From positions 26,495-90,494 of the IMG/VR virus record IMGVR_UViG_3300033153_006744: a stretch of 64,000 nucleotides of DNA; one strand, 5' to 3'. Each line of letters begins with the position of its first letter. The first letter of the stretch is position 1. The stretch is from a virus. This document shows, one piece after another, positions 1-64,000 of this stretch. The translations under genes and the position numbers were made by a program. The notes beneath the pieces are model-generated. The model had not been told where the DNA came from and searched no databases. It saw only the letters and a program-made list of their open reading frames with translations.

Positions 1-877
1 CTGCTAAAGCTCTAGCATAAGAAGAATCGGATAAGTCGATAACCTTACCTACTATTCTATATTTATTTATTTTTATTATTTTATTATCTTCTACTGGTTT
101 CATGTCCATAAATGGATCTGATAATCCTGTTAATTCGCCATCTCTATATGCCTTAAAACTAGATATTATAGAGTCAGCAAAATATGTTTGATTTGCAGTT
201 ATTTGTATTTCTTTTAAGTTTAATTGCTTTTCACCACTTCCCGATATGGTTGTAGATACATAAGCCCTTAAGAAATAATACATTTCTGCAACGTCAAAAA
301 ATTGACTTAAAAAAACATCGGTATATATAAAGTCTGCACCATCAAAAATCGAATATACATTTAGCGTAAAATCATATGTAACTCCGCTAAAGCTATCATA
401 AGAGGTTACGATGGTTCCATTTGCATAATGCTCATAAGCCCTATATTGATTAACTAAACTTGTATCAGAAAACTTTCCTAGCTGTGAATTGATCCTATCG
501 TCAAAATTTTGCTTATATGCAAAACAAAAGCCTCCACAAGCAACATAGTCACCCAGTGTATCTACATATCTAACTCCAGAATATACAAGGGTTTCAAGAC
601 CCGTTATAGTTGTTGTAGATGAAATTTGACCACGAAACTCTAACTTAGTAGCTTTTAAATAAGCATCTTCCTTGCTGTAATCTGAGCCATCATTTGTGCT
701 GTATACTTCTATTCCATCTTCACCGTTTAAAACAGTTGAATCAAAGTCTAAAACGCCAAAAAAACGGCTAAAGTTATCTTTGTTTATGGTTAGGATATAG
801 TTGTCATTGAACTTTGATTTAATATATAAATCTTCAAAATCATCAATCCAAAATTCTAAAGTTGCACCAGTTAGCAT
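1..877 (-). CDS. Tail/baseplate-region protein, partial (C-terminus outside window)
   Basis: Partial gene: 292 codons are visible from an ATG at 877 (MLTGATLEFWID...) and the frame is still open at the left edge. I do not recognise a family. The visible part is rich in Gly, Ser, Thr and aromatic residues with a beta-type pattern. It has no signal peptide and no membrane segment, as expected for a virion structural protein. It follows the baseplate J-like gene by 8 bp on the same strand. In Mu/P2-type phages this slot holds the last baseplate protein (gp48/gpI) or a tail fibre, so a role at the baseplate periphery is inferred from position only. Confidence 0.55.
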   Translation of the reverse strand, partial: MLTGATLEFWIDDFEDLYIKSKFNDNYILTINKDNFSRFFGVLDFDSTVLNGEDGIEVYSTNDGSDYSKEDAYLKATKLEFRGQISSTTTITGLETLVYSGVRYVDTLGDYVACGGFCFAYKQNFDDRINSQLGKFSDTSLVNQYRAYEHYANGTIVTSYDSFSGVTYDFTLNVYSIFDGADFIYTDVFLSQFFDVAEMYYFLRAYVSTTISGSGEKQLNLKEIQITANQTYFADSIISSFKAYRDGELTGLSDPFMDMKPVEDNKIIKINKYRIVGKVIDLSDSSYARALA

Positions 878-885
878 TGTTACAC

Positions 886-2400
886 CTATCTATTATATTC
901 ATAATCTGTTCCAGTATCTCCATCAACTATCTTCAACCTTTTAAAATAAGGAAAATCTTTTAATTCAATTGCAACATCACTATGTGACCCATTTACGAAA
1001 AAACCACTTGGCTGCATATCTACTTTTTGCACATATTCAGAGTCTCTTACTATATCAAAAATTGTTGACAATGGTATTTCAGACTTTTTACTTATACTTT
1101 GATCTTTAAAATAAAAGCCAAAATCTATTCTAGTATTTTTTTCTCCATTGCTTAATAACGGATCAAAATATTCAACTAAGTCATCATAAACTTTGTTAGC
1201 TTTTTGCGTTGCAGTCATTCCGGCAATATCTTTAAAATACAGCATAACATCTATTTCTATTGTTTTATATGTTGCACTTACAACAGAAAGACCAAAACCT
1301 ATAGACGTTTTAACTGTATCAAATTCTGTTTCAACTTGATTTAATAACACGTCGCTTGCTATTCCGCCGCCAACTGGAACTATAAATAATGACCCCCTGT
1401 TTTCACCTGCTTCAGTAATAGAGTCAGCTGACAACATTAAGGCTCTTGCAACACCACCTATACTATATGCAATGCTCTCAAACTCACTTCTAGCTGTAGC
1501 ACTTTGCTTTGTTGTTCCAGTATTTATAGATGCAAGTCTAATTTCATTAACTGTTTCATATAGCCTGCTATGTGTAGACTCTGTATTGCTATTTATTGTA
1601 ACGGTAACAGGATTTCCAAGTGTATCCTGAAAAGAACCTTCTATTTTTTTTAAAGAATTTTCTTCTATATATCCGTCATCTAATGCTGTATATTTATAGT
1701 CAACAACAACATTTCCATTTGCTCTTTTAGCTCGTGTTCCATTTCCGAAAATTAAAATAGCCCTTTGTTCATCATCTATGTTAATTAAAAAGTGTTCATC
1801 TGAAGCACTAGATTCAGAAAAATTATCTACTCTTGTAAAAGTATTGCCATCTACTGTAACTAAAATTATTTCTAAAAAAGGCTTTCTTAATAAAATAAAG
1901 TTTTCCCATATTCTACCATACGCAGTAAACGTATCTTGAGTTATAACAGAATATTCGCAATCAACACTTATTGTTGGGGTTAAGCTGTCAAACATTATAT
2001 CATTAGCTGTTTGAAAAGATTTAGAATTCTTTGTAAGGGTTTTTAAAACAGTCCCTTTTTCAACAGTTAATATTTCTGCAGGGACAATAGTTGCATTTAA
2101 AGAAACCGAGCAAGTTGCAGCATAAGGCAATCTTTCTGTATATCCATTAAAGTTGGCTATATTTTTAATTCCTCTTCTTGTTTTTGCTCTTATACTAGAT
2201 TCTTGATATGCCTTTTCTATATAAAAATTTAGCCCATCTTTTGCCATTGCCTGGCTATCAAGTATAAAATTACCAATATTAACCGTAGAATCATCTGTCC
2301 ATTCTGGAAACACGGTTGATTTTATGCTTCTTAGATATTCTCTATTGCCCTCTAAATCTTTTACAAGATAATTAGCTTGTTGATCTATAATTCCACTCAT
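886..2400 (-). CDS. Baseplate J-like wedge protein (Mu gp47/P2 gpJ type)
   Basis: A 504-residue protein with the features of the baseplate J family, which forms the wedge ring around the tail hub of contractile tails. The N-terminal 100 residues hold the usual helical part (FPEWTDDSTVNIGNF, then an AYQESSIRAKTRRG stretch and the NGYTERLP turn). The middle contains FGNGTRAKRANGNVVVDY, a motif typical of these proteins, followed by a helical and beta C-terminal half. The length matches the family. It starts 29 bp inside the end of the gp25-like gene, the conserved gp46-gp47 order of Mu-like phages, which supports translational coupling. Confidence 0.8.
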   Translation of the reverse strand: MSGIIDQQANYLVKDLEGNREYLRSIKSTVFPEWTDDSTVNIGNFILDSQAMAKDGLNFYIEKAYQESSIRAKTRRGIKNIANFNGYTERLPYAATCSVSLNATIVPAEILTVEKGTVLKTLTKNSKSFQTANDIMFDSLTPTISVDCEYSVITQDTFTAYGRIWENFILLRKPFLEIILVTVDGNTFTRVDNFSESSASDEHFLINIDDEQRAILIFGNGTRAKRANGNVVVDYKYTALDDGYIEENSLKKIEGSFQDTLGNPVTVTINSNTESTHSRLYETVNEIRLASINTGTTKQSATARSEFESIAYSIGGVARALMLSADSITEAGENRGSLFIVPVGGGIASDVLLNQVETEFDTVKTSIGFGLSVVSATYKTIEIDVMLYFKDIAGMTATQKANKVYDDLVEYFDPLLSNGEKNTRIDFGFYFKDQSISKKSEIPLSTIFDIVRDSEYVQKVDMQPSGFFVNGSHSDVAIELKDFPYFKRLKIVDGDTGTDYEYNR

Positions 2401-2767
2401 AACTTATACTCTCTCTTTTATAATTATCATCTATTTTTGTTTCATAATCAAAGTTTATATCTTTACCATATTGAATATCTGTCACCTGTAATTCTCCAAC
2501 ATCTATAGTATCCCATACAAAATTAATTGACTTTTGTAACAAATAACGCATTTCCTGTATGTCAACGCTTTCCATTTTTTGGTGTCTATATAAATCCATT
2601 CCAGTTCCAATTCTACCATCCCATAGACATTCACCAACAACAGAGCCACTGCCCCCAACCATATCTATTAAAGATACAATATTATTTCCAATATTATCTT
2701 CTTCTTCAAGTGTGGCGATATTGTCGTAACCATAACTAAGGGGATATAAAACTGACAATTTTCTCAT
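2372..2767 (-). CDS. Baseplate wedge protein, gp25/Mu gp46-like
   Basis: A 131-residue protein in the position and size of the T4 gp25/P2 gpW/Mu gp46 family, which initiates sheath contraction at the baseplate. The N-terminus gives a turn-rich YPLSYGYDN stretch. The centre has the helix EMRYLLQKSINFVWDTIDVGE followed by beta strands, the usual gp25 layout of helices then a sheet. Assignment rests on this pattern and on gene order (spike, gp25-like, J-like). The start ATG overlaps the stop of the preceding gene (ATGA), so translation is probably coupled. Confidence 0.6.
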   Translation of the reverse strand: MRKLSVLYPLSYGYDNIATLEEEDNIGNNIVSLIDMVGGSGSVVGECLWDGRIGTGMDLYRHQKMESVDIQEMRYLLQKSINFVWDTIDVGELQVTDIQYGKDINFDYETKIDDNYKRESISYEWNYRSTS

Positions 2768-3405
2768 CCTGGAATACCTGCTATAAATGCCTTTAATTCT
2801 GTTATGATTTTATCAATATCTGTTAAATCAGATAAATCTATAGTTCCACTTAATCCAAAATCACTTAAATCAATTCCAATTATATCTGCTAAATCATTTA
2901 AAGTTTGTATTATGTTATTTATAACTCCAAGATTATCTAAATAAAAATTCATAGTATCATCTGGAATTGATTTTAAACATTCTTGTTGCTCTTCATCTAA
3001 GTACTCTAGGCCTAAGTTATCTGTCTCTATATTCCATGTTACAAGGGTTTCTAAGTCATTTATTATTTGAGTTAACACAGCCTTTAATAATCCAACTACA
3101 GAAATAATTAAATTTGGAATAGCAAAAACAGGGATAAAGCCAGAAAGTTTAGCTAAAGCTTTAGCAAACTCAATAACCGCATCTAAGAAGTCTACTGGAT
3201 CTGTAATGATTGAAGGAACAGCATCTAAAACGGCCTTTAGTTTAGCAAAAACATCTATAATTAAAAAAAGGGGTTTAAATGGCATTAAGATTGGTTCAAC
3301 TAATTGCAAAACATTGGGAACAGATCCTTGTAACTTTACAGATAATCCAGCTGGCAACTGTAAATCATAGTCAATTTGTTGTGTGTTTATTTTATTGCAA
3401 CTCAT
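2764..3405 (-). CDS. Hydrophobic tail-module protein of unknown function
   Basis: Unrecognised protein of 213 residues, counted from the ATG at 3405, which has a GAGG ribosome binding site; a TTG one codon earlier is also possible. Residues about 30-125 are mostly hydrophobic and helical (for example FKPLFLIIDVFAKL and FIPVFAIPNLIISVVGLLKA). They contain Asp/Asn/Pro breaks and no clear signal peptide. The C-terminus is a run of short acidic repeats (IIGIDLSDFGL, TIDLSDLTDID). It lies inside the baseplate operon between a membrane-anchored protein and the gp25-like gene. It could be a hub component inserted in the membrane during infection, but nothing in the sequence proves this. Confidence 0.6.
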   Translation of the reverse strand: MSCNKINTQQIDYDLQLPAGLSVKLQGSVPNVLQLVEPILMPFKPLFLIIDVFAKLKAVLDAVPSIITDPVDFLDAVIEFAKALAKLSGFIPVFAIPNLIISVVGLLKAVLTQIINDLETLVTWNIETDNLGLEYLDEEQQECLKSIPDDTMNFYLDNLGVINNIIQTLNDLADIIGIDLSDFGLSGTIDLSDLTDIDKIITELKAFIAGIPG

Positions 3406-4156
3406 CAACGCCTCGCATAATTTTAGTAAAATTAGCAGTCTTGCTTTTTTTAGCTAACCTCTTTATGAAACTATCCTCTTTTTCATCTTCACTCATAGTA
3501 ACAGCATCACAAAATACTTCTTCATTTTTTATCAAAGACCATTCTTCATAGAAGTCTGGAATCCTTGACAAAAAGTCTTCAAAAAAAAACAAACACAATG
3601 TAAACAGTCTTTCTTGTTTGTCATTTCTTTTGTCAAAAATTATATCTTCAATCCTTTGCATAAAAAATATAGACATCTTTTGATGTGAATCATAAAAATA
3701 ATTTATAAACTCTTTACCTAAAATATCCTCTCCTTTCAGCCTTGTTGTTTCTATGCTAGTTAAGGCACTATTTAATATAGTGTCTATTGCTTTTATGTCT
3801 GTATGGTTTTCTTTTCTTAGTAATCGTTGGCTAAAATTCATAAAATTGAATGCCTTTTGTCTTGCAAAATCCTTTAGCTTTTCATTTTCTAAATCATATT
3901 CATTTAGCATATTATTTAATCTATCTGCAAACTTTTTTTCAAATCTAATTAAAGCTTCTTCTTTGGCTTCAACCCTATTTATGTAATTAAATATTTTATT
4001 ATGTTCTTTTTTATTGTCATCATTTAATGTTAAAATGTCTTTGTTTATTTTGTCTAAAGTTTTATTAATTTTTTTAAAAGGTCTAAGGTTCTTTAAAGCA
4101 ATACTAATTATAGTTACAACAATACTTATCACGCTTAATAAAATCTTATCTTTCAT
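3392..4156 (-). CDS. Membrane-anchored coiled-coil protein of unknown function
   Basis: A 254-residue protein with one N-terminal membrane segment (about residues 5-23, ILLSVISIVVTIISIALK), then a highly charged helical region with coiled-coil character up to about residue 110. The remainder is helical, and no enzymatic motif is visible. The stop overlaps the next gene's start by about 14 bp and the ribosome binding site is GGAATTAAA. Being inserted between the spike-like gene and the gp25-like gene is unusual, because that interval is normally empty. A link to the cell envelope during assembly or infection is possible; the function is unknown. Confidence 0.6.
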   Translation of the reverse strand: MKDKILLSVISIVVTIISIALKNLRPFKKINKTLDKINKDILTLNDDNKKEHNKIFNYINRVEAKEEALIRFEKKFADRLNNMLNEYDLENEKLKDFARQKAFNFMNFSQRLLRKENHTDIKAIDTILNSALTSIETTRLKGEDILGKEFINYFYDSHQKMSIFFMQRIEDIIFDKRNDKQERLFTLCLFFFEDFLSRIPDFYEEWSLIKNEEVFCDAVTMSEDEKEDSFIKRLAKKSKTANFTKIMRGVDELQ

Positions 4157-4167
4157 TTTAATTCCTA

Positions 4168-4659
4168 TTATTCGATTGGTTTACCATTTGGAACAACGGG
4201 TCTGCCAGCTATTCTAACAACCGTTCCATCTATGTTTACAATGTCACCATCTAATTGCAATAGTTTTCCCTTGACGTTTATGACGCCATTAAGGTTAACT
4301 TCTATAACTATATCACTATTTTTAACTAAAATACTAGTCTTTTCTTGTGTTTCTGTCTCATCTATTAAAATTTTAAAGTTTTTACTTTCTAATCCACCCT
4401 TTTTATTGCTGCCATCTAAGATATATTTATCTTCAGAAACATTGATGCTTTGATAAACCGGTCTATTTATATCGCCCATTAAAAACTGAACAGCAACAGT
4501 ATCATCTAACACTGGAATGTAGGCACTAGAACCAAGTGGCGTTGCAAGACCTGTAGGATTGGCAACATTAGGAATTGATATTTTAACTCTTCTTGATGTT
4601 GAATTCTCTTCTATTTCAACAATCTTTCCAAAAAATAAACCATGATGTATTCTTTCCAT
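4168..4659 (-). CDS. Baseplate spike-like protein (gpV/gp45-type, OB-fold)
   Basis: A 163-residue protein resembling the baseplate assembly/spike family (P2 gpV, Mu gp45). The N-terminal half is an OB-like beta barrel with the telltale pattern RVKISIPNVAN, then PLGSSAYIPVLDDTVAVQF and FLMGDINRPVY. Here the usual 'G...P...GD.V.V.FL.GD...PV' signature is recognisable. The C-terminal half is a regular beta repeat (IVIEVNLNGVINVKGK...LQLDGDIVNIDG) of the kind that folds into a triple-stranded spike helix. It overlaps the hub gene by TAATG. It probably forms the membrane-piercing tip under the tail hub. Confidence 0.75.
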   Translation of the reverse strand: MERIHHGLFFGKIVEIEENSTSRRVKISIPNVANPTGLATPLGSSAYIPVLDDTVAVQFLMGDINRPVYQSINVSEDKYILDGSNKKGGLESKNFKILIDETETQEKTSILVKNSDIVIEVNLNGVINVKGKLLQLDGDIVNIDGTVVRIAGRPVVPNGKPIE

Positions 4660-5870
4660 TACAAAGTCCTTAATTTAGTTTTCCATTTACCTTCTTCAGT
4701 GTCAAAATAATTGATAATTTCAGTTTCCTTTTTCTTTTTAGTTGGTTGCTCACCTAACTTTCCATATTTCTTTTCATAATCAGGCGGCAACGCAGGTGTT
4801 TGATCTGTAAAAGTTTGAACATAACCATCGGTTTTTTTAGAAACTTTTTTTCTCTTAACCCTTTTTGGTGCTTGCTTTTGTAGTGTTATTTCAGTTAAAT
4901 AAGCTCCACTAATAACATGTTTAGCGTTTGTTAACTTATATAGCCCACTTAAAAAATCACCTATACCCCATATTCCCATATCTAAATTTCCAATAAGTGA
5001 GGCATTGCCTTTGACCGTGTATTTTAATTTTAAATTATTCATTGCACTGTCAATATACTTTGTTTCCATTAAATTTAAAGCTTCTTGTTCATTGTTAGCT
5101 GTTATATAGTCGGTATTTTCTTCAAACGTCTCACCACCCACTCCTTCGGCTCCATAAGTATATTGCTTTTCATTTGTAATAGTTTCTCCAACATCTTGAG
5201 GTACTTCTAGTTGATAGGTTTTATGATTTTTCATTAGATTAAATTCTAATCCTGTTTGCTTAAGTAGTTGATAATCTAAATCTTTGCTACCCTTAATGAA
5301 ATCAATTCTCCTGGCTTTCAGTTCTTGTCTATCTACAAAATGAAACCCTGCTGCATCTATCCAAAATTTACATCTTGTTTTTCTAGCTAATTGTTTTAAA
5401 AATATAGCATCAGTTGTATTTTGCACAATGCTTGTATATTCTATGTCTCTAGTCACATTAACATCTAAGTTTTGAAATGAATTTGCATAAGAAGTATCAT
5501 ACCCATGCTTTACTGCAATTGTCTCAACAATACCTTGCACTAATATATTTTCCCACGTTTCAAAAACTTTTTCCTTATTTAATAGATATGATTTTTCCGT
5601 AAACGTTAAAGTTAAGTTTTCACCCTGCTTGGCGTTTATTAAAATTAACCTTAATTCGTTACTTATAAAATCTTTTGTACCAAATTGTATTATATATTCA
5701 GTTTCCTTGTCAAACATTTCAGGGAACTCTAATAAAACATTATTGTAATTATGTAGAACTAAAGTTGCCTTGTTTGCTTTTTTTGCATCAAATTCAAACG
5801 TAAATGATTTAACATATTTATTTAAACCCAAACCAGCGTTATCTTTTATTTGAACTTTAACGAAAGGCAT
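4659..5870 (-). CDS. Tail hub protein, gpD/gp27-like (late control D family)
   Basis: A 403-residue protein fitting the gpD/Mu gp44/T4 gp27 hub family, the trimer joining tail tube and spike. The N-terminal barrel shows SFTFEFDAKKANKATLVLHN. The next domain begins FETWENILVQGIVETIAVKHG. The region TDAIFLKQLARKTRCKFWID is the diagnostic part of the family, followed by GFHFVDRQEL. The C-terminus is Lys-rich (KRVKRKKVSKK, TKKKKETE) and likely flexible. Its start and the preceding stop share TAATG, as does its own stop with the spike gene, so the hub cluster is tightly coupled. Confidence 0.75.
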   Translation of the reverse strand: MPFVKVQIKDNAGLGLNKYVKSFTFEFDAKKANKATLVLHNYNNVLLEFPEMFDKETEYIIQFGTKDFISNELRLILINAKQGENLTLTFTEKSYLLNKEKVFETWENILVQGIVETIAVKHGYDTSYANSFQNLDVNVTRDIEYTSIVQNTTDAIFLKQLARKTRCKFWIDAAGFHFVDRQELKARRIDFIKGSKDLDYQLLKQTGLEFNLMKNHKTYQLEVPQDVGETITNEKQYTYGAEGVGGETFEENTDYITANNEQEALNLMETKYIDSAMNNLKLKYTVKGNASLIGNLDMGIWGIGDFLSGLYKLTNAKHVISGAYLTEITLQKQAPKRVKRKKVSKKTDGYVQTFTDQTPALPPDYEKKYGKLGEQPTKKKKETEIINYFDTEEGKWKTKLRTL

Positions 5871-6208
5871 TACACAACTCCAAACAAATCGTTGTATCTA
5901 TCTAAAGTTTTTATTTTTTCCACATTAGGCAAACTCAAAACTTGCCCTGGCTTTAATGGCACAAAAGGATCTATTATATTATTTAACTCAGCAACGGCCC
6001 ACCACAATTGATTAGCGTTGAATTCTTCAGTGTAATATATATATCCTGTTATTCTAAATATGTTATTGTTTGTTCTAACTGTATATTTTAAATAATCTTC
6101 TGTCGTATAGTTTGTTTCATTTATAAAGTTAAAATATTCGTTATTATCTGAATCAATATTTATGTCTCTATATCTGTACCTAGACCAATCATTTATATAT
6201 AATTCCAT
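5870..6208 (-). CDS. LysM-like tail protein (gpX/gp53-type)
   Basis: A 112-residue protein with the C-terminal pattern QLWWAVAELNNIIDPFVPLKPGQVLSLP (residues about 67-94, quoted here as a pattern: WW..A..N.I.DP...L.PGQ.L.LP). This is the hallmark of LysM-like baseplate proteins such as P2 gpX and T4 gp53, which clamp the hub. The N-terminus is Tyr/Asn-rich and carries several aromatic strands. Gene order (tube-initiator-like, X-like, D-like) agrees. The ribosome binding site is GAGGTAAAT. Confidence 0.7.
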   Translation of the reverse strand: MELYINDWSRYRYRDINIDSDNNEYFNFINETNYTTEDYLKYTVRTNNNIFRITGYIYYTEEFNANQLWWAVAELNNIIDPFVPLKPGQVLSLPNVEKIKTLDRYNDLFGVV

Positions 6209-6216
6209 ATTTACCT

Positions 6217-6729
6217 CTATAAAACGGGAGAATTAAATCCATATTTCCTAACTCGTTCATAAGTTCTTATTTTTTCTGGCGTTATCTCTTCAAATGTAAC
6301 ATTTATAAAAGCAAAAGTAGCCAGCCCAGTTTCATCAAATTTTTCCATTGTTGAAGAAACATTTGTTATATAATATTCTCCAGCTATCATTTCTGGCCAT
6401 ATTAACAAATGAGGAGTTAAGCTAATGTTATTATAAACGTTTTCCTCGGGTGCGTATGTTGCAGCATAAAAAAAGTTAAGCCAGTTTTTCATTTCCCTAA
6501 CATCGTTTTGATTAACAGATCTTAGATATGCTCTTGATATAAAGAACTGTAACGTAAAAGGCTTTGTTTCTGTATGCTTGTAATTTAATATAACATTAGA
6601 GCTTGCAAGGCTATTGTTCTTTTCTAAGGCGGCCTGACTATTTAGCTCTAACATGCTAGGGTTCATTAAGGCTATCCTAGATTCATCTGTGTAAGTGTTT
6701 CTTATTTTAACTTTATATGTTTCTGCCAT
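6217..6729 (-). CDS. Tail tube initiator-like protein (gpU/CIS-tube type)
   Basis: A 170-residue protein that lies between the tape measure and the LysM-like gene, the slot of P2 gpU or the inner-tube initiator of contractile injection systems. The pattern 'KPFTLQFFISRAYLRS' followed by 'VREMKNWLNFFYAATYAP', 'TPHLLIWPEMIAGEYYIT' and 'TGLATFAFINVTFEEI' matches the beta-helix-beta layout of that family (strand, helix, H.PP-like strand, G-x-Y-x-I-T strand, final F.E strand). It is probably a ring at the distal end of the tube. Its ATG overlaps the tape-measure stop. The family call is by pattern only. Confidence 0.5.
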   Translation of the reverse strand: MAETYKVKIRNTYTDESRIALMNPSMLELNSQAALEKNNSLASSNVILNYKHTETKPFTLQFFISRAYLRSVNQNDVREMKNWLNFFYAATYAPEENVYNNISLTPHLLIWPEMIAGEYYITNVSSTMEKFDETGLATFAFINVTFEEITPEKIRTYERVRKYGFNSPVL

Positions 6730-9395
6730 TAAAAAGCCCCTGTTTCAACAAAATTTCTTCTATTAGATTCTTCAGCCCCTATGGAAACACCCTCTGCCAT
6801 AGCTTCTAAGTTTCCTTCTAACACTACTTTTATATCTTTTTGCTGTGATAAAGCTGCGAATATTTTTGACAACAAGACAGTTTGCCTCTCTGCAGTTTGT
6901 TGCTTTTGCTTTTCTTGTCCAGCTCCAGTGATTGGTGCTACAGCAAGAGCATCAGTTTTATCCATAGCCGAAATAATTGAATCTGGTTGCCCATCTTCTA
7001 ATGCTGACTTATATAGCATTCCCTTAAAGTCTTCTCTCGCTTTTTCTAAAGCTCCATCATCACTAGGTTTAAACTCAAAATCAGGCATTACTCTTTCGCT
7101 TGGCTTTAGCGTTGACTCTATATGACTAATTGTCTCAATTTTAAGGGCATCTATACCTAATTTATCTGCTATTGTATTAGCTTTTCTAATTAAGAAATTT
7201 ATACCATCAACTATTTTATTGATAATTCCTGAAAATATTAAACCAACTCCATAGGCAACGTCTTCAAAAAGAGCCATAAATGCTTGCTTTATCACATTTC
7301 CAATCCATTTTATTCTTTGCCATATATAATCAAATGTTCTAACTAAAGCTCCCCCGAGAAAAACCATAGTAATGCCAATCACTTCTTTAAAGTTTTCAAT
7401 AGTATATCTTAAAAACCTGAAAATACCAGCAACTCCTTTTGCTACAAATCCAAGTCCCTTAATTATCCAGCCAAAGTATAGGCCTACAGAAAAATATATA
7501 AACTCAAAGAATATACTAAAATGATTTTTTAGAAAATTAACTCCCTTAAGTATGCCATCAAAAATAAATCCAACTACATTACCGAGCCATTGAAACACAG
7601 TTGAATTAACTATAAGATCAAAAACATCTCCTATCAACCCAAACATTTCACTAAAGGCGTCACCAATATTTTTAGCACCATCTAAAAATCCTGATTGTTC
7701 TAATGCTCCAGCCATAGCCTTAAACATTCTTTTATAGAAATTAAATACAGACATAAATCCTTGCTTTATTTTCTTAACAACAACTATAACTACATCAAGA
7801 ACCTTTCCAAGAAAATCAATGGTTGCAATAACAGCTTTTTTCATAAAAGCAAAAGCTCTAACTATTCCAACATAGAAAGCTAATATAGTATTAAATGTTT
7901 TTGGATCAAACATTTGCTTAAATTCATTCATTGTACTTTGTCTAATTCCACCAAATCTTATAGTTTCATATAGCATTCTAAACAACGCAATAACGGGTTG
8001 CAGTTTATTTTGCAATATTTCCAAAGCATTCGATAAGCCACCAGCATTGTGTACAAATATAGCAAAAGCAATGCCTATTCCAGCTACAATTAAACCTAAT
8101 GGGCTAAACAACAACCCTATTTTAGTCAAAGGACTTATAAGTAAGAACATTGAGCCTTTTAATGCTCCAAGTAATCCAGATATAAGCATCAAAGATCCTG
8201 ACAAAATGCTAAGTCCGCCAAACATAGAGCTTATAATTAATATAGCTTTTTTTTGTGTATCACTTAAATTTTGAAAAGAACTTATTAAAGATTTTGCTCT
8301 TTCTGTTATTTTTATTATTGTTGGCAGTAATAATTTACCCAACCCTATAAGCAAGTCATTAAAGTTAGCTTTTAATATTTTTGTTTGTGCTGACATTGTT
8401 TTAGCCATTGTTTTATATGCTGCATTCGTTGCCCCAGCTTTTTCACCCATAGCCTCTAAAACACCATTAGCTGTTTTTCCATCATTTTTAATTAAAGCTA
8501 ATACAGCATTTAAGCCTCTTGCACTAAAAGCTTGCTGAAACTCTCTTTCAGGCATAACTTTTTTTAAATTTATCAAATAAGGAACCAATCCACCAGCTTG
8601 CAATATTCCTTTTTTACCCATCTCCATTCCAGACTTTCTTAAAGCCTTTGTCATGGCTGTAGAGGGTTTTATTAAGTTTTGCATTGCAGCATTTAAACCA
8701 GAAACCATCATGTTTGTCTGTAATCCTGACTTTGTACCTGTTGCTATAGATGCCAATAACTCATTATAACCTATTCCTAGGTTTTTAGCTGTAGATGCAA
8801 CCCTACCAACGTCATGTGACAATTCACTAATAGTTGTTTTACCCTCACGCATTGCAACGAAAAAAGCATCAGAAACATTAGTTGATTCTTCTACACTTAA
8901 GTCATAAGCATTTAAAACAGACGTCATGCCATCTACAGCAGTTGCAACATCTGTTACTCCACCAATAGCCATTTTATTAGCTTGAGTCATTAAGACCATT
9001 GCATTCGAAGCATCAACGGCGCCAGATGAAATTGCATCATAAAAACCTTTTGTAACGTTGGTCATGTCTCCGCCGTAAGTTGTTGCTAAAGCCCTTACTT
9101 CTGTTCCCAGATTTGATGTTGCAATCTGTTCAGCATTTAACAGTGTGTTTATTTCAGCTAATCCTTTTTCGTACGTAGAAAATGCACTTATACTTTTTTT
9201 AATACCCTGCATTTGAGCTAATCCAGCCGAAATTTGAGATATTCCCATTCCAACTTTCATGAAACTATTTTGTATGTTTTGCATATTTTGAACGGATTTC
9301 ACCTTCAGACTGGCAATACTTCTGTTAACTCTGTTTGCCACATTAGAAACATTATCTCGACCTTCAAAACTAAACCCTAATCCATATTTTAGCAT
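6729..9395 (-). CDS. Tail tape measure protein
   Basis: An 888-residue tail-length ruler starting at the ATG at 9395 (MLKYGLGFSFEGRDN), preceded by AAAGGGG 8 bases upstream. An upstream in-frame TTG at 9455 is rejected because those codons are the -35/-10 boxes of a promoter. Residues about 60-330 form the conserved tape-measure core (TFGGD-like AEINTLLNAEQ, TATKSGLQ-like GTKSGLQTNMMVSGLN, AFSARGLNAVLALI). Several hydrophobic segments follow (for example LLISPLTKIGLLFSPLGLIV), then long amphipathic helices and a coiled-coil C-terminus. It lies between the fibre block and the baseplate genes. Confidence 0.85.
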   Translation of the reverse strand: MLKYGLGFSFEGRDNVSNVANRVNRSIASLKVKSVQNMQNIQNSFMKVGMGISQISAGLAQMQGIKKSISAFSTYEKGLAEINTLLNAEQIATSNLGTEVRALATTYGGDMTNVTKGFYDAISSGAVDASNAMVLMTQANKMAIGGVTDVATAVDGMTSVLNAYDLSVEESTNVSDAFFVAMREGKTTISELSHDVGRVASTAKNLGIGYNELLASIATGTKSGLQTNMMVSGLNAAMQNLIKPSTAMTKALRKSGMEMGKKGILQAGGLVPYLINLKKVMPEREFQQAFSARGLNAVLALIKNDGKTANGVLEAMGEKAGATNAAYKTMAKTMSAQTKILKANFNDLLIGLGKLLLPTIIKITERAKSLISSFQNLSDTQKKAILIISSMFGGLSILSGSLMLISGLLGALKGSMFLLISPLTKIGLLFSPLGLIVAGIGIAFAIFVHNAGGLSNALEILQNKLQPVIALFRMLYETIRFGGIRQSTMNEFKQMFDPKTFNTILAFYVGIVRAFAFMKKAVIATIDFLGKVLDVVIVVVKKIKQGFMSVFNFYKRMFKAMAGALEQSGFLDGAKNIGDAFSEMFGLIGDVFDLIVNSTVFQWLGNVVGFIFDGILKGVNFLKNHFSIFFEFIYFSVGLYFGWIIKGLGFVAKGVAGIFRFLRYTIENFKEVIGITMVFLGGALVRTFDYIWQRIKWIGNVIKQAFMALFEDVAYGVGLIFSGIINKIVDGINFLIRKANTIADKLGIDALKIETISHIESTLKPSERVMPDFEFKPSDDGALEKAREDFKGMLYKSALEDGQPDSIISAMDKTDALAVAPITGAGQEKQKQQTAERQTVLLSKIFAALSQQKDIKVVLEGNLEAMAEGVSIGAEESNRRNFVETGAF

Positions 9396-9426
9396 AACAA
9401 ACCCCTTTGTTTTACTACCCTTTTTT

Positions 9427-9455
9427 ATTATGCCATAGAGAATAGCAAAAAGCAA
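9427..9455 (-). promoter_or_regulatory. Extended -10 promoter for the tape measure/baseplate operon
   Basis: Reading the minus strand: -35 TTGCTT (9450-9455), 17-bp spacer ending in TGG, -10 CATAAT (9427-9432). TGG directly before the hexamer makes an extended -10. The same TGG-CATAAT-like element recurs at 22226, 37692 and 40478. Predicted start of transcription is near 9420, about 25 bases before the tape-measure ATG. Confidence 0.65.
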
Positions 9456-9499
9456 GTGTTATATATGTTTTATGATTTTAGATGATTGAAAATTAAATT

Positions 9500-10741
9500 C
9501 TATCTGTTTTCATCTTTGTCGCCCATAGCATTTTGAATATAAGTGAAGCCTAAGTTAAATAAAATAGCCTCTCCAGTATAAGTATCTGAAGCGTGAGCTA
9601 CATCTCTTGTAATTCTAGCCATTGTTATTGTGTTAGGAAATTGCTCTGTAGAGCCATCAATATCGGTTAATTTAGTGTAAAGCAATGTTTTTGCATCATC
9701 CTCAACTGCACTTAAAGCGGTTGACACCTCATAACCTGTTGTTGCAGTTGTTGTTGTATAAGCCTCGCCAATTGCTACCTTTAAGAACTCAACTTTCCAT
9801 ACAACATCTCCAGCGCTTGCAGTAGCTTTAGCCCAGAATGCAGTTGGTTCATAGTCTGTTTCAGGTTTCATCCCTCTTAATGCATGAACAGGGAAATAAA
9901 GAGATTTTTTATTCGTAGCATCAAAAACAGGGGCAAAAACACCATCATCGCCTGTTAGGTCGCCACCAACTAAACCAGTAGTTAACCCTGGTGTTCCAGT
10001 TAAAGCCATATCTTCACCAAACCCTAAAGTGCAGTTGTTAAGAACGCTTACGCCAGGTGTTCCGTCATCAAAATTAAATTGAGCTGTAACTTCTGTTGCT
10101 TCAGTTACACCACTAGGAAGATCTTCTGTTCCTATTCCATCATTCCATCTTTCTGTAATTTGAGCTTGAGTTAATGCGATATTATATAAAACTATTTCAT
10201 CAACTTCGCCATCAAGAAATTCTGATGTATTTAAGTCTTGCCCAACAATAACATTGCTTGAGTTTGCTCCAATATTTCCAACAACTATTGTTTGTCCCGC
10301 CAACACGCTATTGACATAAAGATTGACCACAGAATTAGCACCAATGTTAGAAATTGATACAGCAACATAGTTTCTAGCACCAACTTTAATTGAAATTGAA
10401 GAAGTTAATATTGCTCCAGATAAAACTTGAACTCTAGGGAATCCATTTAATACAGTTAAGTCAAAATAAGTTTCCCTGTGTATTAGTGGCCCTGTGTTCT
10501 TGTTAGGTCTTCCCCATATTTCAATTGAATATGTATTTGTTCCATCTAAATTTGCGTAATCTGCAACAGCTCCATATTGAGATGTTCCGTTTAAAGTCAC
10601 AGCATGGTCAGCTGGCCCAGTTTCTCCATCATAAGCAATTTGTTTCCAAATAGGAGCTTGCCCACCCATTTCTTTCATTTCACATGTGTTGATAATAACT
10701 TCTTTTAAAAAGTCATTATTTGAGTTTACGTTTAAAGTCAT
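9500..10741 (-). CDS. Tail fibre/adhesin with LamG-like domain
   Basis: A 413-residue virion protein whose residues about 45-205 read as a concanavalin-A/LamG-like sandwich. It shows LNGTSQYGAVADYANL, YSIEIWGRPN, FDLTVLNGFPRVQVLSG, VAVSISNIGANSVVNLYVN and GEVDEIVLYNIALTQAQI, the canonical 'DEV.iYn.aLs..qI...y' ending of such domains. The C-terminal half is another beta-rich module. LamG-like domains bind glycans, so host-surface binding is a reasonable inference. It is last in a five-gene fibre block and has a strong AGGAGG site. The next gene downstream (tape measure) has its own promoter. Confidence 0.7.
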   Translation of the reverse strand: MTLNVNSNNDFLKEVIINTCEMKEMGGQAPIWKQIAYDGETGPADHAVTLNGTSQYGAVADYANLDGTNTYSIEIWGRPNKNTGPLIHRETYFDLTVLNGFPRVQVLSGAILTSSISIKVGARNYVAVSISNIGANSVVNLYVNSVLAGQTIVVGNIGANSSNVIVGQDLNTSEFLDGEVDEIVLYNIALTQAQITERWNDGIGTEDLPSGVTEATEVTAQFNFDDGTPGVSVLNNCTLGFGEDMALTGTPGLTTGLVGGDLTGDDGVFAPVFDATNKKSLYFPVHALRGMKPETDYEPTAFWAKATASAGDVVWKVEFLKVAIGEAYTTTTATTGYEVSTALSAVEDDAKTLLYTKLTDIDGSTEQFPNTITMARITRDVAHASDTYTGEAILFNLGFTYIQNAMGDKDENR

Positions 10742-10772
10742 TCTTTCCTCCTAAATTATTGTTTAATAAATG

Positions 10773-11495
10773 TTATGCTATTCTTAGCACTTCCACTGTT
10801 GCATATGTTTCGGCACTCCCGTCATCTACACTTTGACCCATCCCATATCCAACTTGAGCTTGTGAAACATAATGGTCTAATTTAAATGTTTTTGATGCTG
10901 TTATTGCGAATATTGGAGTTATTAATGCGGCACGAGCTGAAATTGTGTTTCCCCCATCTTCAGACTCACCAAAATATTCAATAGTATCGGTTACATTAGT
11001 CAGCCTTAATTTGTTTTTTCTGGCGTTGCACACAATTCCTCCCACCTTAATCATATAGGTGCCAGCTGGTAACGCAAACTGATTGGTTGCAATTGTTACA
11101 CCTCCAATATCATCTGTTTCTATGGTGCTTAATTTTCTAACATTCCACCCTATGCTTGAGTTTCCTCCGTCAACTGCAGTGTTTTGCTTTTCTTTTATTA
11201 TAGCCCTTTTTGCTGTTTCAATCCGCCACTCTGTTCCGTTATGGCAGTAAACGGCTTTCACGTCTAAATCATAAACGCTCGCCCCAGCAGTCATGCCAGT
11301 TAGAGCATTTCTTTGTGCTGTGGTAACCCGGGTATCTGGGTATGAATAACTTGCTGCATCTATTGTATCTGGCGTTGCATCAATTAAGCCATCTGGAGTT
11401 TCCGTTTGTATCCCTATATTGCCATCTGCATAGTTTATATTATCTCCAATTTTCTGAAAATAACCTGTATTTCTTACTGCTGTTCCTTTTGCCAT
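10773..11495 (-). CDS. Virion fibre-like protein with C-terminal jelly-roll-like domain
   Basis: A 240-residue protein in the fibre block with an AGGAGG site. The N-terminal part (TGYFQKIGDNINYADGNIGI...) resembles short fibre shaft segments. Around residues 70-95 is ALTGMTAGASVYDLDVKAVY followed by HNGTEWR, a motif common in phage receptor-binding proteins (NALTGM..G..vYDt......yWNG..W). The C-terminal 110 residues form alternating strands (FALPAGTYMIKVGGIVCN; ARAALITPIFAITASKTF) compatible with a C1q/TNF-like jelly roll. Proposed role: host binding. No catalytic motif is visible. Confidence 0.6.
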   Translation of the reverse strand: MAKGTAVRNTGYFQKIGDNINYADGNIGIQTETPDGLIDATPDTIDAASYSYPDTRVTTAQRNALTGMTAGASVYDLDVKAVYCHNGTEWRIETAKRAIIKEKQNTAVDGGNSSIGWNVRKLSTIETDDIGGVTIATNQFALPAGTYMIKVGGIVCNARKNKLRLTNVTDTIEYFGESEDGGNTISARAALITPIFAITASKTFKLDHYVSQAQVGYGMGQSVDDGSAETYATVEVLRIA

Positions 11496-11521
11496 AATTC
11501 CTCCTGTTTTAAATCATTTAA

Positions 11522-12406
11522 TTATTGCCATGTTTTATTAACTGGTTGAAACACAATCTCTTTAGTTTCTAAGTCTACGCCAATCTTGATTATACAAGCT
11601 TGATCTTGAGGAAACGTAGCAACAGGGGCAGTTATTGTCATTGCAGCTAAATTGAGATTAAGATTTTCTACACTTCCAGACATTACATAAGGATTTTCTT
11701 GTGTAACGCTACACCCAGTATCACCAATACTAAAGCCAACATTATTACCTTTCCAAATCGTTAAGGTTTTCCATCCTGTTCCAGTTATTTGTATAGAAAC
11801 TGGCTGAGCTGTTGGAGTTGATTGATATGGAATAGCCTGAATTATCGCTGCATCAATTAATCCTGTACTTCCTGAATGTGTATGATCAGTGTCTGATTTT
11901 CCGTTTAATGCCGTTTGAGTTGGATTTGATACTTCTTTGTTTGCATCGCTTGTGTTATTGACGCTTCCAAGGCCAACCTGAGATTTTGTCACATTATGAG
12001 GATCGCTTGTCGCTGATATATGACTTTGTATGTTAGTGTTTTTTGCCTCATAATTTGCGTTGTGATTATGAGATGCACTTGATTTATTATCTAAAACTGA
12101 TTGTAACCCTGAAATGTTTGAAACAGTTAAGTTATCAAGATCGCTTTTGTTTTGCTTGATAAAGTTGACAACTTCCTGTAAGTCATCTAGCGTCGTATCG
12201 CTTGAAGTTAGCAATGTGTTAATGTTGTTAATAGAAGTTATTAGCTCGCTGTGTTCATGAATTAATGGTGCTCTTGCATCGCTTAACCTTGCATCATCGC
12301 TATCAACTTTTGTTATTTCAATTTTTTTGACACGAGAAATAAACCCCGCTATTTTTGCCAGCAAAGAATTTACTCTTGTATCAACATATTTTTTATTTAT
12401 AAACAT
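11522..12406 (-). CDS. Tail fibre protein with PH-V-T-K-x-Q-V-GLG repeat
   Basis: A 294-residue fibre protein. The centre carries the classic phage fibre motif SDPHNVTKSQVGLGSVNNTS (residues about 140-160), found in many T4/P2-like fibres, together with the His-rich segments IHEHSEL, SHNHNANY and TDHTHSGS. These are typical of metal-bound trimeric fibre shafts. The N-terminus is a coiled coil (VNSLLAKIAGFISRVKKIEI). The C-terminal 110 residues form a beta domain. It lies between two other virion genes and has an AAGGAGA site. Confidence 0.75.
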   Translation of the reverse strand: MFINKKYVDTRVNSLLAKIAGFISRVKKIEITKVDSDDARLSDARAPLIHEHSELITSINNINTLLTSSDTTLDDLQEVVNFIKQNKSDLDNLTVSNISGLQSVLDNKSSASHNHNANYEAKNTNIQSHISATSDPHNVTKSQVGLGSVNNTSDANKEVSNPTQTALNGKSDTDHTHSGSTGLIDAAIIQAIPYQSTPTAQPVSIQITGTGWKTLTIWKGNNVGFSIGDTGCSVTQENPYVMSGSVENLNLNLAAMTITAPVATFPQDQACIIKIGVDLETKEIVFQPVNKTWQ

Positions 12407-12415
12407 CTTGTCTCC

Positions 12416-12964
12416 TTATCTACCTGAGTCTAATACTTCAACAGTTATAGTGTGTTCTGCATTTGCTGTTGCAACGTCCTGATCATCCAATATTATGTCA
12501 ATAGTCCCATCTTGTGGAGCAATTGGGGGGCCGACTAAATTTGTTGGCTCAAATTCTAATCCAGCTAATTCAACATTAAGTTCAGCTATAGTTCCAGTGA
12601 ATCTAATGCCACCACTAATTTCTTCATATGTTGCTCCAGATGTAAGTGGAAAACCAAGTGTTCCACTGGTTGCTGTTACATCCATTATTAAAGACAAAGA
12701 ATCTTCATCGGCAACAGAAACCCCCTCTATTTCTTGCGAAATTGATTGGTTAGAAAAGTTTAATGCAACCATTTCAGGTGCAAAAATAACAGGCTCATCT
12801 CCTACTTCAGGAGGTTGTGCAGATGTTTCATTTCCACCAATAGAACCTTTTGTAACCCATCCAACGCCTTCTATGTCTTTTTGTATTTCTAAATCATCTC
12901 CATTCTCATTCCATTGCCATGTATCGCATGTAGAAATTGCAACTTTACGTTTTGAATAACTCAT
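12416..12964 (-). CDS. Ig/cadherin-like virion accessory protein
   Basis: A 182-residue acidic protein. The first 40 residues include an N-terminal segment with a WQWNENGDDLEIQKD stretch. Residues about 55-180 form one beta sandwich with cadherin-like hallmarks (VSVADEDSLSLIMDVTATSG and GTIDIILDDQDV, then an ITVEVLDSG ending). These resemble the calcium-binding 'tandem' repeats of bacterial surface proteins. It is placed between two fibre genes and is therefore probably a virion decoration or fibre-attachment protein. The family is uncertain; the coding status is firm, with an AGGAGATTAAT site. Confidence 0.55.
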   Translation of the reverse strand: MSYSKRKVAISTCDTWQWNENGDDLEIQKDIEGVGWVTKGSIGGNETSAQPPEVGDEPVIFAPEMVALNFSNQSISQEIEGVSVADEDSLSLIMDVTATSGTLGFPLTSGATYEEISGGIRFTGTIAELNVELAGLEFEPTNLVGPPIAPQDGTIDIILDDQDVATANAEHTITVEVLDSGR

Positions 12965-12973
12965 ATTAATCTC

Positions 12974-15900
12974 CTATATTAACATCCATGCAGTGCCAGC
13001 AGTATTAGCTATAATTGTTCTACTGTCTCCTGCTGAAATTTCAACTGTTTCATCTCCATCAATTTCTTCTGTTGAATTTCCATCAAGTGTCACTGTTCCC
13101 ACTCCACTATTTTTAATGTCAAATCTTTTTTTGGTAGCTCCCGCAACAGCTTGAAGATTTACCGTTAATGTTGCAGTGCATTCTAACACATCGTTTGCAT
13201 TTGTTAATCCATATGTTGTTGCTGTACTTATTACACTTAATTCACCTGTTTCATCTACAACAGATGAAGGTCTAAATGGAAGAACAATTAAGGTATTAGC
13301 ATCTACAGCAAATAAAATAGGGTTAGAAAAACTTCCTGTTCCTGGTTCTGTTGCAGTTAATCCACCAGCTACACTATCGCTAACAAAATAATATTCTCCA
13401 ATTGTCAAGCCATGTGACGTTATTGTTGTTTTTCCTACCAATGTTGCTACAAAATTATTAGTATCTATAACTTCAGTTACAATTAACATTCCCAAGGTTT
13501 CAGCATCATCAGCTTGAGCCTCTGTATATATGGTTCCATTATGATAAATTGCATCTAAAACTGATAATCCATGTGTTGATTGGTTAACATTAAATTTAGT
13601 AGATTCATTGTTATCAACAACAAACTTTCTATTTGGTATAACGTCATCACTTGTTACAAGGTCTTCATAATCAGTTACTCCAGCAACATTTAGCGTGCCA
13701 TCAGCCTTAACAACAAATTCATCTGTATTTATTTGTAATGAATTTCCTGTGCCAGCATTATTTATTTCGACTGCATTTGGATTATTTGTTACATCATTTT
13801 GATTTATTATCAATCCTGGTTTATCCTCATCATCAGCCACTGTTGCTTCAAGCCTAGCGGTTCCTGTATTTGCTCCTACATATAAATCATCCATAAAATA
13901 ACTATAAAAATTAGCCCACAAGGAAATCCAAGTAGTTCCAGATGCATCATTAATTTTTATTCTTCCATCGCCAACACCGTTTTCAATTAACTCAACAATT
14001 TTATTAGAACTTCCACTTGTTTCTACGCTAATAACAGTTGTGTCATTTGCGGTAGATTTTACATTAAATTCATCTATTAAATACTTTCCTGCTTTTGCTA
14101 AAAATCGTGTATTGCCGCCATCGCCAGTGCTTAATACATAGGTGTTGTCATCTGTGTATGCGGCCCCATCAGCTTCGTACCTGTACCAAGCCTCTGTTTC
14201 TACTACATAAACCATATCGCCGTCAGTATGCCCTCCTGAAGCTTCAGCGTTTGCGACAGTTGTAAATAATCCATAATGTTGATTGTTGTTTGCTGCACCA
14301 CCTTGTACGTTACTCAAATTATTATGATCCGTGATGGGTGCTGCTACAAATTGTTTTGTAAACGCACTATCAATTTGCTCTGCCGTGCTATCTCCAGATC
14401 CAACTATAATTCTACCAACTAGAACTGCATGACTTGTAATAACCTCAGGTAAATTCCCAGGAGGTTGCGATGTTTGAGCATTTACTAGTGTATAACTTTC
14501 AGATCCTAAAACATAATATACATGAGGATCACTTTCAACGCCCTGATAAACAAAAACAACGCCATAACCTGGTCCAGATAAAGTTTGCAAATCAGTCCCA
14601 TCATCATATTGGCTGTTATTATAGGTGGTTTCATCTGATTTAGTCCAAACGCCTGACACGTGATACCAAAATTCACACTGATCTGTACTTGAATTTGTAG
14701 CTGGAATTAATGTTCTATTTCCACCCACCCAAATTACACCATTTGTTGTTGTTATATATCTAGTTGCAGCCTCTCCTAGTGCAACACCACTTTCATGAGC
14801 AAAGCGATCAGTTTTTACAAGTCTTGCATGTAGTTTGTTAACAAGCCCCGTTCCAACTTGACCCCACTCAAGCACTTCAAGCGTTGTTCCAGAGCGATAA
14901 ATTGTATAAACTGGAATTACATCAGATTCATTTATTTCCAAAACATTTAATGTAACTCTAAAAATAGGGCTTCCAGAATTATAATCAGCAACAACGTAGT
15001 TTGTGTCTAAGTCAGTTAAAACTTGATCATCCAATCCAATTAGTCCATACTGTTTCATGTCACCTGTAAAATCATTTGTTTGAAATAAGTTTGCAACCCC
15101 ATCACCTACGTCAATCGAGCCATCAGGGTTTTTTGTTAAACCGGGGTCATAAACCATTCCTGAAGAATTAAGGTTTTGAAAACCTATGCCACCTATTTTA
15201 CCCCTAGTGTTTATTTGAAAAAACTCAGCATCAACATCGTCAGTTAAGTCTGTAGTCCCCTCTTTTATTATTAAGTATGCCAAAGGTATAGCACCCTTTG
15301 AATCTGCTGGAACTATAAAGTCAATTGTGGGCAAGGCCGCCTTAGCTTCACTTAAAAGATTAAATATTTGCTGCCCATATAGCACTTCTACTGTACCTTG
15401 TGCAAACATGGAAATTCTTTGTACTGTAAACTTGCCTGAAGGTACCGATGCAATAGCTGAAGACCCGTCATCATAATTGTCAGGGTCAATTTGTGTGGCA
15501 GCAACTGTTACATCTGTACCGTCACCAAGTTTATAATTAAATGGATTTATTGGAGTTTGAGCAGCACTTCCTTGAACATGAGGACTTTTGCCATTTGTTC
15601 TAGCATTTACACCACTTCTAAAAACATTTCCAATAAGTTTTTTAATTTGTAAATCTGTTGTATTTGGTTCAACCTTGTTTCCATCTACTGAAAAAGCACC
15701 CCATGTTTCAAAAAAATCTTGAACTGAAGAACCTGGATTATGTACAAAGTTTGTTGGGGTGTTAACGAACAAGACAATATCATTAGAATCATTTCTAGCA
15801 ACAACTCCCAAATCTATAGTGTTTCTTCTTTGCTCAGGTGTTCCTAATTGAGATCTTTCAATCAAGGCTCCAGTCTCATCTATCGACAAAAATATAGCAA

Positions 15901-17290
15901 CAACATCTCCTGCAGAAGCAGTTGTTGTTAGATCATAAGAATCAAAAGAATCCCATGAAATAGGAGTGTAAACTGGATTGTCTGGGTCTGTGGTGGTATC
16001 AATAATTTGACCTGAACCAGCAGTTATATCAATAAGAGCATTATCGCCACCATATATAGATATGACACCGCCATCAATCAATCCAGTTGAAAGATTATAC
16101 GCGTTGTCAACAATCCAACTTGTACCATTATAATTATGTCTATTATTTGAACTTGAATCAAATGTTGTAATGCCCTCGCCTACAACAGAAACATCAGTTA
16201 CAACAACCCACGTACCACTTGTGCGCTCAACAACATCATTATCGCCAACCCCTGTTATTGTTCCCCAGTTAGCATGAAGAGAGCCCGTGTTTGATTGTAA
16301 TATATATCTTTGCCCATCTGCTCCTGCAGGTAATCCTACACCTGGAGCTGTTGTAGTTGCGTCAATAACTAATGCATTAACAGGGTTTGTGAAAAATGGG
16401 CTACCACTTCCGCCAGCTGTATCGTCAACATATTTTTTACTCGCAAAGGCTTCATCGTTTGTTCCCATGTTAGTTGTGCTAGTATATCCAGCTGTATCGC
16501 CAATTTCAACTTTTTGCGTTGGAGAATTTGCGAAAAGTCCAAGTCTTTTGCTTATATCATCCCAGAATATTTCAGTGTTTTCAGTGTGCTTGTATTCACT
16601 ATCTCCAGCATGCCAGAAAACCATCTGACCATCTGCAGACCCATCTTCCACATTTACATATGCAGCACCCAATTGATTTATTGCACTTTTTAAATCTCTA
16701 GTTCCATTTAAAGAACCAGCAGAGAATAAATATCTACAACCTTCGTAATACGTTGCAACAACATTGGCGTCACCACTGCCTTTTGTAACTTTTATCCCTA
16801 ATAGCTTAACTTTATCAATATTTGATTCTGGATCTTGAGCATCACCCTCAGTGGCTTCAGTTTCTTGCTCTAAAAACATTCTGTTGTATTCACGAGTTGG
16901 CTCTTGCTCTCCGGTTGCTGGGTTTAATGCATAACTATCGTGTTCTTTAGATAAGTTAAGGTAAACGCTATAAAAATAATCTCCATCGCCCAATCCATCC
17001 ATATCTATTTCTAATCTATATTGAGCATCTTTATCCCACTTCATCATTACGCTATCTATGTCAAACCAAAAGGCATCTTCATTTCTTTGTTTAAATACTA
17101 ACTTTAAAATATCTGTATCATAATCTTCTTTTATCACATCCATATTGCTAACTGTTATTTCTGTAATAGCTCCTATTGCACCAGCTAATTTTGCAAGTAT
17201 ATCTAATCCATTTGTCGTCATAGAATCGTACAGAAAATTCATATCATCCGCATCAACTACATAACCATTAAAAAAGTTTCCTCTACTCAT
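12974..17290 (-). CDS. Large tail fibre/receptor-binding protein
   Basis: The largest gene of the window, 1438 residues. Almost all of the protein is beta-rich, low in Cys, and built from repeated acidic modules. The first 250 residues look like an attachment part (NGYVVDADDMNFLYDSMTTN). A module near residues 275-290 (TNDEAFASKKYVDDTAG) is the 'lat..Yvd' motif of phage fibres and collar proteins. A second copy-like element occurs later (TSDDVIPNRKFVVDN). The C-terminus contains a repeat-like domain (TVTLDGNSTEEIDGDETVEI) close to those ending phage fibre proteins. Its position before the tape measure, rather than after the baseplate, is unusual. Confidence 0.75.
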   Translation of the reverse strand: MSRGNFFNGYVVDADDMNFLYDSMTTNGLDILAKLAGAIGAITEITVSNMDVIKEDYDTDILKLVFKQRNEDAFWFDIDSVMMKWDKDAQYRLEIDMDGLGDGDYFYSVYLNLSKEHDSYALNPATGEQEPTREYNRMFLEQETEATEGDAQDPESNIDKVKLLGIKVTKGSGDANVVATYYEGCRYLFSAGSLNGTRDLKSAINQLGAAYVNVEDGSADGQMVFWHAGDSEYKHTENTEIFWDDISKRLGLFANSPTQKVEIGDTAGYTSTTNMGTNDEAFASKKYVDDTAGGSGSPFFTNPVNALVIDATTTAPGVGLPAGADGQRYILQSNTGSLHANWGTITGVGDNDVVERTSGTWVVVTDVSVVGEGITTFDSSSNNRHNYNGTSWIVDNAYNLSTGLIDGGVISIYGGDNALIDITAGSGQIIDTTTDPDNPVYTPISWDSFDSYDLTTTASAGDVVAIFLSIDETGALIERSQLGTPEQRRNTIDLGVVARNDSNDIVLFVNTPTNFVHNPGSSVQDFFETWGAFSVDGNKVEPNTTDLQIKKLIGNVFRSGVNARTNGKSPHVQGSAAQTPINPFNYKLGDGTDVTVAATQIDPDNYDDGSSAIASVPSGKFTVQRISMFAQGTVEVLYGQQIFNLLSEAKAALPTIDFIVPADSKGAIPLAYLIIKEGTTDLTDDVDAEFFQINTRGKIGGIGFQNLNSSGMVYDPGLTKNPDGSIDVGDGVANLFQTNDFTGDMKQYGLIGLDDQVLTDLDTNYVVADYNSGSPIFRVTLNVLEINESDVIPVYTIYRSGTTLEVLEWGQVGTGLVNKLHARLVKTDRFAHESGVALGEAATRYITTTNGVIWVGGNRTLIPATNSSTDQCEFWYHVSGVWTKSDETTYNNSQYDDGTDLQTLSGPGYGVVFVYQGVESDPHVYYVLGSESYTLVNAQTSQPPGNLPEVITSHAVLVGRIIVGSGDSTAEQIDSAFTKQFVAAPITDHNNLSNVQGGAANNNQHYGLFTTVANAEASGGHTDGDMVYVVETEAWYRYEADGAAYTDDNTYVLSTGDGGNTRFLAKAGKYLIDEFNVKSTANDTTVISVETSGSSNKIVELIENGVGDGRIKINDASGTTWISLWANFYSYFMDDLYVGANTGTARLEATVADDEDKPGLIINQNDVTNNPNAVEINNAGTGNSLQINTDEFVVKADGTLNVAGVTDYEDLVTSDDVIPNRKFVVDNNESTKFNVNQSTHGLSVLDAIYHNGTIYTEAQADDAETLGMLIVTEVIDTNNFVATLVGKTTITSHGLTIGEYYFVSDSVAGGLTATEPGTGSFSNPILFAVDANTLIVLPFRPSSVVDETGELSVISTATTYGLTNANDVLECTATLTVNLQAVAGATKKRFDIKNSGVGTVTLDGNSTEEIDGDETVEISAGDSRTIIANTAGTAWMLI

Positions 17291-17297
17291 TTTTCAC

Positions 17298-17648
17298 CTA
17301 CTTCTTTTTTGAATTTAAAGCTTTTTTTACACTTTCCAAATACTTGTTCATGTCGTCAATATGAAAATTAGCTTCATCCATCGTCATATCTAAAACATCT
17401 TTTCTGCTAAATCCTGCACTTATACCATTATATAAACTTCTAACTAGTTTTGCTATAAGCCTGTATATGTCTTCTTGCTTAAAGCCTATATACAAGTGCC
17501 TTATGGCAGACCTAATCTTAAAATCATTCATAAATACATTGCTATGAATTATTTGTAAATTTTTACTGAAGGGTAATTCTTGTATTCTTTTAACAATTTT
17601 GCGTGTTCTTTGCGTAAGTCCATCGATGGAATAAGAGCCTGTATTGAA
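17298..17648 (-). CDS. Tail assembly chaperone extension made by -1 frameshift
   Basis: A second frame open for 117 codons that overlaps the end of the chaperone gene and has no convincing start of its own. It is in the -1 frame relative to the upstream gene, and the overlap contains the slippery heptamer C CCT TTT. Slippage there would join residue 248 of the first protein to FNTGSYSIDGL..., giving a 364-residue product. The extension is helical with a basic end (KKALNSKKK). Such G/GT-type pairs are almost universal between tail tube and tape measure genes and chaperone the tape measure. Here the tape measure is displaced by the fibre block. Confidence 0.6.
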   Translation of the reverse strand, partial: FNTGSYSIDGLTQRTRKIVKRIQELPFSKNLQIIHSNVFMNDFKIRSAIRHLYIGFKQEDIYRLIAKLVRSLYNGISAGFSRKDVLDMTMDEANFHIDDMNKYLESVKKALNSKKK

Positions 17649-18391
17649 AAAGGGAGCTTTATACTCCATTTTTGTTTGCATTCTGGACAAGTAACACCTA
17701 CTTTGCCAAGAAAACCACAATCAAATTGATCTATTATAGCAGCTAGTTCAAACATTGTGTCGCCATCTAATTTTTTTAAGAAGCTATTTAGATCATTTTT
17801 TTCTACACCCGCTATTTCATCTATTGCAACCATTAAAGGTACATGCATACCACTTCCGTATTGTTTAATTAAATCATTTAATTTTTCTTCATCTTTCGCT
17901 ATAACCATGTGCCATGTTATTTTTCCAACACTAGAATCATCTATTCTCTTGTTTCCTTCTTGCAACATTTTAACACCCTCTGCACTCAGGAAAGTTCTTT
18001 CATTTAAAATGTCTTCTAAACTTAACTCTCTTACAAAAGGCATCCCGCCAAATTTACATGTTTTTCTAATACAATGTTGCTCAAATAAATAAGGTGATTT
18101 TTTAAAGTTTATCAGCCTTAGTATTACCATTAAATCTACAAAGTCAGCTCCAGTACATTCTTCTACTTTAAAGCCACCGCCTTTATAACTTGAATTAACA
18201 ACTTTGATAATACTAAGGCTAACATATTGATAAACAGCTTGCAAAAGTTCAGCATCATCCTTTTCAGATAATGTATTTATTTCTGCGACTGTTAATTTTT
18301 TAACTTCTAATTCTGTCCTTGAAGATAATTTATAAATGCTACCACTTTTAATTTCTATGTCTTCTTTTTTAATTTCTAATTTGTGCTCCAT
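17549..18391 (-). CDS. Tail assembly chaperone (G-like; gp26-type zinc ribbon)
   Basis: A 280-residue protein immediately after the tube gene, the usual chaperone slot. The N-terminal region is helical (ELEVKKLTVAEINTLSEKDD). A central region contains three further Cys (residues about 79, 107 and 112). Residues about 234-245 show CPECKQKWSIKLPF, a half zinc-ribbon element resembling baseplate-hub/chaperone proteins of T4-like phages (gp26 type). The slippery site lies just after this element, so a minor fraction of ribosomes would swap the last 32 residues for the longer -1 frame extension. The start is an ATG with GGAG. Confidence 0.65.
   Translation of the reverse strand: MEHKLEIKKEDIEIKSGSIYKLSSRTELEVKKLTVAEINTLSEKDDAELLQAVYQYVSLSIIKVVNSSYKGGGFKVEECTGADFVDLMVILRLINFKKSPYLFEQHCIRKTCKFGGMPFVRELSLEDILNERTFLSAEGVKMLQEGNKRIDDSSVGKITWHMVIAKDEEKLNDLIKQYGSGMHVPLMVAIDEIAGVEKNDLNSFLKKLDGDTMFELAAIIDQFDCGFLGKVGVTCPECKQKWSIKLPFSIQALIPSMDLRKEHAKLLKEYKNYPSVKIYK
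17648..17654 (-). other. Candidate -1 ribosomal frameshift site
   Basis: On the minus strand the codons CTC CCT TTT TCA contain the heptamer C CCT TTT, which fits X XXY YYZ for tandem slippage (Pro CCT to CCC, Phe TTT to TTT). It lies inside the 170-base region where both frames are open, and slippage gives exactly the frame of the 17298-17648 extension. Other A-rich stretches in the overlap do not fit the heptamer rule. Confidence 0.55.
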
Positions 18392-18418
18392 TAATCATTC
18401 TCCATAATTATTTAATTT

Positions 18419-18874
18419 TTAAGATAAGTTTAATCTTTTTGCATAAGAATATGCTAAAGAAAAGTTTTCAGTTGCTGCATCAGTGTTGCCAGTATCTCCG
18501 CCGCTTTCGCCATATTTAGAATAACAAGCACCGAATAATCTCCAGCCTTCTTTTTCAACACCGTTTGCATCAGTCCTAATTAAATCAACTGTAAATAGTG
18601 CCCCGCTTATGTTACCGCCAGACTCTGGACTTACTGGAGTTCTTGACTCAAAGTCATCCCAAAGGCTTTGATCTTTTACTAAAGCGTTTGTAACGTCAAT
18701 GGGTGTCCATGTTGCATCAACAGGTTCAACATGTGGATGTGGTCGACCACCCATTTTTACAGTCATTATGCTTGCTTCAACTTCAGGGAATCCCATAGTT
18801 AAAGCTGTTAAGATCTCTCTTCCATCTATTCTCATCTTAAAATATCTATTTGTATAAAATTTTGAATCAGCCAT
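18419..18874 (-). CDS. Tail tube protein
   Basis: A 151-residue protein directly after the sheath gene with the size and pattern of a contractile-tail tube protein, which stacks as hexamers inside the sheath. The N-terminus YFKMRIDGREILTAL and the segment TMGFPEVEASIMTVKMGG correspond to the tube's first strands. VDATWTPIDVTNALVKDQSLW is the central strand and helix. The C-terminal strand is ENFSLAYSYAKRL, the final 'v.l.....l.' strand of tube proteins. Gene order sheath-tube-chaperone is the standard one. The ribosome binding site is AGGAGTTTAAA. Confidence 0.75.
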   Translation of the reverse strand: MADSKFYTNRYFKMRIDGREILTALTMGFPEVEASIMTVKMGGRPHPHVEPVDATWTPIDVTNALVKDQSLWDDFESRTPVSPESGGNISGALFTVDLIRTDANGVEKEGWRLFGACYSKYGESGGDTGNTDAATENFSLAYSYAKRLNLS

Positions 18875-18888
18875 TTTAAACTCCTATA

Positions 18889-20475
18889 TTATTTCATTCT
18901 TGCAACTCTTAAAGTAATAAATAGCGCAGGATCACCTAATGCAACTTGAACATCAGCCGTTAACCTACCCTCTCTTAATAAATTAGGTGGATTAAGGTCT
19001 TCACCTACATCTACGATATAAGCTTCGCTAGGTTTTGTGCTTGCAAAGAAACCATCATCCCTATATACATCAACTATATCTTCTATATCTAATTCTATTT
19101 GTTTTAAATCATTTGTAGAAATTGTCTTATGTCTAATGTTTCTGTTTAAAACAGCACCAATCTCTCTTTCAAGTCTAATTAATGTTCTAAGGTTTGCAAC
19201 CCAATCAATGTTTCCAGTCATATCCATTAATTTTTCACCTTCAATAACAGTTGATTCAGCATCACTATCAAAGATTAAGCAATTAACATTATATGGGAAT
19301 AAAGCATCAGTTACTTTTTTATAATTAGCTTCAATTCTTGTAACGCCTTTTATATCTGGATCTTGCAATAATCCATTTATTAATCCAGCTGCATTTTCAC
19401 TAGTTCCGTTTAATAGTTCTCTATCTAATCTAACATATCTACCTAATACATGTGCAGTTGGATCATAATTAATGTTTCCATCAGCATCAGAAGTATAGAC
19501 GTTTGTATCTGGATTAGCTATTTTCAACCAAGGCCAGAAATAAGCTAAATTAAAAGAAAACTCATTATATGTTCCTTGCATTAATGTTTTAGTAGCTGCT
19601 GGTGTAGCTGATGCACTTAAATCTGCAATAGGCATAAATATAGTGCTTTCTCTAACAACTTCTATGTAATTCTTTATCTCTGTTATGCTTGCTATATCTA
19701 AAGCTTCAGGATAAGCTATTGCCGTTACGTCTTCCCCTCTATCAACATATCTAATTCCAGTTATGTTGGTTCCGGCTTCATCGGTATATCCTTTTACATC
19801 ATCGCTATCTAAACTTGTTACCCCATCATCTCCACCAGCTAATGTGTAATCAGCTAAAACAGGAGTATCAACGAGAACATCAGATAAGTCGACACCTTCA
19901 ACAAAGTCATGACCATTAAATTCATCATTAAATTTAGTGAGCCAATAATTTTCTGTATCAGATAACAAGCAGCTTACATTAGCCCATTTTCTAAACCCAC
20001 CGTCAACTGTATCTAAAACAATAATGTTAAAACGATCTGCATCACCATCGTCTGGAGCTTCTAATGTCACCCTAAATCTAACAGGCCAAGTTCCCGCCTC
20101 TTTTCCTTGGAACTTAAATCTAGCAAATGGAGCAACATTTGTATCATCTGCAGTTATTTCACTTACAACATCTGTTGCTGTTGCTGGATCTGTAACATCA
20201 GTATAATGCACTAACTTAACGCCATAACATTTTGTTGGTTTAATTGGACTTGCTTCTTTGAAAAATCTTTCAACATACTTATAAAGCGTTGCGTTTGCAT
20301 GGTGTCCACCATATGCTTTATAGGCCTCATCTAATGTTTTAAATTCTGTTAAATCTAAAGGGCCATACGCTGAAGTTCCAACAAAAACAGGTACGGCGTG
20401 AGATTGCAAAGAATTAAGAGATGTATCTTTTTTGTTTACAATTTTACCTTGTACTTTTGAACCCTTGAATTCCAT
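18889..20475 (-). CDS. Tail sheath protein
   Basis: A 528-residue contractile sheath subunit. The N-terminal VPVFVGTSAYGPLDLTEF followed by TLDEAYKAYGGH is the signature 'FVG.a..Gp......ts..ef...fG' of sheath proteins. The middle (residues about 95-240) is an inserted beta domain rich in Asp and Gly. The C-terminal 200 residues are the conserved helical core (LYFW-type FWPWLKIANPDT, then NLRTLIRLEREIGAVLNRN and TLRVARM at the end). It powers tail contraction. The gene has a strong AGGAGG site and starts the sheath-tube-chaperone row. Confidence 0.88.
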   Translation of the reverse strand: MEFKGSKVQGKIVNKKDTSLNSLQSHAVPVFVGTSAYGPLDLTEFKTLDEAYKAYGGHHANATLYKYVERFFKEASPIKPTKCYGVKLVHYTDVTDPATATDVVSEITADDTNVAPFARFKFQGKEAGTWPVRFRVTLEAPDDGDADRFNIIVLDTVDGGFRKWANVSCLLSDTENYWLTKFNDEFNGHDFVEGVDLSDVLVDTPVLADYTLAGGDDGVTSLDSDDVKGYTDEAGTNITGIRYVDRGEDVTAIAYPEALDIASITEIKNYIEVVRESTIFMPIADLSASATPAATKTLMQGTYNEFSFNLAYFWPWLKIANPDTNVYTSDADGNINYDPTAHVLGRYVRLDRELLNGTSENAAGLINGLLQDPDIKGVTRIEANYKKVTDALFPYNVNCLIFDSDAESTVIEGEKLMDMTGNIDWVANLRTLIRLEREIGAVLNRNIRHKTISTNDLKQIELDIEDIVDVYRDDGFFASTKPSEAYIVDVGEDLNPPNLLREGRLTADVQVALGDPALFITLRVARMK

Positions 20476-20484
20476 TTATTCCTC

Positions 20485-20760
20485 CTATTTGATTACTTTA
20501 AACTCATTTTCTTTAAGTTTAATTTTTAATTTATCTAGAGATCCTATTAAAATTGTTGTCTTATTGTATTCTATCTTTAACATTTTAAAGGATTTATTTT
20601 TAAAGAATCCTGTTGTAATATTATATTCCCATCCATCACCTTCAACTATTTTCATTTCACTTTTAGGTACATTCTTTTTTTCTCTTTCTTTCTTGTCTTT
20701 TTTTTCTTGTTTAGCAAGCTCTTCTTTTATTGTAATTTCCTTTTTCTTTTTTTTAGTCAT
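20485..20760 (-). CDS. Small Lys-rich tail-region protein of unknown function
   Basis: A 91-residue protein from the ATG at 20760, preceded by GGAGAG. An in-frame ATG at 20775 lacks a ribosome binding site. The first 35 residues are almost entirely Lys and Glu (KKKKKEITIKEELAKQEKKD). The rest is a small beta-like domain with EGDGWEYNITTG and TILIGSLDKLKIKL. It sits between the tail-completion gene and the sheath gene with an 8-base overlap to the former. No family recognised. A small assembly factor would fit its place. Confidence 0.6.
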   Translation of the reverse strand: MTKKKKKEITIKEELAKQEKKDKKEREKKNVPKSEMKIVEGDGWEYNITTGFFKNKSFKMLKIEYNKTTILIGSLDKLKIKLKENEFKVIK

Positions 20761-21667
20761 CTTTTCTCTCCACATTTAATGTTATATCTGTAATTTCATC
20801 ATAAACATCTTTTATAACTTTATCGTAACTTGTAATAGGAATTCTATATATAATTATATCTAAAGAATCTGAAGGATAATTATCATTTCCAACTGTAAAG
20901 TTATTATATTGCTCTATTTCCCATTCGTAATCAATGTCATCATGATTAAAAGAAGGCATCTTATTTCTTAAATCATATATTATCCTATTCTTTAACCTTA
21001 AAACTATCTGTGGAGATTGAGACCAAAACATTATTCTTAATGTTATATCTTGTAGTCTTTCTCTAGCATTCTTATATAAGTCATTGACCCCCTGAACATC
21101 ATCAGCTGGCAAAAACATCACATCGGCTGGAGTTACGCCAACCAAGCTAACCACAGAGCCAGTATCACTCATTTTGCTTAACTCTTGTCCAGATGTTTCA
21201 CTCATATAATCTTGGCTTCTATATAAAAAAGTTTCATGTAACCAAAATGTTTTTAGTTTCTTTATGAAAGTTTTTATTATATTTTCAACATCACACGCTT
21301 GTTCATTTTCATCAGGCATTTCGTAAGTCCAAGAGTCTGTTTCTGTTACTGTTTCACCTGGTATAGGATCTAAATTGTCATCTAAGTTAGTAATGATTAT
21401 ATCTCCAAGCAAAGGAAACTTAGAAGGAGCACCTTTTTCATCTGTCCATGGGTCAGCATCATAAGCTGGCGTCCATATTCGCAACAAAGCACCATCTTCT
21501 AACACATCAACTCTATCAGCAACAATGCCTTGAAACTTAACTTCAACAACATGTGGATTGCTGCCCACTGCAGCTATTCTGAAATTAGTGCCTATAATAT
21601 AGACAACATCTTTTCCAAATGTAAGTCCAGAAGGTTGTGAAATACTTGTAAAAGTTGGAACAGCCAT
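20753..21667 (-). CDS. Tail completion/terminator protein with N-terminal IPT/TIG-like domain
   Basis: A 304-residue protein. The N-terminal 115 residues look like an Ig-type IPT/TIG domain (SISQPSGLTFGKDVVYIIGTNF... VEVKFQGIVADRV). The C-terminal half has features of neck or tail-terminator proteins (LQDITLRIMFWSQSPQIVLRL... IIYDLRNKMPSFN... YPSDSLDIIIYRIPI). It sits between the gpS/virion-morphogenesis gene and the sheath gene, the expected terminator slot. Its start shares TAATG with the preceding stop. The fusion of a decoration-type domain to a terminator is a small oddity. Family call by pattern and order. Confidence 0.55.
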   Translation of the reverse strand: MAVPTFTSISQPSGLTFGKDVVYIIGTNFRIAAVGSNPHVVEVKFQGIVADRVDVLEDGALLRIWTPAYDADPWTDEKGAPSKFPLLGDIIITNLDDNLDPIPGETVTETDSWTYEMPDENEQACDVENIIKTFIKKLKTFWLHETFLYRSQDYMSETSGQELSKMSDTGSVVSLVGVTPADVMFLPADDVQGVNDLYKNARERLQDITLRIMFWSQSPQIVLRLKNRIIYDLRNKMPSFNHDDIDYEWEIEQYNNFTVGNDNYPSDSLDIIIYRIPITSYDKVIKDVYDEITDITLNVERKDD

Positions 21668-22206
21668 TACCTTAAACCCTTAGCTTTTAAAGCTCTTAAA
21701 GCCTGCGTTGTAAACAAATGCTCTATATTACCTTTCATCTTTCGATAAATAGGGGCAATAAAAGGTCTAGCAGGGATATTTATTATTTTAAATCTGCCAT
21801 CTTCGCCTTTTCTCATAATTGTTTTACCGTGTTCATGAACCCAGGCTATATTAACCATCTTACCTTTTTCGCCATCAGAGTCATATTCTTCATTTCTATG
21901 TATTCCAACAAAAAAAGAGCCTCTTCCTGTACTAGTTAGCCTAATGCTTCTAAGCAATTGCCCATATCTTATTAAAGCTTTGGTTCCCTTAAAGCCCTCT
22001 GCCCTTCTTCTTGCTATTGTTGCTTTAGCTAAGGGTTTAAATCTTTCATTATTGGGGGCTTGACTTCTTATTCCAAGTTTTATTTCTTTTACGGAAAACA
22101 TTGCTAAACGTCTTAACACTAAATGCATAACTGGTTTAGCTTGTTTATATATTGTATTTAAAGCCGTTGACGCCTTATCCCAATCACCAAAAACATTTTT
22201 ACCCAT
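21667..22206 (-). CDS. Virion morphogenesis/tail completion protein (gpS/Mu gpG type)
   Basis: A 179-residue basic protein from the ATG at 22206 (GGGGG site 6 bases upstream). The GTG at 22218 is rejected because it falls at the predicted transcription start. Diagnostic elements of the phage virion-morphogenesis family are present: FKPLAKATIARRRAEGFKG, LIRYGQLLRSIRL, FFVGIHRNEEY, VNIAWVHEHG and IINIPARPFIAPI. This family completes the tail top and the head-tail joint. It is the first tail gene after the cargo module and has its own promoter. Confidence 0.8.
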   Translation of the reverse strand: MGKNVFGDWDKASTALNTIYKQAKPVMHLVLRRLAMFSVKEIKLGIRSQAPNNERFKPLAKATIARRRAEGFKGTKALIRYGQLLRSIRLTSTGRGSFFVGIHRNEEYDSDGEKGKMVNIAWVHEHGKTIMRKGEDGRFKIINIPARPFIAPIYRKMKGNIEHLFTTQALRALKAKGLR

Positions 22207-22225
22207 ATTAACCCCCACTTTTTAC

Positions 22226-22254
22226 ATTATGCCAGTGAAATGCTAAAAAGTAAA
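22226..22254 (-). promoter_or_regulatory. Extended -10 promoter for the tail operon
   Basis: Minus strand: -35 TTTACT (22249-22254), 17-bp spacer ending in TGG, -10 CATAAT (22226-22231). Transcription would begin near 22219, leaving a leader of only about 12 bases before the ATG at 22206. It belongs to the same class as the tape-measure promoter at 9427. Confidence 0.65.
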
Positions 22255-22312
22255 GCAATAATTTAATTAAGTTGTTTTTTTTATTGAATTATATTTAGAA
22301 ATTGTTGTGAGA

Positions 22313-22897
22313 TTATTCTTTTTTGAAAAGTCCAAGTATCTTGCCAGAGTTCTCGTGTAAATACATCGCAAAGCTAGAACTAAGGATTCCTTCCATGAGA
22401 GCAGGTAACACAGCCATACCATTACCAACGCTATATAATATTGTAGCAGTTATACCTAACACAGACACTACTAAAACTTTTATAACAGGTTTTTGTTTAG
22501 ACCAAAATCCGCCAAACGCCTTAAGTCTCAAAATAGATAGCAATAAAAATATTAAAGACCCAATACCTAATAAGTATTTTTTCTCTTTGAATAAATTGTA
22601 TGTCTCCTTGCCATCATCAATAATTTCTTCTTTAGTTGTGTTTTTACTTAGGTCAACATCTTTTAGTTCAGAGCTAACTCCAGCAGCCTTTAATTCATCT
22701 GATTTTTCTTTGTTTTCTTTTTCAACTTCTTTAATATCTTTTGTGATATTAGCAGGAAGTTTCTTTTCAACCTTGGCTTCAATCTCAAGCTCTTTGTTTT
22801 CTAAGATAGGCTTTGGTACACCCTGTGCAAAAACATCAAATGTAAATGCAACAAAAAATACAGTTACAAGTGTCATAAAATAAAAAGTTCTCTTCAT
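22313..22897 (-). CDS. Exported membrane protein, possible holin-like or envelope protein
   Basis: A 194-residue protein with a signal peptide (MKRTFYFMTLVTVFFVAF, likely cleaved after VFAQG, residue about 25). Then comes a charged helical periplasmic part (residues about 30-105, many EKK/KEVEKENKEK stretches), and two or three membrane helices near the C-terminus (LLGIGSLIFLLLSILRL; VLVVSVLGITATILYSVG; LPALMEGILSS). The C-terminus GLFKKE would be cytoplasmic. It sits at the downstream end of the cargo module, just before the tail promoter. A holin-type role is possible by topology, but there is no adjacent endolysin. Confidence 0.6.
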   Translation of the reverse strand: MKRTFYFMTLVTVFFVAFTFDVFAQGVPKPILENKELEIEAKVEKKLPANITKDIKEVEKENKEKSDELKAAGVSSELKDVDLSKNTTKEEIIDDGKETYNLFKEKKYLLGIGSLIFLLLSILRLKAFGGFWSKQKPVIKVLVVSVLGITATILYSVGNGMAVLPALMEGILSSSFAMYLHENSGKILGLFKKE

Positions 22898-22911
22898 TTT
22901 TTTCTCCTAAT

Positions 22912-23325
22912 TTAATTAAATAATTGTTTAACTTCGTCATTTTCTTTTTCGTCAAAGTTAAATATTAGTAAATAGTTATTGTTAATATATAATTCAAAGT
23001 TAAAAATAACATTGTTACGCTTAACTTCTAAATTAAAGCCAAAAACATCAGCCTCGCTTTTGGTAAAGCCTAGTTCGCTTAAGTCTGCTTCTATATCTTG
23101 CAGCCTTAACAGCCTTTCTTTTTCTAGGTTATTAGATCTAGTTGCTTGATCATGTGACATATCTGTCATGCTTTCTGGTTTTGATAGAAAGCCTTTTATT
23201 ATATCTTTGTTATAGCTATATATTAAAAGACATATATTGCCTATTAGTATGTAATTATCTTTTTCTTTAATGTATGCCTTCTTAAGCATGTGTTCTAAGT
23301 TATCAACAGTTCTTTCTTTTGTCAT
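22912..23325 (-). CDS. Unknown protein downstream of the csf1-like gene
   Basis: Unrecognised 137-residue protein. The start is taken as the ATG at 23325 (MTKERTVDNLEHML) because it has GGAGATTTT in front and a promoter lies just upstream. The N-terminal half is helical with the hydrophobic NYILIGNICLLIYSYN. The middle is coiled coil (NLEKERLLRLQDIEADLSE). The C-terminus has beta strands (VIFNFELYINNNYLLIFNF). It could be an accessory of the CRISPR-like module or unrelated. An AcrIC/Acr-like role cannot be judged from sequence. Confidence 0.55.
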   Translation of the reverse strand: MTKERTVDNLEHMLKKAYIKEKDNYILIGNICLLIYSYNKDIIKGFLSKPESMTDMSHDQATRSNNLEKERLLRLQDIEADLSELGFTKSEADVFGFNLEVKRNNVIFNFELYINNNYLLIFNFDEKENDEVKQLFN

Positions 23326-23350
23326 AAAATCTCCGTAAATTAACATTGTA

Positions 23351-23379
23351 TATATAGCATTTGTGCAATAAAAAAGCAA
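23351..23379 (-). promoter_or_regulatory. Promoter between csf1-like gene and its downstream neighbour
   Basis: Minus strand: -35 TTGCTT (23374-23379), 17-bp spacer, -10 TATATA (23351-23356), preceded by TGC as an extended -10. It fills the short gap between the stop at 23380 and the start at 23325, with a GGAG site in the leader. Confidence 0.5.
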
Positions 23380-24042
23380 TTATTGTTTATCTTTGTGGTT
23401 GTTTAGCCTTATAAATGACAACACAACTAATAATTGCAACTCACTAAACTTAGAAAAAAACATCTTATTGTCATTGTATTTACTTAATCCGAACTTTCCG
23501 ATAACATTAAACTTTATACTTTTGCCACTTATTATTTCAGTTTTTGAGAACTTAAAGGCAATCATTTCCTTAGCTGTTTCATGAATTTCAAGCATATCAT
23601 CAAGATTTATTTTCACAAGCCCTTTGTCAGTGCCAATTGTTATTGAATCTTTATTATAATTAACCTTGCAAAAAAAGAAGAAATGTTTTTTATACGAGAA
23701 ATTAACACCAACCATAAATGGGCTTTTCTCCTTTTTGATTAAATCAAAGAGAACACTCCTGTTTTTAGTTGTTATAAACTCCTTTTCTGTAGCAAAAAAG
23801 TTAACTTGCCTTAATGTTTGGTTTTCTTTTAAGTTTTTGGTTTTAAACAAAGAAGAGCAAGTTAAGCATAATGTTTTTGAGTTATTCTTAAAAATATAGA
23901 AGTCATTAAAGTTAGCTGATACCGTATTCTTTATTAAGTATCCATTACTTACTTCGCAATTACACAATGCGCAGGTTCCTTTTTCTTTTCCATCTTCGTT
24001 TTTAATTATATGTTTATCTAGTATGTTAACTATATCTTTCAT
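23380..24042 (-). CDS. Csf1-like zinc-binding protein of a type IV CRISPR-Cas-like module
   Basis: A 220-residue protein proposed to be a Csf1 homologue, the Cas8-like subunit that defines type IV CRISPR-Cas. Seen: two CxxC pairs near the N-terminus (C24-C27 and C59-C62), the second as CLTCSSLF; then KKEKSPFMVGVNFSYKKH followed by beta strands and VKINLDDMLEI. Csf1 proteins characteristically combine an N-terminal four-Cys zinc site with a downstream 'PF......s..KH' strand. The gene overlaps the csf3-like gene by 17 bp and ends a four-gene operon. Similarity is weak enough that a structural comparison is needed, but context raises the odds. Alternative: an unrelated zinc-ribbon protein. Confidence 0.55.
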   Translation of the reverse strand: MKDIVNILDKHIIKNEDGKEKGTCALCNCEVSNGYLIKNTVSANFNDFYIFKNNSKTLCLTCSSLFKTKNLKENQTLRQVNFFATEKEFITTKNRSVLFDLIKKEKSPFMVGVNFSYKKHFFFFCKVNYNKDSITIGTDKGLVKINLDDMLEIHETAKEMIAFKFSKTEIISGKSIKFNVIGKFGLSKYNDNKMFFSKFSELQLLVVLSFIRLNNHKDKQ

Positions 24043-24724
24043 TGTTCTCCTTTAGTTGTTTTGGGATTAATATATTTTCTTGATATTCACCTAGCCAATA
24101 TGGCGCACGATAAGACCCATAATCATTTACATAAGAGAAATCTCTATCTTTAAATATGTTATCAGCCATCACCTTAAGTGGCAGTGGTCTAAATAATAAA
24201 TATTTTTGCTCTTCTTTTTCGGCAATCGTAATCTCAAAACTTGAAAACCAACCGAACCCAGCCTTAACTTTTTTCCCAATCCCAACAATATAATCTACTA
24301 GTTCTTTTATCTTGTTTTTATCTCCTATAAAATAAAAAACTATATTATCAACAGAATTTATAACAATAGGCATGTCATAGCTTTTATAATATCCACTACC
24401 TATATTTACCTTTCTTTTGGCTTTTCCAAAATAACTAAGAAAATCATGTCTTGAATTCCATCGTTTCCGCCACTTGTCAATTGATATTTCTTTTTTCTCT
24501 ATTATTCCATAAGAACAAAGATAAAAACCTAATTTGTGTTTTTTTATGGGGATTAATTTTTCTATATTCTTATTTATTTCGGAACCATTCGAGGTTTTAA
24601 TGTCGGTGTTTTTTCTAAAATATTTCTGATAAACTGCATAAGAAATAATGCTGTCAAAAATAGGTATATCTGTATAAGCAATTGGAGATGACATTTTAAA
24701 TTTTATTTTATAAGTTATATCCAT
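24026..24724 (-). CDS. Csf3-like (Cas5-type RAMP) protein
   Basis: A 232-residue protein with a RAMP layout. The N-terminal strand and helix is SSPIAYTDIPIFDSIISYAV, matching the 'P...D.PI.LD..L.Y' start of Csf3. Next come a basic stretch (KRKVNIGSGYYKSYDMPIV), a ferredoxin-like segment (FYFIGDKNKIKELVDYI), and a glycine-rich loop GIGKKVKAGFGWF at residues 148-160, the hallmark of Cas5/Cas6-type RAMPs. It continues with FEITIAE and a LLFRPLPLK segment. Csf3 would bind the 5' handle of the guide RNA. The gene overlaps ibrB-like by 10 bp and csf1-like by 17 bp. Another RAMP subfamily is possible. Confidence 0.6.
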   Translation of the reverse strand: MDITYKIKFKMSSPIAYTDIPIFDSIISYAVYQKYFRKNTDIKTSNGSEINKNIEKLIPIKKHKLGFYLCSYGIIEKKEISIDKWRKRWNSRHDFLSYFGKAKRKVNIGSGYYKSYDMPIVINSVDNIVFYFIGDKNKIKELVDYIVGIGKKVKAGFGWFSSFEITIAEKEEQKYLLFRPLPLKVMADNIFKDRDFSYVNDYGSYRAPYWLGEYQENILIPKQLKENNERYS

Positions 24725-25338
24725 GATTTTGAGAACTCCTTATTTCTAAACAAGTTTCCGAGTCCAGTAAATTGCTTTAACCTTAAGACCTCGTCCTTAT
24801 CCATCCCTAGTTGTTCACTTATCTTCTTGTCACTCCAGCCCATAAAATAAAGCTCTTCAACTATTTCACTCATAGATTGTATGCCATGCGTTCCTCTCGC
24901 CCTATTGTGTCTAATTGTACTAGCCATTCTTTCCTTTAAACTTTTTTCTATAACCACTAGTGGCAAATAGCCCTTGGTTCGTGTTTTTATGTCATCATAT
25001 TCCTTTCCAATTCTATTCCTGTGAAATCCATCAACAACAACATACTTATCTTGCTCTTTATCATAAAAAGATACAATTGGTTGAGTATATCCATCTTCTT
25101 TTATTGACCTATATAATAATTGCATTTCTGGAGGTGCAACCTTGTTTGGGTTGTAATTATTAGCCTTAACCCTATCTGCTTTTATCCACAAAACATTGCT
25201 GACTGGCTCTTCTTTAAGTGGGTTAATTTCGTTTAGTTTAGAATAAATGTCATTTAATAATTCTATCTTGTCATCTTGTTTTCTTATCTTCTTTATGTTG
25301 AAAATAAGTTCGTCAACCTTATCTAATAATTCTTTCAT
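24715..25338 (-). CDS. ibrB: IbrB-like ParB-domain protein
   Basis: A 207-residue ParB N-terminal-domain protein. Residues 100-107 give VVDGFHRN, the ParB/Srx nucleotide-binding motif. It is followed by HNRARGTHG (residues 144-152), the diagnostic IbrB element, and a helix-turn-helix (DKKISEQLGMDKDEVLRLKQ, residues 170-189). IbrB was described with IbrA in E. coli as a regulator pair of immunoglobulin-binding proteins. ParB-like domains can bind CTP and DNA; activity here is unknown. Its ATG overlaps the ibrA-like stop (ATGA), the conserved pairing. Confidence 0.8.
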   Translation of the reverse strand: MKELLDKVDELIFNIKKIRKQDDKIELLNDIYSKLNEINPLKEEPVSNVLWIKADRVKANNYNPNKVAPPEMQLLYRSIKEDGYTQPIVSFYDKEQDKYVVVDGFHRNRIGKEYDDIKTRTKGYLPLVVIEKSLKERMASTIRHNRARGTHGIQSMSEIVEELYFMGWSDKKISEQLGMDKDEVLRLKQFTGLGNLFRNKEFSKSWI

Positions 25339-26552
25339 TCTCCTAGCTCCTCTTTCATTTTATAATATTTTTCGTATTGATTTTTAGTTTGACCAAACGA
25401 CAAACTTTTACAGATTTTATCGTTCTTTAATATAACTTTAGCAAGCCTCCGCCATGATGGAGCCTTTTTAGAGCTTTCAAGTTTTTTGTCTGCTTCATCT
25501 GGAATTCCATCTGGATAACCATTTTTAGACCACCACCGAATAAATATCTTGAATTTTTGCCCATACCACTCTGCTTCAAATTTTGGAAGAGTTGCCATTA
25601 GAAAATTAACATAACTTTCCCATGTGTGATTTTTTGGCAATATTACCTTGTTGTTTCCTAATAAAAAGCTTTTGCAATATATGTTGCCAAAATTAGCTCC
25701 AGACACTCTATCAACAATTCTAGACCACGTTTCAGGTTCACACTGTCTAAATAAATTAAGACCTTTTCTTTGGTCATCTCCGTATGGCTGACATATTCTT
25801 GCTTCATGTATTGATAACCCCTGCATGTACATGAAATCATAAATTTTATTGTATGTATAGCTCTCGTTTCCAACAGAAACCCATATATCTTTAGTCTTCC
25901 AGTCATAAATAGGGTAAAAATTAAAAACATTCTCAACAATTTGAGTTGTCCACATTTTATCTTTATATATTTTTTTCTTCGTATTTTTAATGGTTCTATA
26001 TCTATTTAAACTTTCATCTGATCTTATTCCAACTCCACAGGCAATTTTTTCTTTTCCAACTTTGAACCACTCTGCAAACCTAACAACTAATTCTTCAAAC
26101 TCTATTCCTCTATGAAACCATTTCTCCCATTCTTTGGGCATGTTATTTTCGTTTATAACATATTTTGAATTAGGCATCGGCCTAACCCATTTATCTTCAT
26201 TTTCTTTATCCCAACAAATCCATTGTGGCTGGTAAACACTTACTGCATTTCTTAAATTTAAAGGCAAGCATAGCCAATAACCATCAATATCTTTATTGTT
26301 GAAAATTTCTTCAACATGCTTTATTGTAGACTTATACTGAGCCTCTAAGTCAATGAAAAGTATTTTTATTGGTATTTTGTTCTTTTTTTTCGCAATTTCA
26401 AGTGCTAGTTGAACCATTACACTAGAGTCTTTTCCGCCAGAAAAAGAAAAGCAAATCTCATCTTTGTCAAAGTTGTCAAAAATAAAATTAAGTCTTTCTA
26501 TTGCCTTGTCCCAAACATTTACTTTTGAATATGTTTTTGATTCACTGTTCAT
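25335..26552 (-). CDS. ibrA: IbrA-like PP-loop (PAPS reductase superfamily) protein
   Basis: A 405-residue IbrA-type protein of the DUF3440 kind. An ATP pyrophosphatase P-loop, CFSFSGGKDSSVMVQLAL, is at residues 34-51 with SGGKDS at 38-43, followed by ILFIDLEAQYKSTI. FYPIYDWKTKDIW and EARICQPYGDDQRKGLNLFR are the further conserved blocks of this family. The C-terminal WKYK-like IFIRWWSKNGYPDGIPDEAD is also typical. The domain activates substrates by adenylation or handles PAPS; the biological substrate is not known. It is the first gene after an early-type promoter, with AAGGAGG. Confidence 0.83.
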   Translation of the reverse strand: MNSESKTYSKVNVWDKAIERLNFIFDNFDKDEICFSFSGGKDSSVMVQLALEIAKKKNKIPIKILFIDLEAQYKSTIKHVEEIFNNKDIDGYWLCLPLNLRNAVSVYQPQWICWDKENEDKWVRPMPNSKYVINENNMPKEWEKWFHRGIEFEELVVRFAEWFKVGKEKIACGVGIRSDESLNRYRTIKNTKKKIYKDKMWTTQIVENVFNFYPIYDWKTKDIWVSVGNESYTYNKIYDFMYMQGLSIHEARICQPYGDDQRKGLNLFRQCEPETWSRIVDRVSGANFGNIYCKSFLLGNNKVILPKNHTWESYVNFLMATLPKFEAEWYGQKFKIFIRWWSKNGYPDGIPDEADKKLESSKKAPSWRRLAKVILKNDKICKSLSFGQTKNQYEKYYKMKEELGE

Positions 26553-26573
26553 TCTACCTCCTTAGTTACTTAC

Positions 26574-26602
26574 ACTGTAACACATTTTAAACTAAATGTC
26601 AA
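26574..26602 (-). promoter_or_regulatory. Early-type promoter of ibrA-ibrB-csf3-csf1
   Basis: Minus strand: -35 TTGACA (26597-26602), 17-bp spacer, -10 TACAGT (26574-26579), in the 50-bp gap before the ibrA-like ATG at 26552. It shares the spacer pattern (TTTAGTTTAAAATGTG) of the other early promoters but lacks the leader hairpin. Confidence 0.65.
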
Positions 26603-27361
26603 CTATGTATATGCTTTTATTTCTGGATGAAAACTTAACATGAGATTGTATTGTTTTTTATAGTAATACTTTAACCATGAAAACTGACCTATTGTTGCAG
26701 CCGTTGGATCTACAAACCAAGATATTCTTATTTTAGCTGGATCATCTGTAAATCTTGTTTTATTATATGCCGGGTGTAGCAATTTATCTAATTTTCTACT
26801 GTAAATATATGCAAAAACATCATCCCCAGTTAAATCACAAATCGGATAAAACTGATATATCTTATTTTTCTTAGAATAAAATAATTTACCCATATGTTTT
26901 ATTAAATTTTCCCTTCTTTTGCTTTCTTCTTTTCTTATCCCAATCAAGGCAATTTTATAATCATTGTCCTGTTGGAAGTTTCTAATGGGCGTCATCATTG
27001 CCTTTTCAAACGCATAATTCTTGCACCCAGCATCATAAAAAGCCTTCTTTTTTGCATATTCATCTAGTATGTCAATTGGGGATTTTACTACATTTATTGT
27101 CTTATTGTGGTGTTTTTCCGCTAGTTTTATAATTCCGTAGCTCTCGGGTAGCTCATACCAAGAATCATGAAACATTATGTCTAAATTAGGGTTTGCCTCT
27201 AATGCAATATCTAGCATTACTAAACTATCCTTGCCAGTGCTATATGAAATAGAACCCTTTGTATTTCTTGTTTCTTTTTCAATAGAGCTCTTAACCAGCT
27301 CTATTTTTCCCTTAAACTCGTCTAGCTCTGCATACAACAAATAATATTCTTTATTTTTCAT
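26603..27361 (-). CDS. CysH-like phosphoadenosine phosphosulfate reductase-fold protein
   Basis: A 252-residue PP-loop protein from the ATG at 27361 (GGAG about 10 bases upstream; a TTG at 27376 is an alternative). The P-loop is ISYSTGKDSLVMLDIALEA (STGKDS at residues 41-46). Next come IMFHDSWYELPESYG, IALIGIRKEESKRRENL and YQFYPICDLTGDDVFAYI, all standard CysH-fold blocks. The KRT-ECGLH catalytic tail of assimilatory CysH is not present, so sulfate assimilation is unlikely. CysH-like genes are regular companions of type IV-B CRISPR loci. It overlaps the csf2-like gene by 11 bp, which binds the two genes into one unit. Confidence 0.82.
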   Translation of the reverse strand: MKNKEYYLLYAELDEFKGKIELVKSSIEKETRNTKGSISYSTGKDSLVMLDIALEANPNLDIMFHDSWYELPESYGIIKLAEKHHNKTINVVKSPIDILDEYAKKKAFYDAGCKNYAFEKAMMTPIRNFQQDNDYKIALIGIRKEESKRRENLIKHMGKLFYSKKNKIYQFYPICDLTGDDVFAYIYSRKLDKLLHPAYNKTRFTDDPAKIRISWFVDPTAATIGQFSWLKYYYKKQYNLMLSFHPEIKAYT

Positions 27362-28550
27362 TTTCTTTAACTCCAATAAAAGCTAGGATATCTTTTTTGT
27401 TTTTCTCTATATGCCTTAAGTATAAATTATTTGCATTTTCAGGAATTGTCAACTCTGACAAATCTATTTCAGATGAACCAGTTGCAAACATTCCGCCAAT
27501 AAACGGATTTTCTTTAAAAAGAATTAATGCATGCCAGAAGGCCGAAACAGATAATTCATTAAAATCCATCATTCTAAAGCCATGATTGAACTGAGTTCCT
27601 TTTGCAAAAACTTCATATTCATACTTCATATGAGTTGGGTTTTCATCTTTTTTGTCTTTTATCGCCTTTATTGATATATTCTTTTCATCTTTAGAGCTAT
27701 CTTTTCTGCTTTGAAAAATCATGTCCAAGTAAGACCAGAATGAGTTAATTCCTGTTTTCAACTCCACGCATTTAGGATATGCAAAACCAACAGATAATTG
27801 ACCTTCTATTGTCATGTTGCCTATTGCACTGCCAAAAACACCAAGCATTGGAATGCTATCTATTAGCTTTTCTCTTTTTTCTAAGTCCTCATATAGGGTA
27901 GACTCGGTCAAGGCTCCGCCAGTAAACAAAATATGATATAATTGTTTATCTATTTTTTTACATCCAACTCTTTTTAAGAAATCATACATCGCTAATCTTC
28001 TTAAGACGCCCCTAATGCTATTTCCAGATATACAAGGAATCAGCTCAAATGTTTTATTGTATGTTTTAAGTTTCTCTTTTTTTACATCTAATTTATGGTC
28101 TTTATCCTTGCTCTTCATTCTTAATAAAACAGTTATAGTGTGAGCCTCATCTCTAACTTTTGACAAAAACTCAACATCTGTTATTTGTTGTAGATAATTG
28201 AATGTTTTATCTTTTAAATCAGGCATTCTAACACCACATAAATCTGCAAATACTTCAAAAAATTGGAATCTATTTGAAGATGTTGCAGACCTTTTAATTT
28301 TTGAATATAGCTCATCCCATATTCCCATTAATCTCTTTCCTTTTATTTTGCTAAAGTCTATCTTAGAGTATATACTATAACAAACATCAACAATGATATT
28401 TCTAACATCATCATCTGAAAACGAGGTTAAAAAGTTCTCGTTTTTAACCATTATTTTCTGTCTCCTAAGCAGCTTTGTTGTTCCGTCTGTCTTATCGGAA
28501 CCCGTGTGAAGGAATGTTGTTCCAGTGAAATTGTAGTCAACTTTAATCAT
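27351..28550 (-). CDS. Csf2-like (Cas7-type RAMP) backbone protein
   Basis: A 399-residue protein with a Cas7/Csf2 signature. FELIPCISGNSIRGVLRRLA (residues 168-187) is the classic RAMP 'ISGN.lRG.lRR' motif. LGVFGSAIGNMTIEGQLSVG (236-255) matches the conserved 'lFG...G...i.g.l.vg' stretch. EVFAKGTQFNHGF (313-325) and ENPFIGGMFATGSSEIDL (347-364) are the 'GT.F' and 'iGG..a.G.G.v.l' blocks that follow. The length suits Csf2 with one insertion (about residues 285-305, Lys/Asp-rich). Such subunits polymerise along guide RNA. It is directly followed by a cysH-like gene, as in type IV-B. Alternative: another Cas7-family RAMP. Confidence 0.68.
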   Translation of the reverse strand: MIKVDYNFTGTTFLHTGSDKTDGTTKLLRRQKIMVKNENFLTSFSDDDVRNIIVDVCYSIYSKIDFSKIKGKRLMGIWDELYSKIKRSATSSNRFQFFEVFADLCGVRMPDLKDKTFNYLQQITDVEFLSKVRDEAHTITVLLRMKSKDKDHKLDVKKEKLKTYNKTFELIPCISGNSIRGVLRRLAMYDFLKRVGCKKIDKQLYHILFTGGALTESTLYEDLEKREKLIDSIPMLGVFGSAIGNMTIEGQLSVGFAYPKCVELKTGINSFWSYLDMIFQSRKDSSKDEKNISIKAIKDKKDENPTHMKYEYEVFAKGTQFNHGFRMMDFNELSVSAFWHALILFKENPFIGGMFATGSSEIDLSELTIPENANNLYLRHIEKNKKDILAFIGVKENEK

Positions 28551-28605
28551 GTTTACTCCTTATTTAAGTTTAAGCATTGGGCTAATGCCTTTTGATTTTC
28601 CTATA

Positions 28606-29034
28606 CTATTCTTTTAAAAAGTTTAAATGTGCATTCATTGCAAATCTTGAGCTAAAAGAAGTTTTATCTTTATTTATTTTGCCTAATTCGTTTACCCTTG
28701 CAACAGTAAGAATAAAATTAGAGTTAGATTTTCTAAATTTATTAAAATAAAAAACCTCTTCGGTTTCGTCATTTTTGAACATATGGAATTCTTCCTGTAA
28801 TCTTTCTAGCTCAGTTTTTTTAGACAATATTTTTAACAAGAAAATTCCGTCCTCTTTTAAAACAAGTTCAACGTTAAATTTGTCTTCTAGTTCTTCTTTC
28901 TCTACTCTAGTACATTCAGCTGCAATGCACTCAAATTTTTTAGCATTATTACTTAGAACAACTAAATCTTTGTTAGCTTTAAATATAGTTAAGTTTTTAA
29001 AGTTTTTTCTAATTTCATTATATAATTTTTTCAT
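28606..29034 (-). CDS. Unknown first gene of the cargo operon
   Basis: A 142-residue protein without a recognisable family. The N-terminus is basic and helical (MKKLYNEIRKNFKNL). A beta-type middle follows (FNVELVLKEDGIFLLKILS), then a charged helix (KTELERLQEEFHMFKND). A short beta tail ends in LTVARVNELGKI, then AMNAHLNFL. It lies under the strongest early-type promoter and 55 bp before the csf2-like gene; the gap contains a GCATT-AGCCC-AATGC hairpin and AAGGAG. Its size equals that of a Cas11 small subunit, but the mixed alpha/beta pattern argues against a Cas11 helical bundle. Confidence 0.55.
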   Translation of the reverse strand: MKKLYNEIRKNFKNLTIFKANKDLVVLSNNAKKFECIAAECTRVEKEELEDKFNVELVLKEDGIFLLKILSKKTELERLQEEFHMFKNDETEEVFYFNKFRKSNSNFILTVARVNELGKINKDKTSFSSRFAMNAHLNFLKE

Positions 29035-29060
29035 CTTAATCTCCTTTATTAATTTCTTTA

Positions 29061-29119
29061 GTTAAGACCCTTTCTTAACTCTATACATACATTATAATGC
29101 ATTTAAGAATAAATGTCAA
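29061..29119 (-). promoter_or_regulatory. Early-type promoter with leader hairpin, cargo operon
   Basis: Minus strand: consensus -35 TTGACA (29114-29119), 17-bp spacer, consensus -10 TATAAT (29091-29096). A hairpin GTTAAG-AAAGGGT-CTTAAC (29061-29079) begins about five bases after the predicted start near 29084. The AAAGGAG site for the gene at 29034 follows. The whole leader is nearly identical to that before 62116. Confidence 0.75.
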
Positions 29120-29197
29120 GCGAAAAGTAAATATAATTTAAGATAAAACAAAATCATGCGTAAGCTATTGTTATGATGCATTAAATGAAGTGATTTT

Positions 29198-29677
29198 TTA
29201 CGCTATGTCTTTTTTATTGAAAGATATTTCGACTAAGTTTCGTGTTGGATTAACAATGTCTATGCCAAAACCTGCATCAGATATATGCATTACAAATAAT
29301 TCAATTGTGCCAAAAGTTTTAACTGTTCTGCCAAACTTATCCTCTATTCTAACAAGCCTATCACCTATTCTTAAATCTATATTGTTGTCTGAATTAAGCA
29401 ACCCAGCCATTTCTATATCTCTATAGTGATGCAACAACATTAACATAGGCTTTATTTCTTGCCCTTTGTCCGTTATGATTGTTTTTTTAGGATTTTCATA
29501 AATCTGGCATCGCATCTTTATTTCTTCAGCTTCTTCAATTGTTTTAAATTTGGCAAGCCTACCGTCGTCAACCAATACAGGAGTTCCAAGCATAGGGTCA
29601 ACATTAGCAGTGTCATATTCAGTTTCATCTACTCTTTTATAAACAGCTTTGAATTGAAATATTAAGTCACCACGCAT
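29198..29677 (-). CDS. Neck/head-completion protein candidate
   Basis: A 159-residue protein at the end of the head gene row. It begins GDLIFQFKAVYKRVDETEY and has a beta-rich middle with IKMRCQIYENPKKTIITDKG and NIDLRIGDRLVRIEDKFG. This is the small-barrel layout typical of head-tail joining proteins (gp9/gp10-like or neck). No family can be fixed from sequence. It overlaps nothing and starts 1 bp after the upstream stop. It is the last virion gene before the cargo module, and the rest of the neck genes resume at 22206. Confidence 0.5.
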   Translation of the reverse strand: MRGDLIFQFKAVYKRVDETEYDTANVDPMLGTPVLVDDGRLAKFKTIEEAEEIKMRCQIYENPKKTIITDKGQEIKPMLMLLHHYRDIEMAGLLNSDNNIDLRIGDRLVRIEDKFGRTVKTFGTIELFVMHISDAGFGIDIVNPTRNLVEISFNKKDIA

Positions 29678-29678
29678 G

Positions 29679-30641
29679 TCAACACACCCTTGGAGGAGTC
29701 ATATATTTACCTAAGATAGCGTCAATAACCAGGTCTCCAGTGAAAACAGAAACATCTTCAGTATTATATTCAACTTCTTGGTCTTTAGTTTTCATTCTTT
29801 TCACATAACCAGTAACAATCTCATCATCTAAAACAGAAAATAGTTTACTCATTAATGTTAACCTGAGACAAGCTCTTTTAATCTGAGAAGGAATTAAACC
29901 CCAGGGAGCGCTACCCTCTTGAACTACCCCAAAAATTCCCTCAATAGATATTCGCTTGTAATTTTCTAGGTCAACATTATAGATTTCTATTTCTAATATT
30001 CTTCTAGCATCAGTTAGTCCAATTAGATTTAAATTATGAACTATTGCATCTTCATCATCAAAGAGAGCCTTAGAGTTGTCGTCATCCCAGAACTGACTAA
30101 TAAAAATACATGGATAATTTAAAAATAAAGTATTATAATCGCTTTCTATGTTGTCATAGATTAAATGTCTAGCTCCAAAAAACCAGCCTGTAATCTGCTC
30201 TATTTCTTGCATAGAAGCCTTAATTCCATCTAATATCTGTTGATTAGTTAAAGTTGTTGTTGGTATCTCAGCTTTTATATCCAAAACACCGCAATAAGCA
30301 TTTTCAACATTTTCATCTATGTCATCTAAAACTTCAAAGTATTCAAATTTTGTTCTAATATTATCAGGCCTATACTTATCTCCAACGCTATCAAGAAATT
30401 TATATGTATATATTATTTTGTATTTTCCTTCAGTAGCTGGAGCAGTAAAAGGTATCTGATATATATAGTCAGCTATTTCAGAACTTGTTAAAATAACTGG
30501 TGTCTCAGCAATAACTTCTGTTCCTGCTGAATCTTCTACCTTAAAGCTTAAATAATCAAGCTCTGGTCTTGTCCCTCCAGAAAGGACAGGACAAAACCAA
30601 AACATATCTGTTGTAGCTGTATCAGATTTAATAATTCTCAT
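29679..30641 (-). CDS. Head-tail connector/neck protein with N-terminal Ig-like domain
   Basis: A 320-residue protein. The N-terminal 110 residues read as an Ig-like beta domain (LDYLSFKVEDSAGTEVIAET... GKYKIIYTYKFLDSVGDK), rare in connectors. The remainder looks like a gp6/gp15-type connector (LTNQQILDGIKASMQEIEQI, a helix pair). ISIEGIFGVVQEGSAPWG with IPSQIKRACLRLTLMSKL forms the typical 'G..G......P..i..a...l....' end. Position two genes after the capsid supports adaptor function at the head vertex. Confidence 0.5.
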   Translation of the reverse strand: MRIIKSDTATTDMFWFCPVLSGGTRPELDYLSFKVEDSAGTEVIAETPVILTSSEIADYIYQIPFTAPATEGKYKIIYTYKFLDSVGDKYRPDNIRTKFEYFEVLDDIDENVENAYCGVLDIKAEIPTTTLTNQQILDGIKASMQEIEQITGWFFGARHLIYDNIESDYNTLFLNYPCIFISQFWDDDNSKALFDDEDAIVHNLNLIGLTDARRILEIEIYNVDLENYKRISIEGIFGVVQEGSAPWGLIPSQIKRACLRLTLMSKLFSVLDDEIVTGYVKRMKTKDQEVEYNTEDVSVFTGDLVIDAILGKYMTPPRVC

Positions 30642-30644
30642 TTT

Positions 30645-31148
30645 TTATTCCATTAAGTCAGCTAAGAATTTAGAACCTTCAATGCTATCACCCATTTTTC
30701 TTTGTCTTTTCATTCTTGTTTGGTCAAAGAACCCAACATCTAAGCTATTAACATCAACAGGATCTTTATCCCTAAGCTCTAAGCTTTGATTTTGTTTCCT
30801 AAGAACTTCTTCAACTGTAAATGCAAAGTCAAAGAATTGATCTACATATGCTCCTGTGCCTATTTTCTTGTTCTTAAGCTCTTCTTCATAGAACCACTTA
30901 GGAATCTTATACCATTTAGGCAAAGCACCAGTAAGCAAGTCAGAACCCCTAAAAATAACAGCTCCAGATCTCATCCACCTTTGGAAAGGATAACGAATCG
31001 GATCATAAACTTTCATTCTACAGAAATACACTTCTTTTTTAGGAAGCTTCTTTTCTTCTGCTTTTGTAACTTTCATTTCTCTTTTTACTTTTACTTCAGC
31101 AACAGCTTTTTTAACTTCTTTCACTGTTTTTTTTCTAGCTCTAGCCAT
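30645..31148 (-). CDS. Basic head-module protein of unknown function
   Basis: A 167-residue protein, strongly basic for the first 45 residues (ARARKKTVKEVKKAVAEVKV). A folded part follows with YFCRMKVYDPIRYPFQRWMR, GSDLLTGALPKWYKIPKWF and a C-terminal helical tail. The compact aromatic core suggests a small virion protein, probably a decoration or head-completion factor with a disordered N-terminal arm that could contact DNA or capsid. It follows the capsid gene directly (AGGAGTTAAC site). No family recognised. Confidence 0.5.
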   Translation of the reverse strand: MARARKKTVKEVKKAVAEVKVKREMKVTKAEEKKLPKKEVYFCRMKVYDPIRYPFQRWMRSGAVIFRGSDLLTGALPKWYKIPKWFYEEELKNKKIGTGAYVDQFFDFAFTVEEVLRKQNQSLELRDKDPVDVNSLDVGFFDQTRMKRQRKMGDSIEGSKFLADLME

Positions 31149-31160
31149 GTTAACTCCTAT

Positions 31161-32132
31161 TTATATTGTAACTCCATCAATTAAAACATTAGCTGGTTCT
31201 TCATTTAATTGCAAGTCTAATTTATATCTAGCAACAATTTTAAATGTTCCAGTATCAATGTCTTTGTCTGTTTCAACTGTAATGTTTTTCAAAATACCCA
31301 AGAAACAATTCATTTTATTTAATAAAACAACATCTGTTTCTGTTCCACCACCAAGCGTAATAGGCATATAATCAGATTGAATAACAGGAATACCATTGAT
31401 AATCATGCCATCAACACCTTTTAACAATGTAGCGTCGCCAAGTTGTGTTTCTCTTCCTTGCATTTCAGTCATATTTGTTAATTTAGTTCTTGCAGACTGG
31501 ATATAAAGTAAGTCTTGAGGTTTTAGATATTTTGGATCTAACAACTTTAAGATATTAGCATGTTCTTCTAAATCGAAATCAGCTATTGTTCCAGTGTTTG
31601 TTGTTATGATTTTCCTTAAACCATCCATAGTTTTTAACAATAGATAATCTGGATGCCCAGGATCTGTTGCAGTGTCACCATTAAGAATTAAATTATCAAT
31701 ATCTCTAGCAATGGCTTCAATAAGTTGATTTGTAACTGTTGTAATAAATCCATCTTTTTCAATGTTTTCTTCTATGTCTTCATAAGATAGAAATGTTGTT
31801 GCTCTTAATCTTTTTACATTAAATGTAACCTTTGATAAAGATGGTGATCTTCTGTTAGAAGACGTTGACCCTGTATATTCCTCATCTTCAACTGACACTG
31901 AACCAGTAAAACCCATTACAGGTATAGATTGTGTAATTGCCTTTAACGGAATAGTTCTAATCATTTTAGCTAAAACTGTTTTCTCAACTATTTTAGCCAT
32001 AAATTTTTGTAAATTATCTTGTTTAATTTCTCCACCAGCTGTTTCAATGTCACCAATTGACAAGTCAGCTTTCGTAACGAAATGTCCATTAATTAACTCA
32101 TTTGCTTTTGCTATCAAAACTTCTCTATTCAT
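31161..32132 (-). CDS. Major capsid protein (HK97-fold)
   Basis: A 323-residue HK97-type capsid protein. The N-arm and E-loop region shows KFMAKIVEKTVLAKMIRTIP, IPVMGFTGSVSVEDEEYTG and FNVKRLRATTFLSYEDIEEN. The spine-helix part FITTVTNQLIEAIARDIDN precedes LNGDTATDPGHPDYLLLKTM. The P/A-domain carries LKPQDLLYIQSARTKLTNM, GVDGMIINGIPVIQSDYMP and KDIDTGTFKIVARYKLDL. This is the order of HK97 folds of the PBSX/XkdG kind. It lies just after the protease and scaffold genes. A strong AGGAGGAAGG site suits high expression. Confidence 0.82.
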   Translation of the reverse strand: MNREVLIAKANELINGHFVTKADLSIGDIETAGGEIKQDNLQKFMAKIVEKTVLAKMIRTIPLKAITQSIPVMGFTGSVSVEDEEYTGSTSSNRRSPSLSKVTFNVKRLRATTFLSYEDIEENIEKDGFITTVTNQLIEAIARDIDNLILNGDTATDPGHPDYLLLKTMDGLRKIITTNTGTIADFDLEEHANILKLLDPKYLKPQDLLYIQSARTKLTNMTEMQGRETQLGDATLLKGVDGMIINGIPVIQSDYMPITLGGGTETDVVLLNKMNCFLGILKNITVETDKDIDTGTFKIVARYKLDLQLNEEPANVLIDGVTI

Positions 32133-32167
32133 AACCTTCCTCCTACTAATAAACCCTATTAATAATA

Positions 32168-32920
32168 TTAACCCTTATATTCGTCGCCTAAAATTTGCGG
32201 TAAATGATCACCAATACTCATTGTTCCCGTCATAATAAATCCTTCACTTTCTTTTTTTGCAACTACATTTTTTTTATCAACAGGAGCTGCGTTATCAGCT
32301 TTGCTTAATGCTGAAGGATTAGATTTTGTTAAATCAATTTTCTTGCTTAATTCTTCATTTTGTTTAGTTAAAGCTTCAATTTTTTCTTTTAATTCTGCTT
32401 TTTCTTTGTCTTCTTCCGTCTTTACAACAGGAGCAACCGTTTTTTCGTCTTTTTCTTTCAATTCGTCAAAGTTTTTAAGTAACCCGTCAATCTTTTCATT
32501 CATCATTTTAAATGCTACTTCAGGGTCAAAAGCTTTAGGTTCAGTTTCTGCTTTTACTGCAACATCAGCCTTAGGTTTATCTAATGCACCTTCTAGCTCT
32601 TTAATCATGCCATGTACAGCATCAACAGCGTTCTCTTTTTTGTCATCTATAACTTTCTCAATGTTTGCTTTTGTTAAAACTTCTTTTGCAAGACCTAGTG
32701 CTTGTGCAAATTCAATTTCAGTTCCTTTATTTTCTTTAAAGTCTTTAAAGGCTTTTTGCAACGCTTTCGCTGCATTATCTAACATGTTTTCAAAAAAACT
32801 ATCTTTGGGCTCAGTTCCTTTGTCACCTTTTACAAGTGCAAAATTTTCTCCATTAGCTCCTTTATCTACAAAAGAAACTTCAAGACCCAACAATTTCATT
32901 AACTCTTTAAAGTTTTCCAT
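32168..32920 (-). CDS. Capsid scaffold protein (XkdF/GPO-like, coiled coil)
   Basis: A 250-residue acidic and helical protein. The N-terminus GLEVSFVDKGANGENFALVK carries the 'V..VdkGAN...f.l.K' motif found in XkdF-type protease/scaffold proteins. The rest is Lys/Glu-rich with coiled coils (KALQKAFKDFKENKGTE; KAELKEKIEALTKQNEELSK) and a flexible tail. It lies between protease and capsid genes, as scaffolds do, and has the size of an internal core protein that the neighbouring protease would degrade. It shares the motif with the protease because such genes are often one ORF; here they are separate. Confidence 0.65.
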   Translation of the reverse strand: MENFKELMKLLGLEVSFVDKGANGENFALVKGDKGTEPKDSFFENMLDNAAKALQKAFKDFKENKGTEIEFAQALGLAKEVLTKANIEKVIDDKKENAVDAVHGMIKELEGALDKPKADVAVKAETEPKAFDPEVAFKMMNEKIDGLLKNFDELKEKDEKTVAPVVKTEEDKEKAELKEKIEALTKQNEELSKKIDLTKSNPSALSKADNAAPVDKKNVVAKKESEGFIMTGTMSIGDHLPQILGDEYKG

Positions 32921-32929
32921 TTCTTACTC

Positions 32930-34906
32930 CTACTTTATATATTTTATTCCACCGATAGAATACGAGTTTATCCTACCTTCCATTATACCAGCAATTATTT
33001 TTTTGTCAAACAATTTAGTGACTAATACCCAATCACCCTTTTTTATTTTATAATTTGATCCTGGATATGTAAAATTTGTTTGCGCTATATAACTTTGCAA
33101 AACACCAACCTGTTTTTGTTTGTCTAAAACTTTTGTATGTTGCAATGCCATGTGGGCATAATTCATTAACCAGTTTTCAGCGGTCTCTTTTACAACTTCT
33201 GGACTATATTTTTCACCTTGTTTGTCTACTACGCTTGGTCTTAAAACAACGCCAGCAACAGTTAGTTCTCCATTATCTCCAATAGCCTTACTCATTACAT
33301 CTATATTAATCTTTCCGTCTGATTTCGATGAGGTTAGTTTCCATAAATTATAAGCTGTTCTATTTAATTCATAATCATAATCGAATGCTTTTATTAAATA
33401 GCCAACCTTATCATTTTCGTTTTCTTCTTCAAAATCAGAAAAGCAATCAACATTATAGCTTATTATCTTAAAATCATCTTCTTTAACATCCTGATCAAAA
33501 GATTTTGACAATATTTCTGTCCATATATTGCTTTCTATCTTGTCACCTATAATCCCCTTGAACATTTTTCTTTGTTGTAAATATAAATCATCTCCATCTT
33601 TTTCAAAGACTTCAAATGCTGTTAGGTTGTTATTTTGATAAATTAAAGCAAAGTCTTTTTTGAATGGAGTATTTTTTAATTGTAACTGAGCCTTTATCAG
33701 CAAGCCAGTAACATTAGAACTTCCAGTTATGTCAATTTCTTTGTTTTCTTGAAACTGAAACATGCCATTTTCATTAATTATTAAATTATTAAAATCAAGT
33801 CCAACTGTTTTTAAATTAGCTTTTAATTTATTCTTTAACTCTAATCTCTTTGTATCATCTTCTATTGTCCAATATATGTATTCAGACGGAACTCTATCTT
33901 CAACTACTTTAGGCAACCCAGAAAAACCAAAAGGAGTAACTATGTCATCTTTAGTTAAAACATAAGGCTTTAGATTATTGCTAGTTTTTGAAACCCATTC
34001 ACCTTTTTCATTTATTCTAAAAAACAATCTACCATTTAAATCTTTTCCTTCAGCGAAATATTCAACATAATCATTTGATTTATATCCACATTCTACAGTG
34101 CATGCACCAGCAACAACAGCTTTTTCAAACTGATTAGATTCTCTTCTATAGTTGTTAGTTGTATCGTTGAAAGGTAATGATCTAACTCCATTTTGAAGAG
34201 GCTTAAACCACTTGTTCCCTTCTTCACTAAAATTTTCAGCTATATAAGGCATGTCTACATTGTTCTTGGGAATGCTATTAGGCTTATTGTATAAGTACCA
34301 ACTAGCAACATTGGCATCATCTTTTACATTAGGTAAGATATAATTAAGTAAAGTCTTGTATTCTTCTGGTGTGCCTATAACTTGTAATAAGCCATCTAAT
34401 TTACCTTTGAAATAAACTTCAACTGAATTACTGTCTAATGTTGCCTTGCTCATTATATCTCGCTGGAAATCATCCCATTTTTTAGGAGCTATAATTTGCG
34501 TATCATCCATTAACGACATTCTAATTCCATCTAAAATCATTATGCTATTTTCAAGTACATTCATGTTAAAATCATATTCGTTTAATTCACCATTCTTGTT
34601 AGCTAAAAAATCAACAATATAAGCTAATTTTTCAAGATAAAATTGCTTTTGCTCAGCTATAGATAATGAATAAAACTTAACATCCCTATCATTATCTGAT
34701 AAAATAAAACTTTCTTCACAATCATCAGGCCTAACTATTAAGTTGTTATATAAATATCTAAGGGTGTCATCTGCTCTCAAGATAAGTATCTTTATGAAAG
34801 CCAACTTTTCACTTTGAGAATTGTTGTTTATCCAGTTCTCAATTAAAAATTCCTCTAAACCATAAATTGCGTATAGTTGCGTAATATACTTTCTTAATGT
34901 TTCCAT
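32930..34906 (-). CDS. Prohead protease, XkdF-like, with long N-terminal extension
   Basis: A 658-residue protein. Only the last 125 residues look like an XkdF-type prohead protease: VAGVVLRPSVVDKQGEKYSP, YAHMALQHTKV with the likely catalytic His, then VGVLQSYIAQT (Ser) and GDWVLVTKLFDKKIIAGIME ending NSYSIGGIKY. The other 530 residues are not part of that family. They begin with a helical N-terminus and include NKWFKPLQNGVRSLPFNDTT, AVVAGACTVECGYKSNDYVE and a mixed alpha/beta region. Typical XkdF proteins are around 300-350 residues, so the extension is odd. It is preceded by the Mu F-like gene and AGGAG. Confidence 0.65.
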   Translation of the reverse strand: METLRKYITQLYAIYGLEEFLIENWINNNSQSEKLAFIKILILRADDTLRYLYNNLIVRPDDCEESFILSDNDRDVKFYSLSIAEQKQFYLEKLAYIVDFLANKNGELNEYDFNMNVLENSIMILDGIRMSLMDDTQIIAPKKWDDFQRDIMSKATLDSNSVEVYFKGKLDGLLQVIGTPEEYKTLLNYILPNVKDDANVASWYLYNKPNSIPKNNVDMPYIAENFSEEGNKWFKPLQNGVRSLPFNDTTNNYRRESNQFEKAVVAGACTVECGYKSNDYVEYFAEGKDLNGRLFFRINEKGEWVSKTSNNLKPYVLTKDDIVTPFGFSGLPKVVEDRVPSEYIYWTIEDDTKRLELKNKLKANLKTVGLDFNNLIINENGMFQFQENKEIDITGSSNVTGLLIKAQLQLKNTPFKKDFALIYQNNNLTAFEVFEKDGDDLYLQQRKMFKGIIGDKIESNIWTEILSKSFDQDVKEDDFKIISYNVDCFSDFEEENENDKVGYLIKAFDYDYELNRTAYNLWKLTSSKSDGKINIDVMSKAIGDNGELTVAGVVLRPSVVDKQGEKYSPEVVKETAENWLMNYAHMALQHTKVLDKQKQVGVLQSYIAQTNFTYPGSNYKIKKGDWVLVTKLFDKKIIAGIMEGRINSYSIGGIKYIK

Positions 34907-34914
34907 TTTAACTC

Positions 34915-35871
34915 CTATAAGACTGGCAATAATGTTGATCTACATCTATGATGAGCAGGTGGCAAATTAAGTCCATAACTTTCAATCATGCTCATATTTA
35001 CACCTGTTTTGCTATTACCTATGTTAATTGTATTGTTATTTACTTTAACCTTGAAATTAATTGATTTATCTCTGGCTGCAGTTTGTCTAACAAAAGGGCT
35101 TTTCTCAAGCAATTCTTCACCTGTCATGCCCATTTCTTCATCTATTCTGTTAACTCCAGCAGCTACACTAAACCTTCTGCCATTCATGAATTGACAATAA
35201 TTTGTTGTTGCCTCATCTAAAACGGATGTATATTCATAAAATTCAACTCCAGCTTGACCATAAGTCATTATTTCTGAATAATTTTGAGACTTTGCAACCG
35301 CATTTGAAGCTACAACTTCAAAGTATTTCTTTTGATTTTTAGAGTAACTTCCTGTTATTTCCTTTTCTAATGCCCTTCTAATCGTGTTTATACCTAAGCC
35401 CTTATCAAGTCCTTTTTGTATAATCTTCTGTGCTTTACTGGACATGCTTTTGTTTATAGTTCCCATGTTGTCTTTTATAAAGAAAGATGATGTGCTTGAT
35501 ATATGCTTAACAACATTTTGGTCTTTTTGATCCCAGCTTGTTTTAGTGTTTAATAATTTAGCTGTTATTGTTTTGTTTCTTTTAAATAACGCTTGGGAAA
35601 AAGAATGTATAATATTAAAAGACATGTTCTCTATTTTTGTATTGTTTTCTTCTGTAGATCTATTAAATAAAGTTTCAAAAGAATTCATTATGGCAGTTAG
35701 TTGTCCAGTAGTCATTTTAGTGTAATTATATCTTTTCAGCTCCCTTATTATATCTTTTTCATTTTGTGTTGTAAGCACACGTGTATTTCTCATTATTTTA
35801 TTAGTCAGTCTTCTGTATAAAATATCGTAAGTTTGTTTGATGTATAGTCTATTCTTTTTCTCTATTGACAT
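34915..35871 (-). CDS. Minor head protein, Mu F/SPP1 gp7-like
   Basis: A 318-residue protein with the C-terminal signature of the phage Mu F/SPP1 gp7 head morphogenesis family. It has VASNAVAKSQNYSEIMTYGQ, VLDEATTNYCQFMNGRRFS, and PPAHHRCRSTLLPVL at the end, the 'LPP.HHrCRs...Pv' block. The N-terminal half is helical. Such proteins are packaged in the prohead and may be injected with DNA. The gene starts 23 bp inside the portal gene. It is followed by the protease gene. Confidence 0.8.
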   Translation of the reverse strand: MSIEKKNRLYIKQTYDILYRRLTNKIMRNTRVLTTQNEKDIIRELKRYNYTKMTTGQLTAIMNSFETLFNRSTEENNTKIENMSFNIIHSFSQALFKRNKTITAKLLNTKTSWDQKDQNVVKHISSTSSFFIKDNMGTINKSMSSKAQKIIQKGLDKGLGINTIRRALEKEITGSYSKNQKKYFEVVASNAVAKSQNYSEIMTYGQAGVEFYEYTSVLDEATTNYCQFMNGRRFSVAAGVNRIDEEMGMTGEELLEKSPFVRQTAARDKSINFKVKVNNNTINIGNSKTGVNMSMIESYGLNLPPAHHRCRSTLLPVL

Positions 35872-37414
35872 TGTTTACCAGTTCATTTATTTGTTCTATT
35901 TCTTTAATATCTAATTCATTCATTTTTTCAGTAGGCAATAACCCAAGTTGAGCATATTTAGCACTAATCCAGCCCCACAAATCATTAACCTCATCAAGAG
36001 GCACCTTAAAGTATTCACTTAATTCTGCTCTAGCTTCATTAGGTGTAATAGCTCCTGAGTCTAATAGTTTAACTATTTCTTCTATAAATGCACTATCTCT
36101 CAATCTAACACCAAGAAGATAAAAATTAACCATTGTAGTGCCTATTACAGTATCTAAAAACCATGTCATGGTTACATTGAAATCATTTCGCTCTGGCTTA
36201 AATACTTGATTTTCTGCTGTTTCCAGAGCTGCATATGCAGTAGCTCTATTTATTCCATCCGTATCACCTGTAAAGAGCTTAGATAATCTAAAGCAAGACC
36301 TAATGCTTTCTTTTATATTTTTAAGAGCTTTGACAAAATAGTCATCTCTTTTAACTTGAAGTGGATTTATATCAATCTTCACGCCTTTTCCATCACTTCC
36401 ACCGCTTGTCTTGCTTTCCGTAATAATTGGTTCTTTTCCTTTTATAGATCCTGTCCTGAGTCTTTTGAAAAACTTCTTAAATTCATTTTTAGAATCTTTT
36501 GTTAAAGAACCACCAGATAAATTAATCCAATAGTTAGGCATTTTGTTTGTTTGTAAGTCTTCTAAATCACCATTAGCATGATATATATATGTTAATGATT
36601 CTGTTATGGCTGGCTCATAGCGAGGTACACCATATTCAGTATCATCTATGCTCTCTAATTTAAAATGTAATATTTCAGTTGCAAGTAAATCTTCATCTTT
36701 TATCTTTTCTGACTCTATAGCTTTATTGTAATCCTCTTCAGTTTCATATATGTCACCAGTTTTTTGCATGATATATCTAGGATCACCAAATTCTTTATAG
36801 AAAATATTATATTTTATATCTTTAAATACATTAAAGTTCTGCAAGTCATCAACTGTTTTAGTTTCATCTATCCCAGAGTTTATTGTTTTCTCTGTTTTTA
36901 TATATTCAACGTTTGGTTGTATTCTAATGTTAACAGATTTAAGACATGTTATTTTATACACTTGTTTAGCGTCATTTTTCCAAATATCCCAATAACCATT
37001 ACCAAAGGATTCTTTCTGCTTAAATGTCTCCTTCAATAGACCCTGAAAGCCATCTTTATCCGTAACCCTTTTTAAAAACAGCTCTACTTCTAGCTTGTCT
37101 TTCTCTCTCTTTAACTCTAAATCTTTTTTTATTATCAAATATTCTTTGTCTGTTAATACTTTGCCAGTTTCAGCGTGATATTGTAAGCTAATTAATTTCT
37201 TAGTTGATTCGCTTTCTAGCTTATATCTATCATTTAATTCATAACCTTGTTGAGCTATATTTGAAACATAAGCATTTATATTGCCCCTAACCTCAGAATT
37301 AGATCTACAAATTAAGGATAATAAATGTAATGGATAAGGAGGGTTTTGCAATAATTCACCTTCATTTTTGCCATTCAGAGCATAAGTCTTTCCAGTTTGC
37401 AAAGTATCAGGCAT
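35849..37414 (-). CDS. Portal protein (PBSX-like)
   Basis: A 521-residue portal subunit. The N-terminal part has PPYPLHLLSLICRSNSEVRG and INAYVSNIAQQGYELN, the typical PBSX/XkdE-like opening. The core is ILHFKLESIDDTEYGVPRYE, followed by HANGDLEDLQTNKMPNYWIN. The C-terminal crown helices contain LETAENQVFKPERNDFNVTM and LGLLPTEKMNEL. This dodecamer forms the DNA gate at the head vertex. It is followed immediately by the minor head gene. The ribosome binding site is GGAGG. It lies about 10 kb from the terminase gene, farther than usual. Confidence 0.82.
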   Translation of the reverse strand: MPDTLQTGKTYALNGKNEGELLQNPPYPLHLLSLICRSNSEVRGNINAYVSNIAQQGYELNDRYKLESESTKKLISLQYHAETGKVLTDKEYLIIKKDLELKREKDKLEVELFLKRVTDKDGFQGLLKETFKQKESFGNGYWDIWKNDAKQVYKITCLKSVNIRIQPNVEYIKTEKTINSGIDETKTVDDLQNFNVFKDIKYNIFYKEFGDPRYIMQKTGDIYETEEDYNKAIESEKIKDEDLLATEILHFKLESIDDTEYGVPRYEPAITESLTYIYHANGDLEDLQTNKMPNYWINLSGGSLTKDSKNEFKKFFKRLRTGSIKGKEPIITESKTSGGSDGKGVKIDINPLQVKRDDYFVKALKNIKESIRSCFRLSKLFTGDTDGINRATAYAALETAENQVFKPERNDFNVTMTWFLDTVIGTTMVNFYLLGVRLRDSAFIEEIVKLLDSGAITPNEARAELSEYFKVPLDEVNDLWGWISAKYAQLGLLPTEKMNELDIKEIEQINELVNNVNREKE

Positions 37415-37415
37415 T

Positions 37416-37661
37416 CTAACCTCCTATAGTTTTTTCGTAATCTTCTAAAAGTTCATTAGGAGTCATTTTATCTACAACCCTTTTTATCATATTGTTGTTT
37501 TCTATTTGCTTTTGTTCTAACTTTAACCCTGTATTTTCTCTTGTTAACTCATCTATTACCTTGTCTTTATTCTTGTTTAAATTCAACTGAATAATGTTTG
37601 CAATAAATGAACCAGCTAAAAGTAAAATAAAAATTAAATATACAATTATTGTTATATTCAT
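37416..37661 (-). CDS. Small membrane-anchored coiled-coil protein (Rz-like topology)
   Basis: An 81-residue protein with an N-terminal membrane segment (ITIIVYLIFILLLAGSFIANI) and a coiled coil (KNKDKVIDELTRENTGLKLE) ending in a basic and acidic tail. This topology is like an inner-membrane spanin, but no lysis gene is adjacent and there is no partner lipoprotein, so the role is unknown. It is first behind an extended -10 promoter and has AAGGAG. The portal gene begins 1 bp after its stop. Confidence 0.6.
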   Translation of the reverse strand: MNITIIVYLIFILLLAGSFIANIIQLNLNKNKDKVIDELTRENTGLKLEQKQIENNNMIKRVVDKMTPNELLEDYEKTIGG

Positions 37662-37691
37662 TATAACTCCTTAAAAAATATAATCTATTAC

Positions 37692-37720
37692 ATAATGCCA
37701 TGTTTTTTTTAAAATTACAA
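37692..37720 (-). promoter_or_regulatory. Extended -10 promoter for the portal/head operon
   Basis: Minus strand: -35 TTGTAA (37715-37720), 17-bp spacer ending in TGG, -10 CATTAT (37692-37697). Transcription starts near 37685, 24 bases before the ATG at 37661. It belongs to the TGG-CATAAT class. Confidence 0.65.
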
Positions 37721-37761
37721 GTGTTTTCTTTAGAGTTGGAAAAAGAATTAAACTATTGAAA

Positions 37762-38457
37762 TTAATAACCTGTTTGCTTGTTTTGGATATGGAGTGCATT
37801 TAAATAGTCAAAAATAAGATGCATATTTCTGTCACTTAGTTCTTTTTCTTTTCTTACATCTTGAGCTAATGTTGTTATGCTTTCCGCTAATGATTCAGGT
37901 ACTTGCTTCATGCCTAAGCTATCGAATAATTCTTTTATTGATACCCAACCTTCGTCATGTGGGTATTTTTTGCCTTGCTCTCTTGATGCTTCATTGTCTT
38001 CAATTTGGTTGGCGTCATTTGAATATTGGTCAATGCTGAAGCCATCTATTAATGAATCTAAATTATTAAGTTGTTCTGAGCTATAGGGCATTGTTTCCAG
38101 TAACTCATCTGTATCAAACTCTTTCTGTAACTCACTTATTATATCTACTAACTTGTTTTTATCACTTTTAAACCTAGTCTCGTTGGTCTCAATGGCTATT
38201 CTTTTGGCTTGGTTTTCCGTAATATTGCCTAAATTATAGCACATAACTTTATCATAGTTTAGTTCATTAAGAACATCTAACCTATGGTTGCCATTAACCA
38301 TTTCATAGGAATCTTCTTCTAACTCCCTAACTATGACACTTTCAATGAATCCATTTCTAATGATGTTTGATTTAAGCTTTGACCTTAATTCTTCATTGTC
38401 TTCTTTATAATTCCATTCAGCTTTAATTATTTTATTCAACTCAATTTCTTTAAACAT
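37762..38457 (-). CDS. ParB-domain protein (paralogue of the ParB-methyltransferase)
   Basis: A 231-residue protein from the ATG at 38457 (AGAGGTTAAA site). The N-terminal 125 residues match the upstream ParB-methyltransferase throughout: WNYKEDNEEL, VIVRELEEDSYEMVNGNHRL, MCYNLGNITENQAKRIAIET and NETRF. The motif VNGNHRLD (about residues 47-54) is the ParB/Srx loop. The C-terminal 100 residues are different, helical, with no enzyme motif. It lies 1 bp after the methyltransferase gene and probably arose by duplication of the 5' part. Role in DNA binding or regulation is inferred. Confidence 0.75.
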   Translation of the reverse strand: MFKEIELNKIIKAEWNYKEDNEELRSKLKSNIIRNGFIESVIVRELEEDSYEMVNGNHRLDVLNELNYDKVMCYNLGNITENQAKRIAIETNETRFKSDKNKLVDIISELQKEFDTDELLETMPYSSEQLNNLDSLIDGFSIDQYSNDANQIEDNEASREQGKKYPHDEGWVSIKELFDSLGMKQVPESLAESITTLAQDVRKEKELSDRNMHLIFDYLNALHIQNKQTGY

Positions 38458-38458
38458 T

Positions 38459-39859
38459 TTAACCTCTAGTTTTATCAAATTCTTCTTTTATATCTTTAAA
38501 GTCTATTGTTTTGCTGTTTCTTATTAATTTAACATCATTAAAATTAGCTTTATGTTTAACATATCTATCTACAATTATATCGCAATATTTTTCATCCAAC
38601 TCCATTCCATAGCAAACTCTTTTTAATTGTTCACTTGCAATAATCGTTGTTCCACTACCGCAAAAAGGCTCAACAACTATATCTTTTTCTTTTGTAAACA
38701 TTGCAATAAATTCAGCAGGTAATTGAACTGGAAAAACCGCTGGATGGTCAGTTTTATTGCTTTTCTCCACTCCAATGTTAAAAACTGTTCCTTGAAAACC
38801 ATATTTATTTATATTGTGGCACACTGTATCTTCTATATGTCCTTTTTTGGCTCTTTTTACTGTTTTCATCTTCGCCGTCTCATAATATGAGTTTATTTTA
38901 GTGCGATTTTTTTCTTTGATTTCTTTGCCAAAAATAAAAATCCATTCATGCCATACGGGGATAAAGGCGGTTTCGTTGCCAATAGAACCAGAGTTATTTC
39001 TATTCCATATGCTCCAACTTAAAAACTTTAAATTTTCCTGTTTTGCTTTGTCAATATAAGTGTTCCAATAAGGGAATATTTCATTATTTTTTCTTTGCAA
39101 TCCAAGATTAATAATTTGATAGTTTACATATTCTCTGTATGTTTTAATAAAATTAACAATATTATCAACTTTTAAATCCTTTTCTCCATTATATTCTCTC
39201 ATGTCACTATAAGGAGGGCTAGTAAACAACATTTTAGATGTTTCGCCGTTCATCAGCTTGTTAACGTCTTCTTGACTTGTACTGCTACCACATAACAATC
39301 TATGTTTTCCCAATATCCATATATCCCCTTTTTTAGTATATGCAGCCTTCTTAATGTTTTCAGTAAAATCATCTTGCTCAACTTGCTTATCCTCTAAAAC
39401 ATCTAAGCCAACATTTTCTTCACTTTCATAATCTTCTAATTCTAAATTAAAATCTAAATCATCATCAGCAAAATCTAAAACATCATCAACGATTGTATAG
39501 CTGAGGTCTTCTAGTCCAAAATTATTTGATATATCATTGATTAAATCCGTTAATTTTTCCTCATTAACGCCAAACTTTGTTTCATTTGTTTCTATTGCAA
39601 TTCTTTTAGCTTGGGCTAATGATATGTTACCCAAATCATAACACATTGTATGTTTAACCTTTAACTCTCTTAAAATATCTAGCCTATGATTTCCATTTAC
39701 CACTTCATATTTATTTTTACTTATTTGCCTTACAATTATGTTTTCAATAATGCCATTCTTTTTTATATTGTTTTTTAATTTTTGGCTTAATCTTTTGTTT
39801 TCTTCTTTATAATTCCAATCCGCCTTGATTAATTGATTTATCTTTATGTTTTTAAACAT
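38459..39859 (-). CDS. ParB-DNA methyltransferase fusion (beta-class)
   Basis: A 466-residue two-domain protein. Residues 1-120 are a ParB-like domain with VVNGNHRLD (53-61) and NISLAQAKRIAIETNETKF. Residues 178-440 are an adenine/cytosine-specific DNA methyltransferase of beta order, with motif IV first: LFTSPPYSD (211-219), the substrate-binding DHPAVFP (371-377) and motif I EPFCGSGTT (397-405). The SPPY form of motif IV is compatible with N4-cytosine or N6-adenine methylation. ParB-MTase fusions are common in phages. It overlaps the Cas6-like gene's end by 8 bp and shares its promoter. Its target sequence is unknown. Confidence 0.85.
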   Translation of the reverse strand: MFKNIKINQLIKADWNYKEENKRLSQKLKNNIKKNGIIENIIVRQISKNKYEVVNGNHRLDILRELKVKHTMCYDLGNISLAQAKRIAIETNETKFGVNEEKLTDLINDISNNFGLEDLSYTIVDDVLDFADDDLDFNLELEDYESEENVGLDVLEDKQVEQDDFTENIKKAAYTKKGDIWILGKHRLLCGSSTSQEDVNKLMNGETSKMLFTSPPYSDMREYNGEKDLKVDNIVNFIKTYREYVNYQIINLGLQRKNNEIFPYWNTYIDKAKQENLKFLSWSIWNRNNSGSIGNETAFIPVWHEWIFIFGKEIKEKNRTKINSYYETAKMKTVKRAKKGHIEDTVCHNINKYGFQGTVFNIGVEKSNKTDHPAVFPVQLPAEFIAMFTKEKDIVVEPFCGSGTTIIASEQLKRVCYGMELDEKYCDIIVDRYVKHKANFNDVKLIRNSKTIDFKDIKEEFDKTRG

Positions 39860-40430
39860 TGCCTACTCCTTTTAAAAACCCATAACCAGAACCATTTTTA
39901 TGACCTACACCTAAATATAATATAGGCTCATTATTCGTTTCTTCTTTAAACTTCAAGATAACTTTAAACGAATCAACTAAATTGCCCTTAAAGAAAACTT
40001 CTTCATTGCCATATTCAATCACAATGTCATCAACGTTATTTTTATCTATAATATTTTTATCTATATATTCAAAAACAAAAGAGTTTATATTGTTAACTTT
40101 TGATGTAATTATTCCACAAGGTTCGGTTTTGAACACTTTGCTTTTATCTAGCTCAAAAAACATCATGTTTGCCAAAGCTATTCCTATTCCATCGTAATTC
40201 CTAAACTTCAAAGAGTTCAATTCGTTCATTCTTTTAAGAAACGCATCAGATAAGCTTCTAAAGTAAACCGTAATAAAGCTTTTCCCGTCTTTAGTTAAGA
40301 ACCCTTCAGGATTGATTGCAAACTTATCTCTTGCTTGCAGGTGTAGCGTTAATGCTGTTATCATTTTTGCTTTTTGTTCGGTAATTTCTGTATCAAAAAG
40401 GAAGTCTATCTTGCCATTAATAAAATTCAT
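39852..40430 (-). CDS. Cas6-like RAMP protein
   Basis: A 192-residue protein whose C-terminus carries the Cas6/RAMP hallmark. EEVFFKGNLVDSFKVILKF (residues 143-161) is followed by LYLGVGHKNGSGYGFLKGVG (171-190), the glycine-rich loop that ends Cas6 enzymes ('kG.....f.v.......l...GlG.k.s.GfG.l'). The N-terminus has beta-type KIDFLFDTEITEQKAKMI, and a His at residue 30 (LHLQAR) may be the catalytic residue of such ribonucleases. It is shorter than most Cas6 proteins. The gene starts an operon with the ParB-methyltransferase, 11 kb away from the csf genes. Alternative: another ferredoxin-like protein. Confidence 0.5.
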   Translation of the reverse strand: MNFINGKIDFLFDTEITEQKAKMITALTLHLQARDKFAINPEGFLTKDGKSFITVYFRSLSDAFLKRMNELNSLKFRNYDGIGIALANMMFFELDKSKVFKTEPCGIITSKVNNINSFVFEYIDKNIIDKNNVDDIVIEYGNEEVFFKGNLVDSFKVILKFKEETNNEPILYLGVGHKNGSGYGFLKGVGNV

Positions 40431-40455
40431 GTCAACTCCACATAGTTAATTTCTA

Positions 40456-40506
40456 TAGGTTATTGCAACCTAGAATTAGTATGCCAGTAAATATGTATTA
40501 TGTCAA
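40456..40506 (-). promoter_or_regulatory. Promoter of the Cas6-like/ParB-methyltransferase operon
   Basis: Minus strand: consensus -35 TTGACA (40501-40506), 17-bp spacer ending in TGG, -10 CATACT (40478-40483). A hairpin TAGGTT-GCAAT-AACCTA (40456-40472) begins at the predicted start near 40471. Thus it combines the early -35 with the extended -10 class and a leader hairpin of different sequence. Confidence 0.65.
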
Positions 40507-40510
40507 GTAG

Positions 40511-40660
40511 TTAATCAGACGTATCATAAAAAATATCAATTAAGTAATGATAGTAATCAAGGCATGTATATTCAAGTTCTTCTTCTTTAGTTTGACGCTC
40601 TAGGTCATCTACATACCTATGGTTTAACCTAAATTCATTAACTTCATTTTGATTTGTCAT
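40511..40660 (-). CDS. Small acidic protein, 49 residues
   Basis: A short gene of 49 codons with the ATG at 40660 and stop at 40511, overlapping the end of the preceding gene by 17 bp. The protein is acidic with many Asp/Glu and Tyr (VNEFRLNHRYVDDLERQTKE, then YTCLDYYHYLIDIFYD), probably helical. The family is unknown. Coding is likely because the frame keeps the same codon style, has no rare interruption and fits between neighbours, but the ribosome binding site is weak. Confidence 0.45.
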   Translation of the reverse strand: MTNQNEVNEFRLNHRYVDDLERQTKEEELEYTCLDYYHYLIDIFYDTSD

Positions 40661-41033
40661 TATTAACCTTTTTATTTAGTTTTCTAATATGTTTTAAGAA
40701 ACTATTTAAATCATAATTAAATTCAGTTAAGCATATTACATCAGAAATCCTCTTGTCTGCATTGCTTTTGTTTTGAAATATAGCTTGTATAGAAATCTTA
40801 TCTATGAATGCTTTCTTTTCAAATACTTCTTCTTCATAAGTGTAGCATCTCAGAGTAATTGTTTCAATGTCGTTATTATGTTTTACTTCAGTTAAGAAAG
40901 AGAAAGTATCTTTGCCTTTGTTGTCACTTTTGTTGAATGTTGTCTTTAGGTATTCAAAGTTTGTTTTTTTTAGTTTAGAATTAAAATAGTCTTTGAATTC
41001 CACTTCTCTTATATCTATTAACGTTTCTTTCAT
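40644..41033 (-). CDS. Unknown protein, 129 residues
   Basis: Unrecognised protein with strong AAGGAGG. The sequence alternates short beta strands (TLIDIREVEFKDYFN; FLTEVKHNNDIETITLRCYT) with helical charged segments and ends in a basic tail (LNKKVNNDKSK). It shows no Cys pairs and no membrane segment. It belongs to the tightly packed row of small genes between terminase and Cas6-like genes. Its stop overlaps the small gene at 40511-40660. The function is not known. Confidence 0.6.
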   Translation of the reverse strand: MKETLIDIREVEFKDYFNSKLKKTNFEYLKTTFNKSDNKGKDTFSFLTEVKHNNDIETITLRCYTYEEEVFEKKAFIDKISIQAIFQNKSNADKRISDVICLTEFNYDLNSFLKHIRKLNKKVNNDKSK

Positions 41034-41042
41034 TTTACCTCC

Positions 41043-41207
41043 TTACCATATTCTAGTTTTCTGTATCTCATAACTACATTTCAACGTCCATACATGAGCC
41101 TGAATATATCCATCTAAAAAAACCCATAATGGCTTTGTAATATCTGTCTCTTCTTGTTTCTCAACATTCTCTTGTAAATTAGTTTTAACTTCTATTCGAT
41201 CTTTCAC
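41043..41207 (-). CDS. Small protein, 54 residues, coupled to upstream CxxC protein
   Basis: A 54-codon gene starting at a GTG (41207) that overlaps the preceding stop as GTGA, with GGAGG 7 bases upstream. The protein is helical at first (IEVKTNLQENVEKQEET), then has an aromatic core (LWVFLDGYIQAHVWTLKC). It is too short for a domain call. Translational coupling to 41204-41533 is the main reason to accept it. Confidence 0.55.
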   Translation of the reverse strand: MKDRIEVKTNLQENVEKQEETDITKPLWVFLDGYIQAHVWTLKCSYEIQKTRIW

Positions 41208-41533
41208 TTAACCTCCTCATATAGTTTTTTTGAGCCTTCTTTCAGGTCATGCCCCTTACAGTTAACTCTAAGATTAGATGCTTCAACTTTACCATAGGGA
41301 CACCATAAAAAAGCACCATATCTTTTGCGATCAAGCATGTTTTCCAGTTCACTTAAATGTTCGCAATTATTACATCGTTTTACCTCTTTAAAATATTGCT
41401 TCAATATGTTTTCTAGGGTTGCTTTTTCGCCAAGCAACATACACGTTTGCCCGTATTCTCCTAGTTTTTTATTTGAGAAAGTTTTGATTTGTTTGTCTAG
41501 TTCTTCAATCCTTTTTTGCAACCTATTCATCAT
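41204..41533 (-). CDS. Small coiled-coil/CxxC protein
   Basis: A 109-residue protein. The first 55 residues are a coiled coil (LQKRIEELDKQIKTFSNKKL). The rest carries the Cys motif of the phage's CxxC family: VKRCNNCEHL (about residues 52-61), then FLWCPYG and NLRVNCKGHDL, giving C-C-C-C spacing of about 2, 23 and 17. A four-Cys zinc site is likely. Start ATGATG with GGAGGG. The stop forms GTGA with the next gene. Paralogues occur at 43607, 52976, 53781, 58586, 59826, 60110 and 60922. Confidence 0.6.
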   Translation of the reverse strand: MMNRLQKRIEELDKQIKTFSNKKLGEYGQTCMLLGEKATLENILKQYFKEVKRCNNCEHLSELENMLDRKRYGAFLWCPYGKVEASNLRVNCKGHDLKEGSKKLYEEVK

Positions 41534-41541
41534 TACCCTCC

Positions 41542-42372
41542 TTATTTCAACTTCCTTAATATTGTAAATTTCTTATGTGTAAAGTGTTCTTTTAGTTCAA
41601 CCTTAATATCATCTTGCAACCCTAGTTCAAAAATTAGTTCTGCTTTCTTGTATCTCTTAATGTATCTCTCAATCATGTCAATTCTTTTTTGTCTTACCTT
41701 GCTAAACCTTTTAACTAGATAACCTGGATATAAGGTCATATATTTGTAATCTACATCTGAGTATTTAGAATTAAATCTAGTTCTAAATTTTCCACCTATC
41801 TTTCTATAGTGATATTTAAGAATGTTAATGTGATTTCTAAACCAGCCTAATTGAGTTTGCAAGCTAAACACTTTGTCATATTTCTTGAGTTCTTCTTCCG
41901 TGTATTTAGCTTTTCTGAAGCTGTAAGGCTCTTTACAGACCGTTGACCCAACAGACTTACATCTTGTTTGAACTAATCCAATGTCATATGAATCTTGCGA
42001 TAATGCAAGAGTATTCCATCTGCTTTCTATTCTTGCTGTAGCTCCAAGTATAATTCCATCATCAAAATCTATACTGCTATCATTTTCTATAAACTCATAT
42101 ACTTCAATTAGCATTTCTTTGTCTATATTTAACTTAGAAGCATACCTATGAGCAAATATAAATTTATCCATATCTTTTTTTCTAATATTTACATGCTCTA
42201 AGCGACTTGACATTAGCTCTAATAGATTACGCATGTAATCAACATTTGACTTAAAATAACCTGATTCTTGTCTGTTGCTTGCCTCATAATCTAATCTGTT
42301 AAATGCAAAAGCATCTAAGCCAATAAATAACGCCACAGCAAAACACAATATATTAAATAAAACTTTTTTCAA
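41542..42372 (-). CDS. Exported lytic transglycosylase-like protein
   Basis: A 276-residue protein from the TTG at 42372 (GGAGAGGGAG before it). This start gives a textbook signal peptide KKVLFNILCFAVALFIGL with cleavage around DAFAF. A TTG four codons upstream is possible. The catalytic region is LGATARIESRWNTLALSQDS (residues about 109-128), the SLT/lysozyme 'ARIES.wn..A.S' motif with Glu 116 as the expected acid, then YDIGLVQTRCKSVG. It cuts peptidoglycan after export and so is the candidate endolysin. No holin lies beside it. The C-terminal 130 residues are basic and helical. Confidence 0.72.
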   Translation of the reverse strand: MKKVLFNILCFAVALFIGLDAFAFNRLDYEASNRQESGYFKSNVDYMRNLLELMSSRLEHVNIRKKDMDKFIFAHRYASKLNIDKEMLIEVYEFIENDSSIDFDDGIILGATARIESRWNTLALSQDSYDIGLVQTRCKSVGSTVCKEPYSFRKAKYTEEELKKYDKVFSLQTQLGWFRNHINILKYHYRKIGGKFRTRFNSKYSDVDYKYMTLYPGYLVKRFSKVRQKRIDMIERYIKRYKKAELIFELGLQDDIKVELKEHFTHKKFTILRKLK

Positions 42373-42426
42373 CTCCCTCTCCAATTCTAATTAAAAAAAA
42401 CAATATAGCATACTTACGCTGAATAA

Positions 42427-43002
42427 TCAAGCTAATCTTGCTCTTTTGGTTCTAAGTTCATGCTTATAAAAAGTCCTTGTTAAATTCTTTTTTTGTGTTT
42501 TTGAGTAATATTTTATTTTAATTTTTGCTCTATCTACAGATACAACATGAAATTCTGTTTTATCATGATATATATATGTTCTACCAGTTATAAAGTGCTT
42601 GTCTGCTTTGAGTGTTTCTTTTTTAACGATGTCCACCCCTCTTGCTCTTTGCTTTGGGGCTAATCCGATTCTGAACTTCTTGGAATAAAAAGCACTAAAG
42701 TTAACCTCTTGAGTCATTCCATTATCTAAGCAATACAAAGTAAAAGAAGATGGGCTCCTGCCAATTATCTTAGCTCTTTGGCTGTAAATGCTAGTTATAG
42801 TGTCACCTAAATTATATTTGTAACTTGCTTTTATAAGAGCTTTAAAGTTTCCTGAGTTCAGCTGATCTACTGATATAATTCTCCTTGCTCCTGTTTTAAT
42901 TGCTTCTACCTCGTAAGATGCGTGATCTCTAAAATTAAAGATGTCTATAACCTTACACCTCTCGCCATGTTTGTCTTTTATGATATTGCCTATTTTAATC
43001 AT
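42427..43002 (-). CDS. Triple SH3-like (KOW-type) repeat protein
   Basis: A 191-residue basic protein that appears to contain three related small barrels: IGNIIKDKHGERCKVIDIF (residues 3-21), LGDTITSIYSQRAKIIGRS (about 66-84) and TGRTYIYHDKTEFHVVSVDR (about 139-158). Each is followed by two strands and a short helix. Such KOW/SH3-like repeats bind nucleic acids or proteins. The C-terminus is Arg/Lys-rich (HELRTKRARLA). There are no catalytic motifs. It starts with AAGGAGACC and sits in the row of small host-takeover type genes. The functional inference is weak. Confidence 0.6.
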   Translation of the reverse strand: MIKIGNIIKDKHGERCKVIDIFNFRDHASYEVEAIKTGARRIISVDQLNSGNFKALIKASYKYNLGDTITSIYSQRAKIIGRSPSSFTLYCLDNGMTQEVNFSAFYSKKFRIGLAPKQRARGVDIVKKETLKADKHFITGRTYIYHDKTEFHVVSVDRAKIKIKYYSKTQKKNLTRTFYKHELRTKRARLA

Positions 43003-43358
43003 TTGGTCTCCTTAATTCCTTTTAACTTATTAATTAGCACATCTAAGTGTTCTTTGTATGCTTGCATAGCTTTATCAAATTCAATAGCAATCTGTTTGCG
43101 TGTAGAGTGATCTGCTATAAAATTATATATACCCTTTATTTTCCAAAAAGTTTTCATTTCATGTTCAAAATTATCATCTTTTGATGCTAAGGTAGTTACA
43201 CCGCCCGCCGAAATAGATACAGATAATATTTCCTTGTTATCTCTTTCCCAATAAGCCATTTCAAAATTCTTTTTAGTTGTAGGTATTTCAATAAATTCAA
43301 ACGCTTCTTCTCCTTTGCAAATCTTTTGGAAGATTAATTCAATTATTTGTTGCCTCAT
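42999..43358 (-). CDS. Unknown protein, 119 residues
   Basis: Unrecognised. N-terminal helix (RQQIIELIFQKICKG), then a beta region (FEFIEIPTTKKNFEMAYW; ILSVSISAGGVTTLASKDDN) and a long helical C-terminus (AIEFDKAMQAYKEHLDVLIN). The start overlaps the preceding coiled-coil gene as ATGA and the stop overlaps the next gene by 4 bp, so it belongs to a coupled chain. No enzyme motif. Confidence 0.6.
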   Translation of the reverse strand: MRQQIIELIFQKICKGEEAFEFIEIPTTKKNFEMAYWERDNKEILSVSISAGGVTTLASKDDNFEHEMKTFWKIKGIYNFIADHSTRKQIAIEFDKAMQAYKEHLDVLINKLKGIKETK

Positions 43359-43597
43359 TCCGCCTCCTTTTTCAACTTCTTAATAGTTAGCTCTAAAATC
43401 TTATTATTTTCTCTCACTACCTCCAGCTGACCTTCTTTTAAACTTAGTTGTTCATTCATGCTTTCGATAAGTAATCTCAGCATGTTGTTTTCTTCAGACA
43501 ATATTTTACTGTAGCTTAACTGTGATTCTAACTTGTGATTTAAAGTAACATTGTCTTCTTCTAAGATGTCTACCTGCGCTATTGTTTGGTCGTTCAT
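43355..43597 (-). CDS. Small coiled-coil (leucine-zipper) protein
   Basis: An 80-residue protein almost entirely predicted as coiled coil with heptad leucines (ILEEDNVTLNHKLESQLSYS; NMLRLLIESMNEQLSLKEGQ; NKILELTIKKLKKE). A dimeric or scaffold-type protein is likely, but no partner is known. Start with GGGGGTAAAA and overlap with the next gene (ATGA). Confidence 0.55.
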   Translation of the reverse strand: MNDQTIAQVDILEEDNVTLNHKLESQLSYSKILSEENNMLRLLIESMNEQLSLKEGQLEVVRENNKILELTIKKLKKEAE

Positions 43598-43606
43598 TTT
43601 TACCCC

Positions 43607-44188
43607 CTATGATTTTAAAAACAAATCTTTTAAGTTGATCTTCTCAACTATAGAATATTGTGGAACTTTACTTGAAATTACGTTGTAAAACCTGCTTTTT
43701 GATTCCCAAAAAGAACAAGGCTCACTATTTAACAGAAATTCGGCATCTATTTTACATTTCTTGTGAACACAGGTCAGGTCGTCTTTATGCTTGCAGTCAT
43801 AACATTTCTTCAAAACTTCAAATACTGGATCAACAGTTGAAGTCACACCCAGCCCCCACCCGTAGGTGTCATAAATTAATATATCTCTATTTTTTTTAAA
43901 TAAATCCCACATATCTATACATATTTTATCTTTAAATTTAGTTTTATTATTTAGTATCTGATTAAATAATTTATGCTCTATGGTATATTTAATTGTAGCT
44001 TCCTTGTTGTATGCGATTATTTTGAAATCAAACTTAATTAACTGATTGTTTTTACTTAGGGAAAAAGAAAAATAATCACCTTTTGATACAATATGTTCAA
44101 CCTCTTTTTTGCTTTCTTTGAAACCTGACTTTTTGAACTCATCTAAAAATTCTTCCAAAAAACCTTCTTTTATGTCATTGTAAAACAT
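43607..44188 (-). CDS. Unknown protein with C-terminal CxxC cluster
   Basis: A 193-residue protein. The N-terminal 110 residues are alpha/beta (GFLEEFLDEFKKSGFKESKK; DFKIIAYNKEATIKYTIEHK). Residues about 125-165 carry the recurrent Cys module LKKCYDCKHKDDLTCVHKKC followed by NSEPCSFWESKSRF, which suggests a zinc site with five Cys and the W/F that ends the family motif. An AGGAGG site precedes the ATG. It belongs to the phage's CxxC paralogue group, here with a different N-terminal domain. Confidence 0.6.
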   Translation of the reverse strand: MFYNDIKEGFLEEFLDEFKKSGFKESKKEVEHIVSKGDYFSFSLSKNNQLIKFDFKIIAYNKEATIKYTIEHKLFNQILNNKTKFKDKICIDMWDLFKKNRDILIYDTYGWGLGVTSTVDPVFEVLKKCYDCKHKDDLTCVHKKCKIDAEFLLNSEPCSFWESKSRFYNVISSKVPQYSIVEKINLKDLFLKS

Positions 44189-44214
44189 GATGCCTCCTAT
44201 GTTATATTTAATAT

Positions 44215-44562
44215 TTATACTCTAGTAAAACAGCTTATAGCATCCAACAAATCTATGTGCTCCATGCTGTCAACACTATCCCAATAATTAAAGCCTAATT
44301 CTTTCATGAGTTCTCTTAATAAAATCGTTGACTCTTTACCCTCAAGCCATCGCAAACTTTTTGCCCTATATTGTAAATCAGTATAGCTTTTTTCATACAT
44401 CTTTTCTAACATACTCTTAATGACCCTATAATCCGTTTGAATACAGTTTTTTAGTTTGCAATATTTAAAACAAATAGCCAAAAACCCTTGTGCCAAGAAA
44501 TGATAATACTCATAAGACTTTTTATTTTCAATTTTCCTAGCTTTTATTAAATAATTTTTCAT
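44215..44562 (-). CDS. Unknown helical protein, 115 residues
   Basis: The start is taken as the ATG at 44562 (AGGAGATATT in front). Helical protein with basic N-terminus (MKNYLIKARKIENKKSYEYY), a Cys pair in FKYCKLKNCIQTDY and a regular helical end (STILLRELMKELGFNYWDSV). No family recognised. It is the first gene behind an early-type promoter with a leader hairpin, so it is probably expressed strongly at the beginning of infection. Confidence 0.6.
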   Translation of the reverse strand: MKNYLIKARKIENKKSYEYYHFLAQGFLAICFKYCKLKNCIQTDYRVIKSMLEKMYEKSYTDLQYRAKSLRWLEGKESTILLRELMKELGFNYWDSVDSMEHIDLLDAISCFTRV

Positions 44563-44585
44563 AATATCTCCTATGATCAAACTTA

Positions 44586-44644
44586 GCCAAGACCTTTTCT
44601 TAACTTTATACGTATACTATAATCTATTCTTAAACTAATGTCAA
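44586..44644 (-). promoter_or_regulatory. Early-type promoter with leader hairpin (before 44562)
   Basis: Minus strand: -35 TTGACA (44639-44644), 17-bp spacer, -10 TATAGT (44616-44621). Leader hairpin GTTAAG-AAAAGGT-CTTGGC at 44586-44604, where two G-U pairs replace A-U pairs of the sister hairpins. Confidence 0.72.
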
Positions 44645-44666
44645 GCAAAAAGTAAAGTTTTTTGAA

Positions 44667-45419
44667 TTATATGTCATTATGTTTTATGATAAATTTTCTA
44701 GCATCTTGAAAACCTTTTTTGTCTCTTTTAAACTCTAAAACTACCTTCGTTGTTGCGTGTTCAAATGATATAAGTTCATGTGTGTTATCTCCAAGTAAAA
44801 CCATAAAGTTATGATGCCTTGCCAGATCCAAAAGATATACAAGTCTAGCGTCATGTCTTATTTTATCGCTTGATAACTCTCTTTCTTTCTTGGTTAACAT
44901 TCTTTCACTTTCAATTCTTTTTTCTAAATCTCTTTTTTTAAGAACATTTAAAATGTACTCTCTAGCTTCTTTAAATCCTTGTTTAGTTGCTTTAAAATAT
45001 TTGCCTATATTTACAACGAAAATATGTTCTCCAAAATCCTTGTTAAAGCCTAATGACAAGAAGTGAATGTCATTTGATTTGGCTAATTCTTCTATAACGT
45101 CTAATCTTTTATCTTTTTTATCCAAACTACAATTATAAATCAGCACATCGATAATTGTTAAAATGTTATAAATATTGGTTCCAGGTGCATCATAAGAAAG
45201 ATAAATGTGATTAGTTTGAAGCCAATCTTTTTCGTGCTTGCAGCTATCTAAATTTCTATTAAGCAAGGTCAAGAAAGCTGTCTGTATTTTTTTATTGATA
45301 TCAAACCATAGTGGAAATATAGGAATCAATACAGATCTATACCTATGGTTATAATAACTTGTTGGTGGATAATATTCATCGCCATTTACTATGTTTAGTA
45401 TTTCTTGTTTATTTGTCAT
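44667..45419 (-). CDS. Unknown protein, paralogous N-terminus with 45409-45783
   Basis: A 250-residue protein from the ATG at 45419 (GGAGGATGCA). It begins MTNKQEILNIVNGDEYY, nearly the same as the upstream gene's MITKQEILNIINGDNKEY, so the two share a short N-terminal module. It continues with YRSVLIPIFPLWFDINKKIQ, a region of beta strands and long helices, and the repeated element GKYFKATKQGFKEAREYILN / VVLEFKRDKKGFQDARKFII (about 145-164 and 228-247). This indicates an internal duplication. No enzyme motif recognised. Confidence 0.6.
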   Translation of the reverse strand: MTNKQEILNIVNGDEYYPPTSYYNHRYRSVLIPIFPLWFDINKKIQTAFLTLLNRNLDSCKHEKDWLQTNHIYLSYDAPGTNIYNILTIIDVLIYNCSLDKKDKRLDVIEELAKSNDIHFLSLGFNKDFGEHIFVVNIGKYFKATKQGFKEAREYILNVLKKRDLEKRIESERMLTKKERELSSDKIRHDARLVYLLDLARHHNFMVLLGDNTHELISFEHATTKVVLEFKRDKKGFQDARKFIIKHNDI

Positions 45420-45783
45420 TGCATCCTCCACCGTTTTTTATTTGCATTAATTGTTTTTCGGTTTCCCCTATCTTCTGTTTTATTATGTTTATTTCTTCAT
45501 GAATTACATCTAAGATTCTATCTACAGTTTCCATGTTTTTATTATTTGCGATAGTTTCTAGCTTACCAATGTCATCATTGGAATATTCATATATGGATAT
45601 TACATTACCCTCATGCTCTTTTTTAACATATGAATATCTTGACACCAATTCACGTTCATCGCCTTTGGCATTATCCCAGCATATTATATAATATAGGCGT
45701 TCTCCTTTGTTAATTATCGTATGCTCTGCATATTCTTTGTTGTCGCCATTTATTATGTTTAATATTTCTTGTTTAGTTATCAT
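45409..45783 (-). CDS. Unknown protein, 124 residues
   Basis: Starts MITKQEILNIINGDNKEYAE, shared with the downstream paralogous start. An alpha/beta segment (ERLYYIICWDNAKGDERELV) precedes a C-terminal helical coiled coil (IHEEINIIKQKIGETEKQLM). No Cys cluster except a terminal GGGCNDK. It has GGGGGTAATT before the ATG and a hairpin with loop TGAGCAA (45820-45835) in its leader. Confidence 0.55.
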   Translation of the reverse strand: MITKQEILNIINGDNKEYAEHTIINKGERLYYIICWDNAKGDERELVSRYSYVKKEHEGNVISIYEYSNDDIGKLETIANNKNMETVDRILDVIHEEINIIKQKIGETEKQLMQIKNGGGCNDK

Positions 45784-45819
45784 AATTACCCCCTTAATTT
45801 AAGTTAACGAGCCTTTTTA

Positions 45820-45835
45820 AGTCTTGCTCAGGACT
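45820..45835 (-). promoter_or_regulatory. Leader hairpin with TGAGCAA loop
   Basis: On the minus strand AGTC-CTGAGCAA-GACT forms a four-pair stem with an eight-base loop between the stop at 45840 and the ATG at 45783. A matching element with a swapped third pair (AGAC-ATGAGCAA-GTCT) lies at 61816-61831, also upstream of a start codon, followed in both by GTTAA and a purine-rich site. Confidence 0.4.
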
Positions 45836-45839
45836 ATGT

Positions 45840-45950
45840 TTACATTATTGCAATCAACAGCAACAATATAGTTAAAAACAAGTTAACCAAGACAAGCGTT
45901 CTTGTCTCAACTACAAGTCTTTTTTTTCTGTTTCTCATAACTAATCTCAT
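45840..45950 (-). CDS. Small membrane protein, 36 residues
   Basis: Short gene with ATG at 45950 and strong GGAGGTTAAA, encoding a basic N-terminus (RLVMRNRKKRLVVETRTLV) and one membrane helix (LVNLFLTILLLLIAIM). It is the first gene of the early unit behind the hairpin promoter at 45975-46032, which supports real expression. Function unknown. Confidence 0.55.
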   Translation of the reverse strand: MRLVMRNRKKRLVVETRTLVLVNLFLTILLLLIAIM

Positions 45951-45974
45951 TTTAACCTCCTAAGTTAAATTTTG

Positions 45975-46032
45975 ATCAAGCCCCTTGCTTAACCTTATAA
46001 TGGAATATAACGTATTTTTGACTTAATGTCAA
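45975..46032 (-). promoter_or_regulatory. Early-type promoter with leader hairpin (divergent from HNH gene)
   Basis: Minus strand: -35 TTGACA (46027-46032), 17-bp spacer, -10 TATATT (46004-46009). Leader hairpin GTTAAG-CAAGGGG-CTTGAT (45975-45993) with G-U pairs. It faces away from the plus-strand HNH promoter; the two -35 boxes are 32 bp apart. Confidence 0.7.
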
Positions 46033-46064
46033 GTAAAATGTGAAGAAAAATTAAATAAATTATA

Positions 46065-46093
46065 TTGTCTTTTTTGCTTAATTCTGATATAAT
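46065..46093 (+). promoter_or_regulatory. Plus-strand promoter for HNH endonuclease
   Basis: Plus strand: -35 TTGTCT (46065-46070), 17-bp spacer ending in TGA, -10 TATAAT (46088-46093), so also an extended -10. Transcription starts near 46100, then a perfect 12-bp palindrome CTCTGGCCAGAG (46114-46125) in the leader and AGGAGGGCTT before the ATG at 46170. Confidence 0.6.
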
Positions 46094-46113
46094 ATAACCA
46101 TATGGCTATCTTG

Positions 46114-46125
46114 CTCTGGCCAGAG
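46114..46125. promoter_or_regulatory. Palindrome in HNH leader (possible operator or hairpin)
   Basis: Perfect 12-bp inverted repeat CTCTGGCCAGAG at +14 to +25 from the predicted start of HNH transcription. Its GC content stands out in this AT-rich genome. It could be a repressor site or a translation-regulating stem. Confidence 0.35.
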
Positions 46126-46169
46126 TCTGAGAGTTTTACTATATTACTTTCAGAAGAGCAGGAGGGCTT

Positions 46170-46745
46170 ATGTCTTTAACTTATCAAGAAATTAACAAAA
46201 ATTATGACTTACAAGATTTATCAGGCGAAGAATGGAGGGATATCAAGGGTTTCGAGGGGTTTTACCAGGCAAGTAACTTGGGTAGAATAAAGGGGTTAGA
46301 CAGAATAGTGTCACAAGGGATTAGAGTAAATGGAAGGATAATGAAGCCTAGAATAAGTCGAGCTGGCTACCCAATGATCGGGTTGCGCAAAAATGGATTA
46401 CATAAATCCATAGAAGTACACACGCTGATAGCTAAAGCATTTATTGAAAAACACCAAAGCAAGAAGAAACTAATAGTTAATCATAAAAATGGGATTAAGA
46501 TAGATAATAGATTAGGAAATTTAGAGTGGAGCACCTATTCAATGAACCTAAAACATGCTTACGATAATAACCTAAGAGGGTCTAAAGATAAGCACCCCAA
46601 CGCTAAACTAAGCAAAACACAGGTTGAATTCATAAGGGCAAATAAAGGTAAACTTACTTATTCATATTTAGCAAAATTATTTAATGTGTCATTTGAGACT
46701 ATATCATGTGTGATGAGAAATAAATATTACAATTATGACAAATAG
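46170..46745 (+). CDS. HNH homing endonuclease (NUMOD4-HNH)
   Basis: The only plus-strand gene. 191 residues: an N-terminal NUMOD4 motif (GEEWRDIKGFEGFYQASNLG with the following RIKGLDR), an HNH core (VHTLIAKAF and VNHKNGIKIDNRLGNLEW, residues 83-120), and a C-terminal helix-turn-helix (LTYSYLAKLFNVSFETISCV). This is the domain order of free-standing phage homing endonucleases. It cuts a specific site and copies itself by recombination. It lies between the terminase block and an early operon with its own promoter and palindromic leader, and looks like a selfish insertion. Confidence 0.88.
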   Translation: MSLTYQEINKNYDLQDLSGEEWRDIKGFEGFYQASNLGRIKGLDRIVSQGIRVNGRIMKPRISRAGYPMIGLRKNGLHKSIEVHTLIAKAFIEKHQSKKKLIVNHKNGIKIDNRLGNLEWSTYSMNLKHAYDNNLRGSKDKHPNAKLSKTQVEFIRANKGKLTYSYLAKLFNVSFETISCVMRNKYYNYDK

Positions 46746-46760
46746 TTTCTCGTAAGGCAA

Positions 46761-46919
46761 TCAAGCATTAAGTTTACTTTTTAATTCTTCACAATCTCTT
46801 TGAACACCTTCTCGCAATAGATTCCAGTCACTTTCATTGAAGAACCCGCCCTTAAGCCATCTAACTTTTAGTTTTTTTATTCTTTTATTTAATTCATCTA
46901 AAGATAATTGATATTTCAT
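46761..46919 (-). CDS. Small helical protein, 52 residues
   Basis: Short minus-strand gene from the ATG at 46919 (GAAGGTGCT upstream). It encodes a basic helical protein (LSLDELNKRIKKLKVRWLKG, then WNLLREGVQRDCEELKSKL). It is convergent with the HNH gene, 15 bp between stops. No family. An upstream ATG at 46949 has no ribosome binding site. Confidence 0.5.
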   Translation of the reverse strand: MKYQLSLDELNKRIKKLKVRWLKGGFFNESDWNLLREGVQRDCEELKSKLNA

Positions 46920-46990
46920 ATAGCACCTTCGTTTATAGTTTGAGAACATGTTACACTTTTAGTATACGTGTTAAAAAATAAAAATAAAGG

Positions 46991-47113
46991 TAATAACGGA
47001 TACTTGGGATAAAGTTTATTGTTTTGGAATGCCTTTTGTTATACATTCTAAGTGTTTATGTGAGTAAAAAAAAGTGCAAAAAAGATTAAATTATTTCCAT
47101 GTGTCCGTTATTA
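46991..47113. repeat. Inverted repeat pair flanking the gap after the terminase gene
   Basis: The 13-base arms TAATAACGGATAC (46991-47003) and GTGTCCGTTATTA (47101-47113) are inverted repeats with a single wobble-type mismatch, separated by 97 bases without a gene. The arms could be paired binding sites or ends of a small non-coding element; a plain terminator is unlikely because the loop is long and no T-run follows. Confidence 0.4.
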
Positions 47114-47128
47114 TTCAGTTATTTTTAA

Positions 47129-48826
47129 TTAATCTTTTCCAACATAGAAAATGTTAATATCTGCAAGCCCAACTTCAGGATCAAAATAAAATTCCTTATA
47201 TACACCAAACCCCAATTGAGAAAAAGCATCTACTAAATCTTTCTTACCGTCTTTTGTTGTGCCTGTAAATGACTCTAATTGCTTAACTAATGCTTTCTTT
47301 GTGTAATGTCTTTTGGTTCCAAAGTCTACACCATTTTCATAAAGCATGTCACTCATAAATACTATTCTTTTTTGATACATTAGAGGTGAAACATATTTTA
47401 ATCTCACCTTCTTTTCTTTTAGTGGCTTCATTTTAATAAAGTTAATTGGCAATTTATCAGTATCTAAGCTTTTAAAATAATCAACTAAAGATGTTTGATA
47501 ACCTGTGCTTTCTACAAATACAGCTTGACAATGTCCCTTAAGCTGCCTGAAATCTCTTTTAATTAAGTTAACCTGCTCTGGCATACTTGCAGTCATGGAA
47601 TACGCATCGTATATGTATAGCGTTCTATCTATCATGTTGTAAAAGCCCTTTACGCAACCGAAATGATCACTATCTGGTCTATTTTCATTAGCTAAATCAT
47701 AGCTTAGGAAAAATCTTAAATCTTCATTTTGACTTATTACTTCTATATCTTTCAAATCAACATAATTAATCGCAGTTGGTCTTAATATCTTTTCTCCATC
47801 TGATATAGTTCTTAATTTATATCCTCTGTCAAATTCAACTGGATCATTCTCAAATTTTTGTTTGAATATTTTTCTTGTCCATTTCGGGTACCAAATTGGC
47901 TTTAAATCATCTTCAATGTTGTACACAACAGTGTGGTAATCGCTTCTTTGAGATATTTCAGAACTTAAGTCTTGCTCACTCCATGGTGTAGCAATATATA
48001 CAACTTTTCCAGCCGTGGCAGTAATGTGTTCCCAGTCTGCGTTCCAAGCTTTTTTTACTGTAGTTATATAAGAAGGTGATTGCAGGGCATTTTTAAACCC
48101 AACTATATCATCTACCATTACCCATGATGCACGCCCTCCAGTGTTTGAGCCAAGTACTGAACATGCCTCTAATGTTGGCTCCTTATTAATTACCTCTCTT
48201 ACAATCTCAAGACTCTTGGTAGACCAATTGCCCTTGCTTGGTTTTATGTGTGGAAATATGAGTCTAAACCTATGGTTTCTTTCTATGGTTTGCATAACAT
48301 ACCTAGATCTTTTTACACTATCCTCCCCTGTTGCTGTTACAAATTTAGCTAACAAGTTTATATCATGTCCTAATTCAAATAAAAATCTAGGCAGTATCTG
48401 ACTGGTCTTTGCAGATTCTCTATGAGCCATTATAAACAATCTATTGTAATTTGTAATTAAGTGTTGCCATTCTTTATGAAACCACGCTTGGCATATATTA
48501 TGTGTTGCATCATCTGAAACAAACTCTATGAAAGAATTTACATCTGTCCTAGCGTTGAACTTTAGCATCTCCATTACTCTAAATAAATAATCTTTTAAGC
48601 GATTATCTTTTGGAGCCATAGACAAGTCTATAAACCCACCTTGAAATGTAAACAGTGAGCTTTTGGTGTATTGAAATCTACTAGAAACATCATCAGGGTG
48701 TGGCACTGGAGGAATTAGGTAATATTTTTCTATATTCCAGTTCTTTTGAAGCTCATTCCATATTTCATTTACAGAATGATATCTGTAATCTTGCATTAGA
48801 TTATGTATTACTGATACTAGGTGCAA
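47129..48826 (-). CDS. Terminase large subunit
   Basis: A 565-residue DNA-packaging ATPase/nuclease. Walker A-type motif FIMAHRESAKTSQ (residues 131-143) and Walker B ASWVMVDDIVGF (233-244). A coupling motif YIATPWSEQD follows. The nuclease domain shows FFLSYDLANE (Asp 377), YIYDAY and the C-terminal KKDLVDAFSQLGFG (final acidic residue). It starts at a TTG with AAGGATTAAT six bases upstream. The ATG ten codons in has no such site. The gene is separated from the portal gene by some 10 kb of small genes. A TerS candidate lies at 54035-54943. Confidence 0.85.
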   Translation of the reverse strand: MHLVSVIHNLMQDYRYHSVNEIWNELQKNWNIEKYYLIPPVPHPDDVSSRFQYTKSSLFTFQGGFIDLSMAPKDNRLKDYLFRVMEMLKFNARTDVNSFIEFVSDDATHNICQAWFHKEWQHLITNYNRLFIMAHRESAKTSQILPRFLFELGHDINLLAKFVTATGEDSVKRSRYVMQTIERNHRFRLIFPHIKPSKGNWSTKSLEIVREVINKEPTLEACSVLGSNTGGRASWVMVDDIVGFKNALQSPSYITTVKKAWNADWEHITATAGKVVYIATPWSEQDLSSEISQRSDYHTVVYNIEDDLKPIWYPKWTRKIFKQKFENDPVEFDRGYKLRTISDGEKILRPTAINYVDLKDIEVISQNEDLRFFLSYDLANENRPDSDHFGCVKGFYNMIDRTLYIYDAYSMTASMPEQVNLIKRDFRQLKGHCQAVFVESTGYQTSLVDYFKSLDTDKLPINFIKMKPLKEKKVRLKYVSPLMYQKRIVFMSDMLYENGVDFGTKRHYTKKALVKQLESFTGTTKDGKKDLVDAFSQLGFGVYKEFYFDPEVGLADINIFYVGKD

Positions 48827-48847
48827 ATTAATCCTTAAGGTAAACCC

Positions 48848-49150
48848 TTATTTAAGATATCTTACTGATTGCGATAATTGTGACAATGAATTATTTATTC
48901 TTGATAAACCTTCAAGAATCTTTTTATTTTGCTCATTGTCGTTATTCATAACATCTTCTAAGGACTTCTGTTCTTGCGGCCTTATTACGGCATAAATATT
49001 ATCTAGGGCCTCTTTGGCTAATTCTGCTGTTTTAAAGCCTATTTCAGCAACAAGACCATTGCTTTTTTCAATTTTTATTTTCTCGTTTTCTTGCCTAATT
49101 GAATCAACTCTATCAAGGTTTACGATTGTGTTATCAAATCTTATAAACAT
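48848..49150 (-). CDS. Small beta-strand 'INLD'-type protein
   Basis: A 100-residue protein with a small PH-like N-terminal half (MFIRFDNTIVNLDRVDSI; LVAEIGFKTAELAKEALDNI) and a coiled-coil tail (NKKILEGLSRINNSLSQLSQ). The same 'i.l....vNLd.v..i' opening occurs in 50011, 51418 and 56743, which marks a paralogue family in this genome. Located directly before the terminase gene with an AAGGAGATT site. Role unknown. Confidence 0.6.
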   Translation of the reverse strand: MFIRFDNTIVNLDRVDSIRQENEKIKIEKSNGLVAEIGFKTAELAKEALDNIYAVIRPQEQKSLEDVMNNDNEQNKKILEGLSRINNSLSQLSQSVRYLK

Positions 49151-49160
49151 GTTAATCTCC

Positions 49161-49880
49161 TTAGTTTAATCTTTTCAAATCTAATATAGGTGATTTCCCA
49201 ACCATGTCACCAAAGAACTCTAATTTCTTTTTAATAATTCTATATATGTCTTTGTAGCTTAAGTTGTCATTCATTCCATCTTTTAATGCTTTTTCAACTA
49301 TTCCATTTGCTACCTTTAAATATGACAATTGAATGTGATTCAAAAGATCTCTTATGTTTTCATATTTTTGCTCGATAAAAAAAAGAGCCTTATATTCTGC
49401 CTTGGTTATATTGGAATAATAAAATTTTGCATTCTTTGAGCCTTGCTTAGTTGCATATTCTACGAATTTTTTTATTACATTAGTTTCTAGTAATCTGGTT
49501 TCTTTTGTTTCTTGTCTTGTTTGGAGCCAGTATGTATTGTTTTGATTAGATGCAAATCTTATAATCATTTTCCTAGCATTAGAGAAAGCCTTTATTAAGT
49601 TAACTTTAGCTTGTTTAACTTTTTCATTGTTTCGGTAAAATGTTAAAAGTAAATATGCTTGATCCTCGTTTAATTCATAAATCTTATATTGTTGCCCTGA
49701 AGACTCGGTTCTAAACCGAGCCTTTAGTTTTCCTATTTGCTCAAAATATTGCCTATTGTCTTCTATTAATTCGTTTGTATTTAAACGATCTTTTCCTAAC
49801 TCAAGTGCCACTACCTCTGAACTAACGCGGGCTTCTTCTTTTTTTTTGTTAATTGTAACTAAATCTTTTTCTTTAGACAT
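49161..49880 (-). CDS. Rha-like phage regulatory protein
   Basis: A 239-residue protein with the Rha family opening ARVSSEVVALELGKDRLNTN (about residues 17-36), followed by QYKIYELNEDQAYLLLTFYR, NEKVKQAKVNLIKAFSNARK and a helical C-terminal domain. Rha proteins (pRha) are phage regulators; in P22-like phages the Rha protein interferes with infection of cells lacking IHF. It is alone behind its own consensus early promoter with a hairpin leader. A regulatory role is inferred from family and promoter. Confidence 0.72.
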   Translation of the reverse strand: MSKEKDLVTINKKKEEARVSSEVVALELGKDRLNTNELIEDNRQYFEQIGKLKARFRTESSGQQYKIYELNEDQAYLLLTFYRNNEKVKQAKVNLIKAFSNARKMIIRFASNQNNTYWLQTRQETKETRLLETNVIKKFVEYATKQGSKNAKFYYSNITKAEYKALFFIEQKYENIRDLLNHIQLSYLKVANGIVEKALKDGMNDNLSYKDIYRIIKKKLEFFGDMVGKSPILDLKRLN

Positions 49881-49911
49881 AACTGCTCCCTCCCTATTGT
49901 AAGAATAAACA

Positions 49912-49976
49912 CTCTCACAATCCTGATCAGGGAAGGAGAGCTACATCATTATATAGGTGTTTTGGTGTAATGTCAA
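49912..49976 (-). promoter_or_regulatory. Early-type promoter with palindromic leader for the Rha-like gene
   Basis: Minus strand: -35 TTGACA (49971-49976), 17-bp spacer, -10 TATAAT (49948-49953). Right after the start near 49941 comes an interrupted inverted repeat CTCTC...GAGAG (49912-49940) around the perfect palindrome CCTGATCAGG (49922-49931). This hairpin differs from the AAAAGGT-loop family and may be an operator. A GGGAGGGAG site follows. Confidence 0.65.
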
Positions 49977-50010
49977 GGATTATAGTTAGTTATTTTGTGA
50001 GTTTCGTTGC

Positions 50011-50193
50011 TTAAAACGACAAAACTTCTTCTAATTTTTCAAACTCAGTATCTCTTTCTGCTTGTGTGGCAAACTCTTTGATAAGCGATGTAGCTATGTC
50101 AACGATGAATCCTATTTTTAAAGATTCAATTTTTGCTATTGTAGTAATAGAGTTTAAGTTAAGCAATTCACCTTCTTTTATTTTGTAAATCAT
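50011..50193 (-). CDS. Small 'INLD'-type protein, 60 residues
   Basis: A 60-residue protein beginning MIYKIKEGELLNLNSITTIA, the N-terminal pattern of the small beta-type paralogues (see 48848). It ends in a helical segment (FATQAERDTEFEKLEEVLSF), which matches the end of the same module in 51418 (EERDQELNKIDVVL). The start overlaps the previous gene and the ribosome binding site is weak (GAGCTAG), so coupling is likely. Confidence 0.5.
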   Translation of the reverse strand: MIYKIKEGELLNLNSITTIAKIESLKIGFIVDIATSLIKEFATQAERDTEFEKLEEVLSF

Positions 50194-50356
50194 TTTCTAG
50201 CTCAAAACGACCAAGATTAAGTGCAACTTTTCTTCCATAATAGTCATTTATTATTGCGTGGCATTTGTCAAAATAATCAAGATTTAAAAGTGAACTTTTC
50301 TTAATGTATATAATTGCTTTTTCCCATGTTTCAATTTCTATAAAGTTCTTGTTCAT
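50168..50356 (-). CDS. Unknown small protein, 62 residues
   Basis: From the ATG at 50356 (AAGGAGGCAATA in front). 62 residues, acidic and helical, with NFIEIETWEKAIIYIKKSSL and DKCHAIINDYYGRKVALNLG. No family. The stop overlaps the following gene by 26 bp, so translation is coupled. Confidence 0.5.
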   Translation of the reverse strand: MNKNFIEIETWEKAIIYIKKSSLLNLDYFDKCHAIINDYYGRKVALNLGRFELENDLQNKRR

Positions 50357-50366
50357 TATTGCCTCC

Positions 50367-51242
50367 TTAATAATATTTTTCTTCTTCAGCATCAATGTCA
50401 ACAAAGTTTGATCTTATCAATTCTGTGTAAACATCATTGAATACCCTTAGTTTTCTTTTAAGAATGTAGTATTTTTGATGTTCTCTTTTTAGTTCGTCGT
50501 TTTGCTTGCCTAGCTCATCATGTTGGCGAATTAATACGTTGTGGCTTTTAAATTCTTCCATTAACTTATTGCCAAGCAAGATGTTTTCTTTCTTCAACTC
50601 CTCATTCTCTTTCAAAACTTTATCCAACCTTTCCTTTTGAGATATAACCAAAGATTCCCTAAACTTATTATATGTTATTGTATTATTAGCATCATCTTCA
50701 ATCTTCTTTGCTAATTCATTTTTCTTTTTTATTAATGCTTCTATTGTTAATGTTAGATTTAAGTTTTTAGATGTTATGGACTCTACTTCTTTTTTTAATT
50801 TATTAACATTATTGGCGTTTTCTTTTTCTAACATTGCACTTATTTCTTTTCGTATTTTATTTAACCTTTCATTGTTCATTACTATGTCTATATCGTCTAG
50901 GTTAGAAGTTGGGACATCTGATCCATCTACATATGCTTTGAGTGCATTGCCTGCCTTTACGCTCTCTTCCTGCTCTTTTTGCTCTTCAACTTCTTTAGCA
51001 TATTCATTTAAATCTTTTAATGCTGACTTATATCCATCTTCCGTGATCTCATATGGGGTGTCATACATTTTGCTTGTATTAGAATTAAAGTCAACAAAAT
51101 TGCATGCAACCTCAAGTCTAATAAAATCACATATATGAAAACATAAATCATTGGTGTCCATTATCTTCAACCCCAAATCCCTAAACCTCTTATGCTTAAG
51201 TATATTCAAGCACTTATCTTTAATAGTTAATTTCTCGCTCAT
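50367..51242 (-). CDS. Long coiled-coil protein
   Basis: A 291-residue protein. The first 80 residues are compact (CLNILKHKRFRDLGLKIMDT; FIRLEVACNFVDFNSNTS). Residues about 85-275 are an almost continuous coiled coil (KEVEEQKEQEESVKAGNALK; ERLNKIRKEISAMLEKENAN; QKERLDKVLKENEELKKENI). A short tail is acidic (VDIDAEEEKYY). It has no nuclease motif. Its start forms an overlap with the small zinc protein upstream (ATGAGC at the TGA). Likely a structural or scaffold-like host-takeover protein; function unknown. Confidence 0.6.
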   Translation of the reverse strand: MSEKLTIKDKCLNILKHKRFRDLGLKIMDTNDLCFHICDFIRLEVACNFVDFNSNTSKMYDTPYEITEDGYKSALKDLNEYAKEVEEQKEQEESVKAGNALKAYVDGSDVPTSNLDDIDIVMNNERLNKIRKEISAMLEKENANNVNKLKKEVESITSKNLNLTLTIEALIKKKNELAKKIEDDANNTITYNKFRESLVISQKERLDKVLKENEELKKENILLGNKLMEEFKSHNVLIRQHDELGKQNDELKREHQKYYILKRKLRVFNDVYTELIRSNFVDIDAEEEKYY

Positions 51243-51421
51243 TTTACCTCCTCATTCTTTATGTAAGCACCCTTAACGCACTTTCTACAATAAACTATAC
51301 TGCAAAACAAAGGGTCATACATAATTGCACACGCTTTACATATATAAGACTTGCAACGTTCACATTCAAACAATTGCACTGATTTTATTTTACACATAGC
51401 ACACTCTTGCATTTCACTCAT
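51239..51421 (-). CDS. Small zinc-finger (B-box/RING-like) protein
   Basis: A 60-residue Cys-rich protein: ECAMCKIKSVQLFECERCKS then YICKACAIMYDPLFC and YCRKCVKG. The Cys spacing (2, 11, 2, 5, 2, 9, 4, 2) is that of a two-zinc cross-brace finger similar to B-box or RING folds, rare in phages. It may bind proteins or RNA. It is linked to the gene after by a short overlap and to the one before by ATGA-type coupling. Confidence 0.6.
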   Translation of the reverse strand: MSEMQECAMCKIKSVQLFECERCKSYICKACAIMYDPLFCSIVYCRKCVKGAYIKNEEVK

Positions 51422-51669
51422 TTGCCAACCCCCGCATAAAGTAAGTCAAATTCACCCGCCACAACTACACTGTTCTCATTCTTCTTAAACAACACAACAT
51501 CTATTTTATTTAACTCTTGATCTCTTTCTTCACTGTCCTTAAACAATAGATGAAATGGATTATCTCCTGAAAAATTTATGCCATGTTCTCCAGACATCTT
51601 GCATTCGGTAACCTTGCTGTATTTATCTAAATTAATTCTTTGTTGTTTTATTTTTATCCAGTTTGCCAT
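51418..51669 (-). CDS. Small 'INLD'-type protein, 83 residues
   Basis: An 83-residue beta-type protein with MANWIKIKQQRINLDKYSKV, GEHGINFSGDNPFHLLFKDS and a hydrophobic end (VVVAGEFDLLYAGVG). It belongs to the paralogue set with the '.I.L.....INLD....' opening (48848, 50011, 56743). AAGGAGCAAC site; overlaps the coiled-coil membrane gene upstream. Role unknown. Confidence 0.55.
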   Translation of the reverse strand: MANWIKIKQQRINLDKYSKVTECKMSGEHGINFSGDNPFHLLFKDSEERDQELNKIDVVLFKKNENSVVVAGEFDLLYAGVGK

Positions 51670-51859
51670 GTTGCTCCTTTATTGTTTTTCTTAAATGATT
51701 ATTATCTAACTCCGTCATTTCAATTAATTTTGCTTGTTGTCTTATTAAGTCATCTTTTGCCTTTAAGAGCTTTCCATGACAAACATAAGCAAATGTAGTA
51801 ACAGCGGTAAAAACAGACATTTGCAGCAACACGAGTAAGCTCAACATATGTGACATCAT
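51632..51859 (-). CDS. Small membrane-anchored coiled-coil protein
   Basis: A 75-residue protein with an N-terminal membrane helix (LSLLVLLQMSVFTAVTTFAY) and a short coiled coil (LLKAKDDLIRQQAKLIEMTE). Its topology is like that of 37416-37661. The overlap of 38 bp with the next gene is long, but both have good starts (AAGGAACAAT here). Function unknown. Confidence 0.5.
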   Translation of the reverse strand: MMSHMLSLLVLLQMSVFTAVTTFAYVCHGKLLKAKDDLIRQQAKLIEMTELDNNHLRKTIKEQHGKLDKNKTTKN

Positions 51860-51868
51860 ATTGTTCCT

Positions 51869-52522
51869 TTATTTTTCTAGTCTTTTTAATGCGTTTGTAA
51901 TTTTTTCCCTTAAAGCTTCACGTAGAAACTTCTTGTTGTCTGCATCTAGTTTAAGATTTTCACTCAAATTACTTAGCGTGCTATCTGTAAACAAGAACTC
52001 ATAAACAAGGAGGTCAACAATTGTGCGTTCGCTTGTTATTTTGTTGTAATTTATGTCTAATATAGGCTTCTCTTTATCTTCTTTCTTAGTTGGGAAAAGT
52101 GCGTGGTCTTGTTTGACTTCTTTTTTCTTGCGTTCTTCTTGTGTTGTCCAAACTTCAAAACTAGTTATTTCGTTAGAATAAACAGTTGTTAACATTTTTT
52201 TTACATCAAAGGTTACATAGCCGCCTTGAGTTTTCACTCTTCCCTTATATAAACAATGTTCAGTTATTAAGTAAAGCTTGCCTGTTACTCTGTTTTTTTT
52301 GAATAATATTCCATTTTGTGTAACGCCAACAAGATACACGCTATCAATTTTGTTTATCAAATCACCCTCAAACACTCTATCGCTTTTTAAGTGTTCTTTT
52401 GCACATCCACATTCCTTAAAAAAGCTTAGTGCATATTCAGTTTCGTTACTCTTTAAGTCATACTCTTTCACTTGTTCCATCATCTCTTCTTTCGTAACAG
52501 TTTTAACTATAAATTTAGCCAT
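51869..52522 (-). CDS. Unknown protein, 217 residues
   Basis: From the ATG at 52522 (AAAGGAGGTAAAA), 217 residues. The N-terminal half has FIVKTVTKEEMMEQVKEYDL and FEGDLINKIDSVYLVGVTQN; a barrel-like middle has NRVTGKLYLITEHCLYKGRV. The C-terminal third is charged and helical (KNALKRLEK at the very end). An ATG at 52558 is rejected because its leader lacks a ribosome binding site. No family recognised. Confidence 0.55.
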   Translation of the reverse strand: MAKFIVKTVTKEEMMEQVKEYDLKSNETEYALSFFKECGCAKEHLKSDRVFEGDLINKIDSVYLVGVTQNGILFKKNRVTGKLYLITEHCLYKGRVKTQGGYVTFDVKKMLTTVYSNEITSFEVWTTQEERKKKEVKQDHALFPTKKEDKEKPILDINYNKITSERTIVDLLVYEFLFTDSTLSNLSENLKLDADNKKFLREALREKITNALKRLEK

Positions 52523-52545
52523 TTTTACCTCCTTTGGTTTGTTAA

Positions 52546-52788
52546 TTAAAAATAACAATTGTCACACAATATACCAGGACCAGTGGCTCCATTTCCTCTA
52601 CCCCAACATCCATAACCCATTCTTGGGTCGAACTCTTCTTCATTCATGCAATACTCACAGGCTCTTGAGTCACAGTCATCGCAAGTCCCTTCAGCCCTAA
52701 AGTCTCTGCAAACTTGACATAGGTCTGGGTCTATGGTTAGCAACTCTAAAAATTTTGCTGTTAATCTATAATATGGTTCAAAATTCAC
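52546..52788 (-). CDS. Cys-rich small protein (multi-CxxC)
   Basis: An 80-residue protein starting at a GTG with GGAGGTAAT. The Cys pattern CQVCRDFRAEGTCDDC, ACEYCM, GYGCWGRG and LCDNCYF gives nine Cys in 60 residues, enough for two zinc sites. It is the first gene of an early operon with a hairpin leader (52806-52858). No DNA-binding family fits; a protein-interaction role is possible. Confidence 0.6.
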   Translation of the reverse strand: MNFEPYYRLTAKFLELLTIDPDLCQVCRDFRAEGTCDDCDSRACEYCMNEEEFDPRMGYGCWGRGNGATGPGILCDNCYF

Positions 52789-52805
52789 ATTACCTCCTTA
52801 AATTA

Positions 52806-52858
52806 AGTTACACCTTTTGTAACTACATAACCATAACATATTTCAAACCTAATGTCAA
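52806..52858 (-). promoter_or_regulatory. Early-type promoter with leader hairpin (before 52788)
   Basis: Minus strand: -35 TTGACA (52853-52858), 17-bp spacer, -10 TATGGT (52830-52835). Hairpin AGTTAC-AAAAGGT-GTAACT (52806-52824): the stem sequence differs from its relatives but pairing and loop are kept. Confidence 0.7.
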
Positions 52859-52861
52859 GCA

Positions 52862-52957
52862 TTATTTATCTTTAAAATTAAATAAAGTGAGCTCTTTGCA
52901 TCTCTTTGATGTAAAAATACGCATTATAAAGCATTTAATAAATATAAGTATGTTCAT
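52862..52957 (-). CDS. Small hydrophobic basic protein, 31 residues
   Basis: Very short gene with ATG at 52957 and an excellent AAGGAGACAAA. The product starts with a hydrophobic segment (MNILIFIKCFIMRIFTS) and ends basic (KRCKELTLFNFKDK). The stop lies 4 bp before the -35 box of the next promoter, so the gene is closely fitted. Function unknown. Confidence 0.45.
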   Translation of the reverse strand: MNILIFIKCFIMRIFTSKRCKELTLFNFKDK

Positions 52958-52975
52958 TTTGTCTCCTTGTTAATA

Positions 52976-53461
52976 TCATCCGTTTTTATTTAATTCCCAA
53001 CATTCCATATAAGTTTCTTCATTCCAGCAAATCTTTTCTTTATTTCCATCATCATGATCACAGTACATTCCATGTATTGTAACGTGTGTACAGTTTCCAC
53101 ATTGCTTTAGTTCTTTAATTCTCTTTAAACCCTCTTCATATTTTACATTAAGGTCATTAATTTTTTCATCAGTTATGTCCCAACCTAAATGAGCTATTAC
53201 ACCATGAACTCCTTCTTCTTTCATGTCCTCTGGTAAATCAAGAAAACAACATAAAAACATTTCTATAAATTGCATTCTTAGCAAAAGTTCGCTTGAGTTT
53301 TTTAGAAAATATCCCCTATGGCTGCCATTGCCACCATCAAAATCAGCTACATAGCAATTATTACGCTCTGTCATGAAATTAACCTTACAATAATCATAAA
53401 AAAAGTTTATCTTTTCTAGCCTCTCTAATGTATTTTTAATAAATTGTGAATTATCTGTCAT
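52976..53461 (-). CDS. Unknown protein with C-terminal CxxC module
   Basis: A 161-residue protein. The N-terminal helical domain includes FIKNTLERLEKINFFYDYCK and LLRMQFIEMFLCCFLDLPED. The C-terminal helix continues with LNVKYEEGLKRIKELKQCGN into the Cys module CGNCTHVTIHGMYCDHDDG and MECWELN: CxxC...C...C..C.W. This module is repeated in at least seven other genes. Zinc binding is likely. GGGGAGG site; overlaps the upstream gene by 4 bp. Confidence 0.6.
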   Translation of the reverse strand: MTDNSQFIKNTLERLEKINFFYDYCKVNFMTERNNCYVADFDGGNGSHRGYFLKNSSELLLRMQFIEMFLCCFLDLPEDMKEEGVHGVIAHLGWDITDEKINDLNVKYEEGLKRIKELKQCGNCTHVTIHGMYCDHDDGNKEKICWNEETYMECWELNKNG

Positions 53462-53787
53462 TTTACCTCCCCGTTAAATTCCTTATAAAACCTTTCCCAG
53501 TGATCTAAACAATCATTATTGCAAAAAGACATAAGTCTCCAGCCAACAGCTGACTTTCCTGTCAGATTTTTTGAACAACAAGGACAATATTTTGTGTCTA
53601 GCCTTTTGTTTTTCCTTTCAATTCTTTCTTTAAGTTCTTTGTTTTCTTGCTTTAAAAGTTTAATTTCTTCTTTATATTCTTCTTCAAACTTTCTCTCCCA
53701 TGTTCCATGTTCAAAAAAATAATGTTCTCTTTTAGGTGTTATTATTGTAATTGTTTTAATGTCATGTTTTTCATTAACTGTTACCAT
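53458..53787 (-). CDS. Unknown protein with coiled coil and C-terminal zinc finger
   Basis: From the ATG at 53787 (AAGGGGAATAAC), 109 residues. Short N-terminal beta strands (IKTITIITPKREHYFFE), a coiled coil (EEEYKEEIKLLKQENKELKE) and a zinc finger: YCPCCSKNLTG then MSFCNNDCLDHWERFYKEFN. The C-x2-C...C-x4-C/H arrangement resembles small 'MYM/TRASH-like' fingers found in phage and ribosomal L24e-like proteins. It is translationally coupled to its neighbours. Confidence 0.58.
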   Translation of the reverse strand: MVTVNEKHDIKTITIITPKREHYFFEHGTWERKFEEEYKEEIKLLKQENKELKERIERKNKRLDTKYCPCCSKNLTGKSAVGWRLMSFCNNDCLDHWERFYKEFNGEVK

Positions 53788-54038
53788 GTTATTCCCCTTA
53801 GTTTCCAGTTTTTGCAACCTTTATGCTTAAATAAAAAGTTGTAAAAGCATGCCGTACCTGTCCATTTTTCGCAAGCAAAACCATCATAATATATTAGGAA
53901 GTTGCAATTATAACAATTTTTCATTAAATCTATCTCTTTACCCTGCTTCTTAACCACCTCGTTAGCCTTATCCAACATTTCCTTAACTTCTTTTGCATCC
54001 TTGATGCTTACGTCTACTTTTATGTTGTCACTCATCAT
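53781..54038 (-). CDS. Small CxxC-module protein
   Basis: An 85-residue protein. A helical N-terminus (DNIKVDVSIKDAKEVKEMLD; ANEVVKKQGKEIDLMKNCYN) runs into the phage's Cys module: CYNCNFLIYYDGFACEKW then TACFYNFLFKHKGCKNW. The Cys/Trp spacing fits the sister proteins at 52976 and 59826. The ATG overlaps the preceding stop and GGAGG lies upstream. Confidence 0.58.
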   Translation of the reverse strand: MMSDNIKVDVSIKDAKEVKEMLDKANEVVKKQGKEIDLMKNCYNCNFLIYYDGFACEKWTGTACFYNFLFKHKGCKNWKLRGITW

Positions 54039-54943
54039 TCAACCTCCTTTGGCATTTGTTCAGGCTCAACATCTCCATTTAAATATGCAGCGAAATCATC
54101 CTGAGTTAAGCCTCTTAAATCTTCATAAGATAATGTATCCTCTGCAACTTGATCTAGCATGCTTACTCTAAATTCTCTTATATGCTTATCTAAATCATTA
54201 CATAACAACATAAATTGCTTCCTTAAAGCCATTTCAATACTTAACTTATTTTGTATCTCCTTAAGACTATCTCCATTCTCAAAACGCAATCTCCTTTCTA
54301 AAGATTTCATTCGCTTTTGTATTTTAGTTATTTCGTTTACCCTACTTTTTGCCGTATGTTCTTGTAAGAATACAAACTTATCAAGAACCCTCTCTTCACT
54401 CTTTTTGCCTTGATCTAACACCTCAACTTTGGGTTGTTCAACTTGCAAGTTTTTCTTGCTAGTTGGTTTTTCTTCTGCATCTAAAACTTCAATCTTGGGC
54501 TTATCAACAGGTGCATTAACCTTTATTGCCATTCTTTGTTTTTCAATATCATCGCTTAATTCTTTGGCTTGTTCTTTGATTTCATTTATTTCATTGCTAG
54601 CTTCTTTCTTTTTGATTTCAACAATCTTACTTATTTCCTTGGCTTTCTCAACAATCTTCTTGGTTTTCTTTGCTTCCTCTCTTTCTGCAATCTCCTTTTT
54701 TTCTTCATCTGTCAACTTATCAGCCATTTTCTTTATCTTATCTCTATTTTGATTTAGCCACCTAACAACCGTGGATTTAGGTATCTCTTTTTCAAACTTA
54801 TAGCTTACTTGTCTAGTTATTTGTTTTATTGAAATATTAAGTGATCTTAACCTACATACTTCTTTAATTTGCTTATCCTTTAATTCCTTTTTCTTCTCAT
54901 AAGCATTTTTTCTTGATAAACTTTTATTTTCTTCATGTTCCAT
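54035..54943 (-). CDS. HTH/coiled-coil DNA-binding protein; TerS-like or regulator
   Basis: A 302-residue protein from the ATG at 54943 (AGGAGTTGTT). In-frame codons back to 55033 are rejected because they lie in the iteron-like repeats. An N-terminal HTH (QIKEVCRLRSLNISIKQITR and PKSTVVRWLNQNRDKIKKMA) is followed by a highly charged coiled coil (residues about 60-200) and a helical C-terminal domain (RMKSLERRLRFENGDSLKEI). HTH-coiled-coil architecture fits a terminase small subunit or a partition/replication initiator. Four repeats upstream of it are candidate binding sites. The terminase large gene is 5 kb downstream. Confidence 0.55.
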   Translation of the reverse strand: MEHEENKSLSRKNAYEKKKELKDKQIKEVCRLRSLNISIKQITRQVSYKFEKEIPKSTVVRWLNQNRDKIKKMADKLTDEEKKEIAEREEAKKTKKIVEKAKEISKIVEIKKKEASNEINEIKEQAKELSDDIEKQRMAIKVNAPVDKPKIEVLDAEEKPTSKKNLQVEQPKVEVLDQGKKSEERVLDKFVFLQEHTAKSRVNEITKIQKRMKSLERRLRFENGDSLKEIQNKLSIEMALRKQFMLLCNDLDKHIREFRVSMLDQVAEDTLSYEDLRGLTQDDFAAYLNGDVEPEQMPKEVE

Positions 54944-54985
54944 AACAACTCCTAGCTGATTACACACACATAGTTTACCATAGTT

Positions 54986-55066
54986 GGTCCATTTTTGCAA
55001 ATCTAGGGGGTCCATTTTTACAGGGGGGTCCATTTCTGCAAATACAAGGGGTCCATTTTTACAAAT
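54986..55066. repeat. Four iteron-like direct repeats
   Basis: Four direct copies of a 14-17 base unit, on the plus strand GGTCCATTTTTGCAAAT with small changes, start at 54986, 55009, 55027 and 55050 (spacing 23, 18, 23). They lie just upstream of the HTH protein gene and overlap the end of the gene at 55059. Spaced repeats beside a DNA-binding gene may form an operator, a replication origin or a packaging (pac) site. The GC-rich GGGGTCC core contrasts with the AT-rich surroundings. Confidence 0.65.
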
Positions 55067-55457
55067 CGCTTAAAAGTTCCATTTTATTTTTCTCTATATA
55101 ATCTTTCAACTTACTGATTTTACCCAACAAAACATACTTAAAGTCATCGTGCCTGTGAACATGATAAGGAACACTAAATATTACACTTACAATAGATGTT
55201 TTATTGTTATCATCTAAAACAGGAACAGCACGCATATATTCAAAAGATCTTTCTACATCAAACACACAAGAGCAAAGATAATTTAAACTTATCACTAAAG
55301 ATTTAATTGCTTTAGATTTAACTGCATATATTATTTCATAATCTTTCAGCATCACTAACATCTTAAAAAAGTACTTCTTTTGTTTTTCTGTATAACTTTT
55401 TCCATCTGGTAAATTTCTTAATATTTGTTTTGCTCTTGCTGTTGTTAGTTTTTTCAT
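55059..55457 (-). CDS. Unknown protein, 132 residues
   Basis: From the ATG at 55457 (GGGAGACAAC), 132 residues. N-terminal helical region (LTTARAKQILRNLPDGKSYT; YFFKMLVMLKDYEIIYAVKS) and a beta/helical C-terminus with VSVIFSVPYHVHRHDD. The C-terminal codons overlap the last iteron-like repeat. The HVHRHD segment is His-rich but no metal-site family is evident. Role unknown. Confidence 0.55.
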   Translation of the reverse strand: MKKLTTARAKQILRNLPDGKSYTEKQKKYFFKMLVMLKDYEIIYAVKSKAIKSLVISLNYLCSCVFDVERSFEYMRAVPVLDDNNKTSIVSVIFSVPYHVHRHDDFKYVLLGKISKLKDYIEKNKMELLSDL

Positions 55458-55471
55458 GTTGTCTCCCTTCA

Positions 55472-55645
55472 TTATTTCTTTGATTTTGACTTTCCTATGT
55501 TTCTTCTTTGTTGTTTTTCCATTTGCCTTAACTCTTCATCACTATAGTTACATCCACTTCCACTTGTAAATCGCATGGTTATTATAACTCCCAATATTAT
55601 TACAGCTATAATAACTAAAACATCGCTTAACTTAATTTTGTTCAC
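55472..55645 (-). CDS. Small membrane protein, 57 residues
   Basis: Gene of 57 codons starting at a GTG (55645) with GGAGGCCAG nearby. The protein has one membrane helix (VLVIIAVIILGVIITM, residues about 9-24) and a charged cytoplasmic or periplasmic tail (YSDEELRQMEKQQRRNIGKS). The stop lies just before the next gene's start. Single-span small proteins of this kind are frequent in early phage regions; function unknown. Confidence 0.5.
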   Translation of the reverse strand: MNKIKLSDVLVIIAVIILGVIITMRFTSGSGCNYSDEELRQMEKQQRRNIGKSKSKK

Positions 55646-55654
55646 CTGGCCTCC

Positions 55655-56005
55655 TTATTTTATTTCCTTAATTATCCCTAATTCTATTGCTTTTTTAAAA
55701 TCATCTACATTAATATCTTCAGCTACTATCTCCCAATCATAAGCAGTTAATCCGTAATATAAATCATTATATATGTCTAACTCCATCTCAGAGTATCCCC
55801 TCCCTTCAATAACCCTTTCTTTCCAACTTTTTTCTTCTAACTCTTCTTTGTCAAAGTAGCACTCATAATCTTCTATCCAATCAAAATCTTGCTCTTTAAA
55901 ATAATCATAAAACTTGCTTTCATTTTCACATATAACATAAGATTCTGTACCTGTTGCTGAGTCTTTTGGCGCATAATGTGTCATTAATATTCTAAATAAA
56001 TTCAT
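55655..56005 (-). CDS. Acidic protein, 116 residues
   Basis: Unrecognised 116-residue acidic protein: FDWIEDYECYFDKEELEEKS followed by ELDIYNDLYYGLTAYDWEIV. The density of Asp/Glu and Tyr suggests a DNA-mimic-like surface, but this is only a composition argument. The start overlaps the stop of the preceding gene; site GAGGAGTAA. Confidence 0.55.
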   Translation of the reverse strand: MNLFRILMTHYAPKDSATGTESYVICENESKFYDYFKEQDFDWIEDYECYFDKEELEEKSWKERVIEGRGYSEMELDIYNDLYYGLTAYDWEIVAEDINVDDFKKAIELGIIKEIK

Positions 56006-56272
56006 TTACTCCTCCATATCTAAATATTTTTTAATCTCTTCTTTATCTGATGTCACCTTAAGTTCTATTTTGCCATTTTCAATATAAAAATGATACAAAA
56101 CCCCATCGTCAAGCAATACGTTTGCAAATCCAACTTTCCCCACATAATCTCTCATGATTTGCACAAATAGCTCTCTATTTACCTTTAACAATCTTCTGCT
56201 CCAATTCAGCTTCTTAAGCAAAATTATAACAACCAAGTTTAAAGCTGTATATACAGCAATTAAAATCCACAT
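56006..56272 (-). CDS. Small membrane-anchored protein, 88 residues
   Basis: An 88-residue protein with an N-terminal membrane helix (ILIAVYTALNLVVIILL) and a soluble alpha/beta part (RELFVQIMRDYVGKVGFANV; LKVTSDKEEIKKYLDMEE). It has GGGGGTGTGAG as a ribosome binding site and lies in the small-gene row behind the CmpB-like membrane protein. Function unknown. Confidence 0.55.
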   Translation of the reverse strand: MWILIAVYTALNLVVIILLKKLNWSRRLLKVNRELFVQIMRDYVGKVGFANVLLDDGVLYHFYIENGKIELKVTSDKEEIKKYLDMEE

Positions 56273-56282
56273 CTCACACCCC

Positions 56283-56753
56283 CTAAAACTTAATTAATGC
56301 TTTATAATGATCTATCAATTTACTTGGTTTCTCTTCACCATATATATAATGCCTAACAAAATCATCGATGAAAATTCCCAACGGAGCAAGTATCAGCCAA
56401 AGCCCTATAAACAACAAGCATATTTGACCCATTACATTCAATGGCAACATAGAATAATCCCAAATAGCAAACTCTAACTTAATATTTAATATATATCCTG
56501 TTATGAACTCTATGGTTGTAATAAATATTGCCGAGATTACCGTTTGCTTAAATATAGATAACTTAGTCTTTTCATTCAACATGCCTATAAACAACCCAGA
56601 TATTCCACCCAACAAACCCATCCATAAAGAAGTTCTACCCATTAAGGCACCATACTTACCCAAGGGATAAAAGAAGGCACCTATGATTACTTCTATATTC
56701 ATGTATAACAAAGCAAAAATAGTAAATAGCATTAAGTGTTTTTTAATTTTCAT
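56283..56753 (-). CDS. Multi-span membrane protein, CmpB-like (PF06541-type)
   Basis: A 156-residue integral membrane protein with four predicted spans (HLMLFTIFALLYMNIEVIIG; SLWMGLLGGISGLFIGML; TVISAIFITTIEFITGYILN; MGQICLLFIGLWLILAPLGI). FAIWDYSMLPLNVMGQICLL (residues about 95-114) matches the 'WDYS..p.N..G.icl' signature of the putative ABC-transporter CmpB family common in Firmicutes and other bacteria, unusual in a phage. The usual family member is longer. Site AAGGAGAAC. Confidence 0.55.
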   Translation of the reverse strand: MKIKKHLMLFTIFALLYMNIEVIIGAFFYPLGKYGALMGRTSLWMGLLGGISGLFIGMLNEKTKLSIFKQTVISAIFITTIEFITGYILNIKLEFAIWDYSMLPLNVMGQICLLFIGLWLILAPLGIFIDDFVRHYIYGEEKPSKLIDHYKALIKF

Positions 56754-57270
56754 TTAGTTCTCCTTGACTTATTGCGTAAGAACACTTTTGTAATAAATAA
56801 AATTTAATCTTTTCGTTATGTTCTTTAATTTCCTTAACATCTGAAAATAATATATTATCAAAACCACTATCTTCATAAAAACTAAGTAAATATAATCTTT
56901 TTTGTTTAGTCTTTTCATCATTAAGCCAAGCGAAAACACCAACATCAATAATTTCATCATCAACCTCAACATAAAAGGCGTCTTTATCTTCTATTAAACA
57001 ATGTTCTTTGTCATCAATAATTTCATAATTTTCTTCAACTTCATCATTGTGTTTTATGAAATTTCCCCAGAGGCTAGAATCTGGAGTTAGTGTAACTTTT
57101 CTACTAGGAGAAAGTGCAATCTCATCTTTAGGTAATTCTGTAAAATCTATTTTTTCATCGTTTATTTTAACGTTAAATTTTAATTCTTTTTTATTCATTT
57201 TCACCTCCTTAACTAAGTCCAAGTTAATGATGCTATCACCTAATTGTTCATGTTCATACCATGTTGCCAT
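56743..57270 (-). CDS. Unknown protein with 'INLD'-type N-terminus
   Basis: A 175-residue protein. The first 45 residues (MATWYEHEQLGDSIINLDLV; KELKFNVKINDEKIDF) match the small-domain paralogues at 48848, 50011 and 51418. The rest is an alpha/beta acidic domain (HCLIEDKDAFYVEVDDEIID; FDNILFSDVKEIKEHNEKIK). AAGGAGGCT site. The shared domain suggests a family of related phage proteins with variable extensions. Confidence 0.55.
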   Translation of the reverse strand: MATWYEHEQLGDSIINLDLVKEVKMNKKELKFNVKINDEKIDFTELPKDEIALSPSRKVTLTPDSSLWGNFIKHNDEVEENYEIIDDKEHCLIEDKDAFYVEVDDEIIDVGVFAWLNDEKTKQKRLYLLSFYEDSGFDNILFSDVKEIKEHNEKIKFYLLQKCSYAISQGELNEN

Positions 57271-57280
57271 TTTAGCCTCC

Positions 57281-57529
57281 TTAATCTTCTGTGTAATATT
57301 TAAATTTTGACATCATTGTTTTTCTTCTTAACTTGTATTCTTGTGCTAACTTTAATGTTAAATGTCTTCTTTTTTCAGAATGATGTACTTTTCTTCTAAC
57401 TCTTTTAGCTCTAACTTTAAATGTGTTATCTAACCTCATCAACGCATAATGTTCAATAAACATATCATCAATATCTTTTGTTGCTTGTTCAGTTAATTCT
57501 TTAATTAAAACGCTTGTTAATGTTTCCAT
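57281..57529 (-). CDS. Basic helical protein, 82 residues
   Basis: An 82-residue helical protein: a first helix (LTSVLIKELTEQATKDIDDM), a link, and a strongly basic second part (KVRAKRVRRKVHHSEKRRHL; EYKLRRKTMMSKFKYY). It is the first gene after an early-type promoter with leader hairpin and AAGGAGGTAATT. The basic helix may bind nucleic acids. No family. Confidence 0.55.
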   Translation of the reverse strand: METLTSVLIKELTEQATKDIDDMFIEHYALMRLDNTFKVRAKRVRRKVHHSEKRRHLTLKLAQEYKLRRKTMMSKFKYYTED

Positions 57530-57550
57530 AATTACCTCCTTATTTATTTT

Positions 57551-57607
57551 GCTAAGAACCTTTTTCTTAACTTAATCCAATGTAACATATTTTAAAGTGA
57601 ATGTCAA
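57551..57607 (-). promoter_or_regulatory. Early-type promoter with leader hairpin (before 57529)
   Basis: Minus strand: -35 TTGACA (57602-57607), 17-bp spacer, -10 TACATT (57579-57584). Hairpin GTTAAGAA-AAAGG-TTCTTAGC (57551-57571), an extended stem of eight pairs with the same AAAGG loop element. Confidence 0.7.
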
Positions 57608-57636
57608 GTATATTTTAGTTTATTTCTAATTCTTAT

Positions 57637-58359
57637 TTAATGTCTTTTATCAGCTGAAGCTTCAGCAACAACTATTTCTTTTTTTATTGCAATCAAGCGA
57701 GCTTTAAGGGTTTCCATGTCTTCCTCTTTGTTCTCACCTTTAACCTTCTCATTCTCTTCTTTAATCCTTTTATTTTCCCTGAATGAGTCTTTTTCTTCAG
57801 ACTCACTTAATTCAGGTTTACTTTTTTCAAACTCATCACCGTTTACTTTCATCTGCCACAGGAACATCGCATAAACCGCAGACCTAGCATATTCTTTTTT
57901 AAAAGCACTTTCAAACATTTGGCAATAGTAATATGTTTTATATTTTGGATTAAAGTTTTCTTCACTAACTCCAAACCCCTCTGCTATCTCTGCCATTTTA
58001 AATAAAAATTCAGGTTCAAGTAAATCAAATCTAATAAAATGAGTCTCTGGATTTTCTTCTTCTTCTCTTTCTGACCTTACAGAATCAAAGAAATCACAAA
58101 ACATACAATTAACAGCCGTGTATACCTCTTCAAGCCCATCAAAATCATCTGAGTTTACAACTGCATTTGTATTTGTAGTTTTTAGAACATGCCTTAATAA
58201 CGCCCCTCTCATTCTGTCTTTATGTAGCTTCACCCAATTAAATGCCCCATTTTTAGCGGCCCCTTTTGTAAGAACTCTTGCCATCTCAAATATGAAATTT
58301 GTAATTAATAAATTTACCTTTGGCTTCCCTGAGTCATTTTTTGTACCTTCTTTACTCAT
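57637..58359 (-). CDS. dATP/dGTP pyrophosphohydrolase-like protein (MazZ/DUF5664-type)
   Basis: A 240-residue protein. The N-terminal block GTKNDSGKPKVNLLITNFIF, EMARVLTKGAAKNGAFNWVK and RMRGALLRHVLK is the 'D.gK..v.ll....e.a.vl..Ga.KyG..NW.....r...allRH' signature of the dATP/dGTP diphosphohydrolase N-terminal family. After a gap, a shorter similar stretch (ETHFIRFDLLEPEFLFKMAE) suggests a second, degenerate copy. The C-terminus is a charged coiled coil (NKRIKEENEKVKGENKEEDM). Such enzymes alter the dNTP pool and occur in 2-aminoadenine phages, but no PurZ gene is visible here. Confidence 0.62.
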   Translation of the reverse strand: MSKEGTKNDSGKPKVNLLITNFIFEMARVLTKGAAKNGAFNWVKLHKDRMRGALLRHVLKTTNTNAVVNSDDFDGLEEVYTAVNCMFCDFFDSVRSEREEEENPETHFIRFDLLEPEFLFKMAEIAEGFGVSEENFNPKYKTYYYCQMFESAFKKEYARSAVYAMFLWQMKVNGDEFEKSKPELSESEEKDSFRENKRIKEENEKVKGENKEEDMETLKARLIAIKKEIVVAEASADKRH

Positions 58360-58367
58360 GTTTTCTC

Positions 58368-58475
58368 CTAAATATTATGATATATTAAAAACCCAACGAT
58401 ACCAACCGCAAGCCCCGCTAAAACTGTAATGCTTGCCCTAAAATGACGTATGCTTTTATTTTCTTCTTCAAACAT
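58368..58475 (-). CDS. Small membrane protein, 35 residues
   Basis: ATG at 58475 with GAGGTGAAAA, encoding MFEEENKSIRHFRASITVLA followed by a membrane helix (GLAVGIVGFLIYH). It overlaps no other gene and is in a row of coupled small genes. Function unknown. Confidence 0.5.
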   Translation of the reverse strand: MFEEENKSIRHFRASITVLAGLAVGIVGFLIYHNI

Positions 58476-58478
58476 TTT

Positions 58479-58586
58479 TCACCTCAAGCTTTTAGTTTTG
58501 TTGTCATTGTTTTCTTTATTTTTCAACCTACGCTCCAATTGTTTTCTTTTCAAAACTTGTCTTACTTCTTTGGTTCGCTTTAACAT
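58479..58586 (-). CDS. Small basic protein, 35 residues
   Basis: ATG at 58586, overlapping the stop of the previous gene as TAATG, with AAGGAGAAG in front. The product is a single basic helix (LKRTKEVRQVLKRKQLERRL). Translational coupling supports it. Function unknown. Confidence 0.48.
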   Translation of the reverse strand: MLKRTKEVRQVLKRKQLERRLKNKENNDNKTKSLR

Positions 58587-59209
58587 TACTTCTCCTTTTT
58601 AAAGTGTTTACAGCCTTTTTTCATATCTTTCTTATAAAGTATCTTGCCTTTTCCATGCTTAACACCTTTATAGCATTCACCTTCAAAATGTTCGCATTCA
58701 AGGCAAGTTTCAGAATAGCTCTGGATGAAGTCAAACTGTTTTTCTAGTGAACCATTGACAAGTATTGTGGAGTCAACGCCTTTTGTTATGCAGGTGTATC
58801 TAGAGTTAAAACTCAAACCCTTTTGCTTACACAGCTTATCTATTTCGTCAATAATTTTCTTTTCCTTAGCCTCTTTCTTAGTTTCTTGAATTATTTCTCC
58901 CAACCATTTAAGTTCTTTCTTTTGCTTAACTCTCGGATAATATTCGTTAATCATAACTCTGCGATCATTGTATGTGTTTTCATCACGATGTATCACTATG
59001 AAAACCTCGCTCCCAAGTTTACCCTCCGCTTTTCCGCAGTATGCTTTAATCCCAAAACTTTTTAAATGCTCTTCTATATTTTTAAACATTTCATATAACT
59101 CCTCCATGCTTCTTTTTTTTGGTTCTTCCTTTTCCAGCTGTTCCTTAATAGCCTTAATAGCTGCATCAGTAGCAATTTTTGTAATTTTATCTATAAATTC
59201 TTGTTTCAT
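58586..59209 (-). CDS. Unknown protein with C-terminal CxxC module
   Basis: A 207-residue basic helical protein. The N-terminus starts with KITKIATDAAIKAIKEQLEK; a middle domain follows with IKAYCGKAEGKLGSEVFIVI and KLCKQKGLSFNSRYTCITKG. The C-terminal 40 residues hold the recurrent Cys module: ETCLECEHFEGECYKG then KKGCKHFKKEK. Member of the phage's CxxC family. AAGGAGCAAT site. Confidence 0.58.
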   Translation of the reverse strand: MKQEFIDKITKIATDAAIKAIKEQLEKEEPKKRSMEELYEMFKNIEEHLKSFGIKAYCGKAEGKLGSEVFIVIHRDENTYNDRRVMINEYYPRVKQKKELKWLGEIIQETKKEAKEKKIIDEIDKLCKQKGLSFNSRYTCITKGVDSTILVNGSLEKQFDFIQSYSETCLECEHFEGECYKGVKHGKGKILYKKDMKKGCKHFKKEK

Positions 59210-59217
59210 ATTGCTCC

Positions 59218-59496
59218 TTATCGTTTGAAATTTTGCAATTCAGACTCAAGATTGTCTAATCTTTTCTCTGTTTTTCTATTTTTTAAATACTTATCTATCG
59301 CATATGTCAAAACTATTAAAAAGACTATAGCTTTATTTACATGGGGTAAATTTAAACCAAGCACTGAGCTAAATAATTCATTTAAAACAAAGTAATACAA
59401 CGCTATAGACATGCTAAACTCAAAAATTGTCAACATCATAGCAAAAGCTATGTACGAAAAAATCTCAAAACCACTCTTATTCTTTAAATCTTTCAT
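59218..59496 (-). CDS. Two-span membrane protein, 92 residues
   Basis: A 92-residue protein with two hydrophobic helices (IFSYIAFAMMLTIFEFSMSI with the following ALYYFVL; KAIVFLIVLTYAIDKYL) and a coiled-coil end (EKRLDNLESELQNFKR). The size and topology are holin-like, but membrane proteins without a lytic function share this plan. AAAGGAGATAAG site. Confidence 0.55.
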   Translation of the reverse strand: MKDLKNKSGFEIFSYIAFAMMLTIFEFSMSIALYYFVLNELFSSVLGLNLPHVNKAIVFLIVLTYAIDKYLKNRKTEKRLDNLESELQNFKR

Positions 59497-59506
59497 CTTA
59501 TCTCCT

Positions 59507-59833
59507 TTATTTTCTATATTTTTCTTTTAAATATTTATGTTTTATTCCAGATACATAAGCTCCAGTAACTCCAATTTTCTCAGCTATCCAAGCAGGCCTT
59601 TTCTCCTGTTTTATATATCCTATAATTAATTTTTTTCTTTCATCTTTTTGTTTTGTTAAAATGTTATCTGTTAATTTAATGCCATTTTTCTTTAAATATT
59701 TCCCTATAGTCATTACAGAAAGCCCTAACTCTTTAGCAATATCTTTAACTTTAATCCCAGCTTTATACATCTCAATCATTTTATCTTGTGCTTCTTGTGA
59801 TTGAGCTTGTTGTCTTCCTCTTTTGTTAGTCAT
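59507..59833 (-). CDS. Double helix-turn-helix protein
   Basis: From the ATG at 59833 (GGGGACTTAAAA), 108 residues. The first HTH is IEMYKAGIKVKDIAKELGLS with the following VMTIGKYLKKNG (resolvase/Hin-type). A second HTH-like stretch follows (PAWIAEKIGVTGAYVSGIKH). The N-terminal basic tail (TNKRGRQQAQSQEA) may enter the DNA groove. A transcription regulator is likely. Its start overlaps the preceding CxxC gene by 8 bp. Confidence 0.65.
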   Translation of the reverse strand: MTNKRGRQQAQSQEAQDKMIEMYKAGIKVKDIAKELGLSVMTIGKYLKKNGIKLTDNILTKQKDERKKLIIGYIKQEKRPAWIAEKIGVTGAYVSGIKHKYLKEKYRK

Positions 59834-60113
59834 TTTTAAGTCCCCATTCGCTATTTTTATTTTTTTGACATCTATTTTCAAATTTAGACTCGCCACAACA
59901 AGAGGCGGCACCCCCCATTACAAACCTCGCGCTATGTTTGCAGTTTTCGCAATTCTTCATTTTCTCAATCCGCTCTTTTAATTTATCATTCTCATCAGAT
60001 ATTAAATATCTTATTTCACATTGCGTATTTTCGTTTTTCTTGCATAACTCAATTTCATGTTGCAATTCTTCAATCTTTAAGTTTAAGCTTTCAAAAATTT
60101 GTTTGTCGTTCAT
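59826..60113 (-). CDS. Small coiled-coil/CxxC-module protein
   Basis: From the ATG at 60113 (AAGGAGATATAAC), 95 residues: coiled coil (FESLNLKIEELQHEIELCKK; ENDKLKERIEKMKNCENCKH) then NCENCKHSARFVMGGAASCC and ENRCQKNKNSEW. It shares ATGA with its upstream neighbour's stop. It is one of three adjacent paralogues (59826, 60110, 60922) that share the KIEKM-x-N-C-x-N-C-K hinge. Confidence 0.6.
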   Translation of the reverse strand: MNDKQIFESLNLKIEELQHEIELCKKNENTQCEIRYLISDENDKLKERIEKMKNCENCKHSARFVMGGAASCCGESKFENRCQKNKNSEWGLKND

Positions 60114-60721
60114 GTTATATCTCCTTGCATCCAACTATCTTTAATTAACTTCCAATATTCACACTTATCTGCAGTTTTTACTGTTTCCCCTGTTATTTCA
60201 CATTCCAACCAAGGGTCTGAGCCTTGATAATGTTCTCTAAAACAATGTTTGCAGTTGCCGCAATTTCCCATTTTCTCGATTTGTTTTTTAAGCTCCTTGT
60301 TTTCTTTCTTAAGTAAGCAAATATCTTCAGATAAAACCTCAGTTAATGTTCTATTGTCACATTGTTTATTCTTCATTTCTGTTCCTTTTTTTAGGTAAAT
60401 CATGTTTATATCATCTTTTATTTCATATGTGAACCCTAAAGGCCCTTTTTCGTCAACATATAACACATCTTTCGTTTCAGGTTTTGGATATTCAACTTCA
60501 TCTGTTTCAACATTTTTTATATCTCCAGTCTTAGTGTCAACTTCAACGTGTAATGCTTTTAATTTGTCTTTCTCATTCGTCATTTTATTCTTAATATAAT
60601 TATTAATCAACAACGATAAAATAATTTCATTACCCTGAACATCATATAAAGTCTTTTCGTCTTTTTCATAATAATTTACTAACCACCCATCTTCAAATGT
60701 AGAATAAATTAACTTATTCAA
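60110..60721 (-). CDS. Unknown protein with C-terminal coiled-coil/CxxC module
   Basis: A 203-residue protein with a TTG start at 60721 (AGAAGG about 15 bases upstream, so weak); no better in-frame start has a site. N-terminal beta region (NKLIYSTFEDGWLVNYYEKD; DVLYVDEKGPLGFTYEIKDD), then the module CLLKKENKELKKQIEKMGNC with GNCGNCKHCFREHYQGSD, WLECEITG and DKCEYWKL, that is CxxCxxC...C...C..W. The module is shared with the two neighbouring genes. Confidence 0.55.
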   Translation of the reverse strand: MNKLIYSTFEDGWLVNYYEKDEKTLYDVQGNEIILSLLINNYIKNKMTNEKDKLKALHVEVDTKTGDIKNVETDEVEYPKPETKDVLYVDEKGPLGFTYEIKDDINMIYLKKGTEMKNKQCDNRTLTEVLSEDICLLKKENKELKKQIEKMGNCGNCKHCFREHYQGSDPWLECEITGETVKTADKCEYWKLIKDSWMQGDIT

Positions 60722-60755
60722 ATTTATGAAAAATCCTTCTCTTATGTTTAACTAT

Positions 60756-60929
60756 TTATCGTTGCGTGACATTTCTATGCCTCCTTACCTTAACTCGTTT
60801 AACTTCTTTTTTCTCTAGCATGTTTATATCTTTGCTCTTCAAGTAAATATTTGCAACCCAAAGAATAATAAAGAATATAAGCAAGATTAATATAGTGTTA
60901 AATAGTTTCTTATAATATTTGTCAAACAT
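60756..60929 (-). CDS. Small membrane protein, 57 residues
   Basis: From the ATG at 60929 (GGGAGCCTGCCA in front), overlapping the preceding stop by 8 bp. One membrane helix (NTILILLIFFIILWVANIYL) followed by a basic tail (KKEVKRVKVRRHRNV). Starts further upstream (to 61040) would sit inside the preceding gene without a site. Function unknown. Confidence 0.52.
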   Translation of the reverse strand: MFDKYYKKLFNTILILLIFFIILWVANIYLKSKDINMLEKKEVKRVKVRRHRNVTQR

Positions 60930-61221
60930 TGGCAGGCTCCCAAAACTTATGGCGATTATCATGGCATTCATGTTTGTCACCTCTAAATTTATCAGAAATG
61001 CACATTCTAGCAAGACCATTGTAATCTCTACAGTTTTCACAACGCCTCATTTTCTCTACCTTATTTTTAAGGCTTTTATTTTCTCTTTGTAATATATGAA
61101 GCATCTGTTCAAGTTCCTCAAAAGCTGCAATATCTAAAGACGATAAACGCTTGTCGATTAACATTTGTCTTATTGTCTCTTTAAATCCTGTAAATATTCT
61201 ATATTTTTCTTCTTCCGTCAT
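60922..61221 (-). CDS. Small coiled-coil/CxxC-module protein
   Basis: A 99-residue protein: helical N-terminus (TEEEKYRIFTGFKETIRQML), coiled coil (HILQRENKSLKNKVEKMRRC) and Cys module CENCRDYNGLARMCISDKF followed by HECHDNRHKFW. Third of the three paralogues at 59826-61221 and close to them in layout, arguing for tandem duplication. GGGGGGTATT site. Confidence 0.6.
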   Translation of the reverse strand: MTEEEKYRIFTGFKETIRQMLIDKRLSSLDIAAFEELEQMLHILQRENKSLKNKVEKMRRCENCRDYNGLARMCISDKFRGDKHECHDNRHKFWEPANV

Positions 61222-61230
61222 AATACCCCC

Positions 61231-61308
61231 CTAAGTCAACTTTACATATTCATAAATTGTCATAAACAATTGAACCAAATATAACATAAATGTGAATAGA
61301 TTAAACAT
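61231..61308 (-). CDS. Micro-protein with membrane helix, 25 residues
   Basis: Gene of 25 codons with AAAAGGATAAAG just before the ATG at 61308; the product is one hydrophobic stretch (NLFTFMLYLVQLFMTIYEYV). It is directly after a truncated HTH gene fragment, whose stop is 3 bp away. Coding is plausible but not certain because of the short length. Confidence 0.35.
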   Translation of the reverse strand: MFNLFTFMLYLVQLFMTIYEYVKLT

Positions 61309-61310
61309 CT

Positions 61311-61436
61311 TTATCCTTTTAATTTGTTTCTAGTTTCTCTTAATGTTTTAGCTCTATCCTTTATGAATTTCTCTTTTTCTTCTTTTGTTAAACTATCATA
61401 ATATTCAGTTAAACTGTGAGACTTAAAACTTAAATG
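61311..61436 (-). pseudogene. Truncated copy of the HTH gene at 63467
   Basis: The minus-strand codons read HLSFKSHSLTEYYDSLTKEE, continue as KEKFIKDRAKTLRETRNK, then end LKG-stop. They are identical to the start of the visible HTH gene at 63467-64000 over 114 bases (61323-61436). There is no start codon in frame; a GTG with GGAGGTGAG lies upstream but in a different frame, and a stop follows within eight codons. So the fragment is frameshifted at one end and cut at the other: a remnant left by duplication or recombination. Confidence 0.6.
61323..61436. repeat. 114-bp direct repeat, copy 1
   Basis: Identical base for base to 63887-64000. The other copy runs to the window edge, so the true repeat could be longer on that side only if it also continues past 61436, where this copy changes to a T-rich tract. 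Confidence 0.85.
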
Positions 61437-61465
61437 TTTTTATTGTTTTCACATCTCACCTCCAC

Positions 61466-61541
61466 GGGTAACACATCAATTTTGTCCTAACCATATATTG
61501 TGTTATTTATAAAATTATAAAACGCCATCAACGTGTTACCC
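61466..61541. repeat. Inverted repeat GGGTAACAC
   Basis: GGGTAACAC (61466-61474) and GTGTTACCC (61533-61541) form a 9-base inverted pair separated by 58 bases in a short gap without a gene. Flanking bases (ATCA, TGAT) extend partial symmetry. Candidate protein-binding pair near the truncated gene; no T-run follows, so not a terminator. Confidence 0.35.
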
Positions 61542-61549
61542 TATATAGA

Positions 61550-61780
61550 TTAAAATCTTCTAGCCTTTAAATATTCTTTAAACTCATCTGTGCTCAATCT
61601 GGTAACATCAAATGTTGTGATTGATGTGTTTCTTTTAAAATATTCCCTTGTCTCTTTATTTTGATAAATGCCATATTCAGAGTCAAATAACTCAACAGTT
61701 CCGATGTAATCAAAATGTTTCGGGTTGTGAGCTTTGTCAAAGCCTACTACGTTATATAAACCTAATGCACTAAAAATCAT
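61550..61780 (-). CDS. Unknown protein, 76 residues
   Basis: A 76-residue protein with AAGGAGGTAATT at the start. Sequence MIFSALGLYNVVGFDKAHNP then YIGTVELFDSEYGIYQNKET, ending with FDVTRLSTDEFKEYLKARRF, a small alpha/beta fold. No family. The leader contains the TGAGCAA hairpin at 61816-61831. Confidence 0.55.
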   Translation of the reverse strand: MIFSALGLYNVVGFDKAHNPKHFDYIGTVELFDSEYGIYQNKETREYFKRNTSITTFDVTRLSTDEFKEYLKARRF

Positions 61781-61815
61781 AATTACCTCCTTAATAAAAT
61801 TAACAAGCAGCTTAA

Positions 61816-61831
61816 AGACTTGCTCATGTCT
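61816..61831 (-). promoter_or_regulatory. Leader hairpin with TGAGCAA loop
   Basis: Minus strand AGAC-ATGAGCAA-GTCT, four pairs with an eight-base loop, between the stop at 61841 and the ATG at 61780. Matches 45820-45835 in loop and layout with one compensatory change. A weak TTGGAA-17-TTATTT promoter-like pair lies upstream within the previous gene. Confidence 0.4.
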
Positions 61832-61840
61832 GATTAAAAA

Positions 61841-62116
61841 CTATTTCCAAATAACATATCCAAAAGTTTTATTCCAATCTCGACTACAAGACATATAAAA
61901 ACCGTCATATCCTTGCTCTTCATGTTTTTTCAATTCTTCTGTAGTCATGTCAAAATAAGATATGTCTAAGTTAGGGCGTGCTTGTCTTAAAAACTCAACT
62001 TGACCTTTTCTCGAAGCTATTGTTTTAAGCCCTTTTATTAGACTTAAAATTTCTTCTACACTTTTGTCAAACATTATTGCATTTTCAATTGCATTTAATT
62101 TTTCTTGTCTAGTCAT
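61841..62116 (-). CDS. Unknown protein, 91 residues
   Basis: A 91-residue protein: helical first half (TRQEKLNAIENAIMFDKSVE; ILSLIKGLKTIASRKGQVEF) and aromatic second half (DISYFDMTTEELKKHEEQGY; YMSCSRDWNKTFGYVIWK). First gene behind an early-type promoter with hairpin; leader AAAGGAGATTAAG is the same as before the cargo operon's first gene. No family recognised. Confidence 0.58.
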   Translation of the reverse strand: MTRQEKLNAIENAIMFDKSVEEILSLIKGLKTIASRKGQVEFLRQARPNLDISYFDMTTEELKKHEEQGYDGFYMSCSRDWNKTFGYVIWK

Positions 62117-62140
62117 CTTAATCTCCTTTAATTACTTTTT

Positions 62141-62202
62141 AGTTAAGAACCTTTTCCTTAACTCTATATATGCAATATAATGTATTTTGAGGTAATTGTC
62201 AA
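62141..62202 (-). promoter_or_regulatory. Early-type promoter with leader hairpin (before 62116)
   Basis: Minus strand: -35 TTGACA (62197-62202), 17-bp spacer, -10 TATATT (62174-62179). Hairpin with outer stem AGTTAAG/CTTAACT (62141-62163) and loop GAAAAGGTT. The downstream leader is almost identical to that of the cargo promoter at 29061. Confidence 0.72.
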
Positions 62203-62253
62203 GTAAAATGTTAAATAAAATTGAAATAAAATGAAACAAAGTGTAAGCCGTTG

Positions 62254-62463
62254 TTATTGCTTAGTGTTTTCTGCTTCTTTTTCTTTGTATTTCAGCCATG
62301 AATTAAACATTTTTAAGATCTCATCATAACCTCTTTTTTTTGCTATGCTATATGGGCTTTCACCGTCTTCTTTTTTCTTGCAATCTGCACCCTGTTTTAA
62401 TAGGGTTTTAATTAGGTCTGTGTTTTTATAGAAGACTGCTTCCATTAGTTTAGAGTATTTCAT
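62254..62463 (-). CDS. Small ankyrin-repeat protein
   Basis: From the ATG at 62463 (AAGGAGGACAA), 69 residues. YSKLMEAVFYKNTDLIKTLL and KQGADCKKKEDGESPYSIAK with the following KRGYDEILKMF make about one and a half to two ankyrin repeats ('LM.A.....d.vk.LL..GAd...kd..G.sp...A...g'). Ankyrin repeats mediate protein contacts, so binding of a host protein is plausible. Its ATG overlaps the preceding stop (ATGA). Confidence 0.65.
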   Translation of the reverse strand: MKYSKLMEAVFYKNTDLIKTLLKQGADCKKKEDGESPYSIAKKRGYDEILKMFNSWLKYKEKEAENTKQ

Positions 62464-62600
62464 TTGTCCTCCTTGAGAACCCACTTTAAAGCGTTAACTA
62501 CACTAATTATACTAAACCAGTCATCGCTCCCATGCTCATAATCATTTTTTTCTTTTTCTAATTCTTCTATATATTTTAGTATCTCTTCTCTACTCTTCAT
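62460..62600 (-). CDS. Small acidic helical protein, 46 residues
   Basis: Short gene, ATG at 62600 with GAGGTGCTTAA upstream; its TGA overlaps the ankyrin gene's ATG. Sequence MKSREEILKYIEELEKEKND then DDWFSIISVVNALKWVLKED, two helices. It overlaps the end of the 62590 gene by 11 bp. The chain of overlaps supports coding. Confidence 0.5.
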   Translation of the reverse strand: MKSREEILKYIEELEKEKNDYEHGSDDWFSIISVVNALKWVLKEDK

Positions 62601-63465
62601 TTAAGCACCTCTCTAGTTCATCAGTTATAACGTGCCACCCCTTCAACTTGTGATTTTCTCTTTGCATAATCATCCATTGCAATGTTTTTTTTGTGGCAAA
62701 TAAGAATCTTTTTTGAATGTAGTTAATTGGCATCATGTCAGTTAACGCGTTTTCAAATTCAAGCTTTGCCACCTCAATATTTAATTCTTTTTTAACATAA
62801 CTTTTATATTTCTTCCAAGCTTCCTTATCTTTCAAAATATGTATTCTATGATTTAAATCTCCTAAACTTTCACCGTCTATAAGCCCCTCAAAATCACTAA
62901 AAAAAAGCGGCCTGTCAAGTATGTTGTGCATGGTGCTAGTAGACAACGTAACAGTATCTTTCTTGTAGGTGTCAATTTGCTTCCATAATTTCAAAGTTGC
63001 ATCTATTTCAAAGAAATAATAGCTTTCACCACAATATTCAGCCTTAACTTTTTCAATGAATTTTGTGTCAATTTTATCATAGCTTTGATGCGCTGCCCTA
63101 CAAGCCCTCATGAAGTCAAGGGGAACGAAATAGCGAGCATTTGTTAAGTTTAGCGCCCTTTTTATGATACTTTTTGAAACATTCTCACTATCTTCTGGTT
63201 CAATTTTACAGAAGTCTGAAATTGTGTGTCTCATGCTAATAAATTTAGGTTGATTTTTATAAATCTTTGCAAACAACCTTAAAATTTTTGAATGCGGGTG
63301 ACAATCAACCCAATCGTCACCAAATCTTTCACGCCCTCTTTTGTTCAATTTTTCATCTTCTTTAATCAAGCGTAAAATTAATTTTAGGTCGTTTTCCCCA
63401 CTTTCAAACCGATTGAGGTAGGGGTGTTTCTCGGTAAACTTGTCGATAAGCTTAACTTTAGTCAT
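62590..63465 (-). CDS. Unknown protein, 291 residues
   Basis: A 291-residue protein with no recognised family. Alpha-helical throughout with a His/Trp-rich part (RERFGDDWVDCHPHSKILRL; PKFISMRHTISDFCKIEPED), a central KVKAEYCGESYYFFEIDATL and a C-terminus with YIQKRFLFATKKTLQWMIMQ. No Walker, HNH or methylase motif. ATAGGAGTTTAGT site. It follows the HTH gene at the window end and starts 2 bp before that gene's stop. Possibly replication- or regulation-linked, but this is only position. Confidence 0.55.
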   Translation of the reverse strand: MTKVKLIDKFTEKHPYLNRFESGENDLKLILRLIKEDEKLNKRGRERFGDDWVDCHPHSKILRLFAKIYKNQPKFISMRHTISDFCKIEPEDSENVSKSIIKRALNLTNARYFVPLDFMRACRAAHQSYDKIDTKFIEKVKAEYCGESYYFFEIDATLKLWKQIDTYKKDTVTLSTSTMHNILDRPLFFSDFEGLIDGESLGDLNHRIHILKDKEAWKKYKSYVKKELNIEVAKLEFENALTDMMPINYIQKRFLFATKKTLQWMIMQRENHKLKGWHVITDELERCLNEE

Positions 63466-63466
63466 A

Positions 63467-64000
63467 CTAAACTCCTATATTGTTATTTTTAAAATATTTA
63501 CCTAACTTTCTTAACGCCTCTTTCTCTATATACCTTATCATGTCAACCGATAAGGTCTTTTCTTCATAACCTTCTTCATATAATTTTATTGCAACTTCTT
63601 TTAATGTAGCTGCTTTTGTTTTTAAATTAGACTTAGCTTGATAATAAATTTTATGATTTCGTTCTTTACTTTTCACGCAAGCAACTGTGTACTTTTTAAT
63701 ACCGATCTTTTTTGCGATTTCAGAATTATTCAAGCCACTTTTCGCCATCTCAATTATTGCATTGTCTCTGTCCTCTATTGCTTTAGATTTCTGTTTTCTT
63801 GGAAATGAAAAGCCTTCTTTCTTTAAGAAATTCATAACAGTAACCCTAGTTAGTTGCACAGCCTTTGTTATATCTTTTAATGCAGCTTTGTTTCTAGTTT
63901 CTCTTAATGTTTTAGCTCTATCCTTTATGAATTTCTCTTTTTCTTCTTTTGTTAAACTATCATAATATTCAGTTAAACTGTGAGACTTAAAACTTAAATG
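63467..64000 (-). CDS. HTH DNA-binding protein, partial (N-terminus outside window)
   Basis: Open frame of 177 residues that enters from beyond the right edge; a GTG at 63859 is only an internal codon. The charged helix RNKAALKDITKAVQLTRVTV with MNFLKKEG forms a first HTH. NAIIEMAKSGLNNSEIAKKI with GIKKYTVACVKSKE is a second, resolvase-type HTH (residues about 90-120 of the visible part). The tail is basic. Likely a transcription or partition regulator. The first 114 bases inside the window are repeated exactly at 61323-61436, where they form a truncated remnant. Confidence 0.65.
   Translation of the reverse strand, partial: HLSFKSHSLTEYYDSLTKEEKEKFIKDRAKTLRETRNKAALKDITKAVQLTRVTVMNFLKKEGFSFPRKQKSKAIEDRDNAIIEMAKSGLNNSEIAKKIGIKKYTVACVKSKERNHKIYYQAKSNLKTKAATLKEVAIKLYEEGYEEKTLSVDMIRYIEKEALRKLGKYFKNNNIGV
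63887..64000. repeat. 114-bp direct repeat, copy 2
   Basis: Exact copy of 61323-61436, running to the window edge. It encodes the visible N-terminal part of the HTH gene. The repeat distance is 2564 bp, enough for homologous recombination that would delete or duplicate the genes between. Confidence 0.85.

Follow-up and report, generated by a model that had tools for sequence, protein, structure and literature searches.

Tandem repeats at the predicted promoter of an orphan phage gene, a probable self-regulating operator

Four direct, GC-rich repeats are located immediately upstream of a phage gene (54035–54943, − strand) that encodes a basic, K/E-rich protein of 302 aa, probably a rod-shaped DNA binder. 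On balance they probably serve as an array of operator sites on this gene's promoter, bound most likely by the gene product itself, and the locus would most likely represent a fairly ordinary arrangement, a self-regulating switch at the gene's own promoter. If this is right, an orphan phage protein gains a testable function as a self-regulating DNA binder together with a defined binding site, and a phage case would be added to the helix-turn-helix (HTH)/coiled-coil autoregulators with tandem-repeat operators, the tested example considered here being a plasmid protein; our understanding of replication and packaging would be left unchanged.

The window analysed here comprises 64,000 nt of IMG/VR record IMGVR_UViG_3300033153_006744 (bases 26495–90494), and positions without a prefix refer to it; G000 denotes the coordinates of the 90,494-bp record. 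The first and last 101 bp of this record are identical (G000 1–101 and 90394–90494, the latter being the window end), so the phage genome maps as a circle of ~90,393 bp. Its GC content is ~31%, and the annotated genes that were kept lie on the − strand with the exception of one HNH gene (46170–46745) and spurious overlapping ORFs. Searches for a close phage relative with the large terminase subunit (TerL), portal, capsid and tail-sheath proteins and with a TerL alignment yielded distant ones only, or none.

The repeat array

The four units, all direct and with the consensus GGTCCATTTYTRCAAAT, begin at 54986, 55009, 55027 and 55050. This bears out the initial annotation, which had reported four units with 23-18-23 spacing just upstream of the gene: the spacing is exact and the array gives the top Tandem Repeats Finder score of the window (128, period 41, 89% match). 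The spacing amounts to a 41-bp two-unit block present in two copies that are 89% identical. Read on the + strand, unit 1 (GGTCCATTTTTGCAAAT, 54986–55002) holds the −35 box of a predicted − strand promoter, the 3′ part of unit 2 (GGTCCATTTTTACAGGG, 55009–55025) has diverged, and unit 3 (GGTCCATTTCTGCAAAT, 55027–55043) is followed by unit 4 (GGTCCATTTTTACAAAT, 55050–55066), which overlaps the stop codon (55061–55059) of the upstream gene (55059–55472, − strand; 137 aa, no family match). The array thus reaches from this stop codon towards the ATG at 54943 and ends 42 bp short of it. It has a GC content of 42% compared with ~31% for the genome, and contains four of the eight GGTCC/GGACC (GGWCC) sites of the genome. 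Few such sites (4) occur beyond the array, and the genome lacks GGATCC altogether against ~4 expected, which perhaps reflects restriction avoidance.

The array is unique in the phage. The pattern GGTCCATTTNTRCA occurs four times in the 90,494-bp record, each time within the array, while the reversed control pattern has no occurrence. In a position-weight scan the four units reach 27–33 bits, scores that are partly circular because the matrix was built from these same units; the next best place scores 13.7, and 20 Markov-random genomes did not exceed 21. No fifth unit rose above the random-sequence level anywhere in the record, a result free of this circularity. Plasmids yielded no match to the array, and phages a single one at chance level. 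A search of viral contigs with the two-unit DNA pattern returned only two near-identical contigs, in which the match falls on a terminator-like hairpin behind a large ORF, and this match was put down to chance. The unit may also resemble the ends of IS21-type transposons; no transposase was found nearby, and the idea was dropped.

A mechanical ORF call starts the gene at the ATG at 55033, within the repeats, and thereby produces a longer ORF running through them. This start has no ribosome-binding site, whereas the ATG at 54943 is preceded at 5 nt by AGGAG (54949–54953, − strand, read directly). We have therefore taken 54943 as the start of the 302-aa gene, and most likely the repeats do not encode protein. 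At the RNA level, the structure predicted for the leader did not go beyond that of shuffled sequences (z = 0.49) and no Rfam match was obtained; the lack of excess structure argues against an RNA-level element.

Promoter and product of the 302-aa gene

The putative promoter of the gene (54972–55000, − strand) is of the extended −10 type, with a consensus-like −35 box TTGCAA (55000–54995) that sits inside repeat unit 1, a 17-bp spacer ending in TGG, and TAAACT (54977–54972). The match is modest, 4/6 and 4/6 plus the TGG, and we estimate from promoter-scan counts that a promoter-like match of such a score has an ~8% chance of occurring in the 115-nt gap. The same TGG/17-bp layout is common to intergenic promoter-like sites at 22254, 37720 and 40506, a likeness that was spotted post hoc. 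With a modest match and a shared layout found in this way, the promoter stays a prediction. A 10/12 promoter-like site at 55109–55081 was discarded as it corresponds to the chance expectation in an AT-rich region. In many operons of this phage the promoter is close to consensus (TTGACA-17-TATAAT), and a conserved leader often accompanies it. The 302-aa gene has no such promoter, and its control accordingly seems to be different.

The near-consensus promoters form a family with members at 62202, 57607, 46032, 44644 and 29119 in the window (− strand) and at G000 20566, 14987, 8116 and 836. Between them and the unrelated genes that they precede lies a short conserved leader (type GTTAAG-N-AAAAGG-TTCTTAGC) in which a small hairpin is possible. 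The Rha-like and Ant-like regulator genes have another leader in common (49881–50010 and G000 4807–4902), in which an inverted repeat, GCTCTCCTTC ... GAGAGC, separates the promoter from the start codon.

The 302-aa product (~35 kDa, 16.5% K, 14% E) has a pI of 8.9, and its first 90 residues a pI of 9.5. By eye, residues ~26–66 have the look of a homeodomain-type HTH, and the Pfam scores for HTH_32 (E = 0.014) and HTH_7 (E = 0.12) are both far below the cut-off. Single-sequence AlphaFold predictions (two models, without relatives) gave no compact HTH. They did give long helices at residues 79–141 and 178–267 joined by a low-confidence linker at ~142–177 (low-confidence model, pTM 0.21), and the protein is predicted to be mostly helical; its heptad-like periodicity is no more than moderate. 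The HTH described initially is thus weakly supported. Nothing above chance was found in Pfam, PHROGs, NCBIfam or the PDB, where solved structures gave chance-level matches only. Likewise, no relative turned up in viral contigs, GTDB genomes or phages; the viral-contig and GTDB scans require exact short peptides, which distant relatives can escape. Since no relative was found, the binding and the regulation are inferred.

An operator and its likely binder

The initial annotation had left the choice between a replication origin, a packaging site and an operator. An autoregulatory operator fits best because unit 1 holds the −35 box of the only promoter that is plausible for the gene; packaging fits poorly, and an origin is suggested by nothing but the repeats themselves, with a better candidate elsewhere in the genome. 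In favour of the operator we counted that the array is unique, that it fills the gap between the upstream stop codon and a point 42 bp ahead of the ATG, that unit 1 contains the −35 box in a layout shared with three other intergenic sites, that the gene seems to be controlled differently from many other operons, that the product is basic and predicted to be mostly helical, and that a tested plasmid precedent (below) has a like anatomy. Against it stand the weakness of the promoter, the sub-cut-off HTH and the fact that no relative shows gene and repeats travelling together.

In the mechanism that we infer, the promoter would be in use and the 302-aa protein would act on it by repression and not by activation. 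The protein would form a coiled-coil dimer or oligomer and read the GGTCCATTTYTRCAAAT units with its N-terminal HTH; as the 41-bp block, present twice, corresponds to ~3.9 helical turns, alternate units would lie on nearly the same face of the DNA, which would favour cooperative occupation. Once unit 1 is occupied, the TTGCAA box would be covered and the promoter shut, resulting in negative feedback.

The nearest tested analogue of the phage locus, in our view, is KfrA of the IncU plasmid RA3, a protein with an HTH and a long alpha-helical tail that represses its own synthesis through its own repeats (PMC7783346). Its operator OK consists of 9-bp repeats in the intergenic gap before kfrA with an embedded −35 box; the motif is unique in the plasmid, and four repeats suffice for KfrA binding (PMC7783346). 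The phage repeats similarly lie just before their own gene, overlap the predicted −35 box and are unique in the replicon. The phage protein may have an N-terminal HTH, and a long helical tail is predicted for it at low confidence. On the other hand, RA3 is a conjugative plasmid whose operator has 9-bp units, five in all with two of them inverted relative to the other three, whereas the phage has four 17-bp units that are all direct with 23-18-23 spacing. KfrA_N (PF11740) had no match in the 302-aa protein at E ≤ 0.1 over the full length or at E ≤ 10 in the N-terminal part. By sequence the protein is therefore outside the KfrA family, and the likeness is one of working and not of membership.

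The operator might also be bound by another HTH protein or a Rha/Ant protein of the phage, or by one from the host, which would then activate or repress the 302-aa gene. The phage does encode DNA-binding proteins with better scores, at 59507–59911 (HTH_7, E = 2e-10), 63467–63859 and 49161–49880 (Rha), together with an antirepressor-like protein (L007:4012–4806), and the −35 box has three of the four units upstream of it, a position that activator sites can take. We nevertheless consider such another binder unlikely: a regulator of several promoters would be expected to have further sites, none of which was found in 90 kb, and this single-site specificity favours a local, self-acting regulator.

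Replication, packaging and maintenance

Four tandem units beside the gene for a putative DNA-binding protein could also be the iterons of an initiator whose gene is the adjacent one, as with lambda O or in iteron plasmids, and the right flank of the array is AT-rich (27% GC). The lambda origin has four iterated sites of ~18 bp, a number and size close to the four 17-bp units here. However, the lambda O sites are near-palindromes that lie within the O gene with an AT-rich element beside them, while the phage units are asymmetric, lie in an intergenic promoter region and adjoin a gene without initiator homology. The 302-aa protein matches no replication initiator family, the recognised genes of replication and recombination, for a helicase loader (L007:17196–18164), Erf and RuvC, are elsewhere on the circle, and the most AT-rich segments and the two exact DnaA boxes all lie away from the array. 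Directly upstream of the helicase-loader gene is an AT-rich noncoding stretch of ~500 nt that has short repeats of its own (G000 ~18190–18700), and this region is a better candidate, in fact the best one, for the origin. An origin at the array is possible but, to our mind, improbable.

The proposal that the 302-aa protein is a small terminase and the repeats cosB- or pac-like sites has a precedent in lambda, where several R sites of cosB are located just upstream of the nu1 gene, whose product gpNu1 is an HTH protein with a helical tail. The phage locus shares with it several repeated sites just before a gene for a protein with a putative HTH and helical tail. Unlike in lambda, the gene is not adjacent to TerL, and its product is larger and unrelated by family search. 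The large terminase gene was found where it had been placed at the outset, some 5 kb away: TerL (47129–48826, − strand; PHROG 38, E = 5e-45) is ~5.2 kb downstream of the 302-aa gene and weakly resembles the T7-type model NF033889 (E = 6e-17, below its cut-off). Adjacency to TerL is usual for small subunits, if not universal, and here 13 genes intervene between 48826 and 54035. Small terminases generally consist of an HTH followed by helices and have a mass of ~15–21 kDa (PMC9611059); the ~35 kDa protein, with its two long helices and linker, shares the plan but has nearly twice the usual size, and it matches no small-terminase family. In Bacillus phage BSP7 and Weizmannia phage Youna2, whose TerL enzymes are 23–25% identical to that of our phage, a gene overlapping the TerL start is likely to encode the small subunit, and BLASTP against this putative TerS of BSP7 detected no similarity to the 302-aa protein. 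Even though the surroundings of TerL revealed no other small terminase, the array is quite unlikely to be a packaging site.

KfrA-type proteins also aid plasmid stability through the same repeats (PMC7783346), and a bolder version of the analogy would see in the locus a system for maintaining or segregating a phage-plasmid, autoregulated as in KfrA, in which a coiled-coil DNA binder with no known relatives silences its own promoter and organises the genome via one array; we regard this as highly improbable. We give even less credence to the idea that the locus serves a phage-plasmid for maintenance or partition in the manner of a plasmid and autoregulates besides, as KfrA does: the record maps circularly and the scanned proteins revealed no integrase, but no ParA-like gene either, the ParB-like domains (37762–39859) are parts of a DNA methyltransferase and of the paralogue next to it, and many virulent phages would be expected to map circularly just as well.

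Elsewhere on the genome, a DUF3440/IbrA-like PAPS-reductase-family gene and genes for ParB-domain proteins, one of them fused to the DNA methyltransferase, are present at 25335–26552 and 37762–39859, respectively. A diverged duplicate gene cassette with stretches of 86–90% identity occupies G000 1–3000 and positions 61336–63900 of the window, which adjoin across the circle junction, and one of its gene pairs is just 28% identical at the protein level.
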